Part shown: one piece after another, positions 1 through 34,951 of the stretch | Position numbering within the stretch: the first letter of the stretch is position 1 | Layout: each line of letters begins with the position of its first letter | Source: Jatrophihabitans sp. | Lineage (GTDB): Bacteria > Actinomycetota > Actinomycetes > Mycobacteriales > Jatrophihabitantaceae | Reading direction: 5' to 3' | NCBI GenBank assembly: GCA_025924515.1 | Contig: JAICIE010000023.1 | Span: 1 to 34,951, forward strand | Length of the DNA: 34,951 bases | The notes under the pieces: generated by a model | The model's input: only the letters and a program-made list of their open reading frames with translations | Database searches by the model: none | Told to the model about the DNA's origin: nothing | Position numbers and translations under genes: made by a program

Positions 1-446
1 ATCTCGGGGTCGGTGACGGTGACCTGTTCGTGCAGGCGCGCGCCGGCCTTGACCGCCTGCGCCGCGAGCAGGGCGTCGTGGTCGGCGCGGGGCCGGACCA
101 GCGCGTACGGCGGGAAATCGGTGAGGTCGGGCCAGTCGAGGTGCAGCCGGCTGCCGCCGCCGATGACCCGCAGCCCCTTGTTGTGCAGCCACCCGGCGTC
201 CTCGCTGACGTCGACGCCCATGTCGAGAAGGGCCCGGGTGCCGCGGGGGGTGAGGCCGTCGCCGCACACCTTCTCGCGGGGGAAGGAGGTCTTCTCCAGG
301 ACCAGGACGTCGAGGCCGGCGCGGGCGAGCCAGTAGGCGGCGCTACTGCCGGCAGGGCCGGCCCCGACGACGACCACGTCGGCGTCGTGCCGGGCGTCCT
401 CCGGAACGCTGGAGTCAGGGCGGACTGCGGCGCTCGGCGCGGTCAT
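1..446 (-). CDS. Geranylgeranyl reductase family FAD-dependent oxidoreductase, N-terminal part (3' end outside window)
   Basis: The gene reads leftward from an ATG at 446 and runs off the window, leaving about 148 residues. After a short acidic leader the protein shows an FAD-binding Rossmann start (VVVVGAGPAGSSAAY, GxGxxG near residues 28-33), then the family-typical EKTSFPREKVCGDGLTPRG stretch and a downstream PRADHDALL segment. Family members reduce isoprenoid double bonds (geranylgeranyl groups or menaquinone side chains) with FAD and NAD(P)H. The exact substrate cannot be read here. An AGGAG ribosome site lies just upstream of the ATG, and a Rex-like operator lies 25-40 bases upstream. 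In actinobacteria such genes often sit next to the nuo (complex I) operon; whether that is true here lies outside the window. Confidence 0.88.
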   Translation of the reverse strand, partial: MTAPSAAVRPDSSVPEDARHDADVVVVGAGPAGSSAAYWLARAGLDVLVLEKTSFPREKVCGDGLTPRGTRALLDMGVDVSEDAGWLHNKGLRVIGGGSRLHLDWPDLTDFPPYALVRPRADHDALLAAQAVKAGARLHEQVTVTDPE

Positions 447-470
447 CCTGCACTCCTGCCTCGACGACTT

Positions 471-486
471 TGTGAACGTCTTCACG
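471..486 (-). promoter_or_regulatory. Candidate Rex (redox-sensing repressor) operator
   Basis: The bases TGTGAACGTCTTCACG form a near-perfect inverted repeat (GTGAA-CGTC-TTCAC). They match the known Streptomyces Rex operator TGTGAAC...TTCACA in all conserved arm positions except the last base. The site lies between a possible -10 box (501-506, minus strand) and the start codon of the flavoprotein at 446, where a bound repressor would block transcription. Rex senses the NADH/NAD+ ratio. Confidence 0.6.
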
Positions 487-500
487 AGCCTTTCCGCTGC

Positions 501-506
501 AGTGTA
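501..506 (-). promoter_or_regulatory. Possible -10 box of the flavoprotein gene
   Basis: On the minus strand this reads TACACT, fitting TANNNT. Transcription would start at about 494, directly ahead of the Rex-like site. No good -35 hexamer is visible at the right distance, so the call is tentative. Confidence 0.3.
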
Positions 507-568
507 GGCCGCGGAACGAGCGGGTAGGGCGCGTGGGTTGACGGCCTGCCGGTGACAGGCTGGCGGGC

Positions 569-1006
569 GTGTCCGCCGTACGAAACGCGCTCACCGGCAG
601 CCTCGACGCCCGTACCCTGTACCGAATCCTGCAGTTGCGGGTGGACGTCTTCGTCGTCGAGCAGCGCTGCCCCTACCGAGAACTCGACGGGCGCGACCTG
701 GAACCGGCGACGGAGCAGTTCTGGACCGAGTCGGAGGGTGACATCGCCGCGACGCTTCGGGTGCTGGTCGATCCCGACGGACGGTCGCGGATCGGCCGGG
801 TGGCCACGGCGCGACGCTTTCGCGGCCGAGGTCTCGCCGCCGAGCTGATGTCAGCGGCTCTCGTCTCGACCGACCGCTCGGAGGTCGTCCTCGATGCGCA
901 GACCTACCTGTCCGGCTGGTACCGGCGATTCGGGTTCGTGCCGGCCGGTCCGGAGTTCCTCGAGGACGGGATCGCGCACCTGCCGATGGTGCTGCGCCGG
1001 CGGTAA
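569..1006 (+). CDS. ElaA-like GNAT family N-acetyltransferase
   Basis: This 145-residue protein has the ElaA-type opening: LYRILQLRVDVFVVEQRCPYRELDGRDL near residues 16-43, where ElaA proteins carry the RVDVFVVEQ...PY.E.DG signature. The acetyl-CoA pyrophosphate-binding loop is visible as VATARRFRGRGLAAEL (residues ~78-93, the Q/RxxGxG/A element), followed by LDAQTYLSGWYRRFGFVPAG, the usual C-terminal strand region ending in YxxxGF. It should acetylate a small-molecule or protein amine using acetyl-CoA; the substrate is unknown. Length matches the family. The GTG start was chosen because the homology begins right after it, although no clear ribosome site precedes it. It diverges from the flavoprotein gene and converges on the nucleotidyltransferase. 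Confidence 0.85.
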   Translation: MSAVRNALTGSLDARTLYRILQLRVDVFVVEQRCPYRELDGRDLEPATEQFWTESEGDIAATLRVLVDPDGRSRIGRVATARRFRGRGLAAELMSAALVSTDRSEVVLDAQTYLSGWYRRFGFVPAGPEFLEDGIAHLPMVLRRR

Positions 1007-1037
1007 CCCGACCGCTACCCGTCGCTTGTGGCGGCTG

Positions 1038-1053
1038 GCCTCTCATCAGAGGC
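1038..1053. terminator. Hairpin between converging genes
   Basis: GCCTCT-CATC-AGAGGC forms a perfect 6-bp stem with a 4-base loop in the 80-base gap between two converging genes. No T-run follows on either strand, so it is at best a weak or U-tract-free bidirectional terminator. Confidence 0.35.
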
Positions 1054-1086
1054 GCAGCGCCAAACTGAGAAGATTCCGGGAAGGCG

Positions 1087-1809
1087 TCAGGCGGACGAAC
1101 CGCGCTCGTGCGCCTGCCGGGCCTCGATCGCCCGCGCGAGATCCTCGGCGAAGTCGACCTCCACGGCGAAGAGGTCGCTGATGTCGACCGGGGTCACCTT
1201 GACCCCGTCGTGTTGGATGGCCAGCTCGAGCGCCCGCTCGAAGTAGTCCTGGTCGTCGCACTCCTCCAGCCGCCGGACGAGCAACGGCTTGTCCGGCGCC
1301 GACACCAGATTGATCCCGACCGCCTCGCCGAGAGCGTCGCGGACCTGCTTGGAGAGCTCCTCCACCGTTCCGTCGTCGGCGACGGTGTACTTGACCTCCT
1401 CCTCGCCGACGGCGGCCGTGTTCACGGCGATGGCGGAGCGTCCGTCGTCGAGATGGGCCCGCAGCCGGCGCAGCACCTCTGGGTCGAAGACGACGTCGCC
1501 GTTCATCCAGATCACCGGTCCGTCGGAGGAGGCCCGCAACGCCTTCAGCAGGCTCTTCGACGTGTTCGTCTCGTCGTAGCGCTCGTTGTACGCGAACAGC
1601 GCCTCAGGCACCGCCTCCATGATCAGCTCGTGTTTGAAACCCACGACGATGACGATCTGGGCGTCCTGCCCGAAGACCTGCCGGATGTTGTCGATCTGCT
1701 GGGCCATGATCGTGCGTCCGTCGTCGAGCGGGGTCAGCGGCTTGGGCATCGGACGCTTGAGCCGGGTGCCCAGACCAGCGGCGAGGATGGTGACCTGAAC
1801 GGTGGGCAC
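1087..1809 (-). CDS. Phosphocholine cytidylyltransferase-like NTP transferase
   Basis: This 240-residue protein is a GT-A-fold nucleotidyltransferase. It has the signature GLGTRLKRPMPKPL (residues 12-25) that binds the nucleotide triphosphate, a metal-binding Asp in WMNGDVVF (D105), and a C-terminal DLFAVEVDFAEDL that supplies the second metal ligand. Conserved stretches such as YDETNTSKSLL and EAVGINLVSA resemble the LicC/phosphocholine cytidylyltransferase group, which activates phosphocholine or a sugar phosphate as its CDP or NDP derivative in the cytoplasm. The start is the GTG at 1809; the hydrophobic first strand begins four residues later. It stands at the edge of a glycosyltransferase island, so a role in making an activated donor for a cell-surface glycan or polar head group is an inference. 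The exact substrate is not visible. Confidence 0.82.
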   Translation of the reverse strand: MPTVQVTILAAGLGTRLKRPMPKPLTPLDDGRTIMAQQIDNIRQVFGQDAQIVIVVGFKHELIMEAVPEALFAYNERYDETNTSKSLLKALRASSDGPVIWMNGDVVFDPEVLRRLRAHLDDGRSAIAVNTAAVGEEEVKYTVADDGTVEELSKQVRDALGEAVGINLVSAPDKPLLVRRLEECDDQDYFERALELAIQHDGVKVTPVDISDLFAVEVDFAEDLARAIEARQAHERGSSA

Positions 1810-2183
1810 GCGGCGGCTCCAGAGTTCTCGTCGAGAGGCGGTCCGCTCGGCAGGCTACCGGGCAGCGGGCATCGCGGCCTTCTGCACCAAGCCGCGGTGG
1901 AAGGACGAACCGGCACGCCGGCGCCGGCTGAGAAGCGGCGTAAAGGCTCACCAGGCGCGGCTGCTCCCCGGCTCCGGGCCGGCCCTCAGCCGGTCGGGGT
2001 CGCCGCCCGCGGCGGCGCGCCGTGAGCCACAGCGCCGTCGGGTCAGACGAAAACCGGGCCGAAACGCTTGCGGCCCGAACGTCCCGAAGCGCCGGGACGT
2101 TCGTCCCTGTCGCGGCCGCGCGGGCGCAACTGTCATGGGGCCACCGGAGACGGCGTCCGGACGCACGGCATCGGGAGCGTGGC
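1810..2183. other. Intergenic region with two overlapping hairpins
   Basis: This 374-base gap lies between the divergently oriented nucleotidyltransferase and the membrane protein at 2184. I see no convincing gene in it on either strand. It holds the strong hairpin at 2076-2103 and an overlapping weaker one at 2055-2077, described separately. Confidence 0.6.
2055..2103 (+). promoter_or_regulatory. Overlapping inverted repeats in the leader of the membrane protein
   Basis: An 11-bp perfect stem (CGAACGTCCCG at 2076-2086, CGGGACGTTCG at 2093-2103) encloses a 6-base loop. A weaker 6-bp stem (CGGGCC at 2055-2060, GGCCCG at 2072-2077) shares two bases with its left arm, so the two hairpins exclude each other when the outer pairs are formed. 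No T-run follows. It may be an operator, an attenuator or an RNA element about 80 bases ahead of the start codon at 2184. Confidence 0.5.
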
Positions 2184-2861
2184 ATGACGACCCTCAGAGC
2201 AGGCGGTGACCTGGCGCCGCCTCCTGCGCGGACCGGTTCGCTGCCGGCGATCGCGGGCGCTGTCTATGTCGCCGCCTGGCTCGGTGGGCTGGCGGTGCAC
2301 TTCTCGAGTCCTGCCGTCGACGCGCCGGCGAGCGAGATCGGCCGGCATTTCCGTGCGTACGGCACGGCCGCCCTCGTGCAGTCGCTGCTCGTTCACGGCG
2401 TCGCCGGGCTTGCCCTCGGCGTCGTCGCCTGGGCGGTCTCGCGGCGCGCCTCGTATTGGGGGCAACCGGCGACCGGCAACGTCCTGAAGGCGACTGGCTG
2501 GGCCGCGGCGGTGGCATCGCTCGTGCAGATGGCGCTGGGCGTGATACTGGCCGGCGCAGCAGTCAGGATCAGCGACGGCACCGCCAACCGCCTCTTCGAC
2601 GCGGTCAATCAGCTGGACGGCGTCAAGATGTTGCTGCTCGCCGTCATGGTGGCCTGCGGAGTCGCCCTTGCCCGCGCCCGGATCCTGCCGCGCTGGCTCG
2701 GGATCGAGGGAGCGGTCCTGCTCCTCGCGCTCGTCGTCGCCGGCGTGGGATATGCGGCACTGTCCCCCGCGCTGGGGGCCGCGGCCGAGCTGGCGCTGGT
2801 CCTGCTGCTGGTCTGGGTCGGCGCCGCCGGCGTCGCGGCACGGTCGCCGCGGTCGACCTGA
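2184..2861 (+). CDS. Integral membrane protein of unknown function
   Basis: This 225-residue protein has about six membrane-spanning stretches: SLPAIAGAVYVAAWLGGLAV, ALVQSLLVHGVAGLALGVVAW, the segment around AVASLVQMALGVILAGAA, KMLLLAVMVACGVALARA, IEGAVLLLALVVAGVGYAAL and LALVLLLVWVGAAGV. No catalytic motif is visible. The ATG at 2184 is chosen because a GGGAG ribosome site lies 7 bases upstream and the sequence before it is arginine-rich and unlike a membrane protein N-terminus. The general shape resembles small actinobacterial DUF4386-like membrane proteins, but I cannot assign it. It interrupts the glycan island and converges on the GT4 gene ending at 2868. Confidence 0.8.
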   Translation: MTTLRAGGDLAPPPARTGSLPAIAGAVYVAAWLGGLAVHFSSPAVDAPASEIGRHFRAYGTAALVQSLLVHGVAGLALGVVAWAVSRRASYWGQPATGNVLKATGWAAAVASLVQMALGVILAGAAVRISDGTANRLFDAVNQLDGVKMLLLAVMVACGVALARARILPRWLGIEGAVLLLALVVAGVGYAALSPALGAAAELALVLLLVWVGAAGVAARSPRST

Positions 2862-2867
2862 GATACG

Positions 2868-3923
2868 TCACCGGACCGCGACGCCGGCCCGCGCCCGGTC
2901 GAGGACGGCGTACGTCCGCCGCCCCATGAGCGCCGCGTCGAGCCGCTCGGACGCGCGGCGGTGTGCGCGCCCGCCCAGGACGCGGCGGCGCCGCGGGTCG
3001 GCCAGCAGCACGGCGAGAGCGTCGGCCAGAGCCGGAGCGTCCGCGGGCGGGACCACGACCGCGTCCTCCCCCACCGCGTGGGCGACCGCGCCAACGTCGG
3101 TGACCACGCACGGGCGCCCCTCGGCCATCGCCTCGAGGAGCGCGAGGGGCATGGACTCGCGCCGCGACGGGAGGCAGAACAGGTCGAGGTCGGCCAGGAA
3201 GGCGTGCGCGTCGCGGACGAATCCGCAGAAGTCGACGGGCAGCCCCTGCGCCGCGCACCGCAGGAGCGCTTCGTCGCGTCCGGCGCCGCCGATGACCACC
3301 TCCAGCGCGACACCTCGACCGACCAGGATCCGGACGGCGTCGATCAGGACGTCGAACCCTTTCTGGTCGGTCAACCGCCCGAGCGCGCCGATCCGCGGCA
3401 CCGCTCGGCGCGGGAGCGGGCGCGGCGCCGCCGGCACGTCGACCCCGTTCGGGACGACCTCGACCCGTTCCGCCGGGACCCCGAGTTCGGTCAGCAACTG
3501 CCGGCGGCCGTCGAGCGACGGCGTGAGGACGGCCGCCAGGCGTTGGTACAGCGCGGCCAGGCGCTCGCGTCGGGCACCGGTTCCGGTGTCCCCCGACAGG
3601 TGCAGCACTCCGACGGTCGGCGCAACGGCAAGCGCGGCCGCGAGCGCCGCCGCGTTGGAGCCGGGATCGACGAGATTGACCACGACGACGTCCGGGCGGG
3701 TGTCGGCGATGGCGCAGCGCAGTTCGGGCGCCGCGTCGCGATGCCGGGCGAGCGGCACGGTGGTTCCCGGCGTGAAGTCGGAGAACCCGGCCGCCACCGG
3801 CGCCGCGACCACGATCGACGGCGCCCAACCGTTCGGCTGCGCCCGACGCAGCAGGTGGGTGAGATAGACCTCCGCGCCGCCCCACGCGTCGGAGTCGACG
3901 ACGAACGTGACGCGCGAGCTCAC
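2868..3923 (-). CDS. GT4 family glycosyltransferase
   Basis: This 351-residue GT-B fold enzyme has an N-terminal acceptor domain with the GGAEVYL glycine motif (residues ~15-21) and a C-terminal nucleotide-sugar domain. The latter carries VPNGVD (158-162), GRLTDQKGFDVLIDA (182-196) and the retaining EX7E pair in RRESMPLALLEAMAEG (E256 and E264), followed by VVTDVGAVAH. It should transfer a sugar from an NDP-sugar to a growing lipid-linked or surface glycan at the cytoplasmic face. The start is a GTG at 3923; only a weak GC-rich ribosome site is seen. It diverges from the fused glycosyltransferase at 4040, with 116 bases between them that may hold a shared promoter region. Donor and acceptor cannot be read from the sequence. 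Confidence 0.9.
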   Translation of the reverse strand: MSSRVTFVVDSDAWGGAEVYLTHLLRRAQPNGWAPSIVVAAPVAAGFSDFTPGTTVPLARHRDAAPELRCAIADTRPDVVVVNLVDPGSNAAALAAALAVAPTVGVLHLSGDTGTGARRERLAALYQRLAAVLTPSLDGRRQLLTELGVPAERVEVVPNGVDVPAAPRPLPRRAVPRIGALGRLTDQKGFDVLIDAVRILVGRGVALEVVIGGAGRDEALLRCAAQGLPVDFCGFVRDAHAFLADLDLFCLPSRRESMPLALLEAMAEGRPCVVTDVGAVAHAVGEDAVVVPPADAPALADALAVLLADPRRRRVLGGRAHRRASERLDAALMGRRTYAVLDRARAGVAVR

Positions 3924-4039
3924 CCGGCGTCCGGCGGCGTCGCCGGTCCCCCGATCATGGTCGAGCGCACGCCTGCCGCCATGCTGGAAAGTAGATCATT
4001 CGGGGTCGGCCGGGCGGCACGGCCGGGGAGGGGGCGCCG

Positions 4040-5860
4040 GTGGTCGGGTCGGTCGGGCTGCGGCGGGTGGCCGTGCTGATTCCCGTGTACGACCAGTCGG
4101 CGTTCCTGTCCCGCTGTCTGGAGAGCCTGCTCGCGCAGGAGCTGTCGCAGTGGGAAGCGGTCGTCCTCGACGACGGGTCGCCCGACCCGCAGGCGGTGCG
4201 TGCCGCCGTCGGCGCGGTCGCGGATCCCCGACTGAAACTGCTCGGGTGGCCGCACAACCGGGGTCTCGGCGCGACGCTGAATGCCGGGATCGACGCCACG
4301 TCCGCCGCCGTCCTGGCGTATCTCCCGGCCGACGACGTGTGGTCGCCCGACCACCTGGCTCGGCTGCTCGACGCTCTCGCCGACCCGTCGATCGTCGTGG
4401 CCCGGGCGGCGCTGGCCGAGCCGTCGGACACGTCCTACGCGCAGCTGGTGCAGGTCGCACACCGCCGGACGGACGACCGGTGGACCGAGCGAGCGGAGCT
4501 GGAGACCGACGACCTGGACCGGCTGATGTGGCGCCGGGTGTCGGCGCGCGGGAGCTGCGTGGACACCGGGCGGGTCACCTGCGCGTGGACCCGCCATCCG
4601 GGGCAACGCTCCCGTGCGCTGCGGGAGGCGTTCGACGGCGGGCTGAACGTCTTCCGCACCCGGTACCGGGTCGCCGAACCGCTGCGCTTCGCCTCGACCG
4701 ACGGCGGCGATGTCGACGAAGTGGCGCGATATGCCCGGTTCCGCGACCGCAGCTATCCGACGAGTCCGGACGGCCTGGAGATCCTCGTCGTCGGCGAGCT
4801 GGCCTTCAACCCGGAACGGGTGCTCGCGCTGCGCGAACGCGGTCACCGTCTCACCGGGCTGTGGACCGCCGACGGACTCGGTGACGCCACGGTGGGGCCC
4901 CTTCCCTTCGGCCACGTCCTCGACCTGGATCGCGACTCGTGGCAGGACGGCGTGCGCCGGCTGCGGCCGGACGTTCTCTGGGCGCAGCTGAACTGGCGGG
5001 CGGTCCCGCTGGCTGCCGCGGTCCGGGCGGCGTTCCCGCAGCTGCCGTTCGTCTGGCACTTCAAGGAGGCGCCGCAGCGGAGCATCGCCCGCGGCGAATG
5101 GCCGCTGCTGGCGCACCTGGTGTGCTCCGCGGACGCGTGTCTGTTCGCCACCGCGGAGGAGCGCGACTGGTTCGCTCTCGCGCTCCACGGGCGGGTCGAT
5201 CCGGACCGGCTGGGTGTGCTCGACGGCGACCTGCCGAAACGCGACTGGCTCGACGCGCCGGCGACCGCCAAGCTCTCGGCCGAGGACGGCTCGCCGCACA
5301 CGGCCGTGGTCGGCCGCCCGTCCGGGCTGCACGCCGCCTGGCTGCTCGACCTGGCTCGGCGAGGGGTGCATACGCACCTCTACGGACAGGTCCGCGCCCC
5401 GGGGCCGAAGGGCTCCTGGACCGCCTGGCTCGACGAGGCGCTGTCCGGCGCGCCGGGATTCGTGCACCTGCATCCGTCGGTGGGACCGGAGAGCTGGGTG
5501 CGTGAGCTGTCCCGCTACGACGCGGGCTGGCTGCACCGCTTTCGCAGCGACAACGGCGGGGACCTGCGCCGGGCCAGCTGGGACGATCTCAACTCGCCGG
5601 CCCGGCTGCCCGTCCTGCTCGCCGCCGGGTTGCCGGTACTGCAACGGGAGAACCCCGGCTCGCTGGTGTCCGTGGAGCGCGTCGTCCGCCGGGACGCGAC
5701 CGGGCTGTGTTACCGGTCGGCCGAGCACGTGGCGTGGCTGCTGCAGGAGGAGCTGTCGACGCGGTCGGCGGCAGCGGCCGCGCGGGCGGCCCGGGAGCGA
5801 CACACCTTCGACCACCACGCCGACCGGCTGGTGCGGGTGTTCCGGTCCGTCCTGCGCTGA
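4040..5860 (+). CDS. Two-domain glycosyltransferase (GT2 plus GT-B-like)
   Basis: This 606-residue protein starts at a GTG preceded by a purine-rich ribosome site (GGGGAGGGGG, 4025-4034). Residues ~9-230 are a GT-A family-2 domain: VAVLIPVYDQSAFLSRCLESL, VVLDDGSPD, NRGLGATLNAGI, and PADDVWSPDHL, where D98-D99 stands in for the metal-binding DxD. From about residue 246 (LEILVVGELAFNPERVLALRERGH) a second domain begins. It looks like a GT-B glycosyltransferase with HLHPSVGPESWVRELSRYDAGWLHRF and LPVLLAAGLPVLQRENPG near the C-terminus, the place where GT-B enzymes bind the nucleotide sugar. No clear EX7E pair is visible in the second half. The fusion suggests two successive or coordinated sugar transfers by one protein. 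It ends 7 bases before the stop of the converging GT4 gene. Confidence 0.83.
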   Translation: MVGSVGLRRVAVLIPVYDQSAFLSRCLESLLAQELSQWEAVVLDDGSPDPQAVRAAVGAVADPRLKLLGWPHNRGLGATLNAGIDATSAAVLAYLPADDVWSPDHLARLLDALADPSIVVARAALAEPSDTSYAQLVQVAHRRTDDRWTERAELETDDLDRLMWRRVSARGSCVDTGRVTCAWTRHPGQRSRALREAFDGGLNVFRTRYRVAEPLRFASTDGGDVDEVARYARFRDRSYPTSPDGLEILVVGELAFNPERVLALRERGHRLTGLWTADGLGDATVGPLPFGHVLDLDRDSWQDGVRRLRPDVLWAQLNWRAVPLAAAVRAAFPQLPFVWHFKEAPQRSIARGEWPLLAHLVCSADACLFATAEERDWFALALHGRVDPDRLGVLDGDLPKRDWLDAPATAKLSAEDGSPHTAVVGRPSGLHAAWLLDLARRGVHTHLYGQVRAPGPKGSWTAWLDEALSGAPGFVHLHPSVGPESWVRELSRYDAGWLHRFRSDNGGDLRRASWDDLNSPARLPVLLAAGLPVLQRENPGSLVSVERVVRRDATGLCYRSAEHVAWLLQEELSTRSAAAAARAARERHTFDHHADRLVRVFRSVLR

Positions 5861-5867
5861 GATGCGC

Positions 5868-7079
5868 TCACTCGGCGACCTCGCGGTAGAGGTGGACCAG
5901 GTCGGCGGCGTGCGCGGCGGGGTCGTGCCGCTCCCGAACCCGGGCCCAGCCGGCGGCGCCCATGCGCGCGCCCTCCCCGGGCGCCGCGACCAGTCGCGCC
6001 AGCGCCGCGGACAGCTGCGGCGCGCTTCCCGGCGGGACCAGCACCCCGGTGACGCCGTCCTCGACCAGCTCGGGGATCCCGCCGATCCGCGAGGCGACGA
6101 CCGGGACGCCCTGCGCAGCCGCTTCCAGCACCGCCATCGGGCAGTTCTCCTCCCACAGTGCCGGCAGGACGGCGGCGGTCGCGCCGCGCAGCTGCGCGGT
6201 GACCTGGTCGGGAGGCAGCGGGCCGAGCAGGTCGACCGATAACCGCTGCGCGGCCACCCGGGCTCGGACCTGCTCGGCTCGGCGTCCGGAGCCGACCAGC
6301 CGGAGGCGCACGCCCGCCGGGAGCGTTGCGGCCGCGGCGAGGAGGACGTCGATGCCCTTCTCGCCCACCAGCCGGCCCGCGTAGACGAGGTAGGGCGGCT
6401 GGTCGGGCGCGGGCCGAGGCGCGGGTGCGGCCGCCACCGGGTTGGGGAGCACCCGCATCCGGGCGGCCGGCAACCCGGCCTCGACCATCCGGTCGCGCAG
6501 GAAGGCGCTGGGCGCTACGAACCGGTCGACCCGGCGGTAGAGGCCACGGGCCTGACCGGCGTACGCGTCGACGGCTGCCGCGACCGACCGCCAGCGCGAC
6601 CCCTCGAGGCATCCGTGGCGCGCGACCTCGAGATATCGGCCCGCCAGGCACCGCGTGCACGGCTCGCCGTGCACGAAGAAGCGGTAGTTCGGACAGCCCG
6701 GCTTGTAGTCGTGCAGGGTCATGACCGTCGGCACGCGGCGGCGCCGCAGCGCGTCGAGCACCGACGTGGTCAGCCGTTCGAAGATGTGGTGCACGTGCGC
6801 CACGTCCGGACGGACCCGGTCGATCACCTCCGACAGTGCGCGGTAGGCGCGCGGTGACCAGACGCCGGCCCAGGCCTCGCCGAACCGGGTCCGCGACCCG
6901 TCCCCCGCCGCCCGGGGCAGCAGGTCGCGCACCGGCGTGGGGAGGCTGTCGGCCTCCGCAATTGCGAACGGGATGACCTCGTGCCCGCTCGCCGCGAGGA
7001 CCTGCGCGGTGAGGACGAGCATGGTTTCCGCCCCGCCGGGGCCCTGGGTCCAGTGATTGCCGACGAGCAGCACCCGCAC
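5868..7079 (-). CDS. GT4 family glycosyltransferase with Cys-rich insert
   Basis: This 403-residue retaining GT-B enzyme has the N-terminal GPGGAETM loop (residues ~13-20), VAHVHHIF, then HDYKPGCPNYRFF followed by GEPCTRCL. That gives four cysteines (C129, C141, C144, C157) typical of one actinobacterial GT4 subgroup, possibly binding metal. The C-terminal domain carries YAGRLVGEKGIDVLL, the EX7E pair E311/E319 in WEENCPMAVLEA, and SRIGGIPELVEDGVTGVLV. The GTG at 7079 is chosen because it starts the first beta strand, lies two bases after the stop of the upstream dehydrogenase gene, and has an AAGGAAA ribosome site inside that gene's last codons. It is the third gene of an apparent operon (Gfo/Idh, MDR, GT4) and probably transfers the sugar those enzymes help to make. 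Confidence 0.9.
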   Translation of the reverse strand: MRVLLVGNHWTQGPGGAETMLVLTAQVLAASGHEVIPFAIAEADSLPTPVRDLLPRAAGDGSRTRFGEAWAGVWSPRAYRALSEVIDRVRPDVAHVHHIFERLTTSVLDALRRRRVPTVMTLHDYKPGCPNYRFFVHGEPCTRCLAGRYLEVARHGCLEGSRWRSVAAAVDAYAGQARGLYRRVDRFVAPSAFLRDRMVEAGLPAARMRVLPNPVAAAPAPRPAPDQPPYLVYAGRLVGEKGIDVLLAAAATLPAGVRLRLVGSGRRAEQVRARVAAQRLSVDLLGPLPPDQVTAQLRGATAAVLPALWEENCPMAVLEAAAQGVPVVASRIGGIPELVEDGVTGVLVPPGSAPQLSAALARLVAAPGEGARMGAAGWARVRERHDPAAHAADLVHLYREVAE

Positions 7080-7081
7080 TA

Positions 7082-8194
7082 TCAGGTTTCCTTCGCAAAG
7101 CGCAGGACCGCTTGCAGGACGTGACGGCGCCGAGCCGCCAGGCCGGTGAGGAATGCCGGTCCGTCCTCGAAGTCGACGAGATCGGTGACGAGGTGGCGGC
7201 GGATGTCGGCGCCGCGCGCACGCAGCAGGTCCAGGGTCGCCGCAGCCAGCGCCTGCCGCGGCCAGGTGTCTGCCATGCCGCGCGGGACCCGGGCGATCTG
7301 GGCGCAGATCACGGCGAGGCCGTTGTGGTGGAACTCCTCGCCGAAGCGGACGTTCGGCGCCGCGCCCTGGTAGAAGGCAAGGTCGACGACGGCTCCCTGC
7401 GGTCGCAGCGATTTCAACGCGGTGGCCAGTGACGTGTCGTGGCCGCGGCACTGCAGCGCGAGATCCGCCCCATGGTCGCCGCGACCGTGGTGCCAGCGGC
7501 GCTTGACTTCGAGCCAGCCGTCGCCGTCCTCGTCGGCAACCGTCGACAGTCCCAGCGCCTGGGCCACCGTGCGCCGCTCGGCGGACGGTTCGGCCACCAG
7601 GACGTCCGCGGCTCCGTGCAGGACGGCCAGCAGCGCCGTGAGGATCCCGATCACGCCGGCGCCGGTGACGAGCACCGCCTTGCCGCGAACGCCGGCGGCG
7701 AGATCGGCGGCGGGGCCGGCCGACGCGGCGGCAGCGTGCAGGAGGCCGTTGACGCAGATCGGGCCGAGCTGGGCGAGATAGATGCCGAGGAGCGGGTCGA
7801 GGTCGTCGGGGATCGGGACGACGACCGCGTCGGCGGGATCGACGCAGCGGCCGGTCTGGTGTCCGTAGGCGGTCGCGATCAGGGCGCCCTCGGCGAGCGA
7901 GGCGGTACGGCTCTCGGTGACCCGGGCGACCTCCATGTAGCCGAGCCCGCGGAGCGGATACCCGGCGACCGGCAGGCCGGCGCCGAACGACCGCAGCTCG
8001 CGGTCCCACCCGACCTGATGATGCGGGTCGGTGCCGCGGACGAGCGCGACCTCGGTTCCGGCACTGATTCCGCTCCACTCCGTGCGCACCCAGGCCTGGC
8101 CGCGCCCGGGCTCGGGTTCGGCAACGTCGACAAGTGCCGGGCGGTACGGCGCCTCCACCCCGATGGAGCGGACGGGCCGTCCTGGGGATATCAC
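7082..8194 (-). CDS. MDR-superfamily alcohol dehydrogenase-like oxidoreductase, apparently lacking the usual catalytic zinc Cys
   Basis: This 370-residue medium-chain dehydrogenase has a GroES-like N-terminal part with EWSGISAGTEVALVRG (residues ~39-54). In zinc enzymes a Cys stands in this strand; the SAGTE form is typical of the BchC/bi-domain group without it. The NAD(P)-binding motif is VLVTGAGVIG (residues 174-183) and a late FHHNGLAVICAQI segment follows. Its GTG start overlaps the stop of the Gfo/Idh gene in a GTGA, so the two are translationally coupled, and two bases separate it from the GT4 gene. It should oxidise or reduce a sugar or cyclitol hydroxyl with NAD(P). In many polysaccharide clusters a single protein combines this MDR domain with a Gfo/Idh domain; here they are separate genes. 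Confidence 0.85.
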   Translation of the reverse strand: MISPGRPVRSIGVEAPYRPALVDVAEPEPGRGQAWVRTEWSGISAGTEVALVRGTDPHHQVGWDRELRSFGAGLPVAGYPLRGLGYMEVARVTESRTASLAEGALIATAYGHQTGRCVDPADAVVVPIPDDLDPLLGIYLAQLGPICVNGLLHAAAASAGPAADLAAGVRGKAVLVTGAGVIGILTALLAVLHGAADVLVAEPSAERRTVAQALGLSTVADEDGDGWLEVKRRWHHGRGDHGADLALQCRGHDTSLATALKSLRPQGAVVDLAFYQGAAPNVRFGEEFHHNGLAVICAQIARVPRGMADTWPRQALAAATLDLLRARGADIRRHLVTDLVDFEDGPAFLTGLAARRRHVLQAVLRFAKET

Positions 8195-9198
8195 CGCGCG
8201 GCGGGAAGGGCGAGCAGCGGGGCGTCGTTCGCAGCGGCCGCCGCGACCGCGGTCACCAGTCGGTGCGTGCGCAGCGCCTCGGCGTACGGGGCGCGGATCG
8301 AGTCGGATTCCCCGCGGACTGCGGCCACGAAGACCCGGTCCTCGGCGAGCAGCGGGTCCTCCCGTCGCTGGATCGTGCGCTCACCGTCGGCGTCGGAGAG
8401 CACGAGCTGGTGCTCGGTCAGACAGAGCGCCAGTCCCGGCGCAGCGATCTCCAGGCCGATGCGAAAGCCCCGCGGCAGCAGGCAGCTGTTCGAGAAGGTA
8501 CCGACGGCTCCGGTGTCGAATCGCAGCGAAGCTGTGCAGGCGTGCAGGATGTCGCCGGGCCCGTCCGGCGAGCGCGAGCCGAGGACGTACCCGCCGGCGA
8601 CCTCGCCGACCAGGACCCGGGCCAGGTCGAACAGGTGAGTGGCCTGCTCGACCGTCTGCCCCCCGGACTGCTGTTGGCGGGCCCACCAATCGACCCGGGG
8701 AGCCTTGTCCAGCCAGGCTCCGAGCGCCATCACCGCGGGCCGGTCCGCGAGCAGATCGCGGGCCCGATCGACGGTGTCGAGATAGCGCCAGTGATAGCCG
8801 ACTGCGGTGACGAGGCCGGTCCGCTCGATCTCGGCGGCGAGCTGCTCGGCGGTCTCCAGGTCGGCCGCCAGCGGTTTCTCGACGAAGATCGGCAATTTCC
8901 GCTCGATGGCCGCCTGCTCGATGGCGCCATGCTGGTACGGCGGAACGCAGACGTACAGGGCGTCGAGTTCCTCGCTTTCCAGCAGGTGTTCCCAGCTCTC
9001 GTAGGTCCGCGCGCCGGTCAGCTCGGCGAGCCGCTGGGCACGGTCGATCCGTGGATCAGCCACTGCGCATACCCGGACCCCGTCCTGCGCGCTGAGCGAC
9101 TCGGCATGTCGGCCGCCGATGAATCCGGCACCCAGCAGCCCGACGCGAAGGGTCACCAGGCGCCCCGTACCGGACCGCTGCCGTGAGCTGGTGTCCAT
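8191..9198 (-). CDS. Gfo/Idh/MocA family oxidoreductase
   Basis: This protein has the Rossmann motif VGLLGAGFIGGRHAE (GAGFIG at residues 23-28), the DALYVCVPPYQHG strand and the catalytic-lysine motif FVEKPLA (EKP 107-109). The helix EQATHLFDLARVLVG (H188, D191) matches the family's GG...H..D element. Such enzymes oxidise or reduce sugars, amino sugars or inositols with NAD(P). The ATG at 9198 gives 335 residues; a GTG at 9156, 14 residues downstream, is the closer fit to the family N-terminus (TLRVGLLGAG), and neither has an obvious ribosome site. It is the first gene of the operon that continues with the MDR dehydrogenase and a GT4 enzyme. Confidence 0.88.
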   Translation of the reverse strand: MDTSSRQRSGTGRLVTLRVGLLGAGFIGGRHAESLSAQDGVRVCAVADPRIDRAQRLAELTGARTYESWEHLLESEELDALYVCVPPYQHGAIEQAAIERKLPIFVEKPLAADLETAEQLAAEIERTGLVTAVGYHWRYLDTVDRARDLLADRPAVMALGAWLDKAPRVDWWARQQQSGGQTVEQATHLFDLARVLVGEVAGGYVLGSRSPDGPGDILHACTASLRFDTGAVGTFSNSCLLPRGFRIGLEIAAPGLALCLTEHQLVLSDADGERTIQRREDPLLAEDRVFVAAVRGESDSIRAPYAEALRTHRLVTAVAAAAANDAPLLALPAAR

Positions 9199-9534
9199 TT
9201 CGCCGGGAACCGCACGAGGCGAGTTTATGGTCCTGCATTCGACGCGCGATCGAACGGGTGTGGGCGGTCAGCCCAGTTCCGCTGCCGGGCGGGTGCGCCG
9301 CGGAGCAGGCAAGCACAGAACCGGATGCTGCAGGATCGGACGGGACGACGAAATGGACATCGGGCTGCGTTCGCCGCGCCGATCCGGCAATCAGGAATCC
9401 GAAGAATCGCTCGCGGGCCGAGTGAGGGCCGTCACCGACGGTGAACCGCACCCACGCGCCCCACGTCTTCGGGTTGTCGGCGCGCCACCGAAGCAATGGG
9501 CTTCCCGGCCGCCGCTGACAAGGAGCGTGGATTC
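9199..9534. other. Intergenic region between divergent genes
   Basis: This 336-base gap should hold promoters for the sugar oxidoreductase operon and the lipoprotein. I see no secure promoter. On the minus strand, from 9496 downwards, about 80 codons have coding-like third positions (RWRADNPKTWGAWVRFTVG and following) but match nothing I recognise. They may be the remnant of a lost gene. Confidence 0.4.
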
Positions 9535-10098
9535 ATGAAACACAATTCGAAGGGTCTGCGGGCGGCACTTGCACTTACGGGCGCCGCGGCTGCGACGGCG
9601 CTCGCCCTGGCCGGCTGCGCAAGCTCGGGCAGCGGCGCGACCGCCGCGGCGGCACCGGCACACCAAGCGCATTCGTCAGCGACCCCGCAGGTGCGGATCG
9701 AGACTCGAAGTGGCTCCCTCGGCGTTCACTTGACCGACGCGTCCGGCAGATCGCTGTACATGTTCGGCTCGGACCGTCCGACCGCGTCTACCTGCGTCTC
9801 CGCGTGCGCGACCTACTGGCCCCCGCTGGCCGCGAAAAGCGGCGCGGTGTCGGTTGCCGGAGCCGCGAAGCGCGCGGATATCGGCACGGTCCGGCGCGCC
9901 GATGGCTCCACGCAGGACACCTACGCCGGGCACCCCTTGTACTACTACGTCGGCGATACCAAGGCCGGTCAGGCCAACGGTCAGGGCTTGACCGACTTCG
10001 GCGCCCGGTGGTCGCTGGTCACGCCGGCGGGCGAGCCCGTCGGCGCCGGCGGCTCATCCCCGACCTCCGGCTACGGCGCCGGTGGGCCGGCCTGGTGA
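9535..10098 (+). CDS. Secreted-repeat (PF03640-type) lipoprotein
   Basis: This 187-residue protein starts at an ATG with an AAGGAG ribosome site 9 bases upstream. It has a lysine-bearing signal peptide and a lipobox (LALAGC, Cys at about residue 27), so it should be lipid-anchored outside the membrane. After a Ala/Ser-rich linker there are two copies of the 'secreted repeat of unknown function': LGVHLTDASGRSLYMFGSDRPTASTC...CATYWPPL, and IGTVRRADGSTQDTYAGHPLYYYVGD ending in FGARWSLVTPAG. The Cys pair between the halves may form a disulfide. Function of the family is unknown, though members are often found near redox or envelope genes. The tail is Gly/Ser-rich. Confidence 0.88.
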   Translation: MKHNSKGLRAALALTGAAAATALALAGCASSGSGATAAAAPAHQAHSSATPQVRIETRSGSLGVHLTDASGRSLYMFGSDRPTASTCVSACATYWPPLAAKSGAVSVAGAAKRADIGTVRRADGSTQDTYAGHPLYYYVGDTKAGQANGQGLTDFGARWSLVTPAGEPVGAGGSSPTSGYGAGGPAW

Positions 10099-10377
10099 GC
10101 GATGTCGCCCGACCCCCGGGACGCCGGGCGTCATGCCGGCGCCGGAGCGGCGTGCGTCCGCTGTGAGGGAACCGCATCACTGAGGCTGTGCTGAGCCCAA
10201 CGACCCGATTTCACAGGACGTTAGGCACTGGCCCTGGGCGAGGGGCGCGTTCTCTGATGACCTCGTCGAGCGGGTCGCGCCGTGCTGATGCGGCCCGTAC
10301 GGCAGCCGAACAGGAATCCTGGCTCACGCGACCGGCGGAGGGGTGGGTCGGCAGCGGACCGACGGGGAGGTGCGCCG
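10099..10377. other. Intergenic region before the membrane protein/PAP2 pair
   Basis: A GC-rich inverted repeat (CGCCCG at 10106-10111, CGGGCG at 10125-10130) lies just after the lipoprotein stop and could help end its transcript; no T-run follows. I see no gene in the gap. Confidence 0.35.
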
Positions 10378-11466
10378 ATGAGCACGAGCGTCGTACGGGA
10401 CCGCCGCCGCATACCGGGGCGGCAAGCGCTCGGGCCGTTGCTCTCCTTGGCCATCGTTGTGGCGGTCTTCTGGTTCTTCCTCCCGCAGTTCACCAGCGTC
10501 TCCGCGGTGTGGTCGTCGGTCACTTCCATGAACGGCGCCCTCTTGGCCCTGTTGTGTGTCACCGCCCTGTGGAACCTCGCCACCTATTGGCTGGTGATGG
10601 CCGCCACGATGCCCGGACTGACCTATCCGCAGGCGGCCGTCGTCACGGAGGCGACGACGGCCGTCTCGAACACCGTTCCAGCGGGCGGCGCCGTCGGGAT
10701 CGCGTTGAGTTACTCGATGTACTCGTCCTGGGGGTTCTCCCGCAATCGCAGCTCGGTGTCATTGCTGGTGTCGGGCGTCTGGAACAACTTCGCCAAGCTG
10801 GCCATGCCGGTCGCGGCGCTCGTCCTGCTGGCGTTCACCGGCGGTGGCGGCGGAAGCGCACGGATCGTCGCCGGCTGCCTGGGCGTCGCCGGACTCGCCG
10901 GCGCGGTCGTCATCTTCGGGCTGCTGCTGCGCAGCCGCGAGTCCGCGCACCGGATCGGGGTCGGCGCCGGCCGGGCCGCCTCCGCGGTTCTTCGCATCCT
11001 GCACCGCCCGGCGGTGTCGGGATGGGAGCGGGCAACCGTCAAATTCCGCGATCGGACCGTCCTTCTCCTGCGCGCTCGATGGCTGCGAATCAGCGTGACG
11101 ACCATCGTCAGCCACCTCTCCCTCTTCCTCGTCCTCCTGCTGTCCCTGCGCGCGGTCGGTGTGGCCGACAGCGAGGTTGCGTGGGCGGAGGCGCTCGCGG
11201 TCTTCGCCTTCGCGCGGCTCCTTACCGCGATTCCGCTGACGCCGGGTGGGCTCGGCGTCGTCGAGGTCGCCCTCATCACGGGCATGGCGGCGGCCGGAGG
11301 CGTTCGCGCGGAGGTCGCGGCGGGAGTGCTGGTGTTCCGCGCGCTGACCTACGTCCTGCCCATCCCGCTCGGCCTCGCGGCATATCTCTTCTGGCGTCGG
11401 AACACGTCGTGGCGCCGGCCGGTGAACAGCGCGCCGCGCACCGAGCTGGTTCCCGAATCGGCATGA
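10378..11466 (+). CDS. Lysylphosphatidylglycerol synthase TM-region (UPF0104)-like membrane protein
   Basis: This 362-residue polytopic protein starts at an ATG with a GGGGAGG ribosome site. The N-terminal strand of helices includes LGPLLSLAIVVAVFWFFLPQF, ALLALLCVTALWNLATYWLVMAA, and the family-typical TEATTAVSNTVPAGGAVGIALSY (residues ~82-104). It continues with VSGVWNNFAKLAMPVAALVLL and the conserved late segment TAIPLTPGGLGVVEVALITG, a hallmark of this family. Full MprF proteins flip aminoacylated lipids through this membrane part; this protein lacks the aminoacyl-transferase domain, so a lipid-flippase or transport-like role is an inference. Its stop codon overlaps the start of the PAP2 gene (ATGA), pointing to a joint role in lipid processing. 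Confidence 0.87.
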   Translation: MSTSVVRDRRRIPGRQALGPLLSLAIVVAVFWFFLPQFTSVSAVWSSVTSMNGALLALLCVTALWNLATYWLVMAATMPGLTYPQAAVVTEATTAVSNTVPAGGAVGIALSYSMYSSWGFSRNRSSVSLLVSGVWNNFAKLAMPVAALVLLAFTGGGGGSARIVAGCLGVAGLAGAVVIFGLLLRSRESAHRIGVGAGRAASAVLRILHRPAVSGWERATVKFRDRTVLLLRARWLRISVTTIVSHLSLFLVLLLSLRAVGVADSEVAWAEALAVFAFARLLTAIPLTPGGLGVVEVALITGMAAAGGVRAEVAAGVLVFRALTYVLPIPLGLAAYLFWRRNTSWRRPVNSAPRTELVPESA

Positions 11467-12152
11467 GGGGCACCCCGCTCGCGGGGGACGCCGAACGCGT
11501 AATCCGGGCACCGGCCGACGCACTGCTCGGGCTGGCCGGAGCGGCGATCTTCGTCCTCTGTGCGCTGCCGATTCATCGCACGTCCGCGAGCGGCGCGGAG
11601 ACGTCGGTTTTCCGTGCGATCAACGATCCCACCGTCGTGCCCTTCGTCGTCGTCTGGCCGTTCATGCAGCTGGGCAATTTCCTGGTGATTCCGGTTGCGG
11701 CATTTCTCGCCGCGGCTTTCCGGCGCTGGCGGTTGGCGATCGCTTCGGCCGTGGGCGGAATCACCGCCTACCTGGTCGCCGGCGACGTCGTGCGCCGGTT
11801 GATCGTGCGAGGGCGTCCGCTGGCACTGCTGAACGATGTCCACGTCCGCGGAGCTCCCGCGCACGGGCTCGGCTTTGTCTCCGGGCACGTCGCGGTCTCC
11901 ACGACGCTGGCCGTCGTCGCGTGGCCCTACTTGGGCCGGCGTCTACGGTCGGTCATCGCCGTGGTCCCGGTGCTCGTGGCGCTCGCGCGGGTCCACGTCG
12001 GTGCGCACATGCCGTTGGACGTGCTCGGCGGCGCCGCCTTGGGACTTCTGGTCGGCAGCGTGGTGCGCCTCGCTCTCGGACGGCCGGAGGCACTGAGGAA
12101 CCGTCCAGGCGACCACGACAGGGACGAGGTGGCGCGCGGGCGCCCGGAGTAG
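11463..12152 (+). CDS. PAP2-family membrane phosphatase
   Basis: This 229-residue membrane protein carries the three PAP2 motifs. Motif 1 is RRLIVRGRP (KX6RP form with Arg for Lys), motif 2 is FVSGHVAVS (SGH), and motif 3 is ARVHVGAHMPLDV (RX5HX3D). These make a pocket that removes phosphate from lipid phosphates such as phosphatidic acid, PGP or isoprenyl diphosphates at the outer membrane leaflet. Hydrophobic segments flank each motif. The ATG at 11463 overlaps the preceding gene's TGA, giving translational coupling with the LPG-synthase-TM-like protein. The last 25 residues are charged and hydrophilic. The lipid acted on cannot be read from the sequence. Confidence 0.9.
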   Translation: MRGTPLAGDAERVIRAPADALLGLAGAAIFVLCALPIHRTSASGAETSVFRAINDPTVVPFVVVWPFMQLGNFLVIPVAAFLAAAFRRWRLAIASAVGGITAYLVAGDVVRRLIVRGRPLALLNDVHVRGAPAHGLGFVSGHVAVSTTLAVVAWPYLGRRLRSVIAVVPVLVALARVHVGAHMPLDVLGGAALGLLVGSVVRLALGRPEALRNRPGDHDRDEVARGRPE

Positions 12153-12180
12153 CGTCGATCAACGGAGTGAAGGAGTCCAC

Positions 12181-12489
12181 ATGACCACGGGAGCCAGGAC
12201 GAGGACCAGCGGGCGGACAACGGACGATGCCGTCGCGGTGACCGAGGACGTCGCAGCCACCGGGCGCAACGGTGCCGGGACGCTGGGCAAGGTGATCACC
12301 GCGCCGGTGACGGTGCTCCGGGAGGTCGCCGACGACGTCGCCGGCGCCGCTCGCCGCCCAGACGCAGTCGTCTACTGGGGCGGGCTCGCGGCTCTCACCG
12401 CGCTCGGCGCCATCGAGCTGCCTGTGGCGGCTGCGATCGGCGTCGGAGTGGCCGTTGCCGGCGGAATCCGTTCCGCGCGCAGGGCCTAG
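12181..12489 (+). CDS. Small conserved membrane-associated protein of unknown function
   Basis: This 102-residue protein starts at an ATG with an AAGGAG ribosome site 7 bases ahead. A polar, Thr/Arg-rich N-terminal half is followed by a helix with VLREVADDVAGAARRPDAVVYWGG and then two hydrophobic segments (LAALTALGAIELPVAAAIGVGVAVAGG), ending in an Arg-rich tail. It resembles small actinobacterial proteins that are found in envelope neighbourhoods, but I cannot name the family. It follows the PAP2 gene by 28 bases in the same direction, so it may be part of that transcript. Confidence 0.75.
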   Translation: MTTGARTRTSGRTTDDAVAVTEDVAATGRNGAGTLGKVITAPVTVLREVADDVAGAARRPDAVVYWGGLAALTALGAIELPVAAAIGVGVAVAGGIRSARRA

Positions 12490-12500
12490 CCCTCCACGCC

Positions 12501-12521
12501 ACGGCGATCCGGCCGCGCCGT
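12501..12521. terminator. Candidate bidirectional hairpin terminator
   Basis: ACGGCG (12501-12506) and CGCCGT (12516-12521) form a 6-bp stem with a 9-base loop in the 40-base gap between two converging genes. It lacks a T-run, so the call is weak. Confidence 0.3.
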
Positions 12522-12529
12522 CGCGGTGA

Positions 12530-13450
12530 TCAGGCCGCGACGGATTCGCCGACGCACCGGGCCACTGAGCGCAGCGCCGCCAATACCGGCGCGAGGTGCG
12601 GAGCCAGCGCAGCTGCGGGTCGCATCAACAACTGGATGTTCCGACGTGGCGGCGCGGACGCAACCGGGCGGACGACCACAGAGGCCGGCGGGGTCGGCCG
12701 GGCAAGGCGCGGCACCAGTGCCACACCCAATCCTGCCCCGACGAGGCCGACCACGGCCGTCCAGTCGTCGGTGCAGTGCTCCACCAACGGCGCGAACCCG
12801 GCGGCGGAACACGCGGCGTTGGTGATCCGCCGGCAGGGGCTCTGCGGCGATCCGGCGATCCAGGCCTCGTCCTTCAGGTCGGCGAGCCGCAGCGCCGCGG
12901 AGTCCGCCAGCCGATGGTCCGCCGGGAGCGCCACGTCCATCACGTCTTCGAGCAACGGTTCGCCGACCGCCCCGCGCTCCTCGGCCGCCCTGCTGCCCGG
13001 ATAGGCCAGCCAGAGGGCCAGGTCGATGTCGCGCCGCATGAGGGCCGCGACGGCCTCGTCGCCGACCAGATCGAGCACACCGACCTGCAGGCCCGGTCGG
13101 TCCCGGCGCAGCCCGGCCAAGGCGGGAATGATCAGACCGTTTATCGCTGTGGGAAATGCGCCGATCGTCGCCACCCCGGCGTGCCCGTCAGCAAGCGCCG
13201 CAACGGCAGCCTCCGTTCGTTCCAACTCTCCGAAGACCGCCTCCGCGTGCCGCAGGAGGACGAGCCCGGCGCCGGTGAGGCGTATTCCGCGACCGTGCGG
13301 CTCGACGAGCCGCGTGCGGGTTTCCCGGCTCAGAGCCGCGAGGTTCTGCGAGACCGCAGACGGCGTCAGATGCAGCGCGGCGGCGGCAGCCGTCACCGTG
13401 CCACACCGGTGCAGTTCGCGAAGCACCGCCAGCCGGCGCACGTCAATCAT
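12530..13450 (-). CDS. LysR-family transcriptional regulator
   Basis: This 306-residue protein begins with a winged helix-turn-helix DNA-binding domain (residues ~3-60): RRLAVLRELHRCGTVTAAAAALHLTPSAVSQNLAALSRE, with the typical TPSAVSQ recognition helix. The remainder is a periplasmic-binding-protein-like ligand domain (VATIGAFPTAINGLIIPALAGLRRDRPGLQV ... GEPLLEDVMDVALPADHRLA ... LVGAGLGVALVPRLA). Ligand is unknown. It diverges from a small gene beginning at 13523; the 72-base gap contains a T6 run but no clear T-N11-A site. It may control that gene or a distant target. The opening ATG lies at 13450. Confidence 0.9.
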   Translation of the reverse strand: MIDVRRLAVLRELHRCGTVTAAAAALHLTPSAVSQNLAALSRETRTRLVEPHGRGIRLTGAGLVLLRHAEAVFGELERTEAAVAALADGHAGVATIGAFPTAINGLIIPALAGLRRDRPGLQVGVLDLVGDEAVAALMRRDIDLALWLAYPGSRAAEERGAVGEPLLEDVMDVALPADHRLADSAALRLADLKDEAWIAGSPQSPCRRITNAACSAAGFAPLVEHCTDDWTAVVGLVGAGLGVALVPRLARPTPPASVVVRPVASAPPRRNIQLLMRPAAALAPHLAPVLAALRSVARCVGESVAA

Positions 13451-13522
13451 GCAGGCACGCTAACAAGTCGCGGCGCTTTTTTGTAGATGGACTGTTCGGA
13501 CATCGAGGCCGATCATCGGCTC

Positions 13523-13930
13523 ATGGGTGCGCTGACCGCGATACTGATCATCGTCGTCGCCTTCGCCGTTTTGGCGGTGTTGTCCTGGAATTGGGGCACC
13601 GACAGCCGGACGGGTCGAGACTGGGAATGGCGTCCTGAGGAGAGCACACCGGCGTCGTCGGAAAGCCGACTGCGGCAACCCGCTCGGCTTCTCGAATCGG
13701 CGCGGCGACATCTCGCCGAGCAGGCTGAGATTCAGGAGCGACTCGCTTTGCTCGACCGACCGTGGGAGGAAACGTTCCTGCACTGGTCCGGCGATCCGAC
13801 CGACCCTCGGTTGCACGGCCAGATAACGCCGCCGCGCGACGGGCGTCGCCGCAGCGTGACACGCAGTGGCTGGTGCCCGGGATTACTGCGCGAGCGGGAT
13901 CGGAACGAACCGCGCTGCGGCTCACACTGA
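13523..13930 (+). CDS. Small single-pass membrane protein, unknown function
   Basis: This 135-residue protein opens with one hydrophobic segment (MGALTAILIIVVAFAVLAVLSW), then a charged, helical region (ARLLESARRHLAEQAEIQERLALLDRPWEE), and ends with a Trp/Pro/Arg-rich part containing LHGQITPPRDGRRRSVTRSGWCPG. The ATG at 13523 is preferred over an ATG at 13487 because the membrane segment begins right after it; no strong ribosome site is seen. The ordered layout and codon use suggest a real gene, but I do not recognise the family. It is divergent from the LysR gene. Confidence 0.5.
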   Translation: MGALTAILIIVVAFAVLAVLSWNWGTDSRTGRDWEWRPEESTPASSESRLRQPARLLESARRHLAEQAEIQERLALLDRPWEETFLHWSGDPTDPRLHGQITPPRDGRRRSVTRSGWCPGLLRERDRNEPRCGSH

Positions 13931-14228
13931 GCACAAACATCCGCCGAAACCCGCCGAATAGGTCGGGTAATTACGAAGGAACGGATCTCAGTCATACACA
14001 TCGCAGAACGGTCGGTGCCGCGAGCGAAAGAGGCCTTCGCCTTCTTGCCTGAGCGCAGCCTGAAGGTGTGCAATGGCCGGTGTCTCAGCGACCGTCAGCA
14101 AATTCGCCGGTGCCGACACCGATGTGGCGCTCCTCGGGTTCTGCCCGCGGGCGGAACGCTACGTCGACAATTGAGCGTTGCCCACGGCGGGCCTATTGCG
14201 GCTCTCCTCAGAGCGCGAGTTGTGCGAG
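13931..14228. other. Intergenic region with a 33-codon ORF
   Basis: This stretch lies ahead of the PAP2-like/kinase gene. It contains one small ORF at 14073-14174 (33 codons, starting MAGVSATVSKFAGADTDVAL) with a GAAGGTG element about 5 bases before its ATG. It could be a leader peptide or a remnant. No other gene is seen. Confidence 0.3.
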
Positions 14229-16427
14229 ATGAGTTCCTTCGAACGACTCGACGCGCCCGGCCAGTGGCGGGCGTATCCGGTGGGCACCGCCGCTCCCGCA
14301 CGGACCCGCCGTCGGCGTCGGCCTTCCGGTGAGCCGCCGCCGCTGCCGCGCCACGTGCGCAGCAGTGGGCTGTGGTGGCTGGTCGGCACGTGCGCGTTCG
14401 TGCTGGTCGCCATCGCGGCCTTCGCCGGGCAGTGGGACATTCGGGCGGCCGCCGTCACGGTCGGCGACGACGCGGTCGTCCGGCTGCTGTCCGCACCGTC
14501 GTTTCCCGGTTACCGCGGTGCCATGCAGGTTCTGGCCGCGCCCGGCCATCCCGTTTTCCTGACCACGGTTCTCTGGACGTTGGTGGTTGCGCTCGCCGTC
14601 CTGCGGCGATTCCGGCACCTGATCGTCTTTATCGTGGCATGGACGCTGACGGCACAGGTCTACTTCGTCATGGTCGCAGCTACCCGTCGACCCCGCCCGT
14701 TCGGCGTTCGGTTCCGCGGCGCCTGGGAAGGCTGGGCGCTGCCGTCGCTGCGCGTCGGCGTGTTCGCTTCCCTGTGCGTCATCGTCCTGTACACGTTGGT
14801 GCCCGAGGGACGCTGGCGCAATCGCGCCAAGTGGGCCGCCGCCGCGGCGGTCGCACTCGTCGCGGTGGGGCGGATGGCGCTCGGGGTCGAAGCGCCGTTC
14901 GACGTCCTTGTCGGGGTCTTGATCGGCGTGACCATCTCTCTCGTCGGGTTTCGGGTGTTCGCTCCGTCCGAGGTCTTTCCGGTCAGGTACCGGGGTGGCA
15001 ACGCGGCTCATCTCGACGTCGGTGGCGCTCGCGGTCAGGCCATTCGCTCCGCGTTGGAATGTCAACTCGGGTTTCGGGTGGGGGCGCTCGAGCCCTTCGG
15101 GCTCGCCGGCTCGGCCGGATCGACGCCCCTCAAGATCACGCTCGCGGACGAAACCGACTCGGTGGTCTTCGGAAAGCTGTATGCGCGCACGCATCTGCAG
15201 TCTGACCGCTGGTACAAGCTGGGGCGGGAATTGTTGTACGGCCGGCTCGAGGACGAGAAGCCGTTCAACAGCGTGCGCCGCCTCGTGCAGCAGGAGGACT
15301 ACGCCCTCCGGCTCTTTCGCGACAACGGTCTGCCGACACCGGCGCCGTACGGCGTGGTGGAGCTCACCCCGGAGCGGGAGTACCTGCTCGTCACAGAATT
15401 CCTCGACGGCGCTGTAGAGATGGGCGACGCCGAGGTCACCGACGAGATAATCGATTCAGGGCTCGCCGTGGTCCGCAGGATGTGGGACGCCGGCCTCGCG
15501 CACCGCGACGTCAAGCCGTCCAACCTCCTCGTCCGGGCAGGCCAGGTTCGGCTCATCGACGTGGCCTTCTCCGAGCTACGACCGACGCCGTGGCGACAGG
15601 CGGTCGACCTGGCCAACATGATGCTCTGCCTGGCCCTTCGGTCTGGCCCCGAGTTGGTGTACGAACGCGCATTGCGCCAATTCACCGTCGCCGAGATCGG
15701 TGAGGCGTTCGCCGCAGCGCGCGGTCTCGCCCTGCCGTCGCAGCTGCGGCGGGCACTGCAGGAGCAGGGCCTGGACCTGCACGCACAGTTCGTGCGGCTT
15801 TTACCGACGCCGCCGCGTCCCGTTTCGATCCAACGCTGGAATGCGCGGCGGATGGCGCTGTGGGCTCTCGTGTTGGCCGCCGTCTTCCTCGTGACGCAGG
15901 ACCGGTCCGCGTTCACCCTGAACGACGAGAGCACCACATCCCTCGGGATTGGCAACCTCGGCTGTCGGGACTGGTCTCCCCTGTGGCTCGAGGCGCAAGC
16001 CGTGCCGTCCGCGACCTTCGTCCCGTGCGTACGGTCACTGCCCACCGGGTGGAGCTTTGCGCGAGCCGACGCCAGGAACGGCTCCGCGGAATACGTTCTC
16101 GATCACGACCGGGCGGGGAGCGCAGCGGTGAACGTCCGACTCGGTGAGCACTGCGATGTTACGGGCCTTCGGCCGCTCGAATCGGGCAGCGACCGGATAC
16201 GCCGGTTCCAGGGACCGGCCAGCTCGACCACGCGCACGTGGTACGACACGTTCAGGGGCGGATGCGCGACGGTGACGGTGCACTCGGCGAGCACGAATAG
16301 CGACGTCAAGTCGCAACTGGCGCATGAGACTTCCCATGTGGTCGGGTATGCCAGCCGGCGGACGCTGCAACAGGTGCTATCGGATCGGTCAAATGGTCAA
16401 CTGAGCCTCGACCCGTCCACGAAGTGA
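14229..16427 (+). CDS. Transmembrane protein: degenerate PAP2 domain, RIO-like kinase domain, extracellular Cys-containing domain
   Basis: The protein has 732 residues from the ATG at 14229 (an upstream TTG at 14178 is possible). Residues ~45-240 form a five-to-six-helix membrane domain laid out like PAP2, but its catalytic motifs are changed: the SGH position reads PSLRV (~171-175) and the RX5HX3D motif reads R215...E221...D225, with Glu for His. Residues ~280-530 form a RIO/AarF-like kinase: a candidate ATP lysine in VVFGKLYA (K316), HRDVKPSNLL (H425, D427, K429, N432) and LIDVAF (D444, the metal-binding Asp). A single membrane helix follows (~542-556), then an extracellular domain of ~175 residues with four cysteines. 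The kinase therefore lies in the cytoplasm between two membrane anchors. A sensory or lipid-linked kinase role is an inference. Confidence 0.8.
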   Translation: MSSFERLDAPGQWRAYPVGTAAPARTRRRRRPSGEPPPLPRHVRSSGLWWLVGTCAFVLVAIAAFAGQWDIRAAAVTVGDDAVVRLLSAPSFPGYRGAMQVLAAPGHPVFLTTVLWTLVVALAVLRRFRHLIVFIVAWTLTAQVYFVMVAATRRPRPFGVRFRGAWEGWALPSLRVGVFASLCVIVLYTLVPEGRWRNRAKWAAAAAVALVAVGRMALGVEAPFDVLVGVLIGVTISLVGFRVFAPSEVFPVRYRGGNAAHLDVGGARGQAIRSALECQLGFRVGALEPFGLAGSAGSTPLKITLADETDSVVFGKLYARTHLQSDRWYKLGRELLYGRLEDEKPFNSVRRLVQQEDYALRLFRDNGLPTPAPYGVVELTPEREYLLVTEFLDGAVEMGDAEVTDEIIDSGLAVVRRMWDAGLAHRDVKPSNLLVRAGQVRLIDVAFSELRPTPWRQAVDLANMMLCLALRSGPELVYERALRQFTVAEIGEAFAAARGLALPSQLRRALQEQGLDLHAQFVRLLPTPPRPVSIQRWNARRMALWALVLAAVFLVTQDRSAFTLNDESTTSLGIGNLGCRDWSPLWLEAQAVPSATFVPCVRSLPTGWSFARADARNGSAEYVLDHDRAGSAAVNVRLGEHCDVTGLRPLESGSDRIRRFQGPASSTTRTWYDTFRGGCATVTVHSASTNSDVKSQLAHETSHVVGYASRRTLQQVLSDRSNGQLSLDPSTK

Positions 16428-16434
16428 TCTTCCG

Positions 16435-16764
16435 ATGGCGTACTTCTTCTGCACGCTGGTCCACGGCGAAAGCTGGGACGATGCGCGCGGCATCCGGCAG
16501 CAGGACGGCTGGGACGAGCACGCGGAATTCATGGACCGGCTCGTCGACGAGGGGCTCATCGTCCTCGGCGGCCCGGTCGGCGCCGGGGACTACACCGCAC
16601 ACCTGATCGACGGCGAGGACGAATCGTCAGTCCGTGCGAGGCTCGCGGAAGATCCCTGGGCTCGCGACGGACATCTGGAGGTCGGATCGCTGGAGCCGTG
16701 GTTGCTGTGGCTCGACGGCCGCGGGCGCGACGGCAAAGAACCGGACACCGAGGGCCGCACCTAG
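16435..16764 (+). CDS. YCII-related domain protein
   Basis: This 109-residue protein fits the YciI/YCII dimeric alpha-beta barrel family: a first strand AYFFCTLVHG, the helix DEHAEFMDRLVDEGLIVLGGPVG (residues ~28-50, with the usual His and the GGP turn), and the strand after ARLAEDPWARDGHLEVGSLEPW. These proteins bind small molecules, and some act in degradation of chlorinated compounds; the substrate here is unknown. It starts 7 bases after the kinase gene stop in the same direction, with no strong ribosome site. It may be cotranscribed. Confidence 0.82.
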   Translation: MAYFFCTLVHGESWDDARGIRQQDGWDEHAEFMDRLVDEGLIVLGGPVGAGDYTAHLIDGEDESSVRARLAEDPWARDGHLEVGSLEPWLLWLDGRGRDGKEPDTEGRT

Positions 16765-16770
16765 GTAGAT

Positions 16771-17005
16771 ATGAGCATGGTTCGGACGCCGCGACTGACG
16801 CTTGCCCTCCAACTCGTCCTGCGGGCGCTTCGGCTGGGTGGAGTCGCGGTGGGAGGAGATCGACCCTCGAGCGGAGGCACGACCGGCCCGGCGGTACTAC
16901 CAGCTGACCCCGAGCGGAGCGGCTCAGGCCCGCGACGCCCTCGCGCGGGCGTACCGGCCCCGCCGCATCGCCTCCCTGTCCAGCCCGGTCGGCCAGGAGT
17001 GCACG
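16771..17005 (+). pseudogene. PadR-family regulator with internal deletion and frameshift
   Basis: The first frame from the ATG at 16771 gives a normal PadR start (MSMVRTPRLTLALQLVLRAL). It then runs into a different frame which, from about 16829, gives the PadR wing and dimer part (RFGWVESRWEEIDPRAEARP and YYQLTPSGAAQARDALARAY). Normal PadR proteins carry some 30-35 more residues between these two parts, including the recognition helix and the ...GLPSGTIHPILARLE stretch. The missing piece and the frame change are best explained by one deletion of about 100 bases that is not a multiple of three. The second frame has no stop before the next gene and reads in frame into it. The regulator should be non-functional. 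Confidence 0.75.
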
Positions 17006-17452
17006 ATGGCGATTCTGCGACGAAAGCAACGAGGTCAGCCCCCACTTCTCGCGGCGGCGCTCGTGCGCCTGGCCAGCGCAGCGCTGCCGGTCGGTGCGAT
17101 CCGTGACCGCTACCGCCGCGAGTTCCTTGCGGATCTGCACGGCATGACGGCACGCCAACAGGCGCGTTACGGCCTCGGCGTGCTCGCACAGTGCGCATCG
17201 CTGCGCACCGCGGTGGGGATCGCGTATTGGAGAGCACTGACCGAGGAGATCGACGTGAACCTACGCGCGCACCGACCGGTCCTGTGCCGGCTCAATGTGC
17301 ACCACTCCTGGGTCACGAGTGGTACCGAGGACGGCGGCAGGTACCTGCAATGCAAGCGGTGCGGCCGGGACCCGACCCAGGCGGACGACGGAAATTTCGG
17401 TGGCAAGGACGCCGCCGCCGGTCTCGTCGCCGGGCTCGGCGGCAGTAGCTGA
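17006..17452 (+). CDS. PadR-associated small protein with Cys/His-containing tail
   Basis: This 148-residue protein starts at an ATG with an AGGAG ribosome site 6 bases ahead (16995-16999). The N-terminal half (LLAAALVRLASAALPVGAIRDRYRREFLADL) resembles proteins encoded directly after PadR regulators in actinobacteria, with the charged RERYR..FLADL motif. The C-terminal part has HHSW...YLQCKRCGRD, a possible metal-binding knuckle (CKRC plus nearby His). The function is unknown. In intact loci the preceding PadR protein likely represses the pair; here that regulator is broken and reads in frame into this gene, so expression may be released from control or depend on its own ribosome site. Confidence 0.7.
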   Translation: MAILRRKQRGQPPLLAAALVRLASAALPVGAIRDRYRREFLADLHGMTARQQARYGLGVLAQCASLRTAVGIAYWRALTEEIDVNLRAHRPVLCRLNVHHSWVTSGTEDGGRYLQCKRCGRDPTQADDGNFGGKDAAAGLVAGLGGSS

Positions 17453-17531
17453 AGGGCAGCTCAGCCGGCGCGCCTGTCTCTCGGGCGGGACACACTCGCG
17501 CGCGCGCCCCGGCCGTGCCAGGCTCGAGATC

Positions 17532-18092
17532 ATGATGATCCGCTCGACCGTCAGCGCCCTCCCCGTCCCGTTCGATGACGGCGAACTGCGCATCCCGGGC
17601 CGGCGGCGGGAGCGGCGGCGGTTGATAGAACAGGATCGGCAGGCCGCGCGCCAGGCGGAGCTCTACCTCCTGGGTGAGCTGCTTACCGACGCCAGCGACC
17701 TGGTGCGCGCCGGATGGGTGCAGCACTGCTGGTTTGCCGTCCGCGACGAGCGAGGAACGCGGCGCCGGATCGGCCCACGCAATCTGCAGGACCTCGACGG
17801 CAACCGGGTGAGCGAGGTCTGCATGGTCGGCGCCATCGTCCAAGCCGCAGGTGGCGTCGACCGAGCGGGGACAGAGCCCGTGCACCGGGCGATCGACCTG
17901 ACCTGGGCGACGCTGTACGACACGCCGATGCGGTCGTGCCCCTCGTCCTCCGTCCGGCTGGCGTACATCCACGACCTCATCGCCTGGAATGACGCGGCAG
18001 GGCGCACGGCCGACGACGCGGCCATCCTGCTGTCGGCGGCCGCCCGCCGCGCCCCGGAGGAGCGGGCGACCGAGGCCGAGACGTTGATCTAG
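17532..18092 (+). CDS. DUF6197-like protein of unknown function
   Basis: The protein has 186 residues from the ATG at 17532 (a second ATG lies at 17535). A basic N-terminal helix (RRRERRRLIEQDRQAARQAELYLLGEL) is followed by a domain with LVRAGWVQHCWF, SEVCMVGAIVQAAGG and the ending IHDLIAWNDAAGRTADDAAILLSAAARRA. The order CxVGA...IAWND..GRT..E/D is what I know from DUF6197 proteins of actinobacteria, whose role is unknown. Longer in-frame reading upstream is unlike a protein and is left out. The stop codon interlocks with that of the converging methyltransferase in a shared CTAG. Confidence 0.65.
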   Translation: MMIRSTVSALPVPFDDGELRIPGRRRERRRLIEQDRQAARQAELYLLGELLTDASDLVRAGWVQHCWFAVRDERGTRRRIGPRNLQDLDGNRVSEVCMVGAIVQAAGGVDRAGTEPVHRAIDLTWATLYDTPMRSCPSSSVRLAYIHDLIAWNDAAGRTADDAAILLSAAARRAPEERATEAETLI

Positions 18093-18862
18093 CCGGCCAC
18101 CGGAACGGTGCCCCGGGCGCACCAGGCGCGGGCTTGCAGCCGGAAGCTTCCCTGCGGCAGCGCTTGGCGGCAGCCCTGCCGAATGGCGGCTCGCCGGTCC
18201 GGCGTGAGGGATTGCAGATACTGCCCGGCCGGCCCGACGGCGAGCGTGAACGGTTCCCAGAAGTCGTCGAAGCTCTCGTAGTCGGCGTGGGCGGTCAACG
18301 CGCCGGCGGTCACGTCCTGCAGTCCGGCGCGGCGGAGACGCTCGGCGATGTCACCGTCCCTCGCTCCGGGTAGGCGGCGTTCGCCGGCCGCGGTCGGGTC
18401 GACGTCGCGAACGGCACTCCAGAAGGTCTGCAGCATCGTCATGCCGCCGGTGGCGAGATCCCACATGCAGGCGGCGACGGTCCCGCCCGGGCGGGTGACC
18501 CGAGCCATTTCTCGCACCCCGCGGTCGGGGTCGGTCATGAAGGCGATCACCAGCGCCGAAAGGGCAGCATCGAAGCGACCATCCGGCCACGGCAACTGCT
18601 CGGCCACGCCCTCCCGCACGTCGGCACCGGGATGGCGGTCGCGACAGGCCCCGACGAATTGCGGCGCCGGGTCGATGGCGGCGACGTTCTCGGCGCCGAC
18701 GCGGGCCACGAGTTGCGAGGTCAGCCCGCCCGGACCGCACCCGACATCGACCACCCGCATCCCGGCCGAGACCCCGCCGAAGTCCGCGAGTGCAGCGGAC
18801 AGGGTTGGCGCATAACGCCCCATGAATCGGTCGTAGTGCTCGGCCGGCGCTGCGAACTGCAT
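18089..18862 (-). CDS. Class I SAM-dependent methyltransferase
   Basis: This 257-residue enzyme has the SAM-binding motif I VVDVGCGPGG (residues 37-46), an acidic end of strand 2 (AAIDPAPQFV), motif II-like EQLPWPDGRFDAALSALVIAFM (~88-109), and post-motif VTRPGGTVAACMWD. It resembles the UbiE/Coq5-like Methyltransf_11 group acting on small molecules; the acceptor is unknown. The ATG at 18862 is the last base region of a start with no ribosome site. A TTGACA box 29-35 bases upstream and a weak -10 place the transcription start at or near the ATG, so the mRNA is probably leaderless. Confidence 0.88.
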   Translation of the reverse strand: MQFAAPAEHYDRFMGRYAPTLSAALADFGGVSAGMRVVDVGCGPGGLTSQLVARVGAENVAAIDPAPQFVGACRDRHPGADVREGVAEQLPWPDGRFDAALSALVIAFMTDPDRGVREMARVTRPGGTVAACMWDLATGGMTMLQTFWSAVRDVDPTAAGERRLPGARDGDIAERLRRAGLQDVTAGALTAHADYESFDDFWEPFTLAVGPAGQYLQSLTPDRRAAIRQGCRQALPQGSFRLQARAWCARGTVPVAG

Positions 18863-18868
18863 GTCTCA

Positions 18869-18897
18869 GCGAATCGCTTTACGCCCTGACATGTCAA
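18869..18897 (-). promoter_or_regulatory. Leaderless promoter of the methyltransferase gene with overlapping palindrome
   Basis: On the minus strand TTGACA (18897-18892) and ATTCGC (18874-18869) are spaced by 17 bases, and the ATG begins 7 bases beyond the second box. The perfect palindrome TGACATGTCA (18887-18896) overlaps the -35 box and could be an operator, though such 10-base palindromes also occur by chance. Confidence 0.45.
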
Positions 18898-19089
18898 CGT
18901 CGAACCCGCCCGCGCGAACCGACATATGGTCAGCGCGGCGATCGCCCGGAAGATGAGGTTGACGACGGCTCGGGGCGTGTTCTCCAACATTGTCTCGGTC
19001 TGCCGGGATGGCCTGTCAGGGGGCAGCGTGAGCCACCCGGCCGGTCAGTCGCGCCGGCGAAATCGCCAGTGGAAGTTGGCATGCCTTTC

Positions 19090-19095
19090 TAGACT
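19090..19095 (+). promoter_or_regulatory. -10 box for a leaderless LAL regulator mRNA
   Basis: TAGACT lies 7 bases before the GTG at 19103, the distance expected when transcription starts at the initiation codon. No ribosome site is present, which fits a leaderless start. The -35 region is not convincing. Confidence 0.4.
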
Positions 19096-19102
19096 GGCGC
19101 CC

Positions 19103-21829
19103 GTGATTCACGGCCGGGAACGTGAGCTGGCGATCGTCGCCGATCTCGTCGACCGCGCACGCCGGTCGCAGGGCGGTGCTCTGGTGATTCACGGCGAGGC
19201 CGGAGTCGGGAAGTCGACGTTGCTCGCGGCCGCCCGTCAGCACGCACCGGACCTCCGCGTGCTGGCGACCCGCGGCGTGGAATCGGAAGCGCCGTTGGCG
19301 TTCGCGGCACTGCACCGCCTGCTGCGACCGGTGTGGAGGTATGTCGACGGGCTACCGCGTCCCCAAGCCCGCGCGTTGCGAGCAGTCTTCGGAGAAGGGG
19401 ACACCGCCGCGGTCGACCGGTTTCTGATCTTCTTGGCGACGTTGAGCGTCCTGGCGGAAACGGCAGCGAACGAACGCCCCGTCCTGATCATCGCCGACGA
19501 TGCCCAGTGGCTCGACGAAGCGTCGGCCGCGGCGCTGCTCTTCGCGGCCCGCCGGATCGAGGCCGATCCGATCGCTGTGCTGTTCGGCGTCCGGGACGGC
19601 GACGGCCCGGGTTTCGCCGTCGCCGACCTCCCGGGCGTCCCGATCGGCAGCCTCGAGAATGACGCAGCTCGTCATGTGCTGAATGACCGGGCGGGACAGC
19701 TTGTCGACGAGGAAGTTGTCGGCCAATTGGTCAGGGCGACGGGCGGAAACGCGCTCGCGCTGACCGAGCTGGCCGGCGCGTTGACCGCGGACCAATTGGC
19801 CGGACAGGTTCCGTTGCCGGATTCCCTGCCGGTGACGGAGGGCATCGAAAAGGCGTTTCTCGCCCGATATGACCGGCTCCCGCCGGAAGCCCGAACCGCG
19901 GTGCTTGTCGCTGCCGCGGATGACTCCGGACGCGTGCAGACGGTCCGCCGAGCGGTGAGCGCGCTGGGGCTAGCCCCGGAGGCGTTGGACGCGGCCGAAG
20001 GGTCCGGGCTGGTGTCGGTGGCGGACGGGACCGTCGACCTGCGCCATCCGCTCGTCCGGTCGGCCGTGTACCGGTCGGCCGGGACGTCGCGGCGCCGGCA
20101 GATCCACGTGGCGCTCGCCACCGCGCTCGATGCGGACGGCGACTTCGAACGGCGTGTCTGGCACCGGGCCGCGGCCGTGGAGCAACCGGACGACCAGTTG
20201 CTGCAGGACCTCGACACGGTCGCCGAGGCGGCAGCACGCCGGGGCGGTCACGAGGCTGCGTCCGCCGCATGGGAGCGGGCCGCCGAACTCACCGTCGCAG
20301 CCGGACCTCGGGCGCAGCGGCTGTTTCAGGCCGCCCAGTCGAGTTGGCTCAGTGGCAACCCGGTGCGGGGAAGAGTGCTGGCCCGCTCCGCCGAACGCGA
20401 CGCGACGGATCTCCTCCTGCGCGTTCATGTGCACCGGCTGCTCGGTCAGATCGAGTGGAACACCACATCGTTGAACGGCGGATATGCCCATATCGTCCGA
20501 GCCGCTCAACTCGCGGCCGGGGTGGATGACGCGCTCGCCCGGCAACTCGCCATGCTGGCGGATTCGCTCGCGGCGTGGGGAGCGACCGGCGCAACCGGAC
20601 CCGATCCGGTCTCGCTGTTGCCGCCCCTGCCTCCCGACGCGCCGCCGACCGTGCGGGCCACGATGCATCTGTTGGACGGGTTCCGCGCGGTCGCTCGCGG
20701 GCTCTGGGTGAACGCGGCGGAGGCCTTCCGGAGCGCCTTTTCCCTCCTGGAACGTTCGGACGTCAGCAGCGATCACATCCTGCATCCCAACCTCGGGATT
20801 GCGACGCTGCACATCGACGACGATGTCCGAGGACTTGAGCTGCACACCGAAGAGCTCATCGCCGCGCGGCAGTCCGGCGCGCTGACGATGGCGGAGCACG
20901 CGTTGACCCGCGCGTTCGGTTTCCAGCTTGCGACGGGCGCCTGGGCTGAGGCGTCGGCTGCAGCCACAGAGGCCCTCGACCTGGCGGCCAGCATCGGGCA
21001 CAGCGGCTTGGCGGCATTACCCAACGCGCAGCTGGCTGTGATGGCAACGCTGCGGGGCGACGGTGCGGCCGAGCGGTATCTGGCGAACGCAACGGCGATC
21101 CGTGATACGCATCCGCTCGGAATCATCGATCTCCTGGTGACCGATTTCATGCACTGGGCGCGTGGCATACGCGAGGGCGCGAACGCGACGGCCGCGGTCA
21201 ATCACCTCGAGCGGATAACCTCGCCACCGGTGCAGCGACTGGCCGCCCTCGACCGCGTCGAGGCTGCAGTGCGGGCCGGGCGCGCCGACCTCGCCGGGCA
21301 GTGGCATGCCGAGCTCACCGAATTCGCGGAGGGAACCGGTGTGCCGTTCGCGAGGGCGGCGAGCGAACACGCAGCCGCGCTGCTGGCAGACCCGGATTCG
21401 GCGGAGAGCCATTTCCAGCTGGCAATGCACGCGCACCGCAACTCTCTGCGATTGCCGGACCGGGCCCGAACCCAGCTTGCCTACGGCGAATTCCTGCGGC
21501 GGGCCGGGCGCCGTGTCGACGCCCGGGAGCATCTGCGGGCGGCACTTGCGACCTTCGAGGAATTGCGCGCTCCCGCCTATGCGGAGCGCGCAGCGCAGGA
21601 GTTGCGGGCCTCCGGCGAAACCGCGCGCCGCAACAAGACCAATTCGGAAGGGTCGCTCACCCCGACCGAGCTTCAGGTCGCACGGCTGGTCGCACAGGGC
21701 TTGCCCAACCGCGACGTCGCCGCGCAATTGTTCGTCAGTCCGCGAACCGTCGACTTCCACCTGCGCAACGTCTACGCGAAGAAGGGAATCAGCTCTCGCG
21801 GGGAGCTGGCCCGCGTGCCCCTCGGATGA
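19103..21829 (+). CDS. LAL-type LuxR-family transcriptional regulator with ATPase domain
   Basis: This 908-residue protein starts at the GTG of VIHGRERELAIVADL, the usual LAL opening. An AAA/NACHT-like ATPase follows, with Walker A GEAGVGKSTLL (residues ~31-41) and Walker B VLIIADDAQWLDEASAAALL (~127-146). A long helical TPR-like middle part comes next, and the C-terminal LuxR helix-turn-helix (residues ~852-900): LTPTELQVARLVAQGLPNRDVAAQLFVSPRTVDFHLRNVYAKKGI, where SPRTVDFHL is the recognition helix. Such proteins act as ATP-driven activators of secondary metabolism or transport. It converges on the MFS exporter gene, an arrangement that hints at, but does not show, control of that exporter. 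An ATG at 18926 would add an unlikely basic extension. Confidence 0.92.
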   Translation: MIHGRERELAIVADLVDRARRSQGGALVIHGEAGVGKSTLLAAARQHAPDLRVLATRGVESEAPLAFAALHRLLRPVWRYVDGLPRPQARALRAVFGEGDTAAVDRFLIFLATLSVLAETAANERPVLIIADDAQWLDEASAAALLFAARRIEADPIAVLFGVRDGDGPGFAVADLPGVPIGSLENDAARHVLNDRAGQLVDEEVVGQLVRATGGNALALTELAGALTADQLAGQVPLPDSLPVTEGIEKAFLARYDRLPPEARTAVLVAAADDSGRVQTVRRAVSALGLAPEALDAAEGSGLVSVADGTVDLRHPLVRSAVYRSAGTSRRRQIHVALATALDADGDFERRVWHRAAAVEQPDDQLLQDLDTVAEAAARRGGHEAASAAWERAAELTVAAGPRAQRLFQAAQSSWLSGNPVRGRVLARSAERDATDLLLRVHVHRLLGQIEWNTTSLNGGYAHIVRAAQLAAGVDDALARQLAMLADSLAAWGATGATGPDPVSLLPPLPPDAPPTVRATMHLLDGFRAVARGLWVNAAEAFRSAFSLLERSDVSSDHILHPNLGIATLHIDDDVRGLELHTEELIAARQSGALTMAEHALTRAFGFQLATGAWAEASAAATEALDLAASIGHSGLAALPNAQLAVMATLRGDGAAERYLANATAIRDTHPLGIIDLLVTDFMHWARGIREGANATAAVNHLERITSPPVQRLAALDRVEAAVRAGRADLAGQWHAELTEFAEGTGVPFARAASEHAAALLADPDSAESHFQLAMHAHRNSLRLPDRARTQLAYGEFLRRAGRRVDAREHLRAALATFEELRAPAYAERAAQELRASGETARRNKTNSEGSLTPTELQVARLVAQGLPNRDVAAQLFVSPRTVDFHLRNVYAKKGISSRGELARVPLG

Positions 21830-21857
21830 GGGCGGCGGGTTGCATTCGCTCAGCGTG

Positions 21858-23405
21858 TCAATGGTGGCCGTGCGCCCCTGCAGAGTGCACGTGTTCGCCG
21901 CGGACCTTCGGCACGGCGACGAGCGCGAATGCTGCTAATGCCAGCATCAGCACCCAGACGGCGGTGAGTGCGCGCGGATACGCGTTCGCTATGTCGGTGT
22001 CGGTTACGAGCGTGCCGGCGACCGCGGTGAGGCCGGCGACGCCGAGCGCCGCGCCGATCTCGTGTCCCGTCATCATGAGCCCCGCGGCGAGTCCGGACGC
22101 CGACGCGGGAACCCGCGCCATCGCGGCGACGGAGATCGCGACGAACAACGGCCCGACGCCGGCGCCGAGAATGAGAAAGCCGGGCAGGACGTCGACGAGA
22201 TAGCCGGGATGCGCGTCCATGTTCGCTAGGACGAACGCGCCGGCGGCCGCGATCGACAGTCCGGCGAGCATGAGCGGCTTCGGGCCGGTGCGTGCCAGCA
22301 GTTTCGACCCGGCGGCGGCGCTGAGGGTGATCGCCGCAGCGAGCGGCAGGAAACACAGGCCGGTGATGACGGCCGAATACCCCATCACCTGCTGCAGCAG
22401 CATCGAGGACAGGAAGATCGCACCGACGACCGCCCCGGTGACTCCGGCCATCACGGTGGAGGCGGAGATCAGCGATCCGATCCGCCAGGTCGCCGGGGGC
22501 ACCAGCGGCGCGGCGACACGGCGCTCGACGGCGGCGAAGGCGGCCAGGAGGACGACCGCGAGGAAGCCCGCCGCCATCGTCTTCGCGCTCGTCCATCCGG
22601 ACTCCCGGGTGGACTCGATGGCATAGACGGTGGCTAGTAACCCCGTGACCGCGGTGAGCGCGCCGGAGAGGTCGATTCCGCGCAGTCGCTGCGCCAGCGA
22701 CGTCGCCGGGTTGACCGGCCGAATCAGCCGGACGGTGAACACGACCGCCAGCAGGCCGATCGGCGCATTGATGAAGAACACGGCGCGCCAGCCCAGAGCG
22801 GTGGTCAGCAGCCCGCCGAACAGGACCCCGGCGCCGATGCCCATGCTGGCGACGGTTCCCCACAGGCTGAGGGCGACCGTGCGCTGCCGTCCGCCGTAGG
22901 TCGCCATCACGATGGACAACGCCGCGGGTGTCAGCAGCGCAGCGCCCGCGCCCTGCGCCGCCCGGGACACGATCAATGCCAGCGGCGACCCGGCGCAGCC
23001 GCTGGCGATCGAGGCCGCGGTGAACAGGCCCAGGCCGGCCAGGAACATCGAGCGCCGGTCGAGCAGGTCGGCGAGGCGGCCACCGAGCAGAAGCAGTCCG
23101 CCGCTGAGCAGGACGTAGGCGCTGACCACCCATTGGAAGTCGCCGGATCGGAAGTCGAGCGCCCGGCCGATGCTCGGCAGGGCTACGTTCACGACGCTGA
23201 CGTCGAGCACCACCATGATCTGCGCCATCAGCATGACTGCGAGCACCGTCCAGGGGCGGCTCGGCACCGTCGGATCGCTGCTCGGCGAGGACGGGTGCGG
23301 GCCGTGCATGCGCACGGCGGACCCGGACGACCTGTGGCCGTGGTGCGTCCGGCGCTCTGGCTCGTCGGCGCCGGACGGCGTCGCCGTGACGGTGGGGTTT
23401 GACAT
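21858..23405 (-). CDS. MFS transporter, DHA2 (14-TM drug/proton antiporter) type
   Basis: This 515-residue membrane protein has a hydrophilic, His-rich N-terminus (HHGHRSS) and then about 14 membrane segments. Diagnostic stretches are the helix-1 sequence MVVLDVSVVNVALPSIGRAL, the loop motif GGRLADLLDRRSMF, the helix-4 RAAQGAGAALLTPAALSIV, and the helix-5 motif C-like WGTVASMGIGAGVLFGGLLTTALGWRAVFFINAPIG. These are features of EmrB/QacA-type exporters, which expel drugs or metabolites in exchange for protons. The C-terminus is again His-rich (HVHSAGAHGHH). The ATG at 23405 has an AGAGGAGAGG ribosome site. It converges on the LAL regulator and diverges from the small-ORF/monooxygenase unit. 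Confidence 0.92.
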   Translation of the reverse strand: MSNPTVTATPSGADEPERRTHHGHRSSGSAVRMHGPHPSSPSSDPTVPSRPWTVLAVMLMAQIMVVLDVSVVNVALPSIGRALDFRSGDFQWVVSAYVLLSGGLLLLGGRLADLLDRRSMFLAGLGLFTAASIASGCAGSPLALIVSRAAQGAGAALLTPAALSIVMATYGGRQRTVALSLWGTVASMGIGAGVLFGGLLTTALGWRAVFFINAPIGLLAVVFTVRLIRPVNPATSLAQRLRGIDLSGALTAVTGLLATVYAIESTRESGWTSAKTMAAGFLAVVLLAAFAAVERRVAAPLVPPATWRIGSLISASTVMAGVTGAVVGAIFLSSMLLQQVMGYSAVITGLCFLPLAAAITLSAAAGSKLLARTGPKPLMLAGLSIAAAGAFVLANMDAHPGYLVDVLPGFLILGAGVGPLFVAISVAAMARVPASASGLAAGLMMTGHEIGAALGVAGLTAVAGTLVTDTDIANAYPRALTAVWVLMLALAAFALVAVPKVRGEHVHSAGAHGHH

Positions 23406-23766
23406 GGCCTCTCCTCTATGCGGGGCGACGAGCTGTCCGACACCAGTCCACCGGCAGAAGTCGCCGGCCCGCGCCGGTCGAATCGCCAGGACCGGAGGCT
23501 GGCCCCAGGCATGGACGGCAGCCGGTGCGAGCTGCCGTCTCCCGTCCCGCTCTCGTTTGTCCGTTTCCTGCTGAGACGCACAGGCGGTGGCCGGCTCTCC
23601 ACCGCGCGACTGAGCAGGACGGCGCTGCCGCCGGACCCCGGTTTGTGACTGTTGAGCTGCTCACAGGGCGCGGGAAACCTGGCGATTTCCCCGGCGCGCT
23701 CCCGGCGGCCGTGGGGCGAGTCTCGGTCCCGACAGCGGCTGCAGCAGCCGCTTCAAGGAGGCGGGG
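23406..23766. other. Leader and intergenic region with two hairpins before the small ORF
   Basis: This 361-base gap lies between the MFS exporter and the 59-codon ORF. GGGAAA (23672-23677) pairs with TTTCCC (23686-23691). Closer to the gene, the strong hairpin at 23734-23752 ends two bases before the AAGGAG ribosome site. I see no gene here, and I recognise no known riboswitch class. Confidence 0.45.
23734..23752 (+). promoter_or_regulatory. Hairpin directly ahead of a ribosome-binding site
   Basis: AGCGGCTG and CAGCCGCT form a perfect 8-bp stem around a 3-base loop. The AAGGAG ribosome site (23755-23760) starts two bases later. It may stabilise the transcript or form part of a translational switch. 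Confidence 0.45.
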
Positions 23767-23946
23767 ATGCGCGGGATGGTGGAGTGCGCCGGTTACACCG
23801 CAACGGAAGTGGCGCACCAGCGGCGCCGGGGCCTGGATCCCGAGGTCAGCTGCCGGCGCGCTGCCCGGATTGCGCGCGCCGGTCGGCCGAAGCGCCGCGG
23901 ACCTTCCGTCGGCTTCGGCGCGTGGCTCGCGGCAGGCCAGCTGTGA
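23767..23946 (+). CDS. Small 59-residue protein translationally coupled to the monooxygenase gene
   Basis: The ORF starts at an ATG with a strong AAGGAG site at ideal distance (6 bases) and ends in a TGA that overlaps the GTG start of the next gene (GTGA at 23943-23946). The predicted protein begins MRGMVECAGYTATEVAHQRR, is strongly basic (RRAARIARAGRPKRRG in the middle) and has two Cys. I recognise no family. The ribosome site, the overlap and the high third-position GC support a real gene, perhaps a leader that tunes translation of the monooxygenase. The preceding hairpin fits such a role. Confidence 0.55.
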   Translation: MRGMVECAGYTATEVAHQRRRGLDPEVSCRRAARIARAGRPKRRGPSVGFGAWLAAGQL

Positions 23947-25014
23947 CCGCACAGGCGGTCGACGTCGCCGCGCATGACGTTGTCGTCCTCGGCGCCGGCC
24001 AGGCGGGCCTGGCTGCGGCACAGCAACTGCAGCGCCGCGGCCTCGATGTCGTCGTCCTCGACTCCGCCGAGGAGATCGGCGATTACTGGCGGCGCCGCTG
24101 GGACTCGCTGAGGTTGTTCACGACGCGGCGCCATTGCGCCCTTCCGGAGATGGCCTTTCCTGGTGACCCCAGCGGCTGGCCGACAAAGGACGAGGTTGCC
24201 GACTACCTCGCCGCCTACGCGAAGCACTTCGACATCCGGGTTGCGCTCGCGACCCCGGTGACTCGGGTGCGGCGCGACGGAGGGAAATTGGCCGTCGACG
24301 CCGGCGTTCGACCGATTCGGGCGCGACACGTCGTCGTGGCCACCGGACCGTTCCAGCAGCCGACGATCCCGCCCGCTGCTGCGAACTTCAGCGCCGAGGT
24401 CCACCAGCTGCACAGCAGCGAATACAGGAACCCCGAGCAGCTTCCGCACGGGCCGGTGGTCGTCGTCGGCGGCGGCAACTCCGGCGTCCAGATCGCCGCG
24501 GAGATCGCCGAGCGCAGATCCGTCCATCTGGCCGTAGGGAGCCCGCAACAAGCACGTGCCGGCGCGGGTGCTGGGCCGCGACGCGTTCTCCTGGCTCGTC
24601 ACGCTCGGGGTGATCACGGCTGCCACCGATAGCCGACGCGCGCGCCGACTTCGGGCGGGAGGCGGCGACCTCGTGATCGGAACGAGCCGACGGCTGCTGC
24701 GCCGTCTCGGCGTGACGACGCATCCGGCCTTGGTCGGCGCCGAGGGTTGCATCGCGCGGTTCTCCGACGGGTCGACCACGGAGGCGGCGACCGTCGTCTG
24801 GGCTACCGGCTTCCGCACTGACCACTCATTCATCGACGCGGATCTCACCCGAACCGCGCAACGGGACCCAAATCTCCGTTTCGTCGGCCAGCCGTGGCAG
24901 CGCAGTCGCGGGTCAGCGCTTCTGGGTTTCGTCGGCGCAGACGCGGCCGACCTCGCTCGCTGCATCGCCGCCGACAAAGGACCGGTGCGCGCGATGCCGG
25001 TGCCGGTCGGTTGA
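23943..25014 (+). pseudogene. Flavin-containing monooxygenase-like gene with a one-base frameshift
   Basis: Two frames together give about 356 residues. The first part (from the GTG at 23943) has FAD motif VVVLGAGQAGLAAAQ, IGDYWRRRWDSLRLF, the FMO-like FSAEVHQLHSSEYRNP and the NADPH motif VVVVGGGNSGVQIA. Reading changes frame around 24542-24544 (a CCC run). The second frame then continues with KHVPARVLGRDAFSW, the conserved ATG motif VVWATGFRTDHSF and a normal C-terminus. Removing one C from the run restores SRNKHVPARVLGRD, as in relatives. The enzyme would oxidise N, S or C centres with O2 and NADPH. It is either a recent pseudogene or a sequencing error. Confidence 0.75.
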
Positions 25015-25017
25015 CCG

Positions 25018-25275
25018 GTGCCGGGCTTTGCCCCGCTTCACGACCCTCATTGCCGCACGTTCGCCCACGAGCACGCCGACGTGCGCGACAGCGATGGCAA
25101 CCCGGTCTTCGCCGTCCCTGGGCAGACGTTCGGACCGCACCTGCCGATCCACGCCACCTTCGACGCGCCCGGCATCTACCGGCTGTGGGGACAGTTCCGG
25201 CTCCCCGACGACCGGGTGATCACCGCCGCGTTCACCGTTCGAGCCGCAATGACCACCGAGCAGGAGGAGAACACG
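25018..25275 (+). pseudogene. C-terminal remnant of a His-containing secreted-type domain, fused in frame to the transporter
   Basis: From a GTG at 25018 the sequence reads FAPLHDPHCRTFAHEHADVRD and then TFGPHLPIHATFDAPGIYRLWGQF and RLPDDRVITAAFTVRA. This is the typical end of a group of beta-rich domains in actinobacterial and other secreted or metal-linked proteins, which carry a HxH motif and the GxYRLWxQF strand. The N-terminal half and any signal peptide are missing. There is no stop before the transporter start at 25276, so read-through would make an 821-residue fusion. A strong ribosome site (AGGAGGAGA) nevertheless precedes the transporter's own ATG. I infer a decayed gene whose tail has been left upstream. 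Confidence 0.5.
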
Positions 25276-27483
25276 ATGTTGACCCGGCTAGGAAGTTGGT
25301 CGGCACGACGACGCCGACTGGTGATGACCGCGTGGGCGGTGCTCTTCATGATCGGCATTCTGTTGGGCAGCCGCGTGTTCGGCTACCTCAAGGATTCCAA
25401 CGGCGGATCCGGTAGCGAGTCCGTGCAGGGGTTCAACCTGCTGAAGGGCGCCCACACCGCGGACAACAGCCTCATCGCGCTGGTGGACGGAGCGAAGGTC
25501 GGCGACCCGGCCACTCGCGCTGCCGTCCTTACCGCGAAACAGAAGCTCAGCACCGTCAAGGACGTGACCGGGGTCGTCACCGCGTATGACGTTCCGGATG
25601 CGCGGCTGCGGTCCACCGACGGCCGGGCCAGCATCATGCTCATCTCCGTACGCCACGTCGACGACATGGCGGCGCATCGACAGGTCGATGACGTCCGAGC
25701 CGCTCTCGAGGAGACGGCGCCGGGAGTCACGGTCAAGGTCGGCGGCGACGCCGCCGCCTCGCGCGACGGCATGACGGCCATGTCGCGGGACCTCCTCATG
25801 GGTGAGCTCATCGCGTTGCCCGTCCTGCTGCTCGGTCTGGTGTTGGTGTTTCGGGGCGTGCGCGTGGCGCTCATTCCCCTCGCCAGCGCACTCGTCACGG
25901 TCGCAGGCGCATTGCTGCTGCTCCTGGGCATGGCACAGGTGATGGAGGTCGGCAGTTACGCCGTCGACGTGGTCGTCCTCTTCGGCATCGCGCTCGCCGT
26001 CGACTACAGCCTGCTCATGACCAACCGGTTCCGGGAGGAGCAGGCTACCCACGAGGGCGCGGACGTCGCCGGGTTGGCGGCCCGCACGACCGCGGCAGCC
26101 GGACGCACGATCACCTTCTCCGCGCTGACGGTCATCGCGTCGCTCGCCGGTTTCTTCGCATTCGGTAACCCGACCTTCAGCTCGCTCGCGATCGGCGGCA
26201 TCGCCACCGTGATCATCGCGCTCATCGCCGGGCTGACCTTGACACCGGCATTGCTCGCAAGCGTTGCCAAGCACGTCGGCGTCGCCAGACGGGCGCAGGC
26301 GGACGACGGCTTCTTCGGACGGCTCGCCCGCCGAGTGCAACGCCGCCCGCTCATCGTCACCGTCATCACGGCAGGTTTGCTGGCCGCGGCGGCGATCCCG
26401 TTCCTCAGCGGCAATTTCGGCAACGGCGACCCACGAACGCTGCCGCGGAGCTCGGAGAGCCGTCAGGTCGCCCAGCGTTTGCTGGCGAACTTCCCGGGTG
26501 CGCAAGCCGACCCGGCCACCGTTGTAGGACGGGCCCCAGGGTCCGATCCGCGCGTGCAGCAATACGCGTCCGAGATCGCATCGTTACCCGGAGTCGCCGG
26601 CGTGACAGTGCAACACGGATTGCGCGGCGACGTGTCAGCGATCGACGTGGTACCCGCGGGGTCCGTGCAGAGCGATGTGGCGCAGGGGCTGGTTTCCACG
26701 TTGCGCCAGGAGCGTCCCGACTATCCGAGCTACGTCACCGGGCAGGCGGCATTCCTCGTCGACTTCAAACATCAGATCACCAGCAGGCTGCCCTACGCGT
26801 TCGGACTCATCGCCATGGCCACGTTCGTCCTGCTGTTCCTGATGACCGGGTCCGTCCTGGTGCCGCTGAAAGCACTCCTGATGAACACATTGTCGCTGGG
26901 AGCAACGTTCGGCAGCCTCGTCTGGATCTTCCAGGAGGGCCACCTGTCCCGGGTGCTCGGCTTCGACGCGTTCGGGGCCATCGAACTCTGGGTGCCCATT
27001 GTGGTGTTCGTGTTCGCATTCGGACTGAGCATGGACTACGAGGTCTTCCTGCTCTCCCGCATCAAGGAGTGCTACGACGAATGCGGCAACAGCAACAACG
27101 CGGTCGCCAACGGACTACAGCGCTCCGGACGGATCATCACCTCCGCCGCGGCCCTTGTCGTGATCGTCTTCCTCGGCTTCGCGGCCGGGCAGTCGTTGGG
27201 CATCAAGGAGATGGGACTGTCCTTGGCCATCGCGGTGGTCGTCGACGCAACCCTGGTGCGGTGTCTGCTCGTCCCCGCCACCATGACGCTGCTCGGCAAC
27301 GCCAACTGGTGGGCGCCGGCACCGCTGCGGCGCCTGCACGACCGGTTCGGCCTGCGGGAAGCGCCGTCGATCGCAGCTACGCTGCCGAGAATCCCTGGTC
27401 AGCCTCTGATGCTCGACCGCAGCTGGCCGGCGACGAATCCGAAAGCGGCCACCGGCGAGATCACGACGAACATCACTCGGTAG
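25276..27483 (+). CDS. MMPL/RND-family membrane transporter
   Basis: This 735-residue protein starts at the ATG after AGGAGGAGA (25262-25270). TM1 is VMTAWAVLFMIGILLGSRVF. Two repeated MMPL units follow, each with a periplasmic loop and a bundle of about five helices. The repeated signature is the Asp-Tyr pair: GIALAVDYSLLMTNRFREE (D243-Y244) and FAFGLSMDYEVFLLSRIKE (D587-Y588), which in MmpL-type pumps carry proton relay. It should move lipids, siderophores or drugs across the membrane by proton-motive force. The last ~40 residues (after ANWWAPAPLRRLHDRFGLRE) look unlike the family and their final ~28 are antisense to a possible MFS tail, so the natural end may have been altered. Confidence 0.9.
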   Translation: MLTRLGSWSARRRRLVMTAWAVLFMIGILLGSRVFGYLKDSNGGSGSESVQGFNLLKGAHTADNSLIALVDGAKVGDPATRAAVLTAKQKLSTVKDVTGVVTAYDVPDARLRSTDGRASIMLISVRHVDDMAAHRQVDDVRAALEETAPGVTVKVGGDAAASRDGMTAMSRDLLMGELIALPVLLLGLVLVFRGVRVALIPLASALVTVAGALLLLLGMAQVMEVGSYAVDVVVLFGIALAVDYSLLMTNRFREEQATHEGADVAGLAARTTAAAGRTITFSALTVIASLAGFFAFGNPTFSSLAIGGIATVIIALIAGLTLTPALLASVAKHVGVARRAQADDGFFGRLARRVQRRPLIVTVITAGLLAAAAIPFLSGNFGNGDPRTLPRSSESRQVAQRLLANFPGAQADPATVVGRAPGSDPRVQQYASEIASLPGVAGVTVQHGLRGDVSAIDVVPAGSVQSDVAQGLVSTLRQERPDYPSYVTGQAAFLVDFKHQITSRLPYAFGLIAMATFVLLFLMTGSVLVPLKALLMNTLSLGATFGSLVWIFQEGHLSRVLGFDAFGAIELWVPIVVFVFAFGLSMDYEVFLLSRIKECYDECGNSNNAVANGLQRSGRIITSAAALVVIVFLGFAAGQSLGIKEMGLSLAIAVVVDATLVRCLLVPATMTLLGNANWWAPAPLRRLHDRFGLREAPSIAATLPRIPGQPLMLDRSWPATNPKAATGEITTNITR

Positions 27484-27539
27484 TCCGTCTGCTGTGCGAC
27501 GAACCCGTCGATCGCGGTCGCTGCCGGCCCCATCAGTCG
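27399..27539 (-). pseudogene. Possible C-terminal fragment of an MFS transporter
   Basis: On the minus strand 46 codons read RLMGPAATAIDGFVAQQTDY then RVMFVVISPVAAFGFVAGQL, followed by a stop. The pattern of a YRVMFVVI-type last helix resembles the end of an MFS permease. The rest of such a gene is not found upstream on this strand. The piece overlaps the end of the transporter gene in antisense. Low confidence: it is short and could be a chance reading. Confidence 0.3.
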
Positions 27540-27737
27540 CGGCGAAAGCAGCGACCCAAGGTCTGCGCGACCGCGACGCGGGCGGGGATACAGCCGCCCC
27601 AGCCGTTTCGCGCGACTCACGAGCCAGCGCGCGAAGGTGAGGGCGATCAGCGGCTGTACCGCGAACAGGGGCGGCGGCTGGCCAGCCGAGAGCCAGAGCT
27701 CGATACTGCGGCCCTGGCTCTCGGTTCGGATCGAGGT
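27484..27737. other. Intergenic region without a recognised gene
   Basis: This gap lies between the converging transporter and secreted-protein genes and contains the start of the possible MFS fragment. I see no terminator hairpin with a T-run. Confidence 0.4.
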
Positions 27738-28124
27738 TTATTCGCAGCCGGTCTGGATGCCGTGCGAGGTCTGCCGGATGACGAATGCCTGAGTGTTGCC
27801 GCAGAGCGCCGAGATCCCGAGCAACGACATGGTCTGGCCGTTGGTGTAGTTGCCCTGCGCATCCGGCGTCTGCAGCTGCAGCGCGTCAGCGGTCCCCGGA
27901 GTCACGAACCCCCAGAGCGGCGGGAGGCCGGTGAGTCCGACCGAAGACAGACTGGGGAGCCACACCCAGTTGCCTTGCACGAGCGGCCGCGAGTACGTCG
28001 TCGAGGAGGTGTAGCCCGCCGGTGCCGGGCGACTCACGTTCGCGCACGAGTCCGCCATAGCGGCCGCCGGTACGGCGAATACCGCTGCTCCAGCAGCCAA
28101 CGATAAGAGGATTTTTCGGACCAT
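27738..28124 (-). CDS. Small secreted protein of unknown function
   Basis: This 128-residue protein starts at the ATG at 28124, with a GGAAGAAGG purine-rich ribosome site upstream. A clear signal peptide (MVRKILLSLAAGAAVFAVPAAAMA, cleavage near AMA-DS) leads into a mature part with SCANVSRPAPAGYTSSTTYS, VQGNWVWLPSLSSVG, WGFVTPGTADALQLQ and a late Cys pair (LCGN... and TGCE at the end). The three mature cysteines and Trp-rich segments suggest a folded extracellular protein. I know similar short secreted actinobacterial proteins but no function for them. A promoter is visible about 50-80 bases upstream. Confidence 0.85.
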   Translation of the reverse strand: MVRKILLSLAAGAAVFAVPAAAMADSCANVSRPAPAGYTSSTTYSRPLVQGNWVWLPSLSSVGLTGLPPLWGFVTPGTADALQLQTPDAQGNYTNGQTMSLLGISALCGNTQAFVIRQTSHGIQTGCE

Positions 28125-28515
28125 TCGTACGCCTTCTTCCTGCATGAGCGAGCCCCGGTGGTCGCATGGTGGGGTGACGCTAAGGGATGAGGCGACCGTT
28201 CGTAAAGGGTTACTTGAATCCTCGTGTCTGACGTTCTTGGGATCCCGGGGACCGCCGTGCTCTTCTTTGCCAGGACGTGAACCCGTGGAGGCGTTCGATG
28301 CCCGTCTGCACCGTCGACATCCGGCTTGTCGAGGCTGGCTGCGAGGACGATTCCATCCCGGGCTTCGACCGCGGCGTAGTCGCGGCACGGTCGGTCGGCC
28401 CGGGTTGTGGACCTTGGTCCCGGAGAACGGGGACGTTGCGCACCACCCCGACGACGTTAAGTGGGGATATGGTTCGAGCACGTTACCGGCCGTTCGCGGA
28501 ACCGAGGAAGCCACC
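28125..28515. other. Divergent intergenic region
   Basis: This 391-base gap separates the secreted protein (minus) from the small protein at 28516 (plus). It contains the promoter at 28177-28206. An ORF at 28298 with a GTGGAGG site ahead of it reads as implausible protein after about 35 codons, so I do not call it. Confidence 0.5.
28177..28206 (-). promoter_or_regulatory. Promoter of the secreted-protein gene
   Basis: On the minus strand TTTACG (28206-28201) and TAGCGT (28182-28177) are spaced by 18 bases, about 50 bases ahead of the ATG at 28124. TAGCGT fits TANNNT; the -35 box is only partly like TTGACA. Confidence 0.4.
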
Positions 28516-28797
28516 ATGACGCTCGCAGCTCCGATCCCCGCGCAGCACGTCGCCGGTGTGCCGGCGTCCATGACGACCGGCCCGACCACGCCGGCGGGCG
28601 TGGCCGATACCGCGGCCAGGGTGTACGACGCCGAAGTGAACCTTCACCATGCCCGTCAGTCGGGCGTCGGCCCGTGGATCTCGGCCGCATACGACCATCT
28701 TCACCTGGCGCTTCTGGCCCACGCCGATGCGTCCGGCGTCTCCGCGGGACATGGGCCGAATCTGGAGCGCAGCCGACTGGCGATCACGACGTCCTGA
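28516..28797 (+). CDS. Small conserved protein of unknown function
   Basis: This 93-residue protein starts at an ATG with a GAGGAAG ribosome site 5 bases ahead. After a Pro/Ala/Thr-rich start it has a helical part, ARVYDAEVNLHHARQSGVGPWISAAYDHLHLALLAHADA (residues ~35-73). I know this layout (AEV.LH.A.QS.V..W..AA...LH.A) from short actinobacterial proteins of unknown function. There is no membrane segment or signal peptide. An earlier in-frame ATG far upstream would add unlikely sequence. It precedes the ABC operon by 179 bases. Confidence 0.75.
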   Translation: MTLAAPIPAQHVAGVPASMTTGPTTPAGVADTAARVYDAEVNLHHARQSGVGPWISAAYDHLHLALLAHADASGVSAGHGPNLERSRLAITTS

Positions 28798-28902
28798 GGC
28801 CAGCGAGGCGAGTGCGGCCTCGCGCGACGGCGATCCGGTGCCGGGAAGCACCGTCGTCACGCCGGTGACAGAAGTCGCCGCACGACGCGGGCCGCCGGAC
28901 GG

Positions 28903-28914
28903 ACCGATATCGGT
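28903..28914. promoter_or_regulatory. 12-base perfect palindrome upstream of the ABC operon
   Basis: ACCGATATCGGT is fully self-complementary and lies 62 bases ahead of the permease start, where a repressor could bind. Several such palindromes are expected by chance in a window this long, so position is the main argument. Confidence 0.35.
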
Positions 28915-28976
28915 ATCCAAACGAGACCCTCTCGCCTCGACCTTCGCGAGCCGCATGCGGTAAGCAGGGTCGGACC

Positions 28977-31900
28977 ATGTCGCCTGCTGCGCCCCGACCA
29001 CGCCTGTGGCCCCTCGTCCTGCGCGGCCTGTGGTGGCGGCGGGGACTCACCGCGGCCGTGCTCGCGGTCGCGACGCTGACGACCGCGGTCGCCGCTCTCG
29101 GTCCGCTGTACGCGCGCGCGGCGAGCGAACTGATCCTGCATGACCATCTCGTCGCGGCGGGGACCGGCGCGGGACTGCGCATGCACCGAAACGTGATTAC
29201 TACCGACGGGTCGGGAGTCGACCGGCTCGCGCACCAATTGCCGCGCGAAAGGAGCCTGCGCGGCTTCGAGCGGGTGATCCCGACGCTGTACACGACCAGC
29301 AGGTTCGGGGCGGCGCTGGACGATGTCGGGACCGGCTCGGTGCACACAGCCCTGCTCTGGAAGCAAGGGATCTGCCGCCATCTCGTCATTCTTCGCGGGC
29401 ACTGCCCGACTGCGCCGAATCAGGCTCTCGCGAGCCAGCGCGTCGTATCGGCGAGTGTCTTCGATTGGCATGTCGGGCGGACCCTCTACATCGGCGCGAT
29501 CCACCAGGAGGACGTAGGCGACTACACGGCGCCCATACCCACACCGAAACCAGTTCGGATCGTCGGAACCTACCGCCCTCGTAATACGAGCGACCCGTTC
29601 TGGTTCGGGCAGCCCTATTTCGTCATCGGCGAATCGCCCGACGGACAGCCGATCGCCGACTCGTTGATCGTCGCTCGAAGCGAATTCACCGACCAGCCGC
29701 CGAACACGTCTGCGGAAGCGGATTTCGACTACCCGTTGCGCGCTGACGCGATCCGGTTGACGGACGTGCCGGCCGAACGCGCCGCGGTGCAGCGGCTGAT
29801 CCGGTCCTTCTCCGGCACCCGTACCGAGGTCGACACCCGGTTGCTGAAGGTCTTCGACGCGGTGGCGCACGAACGGACTCTCGTCGCCGTCGACACCGCC
29901 CTCGTCACGGTGCAGCTGGCGGTGCTCGCGTGGCTCGTCCTCTTCCAGATCGTCTCGGAGGCCATCGAAAGTCGAGGGACGGAGGTCGCGCTGGCGAAGC
30001 TGCGCGGCCACCGTCCGCGGACAACGCTGCTGTTCGCCTCAGGCGAGGCCGTCGTGCTCACCACGGCCGCCGTGCCCCTCGGGCTCCTGCTCGCGTTCCT
30101 CACCACCCACCTGCTGACCGACAAGGTGCTCGGATCACACGTCCCGGTGGCAGTGACCGCCGCGCCGGTCCTGGCCGCCGGCGCAGCTTTCCTGGCGGCC
30201 CTCGTAGCTGTCGTCCTCGGTGGGTATCGGACCCTGTCCCGTTCGGTGCTCGACGAATGGCGGCGCACGACGCGGCGGCCCCGCCGCAGTCGTGCGGTGC
30301 TGATCATTGACGTCCTTATCGCCGCCGGCGCGCTCACCGGCCTGGTGCTCTTGGCGCACCGCCAGCAGGCCCGGTCCGAGGGCGACTCGGCCGGGCTCCT
30401 CGTCCCGGGACTGCTCGTGCTCGCGGTCGCGCTGCTGGGCGTCCGGCTGCTGCCGGCGGCGTGTCGCGCGTTGGCGCGATGGACGAGATCCGGCCCGCGG
30501 CTCGGGCTGTTCCTGGCGACCCGTCAGGTCGCGCGCCGGCCCGTCGGCCTCCGCCTTGCCGCGCTCCTCGCCGTGGCGGTCGGCCTGGCGACCTTCGCGG
30601 TGGCCGGCGAGTCGATCGCGGAGACCAACCGGCAGGCGCGCGCTCGAGCCGACGTCGGCGCCCCGCGGGTCGTGTCGGTGCAGGTCGATCCGCGCACGGA
30701 CCCGCTCGCCGCGGTGCGGAAGGCGGACCCGTCCGGACGGTGGGCGATGGCTGCCGCGACGTGGCTGCCGGACGGCGGGCAGGGGGTGCTCGGGACCGTC
30801 CTCGGGGTCGACTCCACTCGGCTGCGGACGGTGGCGAGCTCGGTGTCGGGAGGGATGACTCCAGCAGAGACGGGATCGATCCTCGGCGCGGCGCCGATGC
30901 CCACCATCAGGCTCACCGCAGACCTGATGCGCGTGCACCTGACTGCTCGGTCCTTGACAGGGGACGTCCGTCCGCAGGTTCAGATCAACCTTCGCACGTC
31001 GACCGACCCGTACCTGAATGCCGAGGGCGGCCCGATCGTGCCCGGCAGCAAAACCTATGTCGTGCCGGTCCCCTGCCGGCGGGCCTGCATCCTGCGGGGG
31101 CTGACCTGGGACCGCCCGATCAGCGCCACCCGCCCGTTGTCCGGGCGGCTCGAGCTCACCGGGCTCGACGTCCGCCGCGGCGACCGATGGCAGCCGCTCG
31201 ACCTGGGCCTCGGGACCGTGGGCGCCTGGCGGCCCGCAACACCCGCGGGCAAGGCCGGTGACCGCGTGAGCGTCGCCGCCGGCGCGGTCGTGGACCGGTT
31301 CTGGAACGCGCTCGGTGGCTACGGCGGGATGACCTATGCGGATGTTCCGGTGCCGGCTCCGGCGATCGCGACGGCCAAGGCGGTACCGGCGGGGCACGGC
31401 GCCGGCAAGGCCTTGCGGATGGTCGACGAGGACAGCCGGACCCTGACCTTCACCGTGGCGCGGATCGTCCCCGTCCTGCCGATCGTCCTGGACGACGGTG
31501 TGGTGTTGGACGTCAATTCGCTCGATTCCGAGCTACCAGGTTTCGTGTACGAGGCGAGCTGGCAGGTCTGGCTCGGGACCGCCGCGCCCGCGGACGCGCT
31601 GGCCCGGCTCGGCGCTGTCGGCCTCCACCCCGGGGACGTTCGGAGCGAAACTGCGCGGATGCAGCAGCTCAGCCGTCAGGCGCCGGCGCTCGCGCTGCTG
31701 CTGCTGGTCGGCTGCGCGGTCGCCGGCGCCGTTCTCGCCGCCGGTGCCACGGCCATCTCGATCAGCGCGGCAGGACGCCGCCGGTCCTACGAACTCGCCG
31801 CGCTGCGCGCGATCGGCGTAGGGCACCGGGAACTGCTGCGGGCGGGCGTCCTCGAGCAGTTGCTGCTGCTCGGGTCAGCCGTCGTGCTCGGCGTTCCCAC

Positions 31901-32108
31901 CGGACTCGTGGCCGCCCGGGTGGCGATGCCGGTCATTCCCGAGTTCGCCGATCGAACCCCCATCGAGCTGCACTACGCGCCGCAGTGGCTGCCGACCGCG
32001 GTGTTCGTCGCCGGCTTCGTCGTGATCCTGGTGATCACCGCGTTGCTCGCCGGACGCGCGCTGCTGCGCATCGCGCTGCCTGCGCGCCTGCGCGAGGCCG
32101 AAGGATGA
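28977..32108 (+). CDS. FtsX-like ABC transporter permease (large, two-repeat form)
   Basis: This 1043-residue permease begins with a Pro/Arg-rich start and a first membrane segment (AVLAVATLTTAVAALGPLYARA, ~28-49). A large outside domain follows to about residue 300. Then come a bundle of membrane segments (LAVLAWLVLFQIVSEAIESRG and the GEAVVLTTAAVPLGLLLAFL region, two more helices up to ~490), a second helix near 515-545 (RLAALLAVAVGLATFAVAG), a second outside domain (~550-900), and three final helices including LLLLVGCAVAGAVLAAGATAI and the RSYELAALRAIGVGHRELL coupling segment. The paired FtsX units and charged coupling stretch (EVALAKLRGHRPRT) are MacB/LolE-like. It should use its two ATPases to drive transport or extract a substrate outside. 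It shares an ATGA overlap with the first ATPase gene. Confidence 0.9.
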   Translation: MSPAAPRPRLWPLVLRGLWWRRGLTAAVLAVATLTTAVAALGPLYARAASELILHDHLVAAGTGAGLRMHRNVITTDGSGVDRLAHQLPRERSLRGFERVIPTLYTTSRFGAALDDVGTGSVHTALLWKQGICRHLVILRGHCPTAPNQALASQRVVSASVFDWHVGRTLYIGAIHQEDVGDYTAPIPTPKPVRIVGTYRPRNTSDPFWFGQPYFVIGESPDGQPIADSLIVARSEFTDQPPNTSAEADFDYPLRADAIRLTDVPAERAAVQRLIRSFSGTRTEVDTRLLKVFDAVAHERTLVAVDTALVTVQLAVLAWLVLFQIVSEAIESRGTEVALAKLRGHRPRTTLLFASGEAVVLTTAAVPLGLLLAFLTTHLLTDKVLGSHVPVAVTAAPVLAAGAAFLAALVAVVLGGYRTLSRSVLDEWRRTTRRPRRSRAVLIIDVLIAAGALTGLVLLAHRQQARSEGDSAGLLVPGLLVLAVALLGVRLLPAACRALARWTRSGPRLGLFLATRQVARRPVGLRLAALLAVAVGLATFAVAGESIAETNRQARARADVGAPRVVSVQVDPRTDPLAAVRKADPSGRWAMAAATWLPDGGQGVLGTVLGVDSTRLRTVASSVSGGMTPAETGSILGAAPMPTIRLTADLMRVHLTARSLTGDVRPQVQINLRTSTDPYLNAEGGPIVPGSKTYVVPVPCRRACILRGLTWDRPISATRPLSGRLELTGLDVRRGDRWQPLDLGLGTVGAWRPATPAGKAGDRVSVAAGAVVDRFWNALGGYGGMTYADVPVPAPAIATAKAVPAGHGAGKALRMVDEDSRTLTFTVARIVPVLPIVLDDGVVLDVNSLDSELPGFVYEASWQVWLGTAAPADALARLGAVGLHPGDVRSETARMQQLSRQAPALALLLLVGCAVAGAVLAAGATAISISAAGRRRSYELAALRAIGVGHRELLRAGVLEQLLLLGSAVVLGVPTGLVAARVAMPVIPEFADRTPIELHYAPQWLPTAVFVAGFVVILVITALLAGRALLRIALPARLREAEG

Positions 32109-32827
32109 GCCCACTTCCCGGCGTTGCGGTGCGCTGCGTCGACGTGCAGCAAACGTTCTCAGTCGACGGCGAGGACGTACACGCGCTGTCCGGGATCCAG
32201 CTGGCCGTCGACGCCAGGGAGCGGATCGCCGTGTTCGGGCCGTCCGGGTCCGGGAAGTCGACACTGCTCGCGCTCCTCGCGGGCCTGCGGCGTCCGTCCT
32301 CCGGCTCGGTGTGGATCGGCGACACCGAAGTCAGCAGCCTCTCCGAGCGGCAACTGCTGCGGCTGCGCAGCGGCGACGTCGGGATCGTGGTGCAGAACCC
32401 GAGCCGCACGGTGCTGCCCTACGGCACGGTCGAGGACAACATCCTGTTCGCCCAACGCGCCGTTCGACGCGAGCGGCAGGGCGCCTTGCCGAAGCCGTCC
32501 GACCTGCTCGCCGAGCTCGGGTTGGCGGCGCTGATCCGGCAGCGAGCCGCCGCCTTGTCGGGCGGGGAACAGCAGCGAGTCGCCGTGGCGGTCGCGCTGG
32601 CCTGCGCGCCGCGTCTGCTGCTGGCCGACGAGCCGACCAGCCAGCTCGACGGGCACAGCCGCGACCTGATCGTCGAGCTGCTGGTGCGCGCGGGCCGGGT
32701 CGTCGGCGCGACACAGGTCGTCGTCACACACGACCCGGTGGTCGCCGACGCCTGCGACCGGCGGGTGACGCTTTCCGAGGGACGGGTGGTCGACGGCGGG
32801 CGCAGGGAACGGTGGGCCCAAGGGTGA
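32105..32827 (+). CDS. ABC transporter ATP-binding protein 1 (LolD/MacB type)
   Basis: This 240-residue ATPase starts inside the permease stop codon (ATGA). It has Walker A FGPSGSGKSTLL, a Q-loop (IVVQNP), the signature LSGGEQQRVAVAVAL, Walker B LLLADEPTSQLD and the H-loop VVVTHD, all intact. It ends within the start of the second ATPase gene (GTGA). Its signature helix differs from the second ATPase (AVAVALA against AVARALA), so the two are paralogues rather than recent copies. It should pair with the FtsX-like permease, probably as one half of a heterodimer. Confidence 0.93.
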   Translation: MSPLPGVAVRCVDVQQTFSVDGEDVHALSGIQLAVDARERIAVFGPSGSGKSTLLALLAGLRRPSSGSVWIGDTEVSSLSERQLLRLRSGDVGIVVQNPSRTVLPYGTVEDNILFAQRAVRRERQGALPKPSDLLAELGLAALIRQRAAALSGGEQQRVAVAVALACAPRLLLADEPTSQLDGHSRDLIVELLVRAGRVVGATQVVVTHDPVVADACDRRVTLSEGRVVDGGRRERWAQG

Positions 32828-33555
32828 GCCGCGACCGGCGTCAGCTCGAGGAGGGCGACGTCTACATCGACCTCGAACTCGGTCCGCGCCGCCGAGGGAC
32901 TCCGGCGCGGGAGCGAGCCGCCGCGGCGCCTGTGCACCTGATCGCGGAGTCGGTGTCGTACCGCCGCGCGGGACGCACGATCCTCGACTGCGTCGACGTG
33001 TCGGTGTCTGCCGGGGAAACCCTCGCCGTCGTCGGACCGTCCGGCAGCGGCAAGTCCTCGCTGCTCGCGCTCATCGCCGGCCTCGAGGAACCCGACTCAG
33101 GACGGGTCCGGCGCGAGCCGCGTGGGGGCGGGCGCGTAGGCATTGTGTTGCAGGGTTATGGGCTCGTGAGCGTCCTGACGGCGGCCGAGAACGTCGAGGT
33201 GCCGCTTCAGGCCGGCGTGGCAGGTGCGTTCGAGCCCCGGCAGGTGCGCGAGACCGCGGCTGCCGCGTTGGCGTCGGTCGGGCTCACCGAGGTGAGCGAT
33301 CACCTGGTCGAAGAGCTCTCCGGCGGACAGCAGCAGCGGGTGGCGGTCGCGCGGGCGCTCGCGATCGAGCCGGATGTCGTGTTCGCCGACGAACCCACCG
33401 CCGAACTGGACCACGACATGAAGCAAGGGGTCATCGAGCTGCTGCTGGGAATCGCCCACCGGGGCGGGATCGCGGTGGTGGCGACACATGACGGCGAAAT
33501 CGCTGCTCGATGCAGCCGGCAGTTGCGGCTGCAGGACGGCCGGGTCGTCCACTAA
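32824..33555 (+). CDS. ABC transporter ATP-binding protein 2 (LolD/MacB type)
   Basis: This 243-residue ATPase starts at a GTG that overlaps the preceding stop codon. After an unusual hydrophilic extension of about 35 residues (SRDRRQLEEGDVYIDLELG and RRRGTPARERAAA) come Walker A VGPSGSGKSSLL, Q-loop IVLQGYGLV, signature LSGGQQQRVAVARAL, Walker B VVFADEPTAELD and H-loop VVATHD. All catalytic residues are present. Together with the first ATPase and the FtsX-type permease it forms a three-gene operon. The stop codon lies one base past the stop of the minus-strand fragment at 33552, tail to tail. A T7 run at 33571-33577 follows without a hairpin of the usual form. Confidence 0.92.
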   Translation: MSRDRRQLEEGDVYIDLELGPRRRGTPARERAAAAPVHLIAESVSYRRAGRTILDCVDVSVSAGETLAVVGPSGSGKSSLLALIAGLEEPDSGRVRREPRGGGRVGIVLQGYGLVSVLTAAENVEVPLQAGVAGAFEPRQVRETAAAALASVGLTEVSDHLVEELSGGQQQRVAVARALAIEPDVVFADEPTAELDHDMKQGVIELLLGIAHRGGIAVVATHDGEIAARCSRQLRLQDGRVVH

Positions 33556-33715
33556 TCGGCGTGCTCCCCGTTTTTTTGCGCCGGTCGTCGACACGCGGTC
33601 AGGAAATCGACGAGGCTCATCGCCTTCGTGACCGCGCGGTCTGCGTCGACCCCCTTGCCCATCAGCTCCGACGGCCGACCCAGAGGTGCGACGCGATTGA
33701 TGTCGAGCGCAGCTG
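33552..33715 (-). pseudogene. Unrecognised gene tail
   Basis: On the minus strand the codons ending in a TAG at 33552 read PSELMGKGVDADRAVTKAMS then LVDFLTACRRPAQK. Third positions are coding-like and the end meets the ABC operon stop tail to tail, as a real gene end would. No start is present; upstream this frame is lost. I do not recognise the family. Confidence 0.25.
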
Positions 33716-34156
33716 GGCGGCGTGAGCGGCAGGATCGAATGGGCCGACGTCGGCGGAGCAGACGCGGCCGGTTCGTGGTACCCGCAGGTCGACGAGGTAG
33801 CGCGCCTGGACCCGCTCCGCGCACGTGCCTCCCCAGGGAAGCGTCGTGTGGCCCCATGAGTTGACCACGAGCAGGCGCGACCACGGCAGCAGTCGCGCCG
33901 CGGCACGTGCACCGGACAGCGGGGTGGCCGGGTCATATCGCGTGTTCACCAGCAACACAGGGTGCGCGGTGCGGGCCGTCCACGGGCCGGTGTACCGGTC
34001 GTCGTCGCGCGCCGGCCAGTCGGCGCAGGCGATGCTGCCGTAGGCCCACTGCGCGCCGAAATAGGGCGCCTTCCGGTCGCGGCGCGCTGCGGCGCGCGGG
34101 AAGGCGAACGGGTCACGCGGATTGTCCGTGTCCGCGCAGGTGATGCCGTCGAACGT
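33662..34156 (-). pseudogene. C-terminal remnant of a TAP-like alpha/beta hydrolase
   Basis: The minus strand gives 164 residues beginning FDGITCADTDNPRDP, which matches the last third of secreted tripeptidyl aminopeptidase-like hydrolases. Visible features are the conserved WPARDDDRYTGPWTARTAHPVLLVNTRYDPATPL (the acid residue lies in YDPATP) and VVNSWGHTTLPWGGTC (the catalytic His), plus the usual late Cys residues. The catalytic Ser, the signal peptide and all of the N-terminal half are missing. The last ~20 codons before the stop at 33662 no longer look like the family. It is a headless remnant of a lost peptidase gene. Confidence 0.7.
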
Positions 34157-34193
34157 GCAGCCGCTTGCGCATCTGATTCGCCTCGTTGATCGG

Positions 34194-34206
34194 TGCAATA
34201 GTTGCA
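34194..34206. promoter_or_regulatory. TGCAA-TAG-TTGCA inverted repeat, MarR-operator-like
   Basis: TGCAATAGTTGCA is a perfect 5-base inverted repeat around a 3-base spacer. Arms of the TTGCAA/TGCAA kind are common in operators of MarR-family regulators in actinobacteria. No MarR gene is in the window; it sits next to the breakpoint of the hydrolase remnant, so it may be left over from a lost promoter. Confidence 0.35.
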
Positions 34207-34266
34207 TGTCGATATGACCTGCCGCTCGCCGGGTAACTGGTACTAGAGGATGGAGGGCGGCAGGAC

Positions 34267-34437
34267 ATGGGCTGGCTGTCGGCGCACCTGTTGAACCGCG
34301 ACGGTTTGGCCGGTCCGATCCTGACATGCGGTCACGAATCTTGCGGTCAGTACGCCGCCGGAAACGACGCGTCCAGGACATGCGCCGTCCGGACTGATGA
34401 GGCGGTGACCCGAGGCGCCGCCCGAGAACGCGGGTGA
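34267..34437 (+). CDS. Possible 56-residue Cys-containing small protein
   Basis: The ORF begins MGWLSAHLLNRDGLAGPIL and includes TCGHESCGQYAAGNDASRTC, giving three Cys and one His close together, which could bind a metal. An AGGA lies 1-2 bases ahead of the ATG, closer than normal. Third-position GC is lower than in the certain genes. It ends 25 bases before the GH15 start. Uncertain; it may be chance. Confidence 0.25.
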   Translation: MGWLSAHLLNRDGLAGPILTCGHESCGQYAAGNDASRTCAVRTDEAVTRGAARERG

Positions 34438-34462
34438 TCGAATTGCCGGCGGAAGGAGTGTC

Positions 34463-34951
34463 GTGGCGCAGGACATTGCCGATTACGGCCTCATCGGCGA
34501 CCTGGAAACGGCCGCACTGGTCGGGCGCGACGGCTCCATCGATTGGCTGTGCCTGCCGCGCTTTGACGCTCCGGCCTGCTTCGCCGCGCTGCTCGGCACC
34601 GAGGACAACGGGTTCTGGCGCATCGCGCCCGCGGCCGGCGGGCCGAGTACCAGGCGCCGGTACCGCGGCGACTCCCTCGTCCTGGAGACGGAGTGGGAGA
34701 CCGCGAGCGGTTCCGTCCGGGTCGTCGACACGATGCCGCCGCGCAGCGACGCCATTGACGTCGTCCGGGTCGTTGAAGGCCTCGCCGGGCGGGTTGCCAT
34801 GCGGATGGCCTTGCGGTTGCGATTCGGCTATGGCCGGATCACGCCGTGGGTTCGCAAGGTCGGCGGTCAGACGGTCGCGGTAGCGGGGCCCGACGCGACC
34901 TGGCTGCACACGCCGATTACGACCTACGGCAAGGACCTCACCACCTACGCC
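34463..34951 (+). CDS. Glycoside hydrolase family 15 protein (trehalase/glucoamylase-like), N-terminal part
   Basis: The gene starts at a GTG with a GGAAGGAG ribosome site (34451-34458) and runs off the window after 163 codons. The start DIADYGLIGDLETAALVGRD and SIDWLCLPRFDAPACFAALLG is the typical N-terminal (TREH_N-like) beta domain of actinobacterial GH15 proteins, which include trehalases and glucan 1,4-alpha-glucosidases. The catalytic (alpha/alpha)6 barrel would lie outside the window. There is no signal peptide, so it acts in the cytoplasm, most likely on trehalose or alpha-glucan. Substrate specificity cannot be read from this part. Confidence 0.9.
   Translation, partial: MAQDIADYGLIGDLETAALVGRDGSIDWLCLPRFDAPACFAALLGTEDNGFWRIAPAAGGPSTRRRYRGDSLVLETEWETASGSVRVVDTMPPRSDAIDVVRVVEGLAGRVAMRMALRLRFGYGRITPWVRKVGGQTVAVAGPDATWLHTPITTYGKDLTTYA

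Follow-up and report, generated by a model that had tools for sequence, protein, structure and literature searches.

Control of respiratory complex I by the NADH-responsive repressor Rex is proven in Streptomyces. In S. avermitilis the rex-hem, nuo, and wblE genes are proven Rex targets, the published 18-base Rex motif is TTGTGAANNNNTTCACAA, the Rex operator (ROP) of nuoA1-N1 is placed at -42 to -16, and TTGTGACCTGCTTCACAT is the DNase-footprinted Rex operator of nuoA1 (PMC5355995). A second described system concerns gene order. In Actinomyces oris a geranylgeranyl-reductase-family (GGR) gene adjoins nuoA, with ubiE beside the ggr-nuo locus, and a transposon in the GGR gene gives the same class of defect as transposons in nuo genes (PMC5478893). 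The locus analyzed here is at one end of a 34,951-nucleotide stretch of Jatrophihabitans sp. DNA, referred to as the window in subsequent discussion. From motif matches and comparison with relatives, we predict with high confidence that positions 470 to 487 are an operator for Rex that controls the promoter of a GGR-nuoA-nuoB-nuoC(-...-nuoN) operon.

The 18-base form of the site, identified by motif match and conservation, is TCGTGAAGACGTTCACAA on the minus strand (487-470), with 1 mismatch among the 14 fixed positions of the published motif. On the plus strand the 16-base core (471-486) is TGTGAACGTCTTCACG and, as a sequence-only reading of the window had claimed, it departs from the Streptomyces 16-mer TGTGAACNNNTTCACA at the last base only. 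It is the sole one-mismatch match to the 16-mer in the 3.7-Mb assembly; all others found have two mismatches. The quality of the site is remarkable, but the number of loose matches within the window alone is not: there are five with three or fewer mismatches versus a mean of 2.09 in shuffled sequences, and 9 of 100 shuffles reach five. One weaker 16-mer match in the window is at 12166. A palindrome that arose by chance and has no function would fit this count, because loose matches in the window are no more than shuffles can yield.

The exact pattern GTGAA-N4-TTCAC is found at four places in the assembly (a control pattern is found at one). These are the 471-486 site, a position ahead of a WhiB-family gene, a position at a LacI-like gene, and a position inside an open frame (C77:10289), the last of which was rejected as a candidate. 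Rex-like arms GTGAAGCGGTTCAC and GTGAACCGCTTCAC (C6:26450, locus L156, and relatives G011 and G025) were set aside as operators of another regulator; they are beside LacI-family genes, a naming that is a reading of the protein starts. In two relatives (L160 and L170) these arms are paired 26 bases apart, a trap for Rex motif scans.

Conservation ahead of GGR is the decisive evidence that the site is real. The Jatrophihabitans genome was compared with 60 relatives, the set representing 37 genera and 16 families. The nuoA gene was found in 59 of the 61 genomes, and in 49 of the 61 GGR is within 2 kb upstream of nuoA, contiguously in 48 relatives and, in the Jatrophihabitans genome, counted across a gap between two contigs. 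The sequence-only reading had made the site depend on conservation ahead of orthologous genes. A site with two or fewer mismatches is kept in the 350 bases preceding the GGR match in 43 of these 49 operons, and in 31 of them it has one mismatch at most. When the same stretches were simulated with a first-order Markov model (300 sets), an average of 0.17 of 49 (maximum 2) had a site at two or fewer mismatches, and an average of 0.01 at one or fewer. With 43 operons against 0.17 expected, a functionless chance palindrome is hardly credible.

In the other six of the 49 operons, the site is between GGR and nuoA in three (G048, G050, and G057) and there is none in three (G006, G027, and G055). Two further genomes (G036 and G059) have a site before nuoA. 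The operator is thus at or inside the head of the nuo operon in 48 of the 59 genomes with nuoA. The control of complex I by Rex that is proven in Streptomyces would thereby reach 13 of the 16 related families in the set. The 11 genomes with no nuo site are G006, G009, G012, G014, G027, G029, G032, G035, G042, G054, and G055, among which the G012 locus is incomplete and uninformative. A rex gene over the Pfam cut-off is present in 57 of the 61 genomes. The four genomes that lack a clear Rex (G006, G029, G032, and G054) are all without the nuo site, compared with 7 of the 55 genomes that have Rex (Fisher p 0.0007, for species that are related rather than independent and with some assemblies incomplete). 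Rex-positive genomes in which both genes are in view and the site is absent are G009, G014, G027, G055, and G035, with the two genes on separate contigs in G035. G042 has Rex and nuoA and neither the site nor a nuo-linked GGR.

The reading also presupposed a rex gene in the genome, and one is present (C87:10180). Its product scores 342 bits versus the NCBIfam Rex cut-off of 226, an equivalog-level match, and also matches solved Rex structures. The hemA gene follows rex, and upstream is the two-mismatch site TTGGGAAAAGATTCACGA. A site with two or fewer mismatches was found ahead of rex in all five genomes looked at. A nearly perfect palindrome, CGCTCGTGAAAGTATTCACAAGCG, is at 3531 to 3554 of L155 (contig C217), upstream of a WhiB-family (wblE-like) gene from which its core is 75 bases away. 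This gene is a probable second Rex target because the layout recurs in six relatives. At seven of the eight loci scanned, a site is 70 to 92 bases ahead of the WhiB start; in G037 the start motif found no such gene. The sites ahead of rex-hemA and the WhiB-family gene resemble the rex-hemACD and wblE targets of Streptomyces (PMC5355995). In contrast to Streptomyces, in which cydA1 is a classic Rex target, no cydA was found in the Jatrophihabitans assembly, from which it is missing or in which it is unassembled.

Sites of the CRP/GlxR type (cAMP receptor family) have the consensus TGTGA-N6-TCACA, and if the palindrome were such a site, the operon would be under carbon control rather than redox control. 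The sequence at 471-486 does also fit GTGA-N6-TCAC. Furthermore, CRP-like sites are present in a relative (for example, GTGTGATTCAGATCACAGTG, which precedes a different gene in G009), and in three genomes of family f7 the motif before nuoA is instead TGTG-N5-AGCTCACAT. However, among the 40 distinct sites, in which the 4-base center is variable and the arms and the outer T...A are nearly fixed, the inner bases that separate the two motifs are A at one position in all 40 sites and T at the other in 39, and the outer bases are T in 39 and A in all 40. The pattern used to pick the sites rewards the inner bases and not the outer ones. Membership in the CRP/GlxR class, with its free inner bases, was rejected for sites in which the inner and outer A/T hardly vary. 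The same motif is also ahead of rex itself, it is absent from the genomes without a clear Rex, and its Streptomyces counterpart is footprinted by Rex (PMC5355995). A CRP-type site is a very improbable explanation, and Rex is the preferred regulator.

A different question is which gene the operator belongs to. One possibility is that only the flavoprotein, or else the acetyltransferase gene running divergently from 569, is under its control and that nuo has a promoter of its own. GGR adjoins the operator, the acetyltransferase starts 82 bases away on the other side, and the gap of about 85 bases between GGR and nuoA in this genome is compatible with a second promoter. The acetyltransferase is of the GNAT type and spans positions 569 to 1006 of the window. 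The gene on this other side varies among the relatives that were read, yet the site is constant.

Loci in which GGR and nuoA are differently arranged bear on this possibility. The loci examined were 80 named ones, the best 80 of 589 by GGR similarity, with 34 from Streptomycetaceae and 46 from other families. Among the Streptomycetaceae in these best 80 of 589, none of the 34 loci has a site ahead of GGR, and all 19 that reach nuoA have the site there; several of these sites are identical to TTGTGACCTGCTTCACAT. Among the other 46 in the best 80 of 589, no more than 300 bases separate the end of the GGR match from nuoA in 42. A site precedes GGR in 39 of these, and 2 of those 39 have one near nuoA as well. 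In the remaining four of these loci GGR and nuoA are further apart; three have a GGR site and three a nuoA site, two of them having both.

Genus g10 (G009 and G014; loci L095 and L096) is a natural uncoupling of GGR, nuoA, and the Rex site. There, GGR and nuoA are 6.5 to 7.2 kb apart and both are without a site, although rex and the WhiB site are retained. The intervening DNA includes a short frame pair resembling a PIN-type toxin-antitoxin. A protein with a start similar to that of the window acetyltransferase is encoded two genes from GGR in the same two genomes.

Because the site stays with nuoA where GGR is outside the operon, and because the g10 GGR, apart from nuoA, has no site, the operator appears to be nuo's own, with GGR controlled when it heads the operon. 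Service to the flavoprotein or the acetyltransferase alone is, on these grounds, very improbable. The proposal that redox state governs the flavoprotein consequently holds in part: GGR is under the operator by virtue of heading the operon, but the operator belongs to the nuo operon and not to the flavoprotein. Second nuoA copies had no site with two or fewer mismatches within 400 bases in any of seven genomes that also have a nuo operon with a Rex site (G034, G037, G038, G041, G056, G058, and G059), a count that leaves out the second copies in G028, G047, G049, and G053 and the third in G058.

The flavoprotein gene occupies positions 446 to 1 on the minus strand and, because contig C23 begins with the window, is cut after 148 amino acids. 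This N-terminal part of a GGR-family FAD protein (Pfam FAD_binding_3, TIGR02032), the putative first gene of GGR-nuoA-N, is 86% identical to an intact relative in G005. Its best NCBIfam match is TIGR02032 (geranylgeranyl reductase superfamily). The G005 orthologue, at 242.3 bits versus a cut-off of 158.8, belongs to that superfamily; the two Jatrophihabitans halves, being partial, individually fall short of the cut-off, with 105.7 and 132.7. The sole nuoA found in the assembly is on contig C171 (L113/L285). The remainder of a GGR gene fills the first 945 bases of this contig, and nuoA, nuoB, nuoC, and additional frames resembling complex I genes come after it. A search of the assembly at E 1e-20 gave a single N-terminal GGR half, and therefore the halves on C23 and C171 are very probably one gene. 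We infer the join rather than read it, because the halves are on two contigs of an incomplete (82.6%) assembly and the codons with which C171 opens are not an exact match to the last ones of GGR in the window; no read spans the gap. Comparison of positions 1 to 60 of the window with positions 1 to 60 of L113/L285 indicated that the two contigs break within GGR at almost one and the same codon but differ in sequence there, which would fit an interruption of the assembly by strain variation. In relatives the order GGR-nuoA-nuoB is contiguous. The sequence-only reading had expected a complex I operon to the left of the window, and the expectation is supported by the position of the window at a contig start, by C171, which resumes GGR at about the same codon and continues into nuoA-nuoB-nuoC, and by the contiguous relatives.

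The promoter layout is as compact as it is regular. The likely ATG of the flavoprotein is at 446-444, with a Shine-Dalgarno-like AGGAG six bases away (453-457, minus strand). A -10 element, TACACT, was read in the window at 506-501 on the minus strand, so that the operator is indeed located, as had been proposed, between this box and the start codon. All 43 operons with a GGR-side site have a TANACT box 16 to 23 bases upstream of the operator, at 19 to 21 bases in 38 of them, and the box is TAGACT in 30, TACACT in 12, and TAAACT in 1. By comparison, TA(G/C)ACT is found in 3.4% of comparable random stretches from the same regions. No conserved -35 box was seen by eye in the listed promoters. 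The module of TA(G/C)ACT, about 14 bases, and TCGTGAANNNNTTCACAA could be useful for annotating Rex regulons.

The spacing from the -10 element predicts a transcription start at 493-496 on the minus strand. Transcription would begin at about 495, 6 to 8 bases past TACACT, and the operator would then be at about +8 to +25. Bound Rex would then obstruct the escape of polymerase or its elongation; at the Streptomyces nuoA1 promoter, by contrast, it covers the -35 region. At a low NADH/NAD+ ratio Rex would be expected to bind and keep complex I low; at high NADH it would release the operator, and complex I and the GGR isoprenoid-tail reductase would be made together from a putative shared transcript.

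The menaquinone reductase MenJ of mycobacteria is in the same flavoprotein superfamily as GGR (PMC6305584, PMC9686282), and MenJ is the best-scoring named enzyme for GGR after the superfamily model. GGR is related to MenJ, but it is not MenJ by the equivalog model NF045655: the G005 orthologue scores 230.9 versus a cut-off of 700, and a protein over that cut-off is present in only 2 of the 61 genomes. In Geodermatophilaceae, in which the main quinone is MK-9(H4), a GGR-annotated protein has been taken as MenJ (PMC9686282). Six genomes of families f7 and f16 have a close MenJ (603 to 800 bits; G029, G038, G042, G050, G054, and G059). A nuo-linked GGR is kept in two of these six versus 47 of the 55 others (Fisher p 0.011, for what are perhaps just two independent losses), which suggests that GGR does the work of MenJ. 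The three f7 genomes (G029, G042, and G054; L138, L136, and L137) have in common a close MenJ, no nuo-linked GGR, and the TGTG-N5-AGCTCACAT motif, which is perhaps a CRP-type site.

A tentative extension, which we rate at somewhat below even chances, is that GGR is the local menaquinone reductase throughout this order of Actinobacteria and that Rex causes complex I and a quinone-finishing enzyme to be made together. If so, the saturation of the menaquinone tail would depend on the NADH switch that also governs complex I. An uncharacterized flavoprotein resembling a quinone-tail reductase is placed under a predicted Rex switch, so that what it does in the cell can be tested directly.

The regulation of nuo by Rex is already known; an operon headed by GGR, in which the operator comes shortly after the predicted start, is a variant of it. 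The GGR-headed nuo layout is common to many related bacteria. No report of this layout with a downstream operator was found in the open-licence literature, where an earlier one is possible, for example, in comparative work on the Rex regulon. Nor did that literature yield a report that treats geranylgeranyl reductase, Rex, and menaquinone together or one on the comparative genomics of the Rex regulon with nuo in Actinobacteria. The A. oris ggr-nuo locus shares the position of GGR next to nuoA and the nearby menaquinone genes; the available portion of PMC5478893 does not describe Rex control. The S. avermitilis nuoA1-N1 ROP shares the 18-base motif, the repressor family, and the complex I operon (PMC5355995). 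In the Streptomyces loci examined here, however, GGR is upstream and outside the operator, whereas in the window the operator precedes GGR. The position relative to transcription also differs, because the S. avermitilis operator is at -42 to -16 and the window operator is just downstream of the predicted start. Operators in such positions have precedents in Streptomyces: the published wblE operator, at +108 to +135, is also downstream of the start, and the cydA1 operator, at -3 to +25, occupies nearly the position that is predicted for the one in the window (PMC5355995).

Follow-up and report, generated by a model that had tools for sequence, protein, structure and literature searches.

A gene in the soil bacterium Jatrophihabitans sp. 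(contig JAICIE010000023.1, positions 1 to 34,951, the whole stretch analysed and hereafter called the window) encodes a fused protein in which a membrane domain of PAP2 fold, devoid of both catalytic histidines, is followed by a kinase domain, a single transmembrane helix, and a four-cysteine ectodomain. The protein is real and conserved and constitutes a variant of a little-studied actinobacterial family, for which no published description of either the protein or its gene set was found in the literature. Its anatomy and its partnership can be stated with high confidence. As to function, it is tentatively proposed on the basis of sequence, at a probability of roughly 45%, that it supplies the kinase to a module acting on envelope lipids, whose other members would be a flippase-like protein, a PAP2 phosphatase, and an outside sensor.

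Domain architecture of the fused protein

The whole protein was modelled by AlphaFold with a mean pLDDT of 90.6 and a pTM of 0.86 (88-row alignment). The model comprises a PAP2 helix bundle, the kinase, the single helix, and a beta-rich ectodomain with cysteines at positions 579, 600, 642, and 679 (Table 1). This bears out the order of PAP2 domain, kinase, one helix, and outside domain that an earlier note on this DNA had proposed, and the residues named there all lie at the positions given (PSLRV at 172–176, E221, K316, H425-R426-D427, K429, N432, and D444). In the predicted topology, the kinase would lie on the cytoplasmic side of the membrane, whereas the ectodomain and what was once the PAP2 active site would face outward. 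A longer open reading frame beginning at an alternative in-frame TTG start at 14178 is possible. An assembly or frameshift artefact was considered as the source of the fusion and ruled out because the fused form recurs in other genomes, at 54–66% identity; among those that carry it are L042, L017, L043, G326, G340, and Acidimicrobiia MAGs.

Table 1. Features of the fused protein and of the flippase and phosphatase genes in the window
Feature	Position	Strand	Basis
LPG-synthase-TM/UPF0104 flippase-like protein	10282..11466	+	PF03706, 79 bits (cut-off 33.4)
PAP2 phosphatase with intact SGH and His motifs	11463..12152	+	PF01569, 46 bits
Fused PAP2-like/kinase/TM/ectodomain protein, 732 aa plus stop	14229..16427	+	ORF intact
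Pseudo-PAP2 membrane domain, residues 44–250, six TM helices	14358..14978	+	Pfam, PgpB profile match, model helices
Degenerate PAP2 motif 2, PSLR for PSGH	14742..14753	+	aligned to SGH of YodM
Degenerate PAP2 motif 3, RMALGVEAPFD, His to Glu221	14871..14903	+	family alignment
Kinase domain, residues 280–525, RIO/Bud32/Kdo-like, predicted cytoplasmic	15066..15803	+	PF06293, catalytic residues, PDB folds
Single TM helix, residues 539–557	15843..15899	+	model helix; hydropathy and loop charges
Four-Cys ectodomain, residues 579–732	15963..16424	+	conserved Cys; model pLDDT 93.9

A degenerate PAP2 domain

The Pfam PAP2 score of the window protein, 25.4 bits, falls just below the cut-off of 27.2, and the family profile matches Bacillus PgpB/YodM (5jki, 6fmx) at E 2e-12. 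In the resulting alignment, the SGH stands opposite L-R and the motif-3 histidine opposite Glu221. The loss of PAP2 chemistry expected by the earlier note appears, from the alignment, to extend to the entire family: among 107 relatives, some of them near-identical, the motif-2 histidine position (175) holds proline in 100 and histidine in none, and position 221 holds aspartate in 97, glutamate in 6, and histidine in none, i.e., both catalytic histidines are absent from all 107. Compared with an active PAP2 lipid phosphatase, the window protein therefore has the fold without the SGH and motif-3 histidines; it also lacks the motif-1 lysine while retaining the motif-1 Arg156 as well as Ser173, Arg215, and Asp225. 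Near-invariant residues of the domain across the family are Arg127, Arg156, Trp166, Pro172, and Arg197. Its median dN/dS, 0.19 as opposed to 0.14 for the kinase domain (59 close pairs of relatives, in which synonymous changes may be near saturation), indicates purifying selection. Since both histidines are missing throughout while the domain itself is conserved, PAP2 chemistry was probably lost long ago and the domain has presumably retained a job. It may sense a lipid, as the earlier note proposed.

The kinase domain

The nearest Pfam family of the kinase domain is Kdo/WaaP (PF06293), matched at 24.7 bits against a cut-off of 21.3 with partial coverage (59–186 of 207); the RIO1, Pkinase, and APH scores are all below cut-off. 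Among NCBIfam models, the window protein scores far below the cut-off of the Kdo kinase equivalog (PRK01723.1), reaches 26.5 bits against 125 for the Bud32/KEOPS equivalog, and only 11.9 bits against 450 for PknB, which places it outside the Bud32/KEOPS equivalog and the receptor Ser/Thr kinases as these models define them. Foldseek groups the kinase model with RIO (RIOK1), Bud32/PRPK, and Ser/Thr kinases. A function like that of the Kdo/WaaP enzymes, with an LPS core sugar as the substrate, is unlikely because Actinomycetota are not known to make LPS.

The key residues of the kinase, noted earlier as being all in place in the window, are equally kept by its relatives: K316, H425, R426, D427, K429, N432, and D444 are invariant in 107 of 107 proteins, and the kinase should accordingly be live as judged by these residues. 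The invariance of the seven catalytic residues over a broad tree, together with the low dN/dS of the domain, makes it very improbable that the kinase domain survives only as a structural relic in a protein that serves as a scaffold, a role which the Mycobacteriaceae and Streptomyces tri-domain relatives with both sites dead, described below, must nevertheless play.

The activation segment is approximately 15 residues long, counted between D444 and Asp459, the conserved aspartate that follows it; it contains no APE motif, and the Bud32-like chain 8k20_B aligns gaplessly through it. A segment this short and devoid of an APE motif, as in 8k20_B, argues against a typical peptide kinase. It thereby bears on the main rival to a lipid substrate, namely a protein substrate. 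According to this possible but less favoured explanation, the fused protein is a receptor-type signalling kinase, in which an envelope signal is picked up by the ectodomain, along with an orphan binding protein, the pseudo-PAP2 domain serves as a lipid sensor or as an anchor, and the target of the kinase is a protein, most likely the flippase or some regulator. The model does have the layout of a receptor kinase, an outside domain joined by a helix to a cytoplasmic kinase, and with its membrane domain it resembles mycobacterial MviN, whose kinase domain is dead and regulatory (PMC12599244); HRDxKxxN and its lysine are as in Ser/Thr kinases, and the lipoprotein form of the ectodomain and the orphan OpuAC-type protein found beside many relatives resemble sensory parts. 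Besides the short activation segment, however, the nearest Pfam family being one of LPS sugar kinases and the recurrent partners being lipid enzymes rather than regulators both speak against a receptor kinase.

The ectodomain and its fused and separate states

When 84,980 genomes, each representing one species, were scanned, 80 named loci turned up in Geodermatophilaceae, Frankiales, Virgisporangium, and Acidimicrobiia, and whole-genome searches added more. In 85 of 102 loci, a stand-alone gene that immediately follows the kinase gene encodes the ectodomain, with a lipobox in 81 of the 85, and in 17, the window included, the ectodomain is fused to the kinase. The four cysteines are kept in 101–102 of the 102. 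Within the order, 24 of 299 genomes contain the ectodomain, all of which also carry the kinase. On a quick tree of the PAP2–kinase part (LG+G4), the fused and split states require four changes, three of them forced by well-supported branches, and hence at least three to four changes, each of which may have been a fusion or a split; the window protein belongs to a supported four-member fused clade nested among split relatives. Such repeated changes between the two states argue for a physical partnership of kinase and ectodomain. A sister subfamily (L037–L040) possesses neither an ectodomain gene nor an operonic flippase, suggesting that the kinase can work without both.

The cysteine ectodomain represents an undescribed family. 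None of its members hits a curated family in Pfam, the ectodomain profile finds no match among PDB sequences, and comparison of the model with PDB folds gives no significant match, the best being Apa at E 0.004, followed by RseB and PsbP, all with TM below 0.45.

Gene neighbourhood

Genes of the neighbourhood were called with an in-house codon-position script and cross-checked with six-frame profile matches. Two genes, 2–4 kb upstream of the kinase gene, encode the flippase-like protein and the PAP2 phosphatase of Table 1 and overlap by 4 bases. The former scores 360 bits to the operonic protein of locus L002 and belongs to the same subfamily as the operon partner of the relatives. The latter carries the intact motifs FVSGH and ARVHVGAHMPLD, and its best NCBIfam match is the undecaprenyl-diphosphatase SepP at 55.5 bits, below the cut-off of 250; none of the window's proteins reaches the curated cut-off of any polyprenyl-lipid enzyme. 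Between this pair and the kinase gene lies an opposite-strand LysR gene, so that kinase, flippase, and phosphatase do not form one operon in the window. The earlier note had taken the LPG-synthase-TM module to be replaced by the single helix and the ectodomain. This does not hold, since the module is present as a separate gene of the window, and the ectodomain corresponds instead to a separate lipoprotein gene that lies between kinase and flippase in most relatives. A scan for promoters and terminators gave no more than chance.

The usual set in the relatives consists of an OpuAC-type binding lipoprotein (usually divergent), the kinase, the ectodomain lipoprotein, the LPG_synthase_TM protein, and often one or two PAP2 phosphatases, and is conserved across Geodermatophilaceae, Frankiales, and Acidimicrobiia. 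Of the split loci, 38 span 9 kb or more; among these, the OpuAC substrate-binding protein is found in 31, the flippase in 31, and an SGH-bearing PAP2 protein in 18. The OpuAC protein (PF04069) stands beside the kinase in most split loci and upstream of the fused genes in Acidimicrobiia. Throughout L045–L116, this orphan lipoprotein of glycine-betaine type steadily adjoins the kinase gene, and most loci have no adjoining ABC permease or ATPase.

The OpuAC partner is not beside the kinase gene of the window; the single OpuAC protein of the same genome, whose assembly is 82.6% complete, is encoded at C6:27600-28391, within an open frame of 620 residues; it shows 34% identity and is possibly part of a normal transporter. 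Elsewhere in this genome, further LPG-TM genes occur on contigs 11, 31, and 114, and no PAP2-kinase-LPG fusion was found. The recurrent binding protein raises a further explanation, in which the gene set serves uptake: the OpuAC-type protein and the ectodomain deliver a solute, the flippase-like protein transports it, and the kinase traps this small molecule or head group by phosphorylation. Although the position of the OpuAC gene next to the kinase in most split loci would suit such a pathway, it is improbable given that the gene set includes no ABC permease or ATPase, that UPF0104 proteins are linked to lipids, that PAP2 phosphatases are a misfit, and that the window cluster is devoid of a binding protein.

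Other genes of the window were also recorded. Upstream of the flippase/phosphatase pair, positions 1087–9198 hold envelope-glycan genes, i.e., those for a MobA-like NTP transferase, two GT4 and one GT2 glycosyltransferases, a zinc dehydrogenase, and a GFO/IDH oxidoreductase. A lipoprotein with the secreted repeat PF03640 is encoded just before the flippase gene (9496–10098), and a large LuxR-type regulator with an AAA_16 NTPase domain at 18926–21829. In one Acidimicrobiia MAG, an ABC1/UbiB-type kinase gene (L065:8171-10132) comes after the fused kinase-ectodomain gene.

The wider tri-domain family

PAP2-kinase-LPG-synthase-TM fusions (TIGR00374 flippase-like), of which the earlier note knew in actinobacteria, occur across the phylum Actinomycetota. 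Their profile is collinear with that of the window family (hhalign 99.9%, E 9e-35, 26% identity over 441 columns), and the two share the PAP2-kinase order as well as a DE.PF....R region before the kinase helix. Some of them (L129, L130, L131, and L133) appear from their motifs to combine an active PAP2 domain, an active kinase, and LPG-TM in one chain. The window protein, in contrast, has a dead PAP2 domain, its flippase is encoded by a separate gene, and a cysteine ectodomain follows. Homologues with intact SGH and His motifs in the same position, which the earlier note held to be incompatible with its reading, thus do exist in these distant fusions; none is found in the protein's own family. 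In other tri-domain relatives, apparently belonging to Mycobacteriaceae and Streptomycetaceae (L134–L138, L140, L141, L147–L151, L153, and L154), both catalytic sites have been lost while the proteins are kept as conserved ones, and part of the wider family must therefore work without catalysis.

Complementary losses are seen in the neighbours of fused window-type genes. The fused gene closest to that of the window is immediately followed by L042:8214-9623, which encodes a live PAP2 domain with its SGH in place, joined to a pseudokinase that reads HRA where HRD is expected; in L077 a protein composed of a dead PAP2 domain, a pseudokinase, and LPG_TM lies beside the fused gene. These losses and the collinear profiles point to a single ancestral unit of kinase, phosphatase, and flippase, from which the activities may later have been divided among partners, the direction of evolution being inferred.

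A candidate envelope-lipid module and its relation to known systems

The short activation segment, the affinity to Kdo and Bud32 kinases, and the lipid-enzyme partners favour a lipid or lipid-linked substrate. Against such a module stand the sister subfamily L037–L040, the LysR gene that parts the kinase gene from flippase and phosphatase in the window, the missing OpuAC neighbour there, the tri-domain relatives with both sites dead, and the fact that no window protein scores above a polyprenyl-lipid cut-off. In the lipid cycle that is tentatively envisaged here, the kinase would work at the inner leaflet and phosphorylate such a substrate, which might be a polyprenol or a glycolipid, with the pseudo-PAP2 domain holding the lipid. 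The UPF0104 protein would then move the lipid across the membrane and the PAP2 enzyme would remove a phosphate outside, while the cysteine domain, joined in many relatives by the orphan OpuAC-type binding protein, would report on or dock the outer-leaflet side. A bolder version, in which phosphorylation inside and dephosphorylation outside drive UPF0104 transport as an ATP-driven vectorial cycle, the dead PAP2 domain acting as membrane receptor and the cysteine ectodomain as outside gate, is unlikely.

The surprising part is a conserved set with kinase and phosphatase predicted on opposite faces of the membrane and an undescribed ectodomain that has repeatedly switched between being fused and being separate. 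The role of UPF0104 proteins as lipid flippases is predicted and in most cases not proven (PMC5898192, PMC12713373). For most of them, little is known of the cargo or of the energy source, and the gene set described here ties the family to a kinase and to a phosphatase predicted to work across the membrane from it. Tri-domain relatives are spread over Actinomycetota and apparently extend to Mycobacteriaceae and Streptomycetaceae, so that a function established for the window protein would help in reading those as well.

Several known systems share individual features with the window protein. Bacillus PgpB/YodM resemble its first domain in membrane fold and motif spacing, and differ from it in possessing the motif-1 lysine and both catalytic histidines. 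RIO, Bud32, and Kdo/WaaP kinases share the minimal kinase fold, the short activation segment, and the full catalytic set, whereas the window kinase is membrane-embedded and features a family-specific DRWYKLGR..LYGRLEDE between the ATP lysine and helix C. The flippase-like neighbour matches PF03706 just as MprF and the UPF0104 proteins YbhN and GpgF do; unlike in those systems, no LPG synthase domain, glycosyltransferase, or deacetylase partner is directly adjacent in the window. In mycobacterial MviN, the ectodomain comes after MurJ and a pseudokinase. This layout of a lipid-handling membrane domain, a cytoplasmic kinase fold, and an ectodomain is similar to that of the window protein, but the likeness is one of analogy only: MviN has MurJ in place of PAP2, its kinase domain is dead and regulatory (PMC12599244), and its ectodomain is unrelated.
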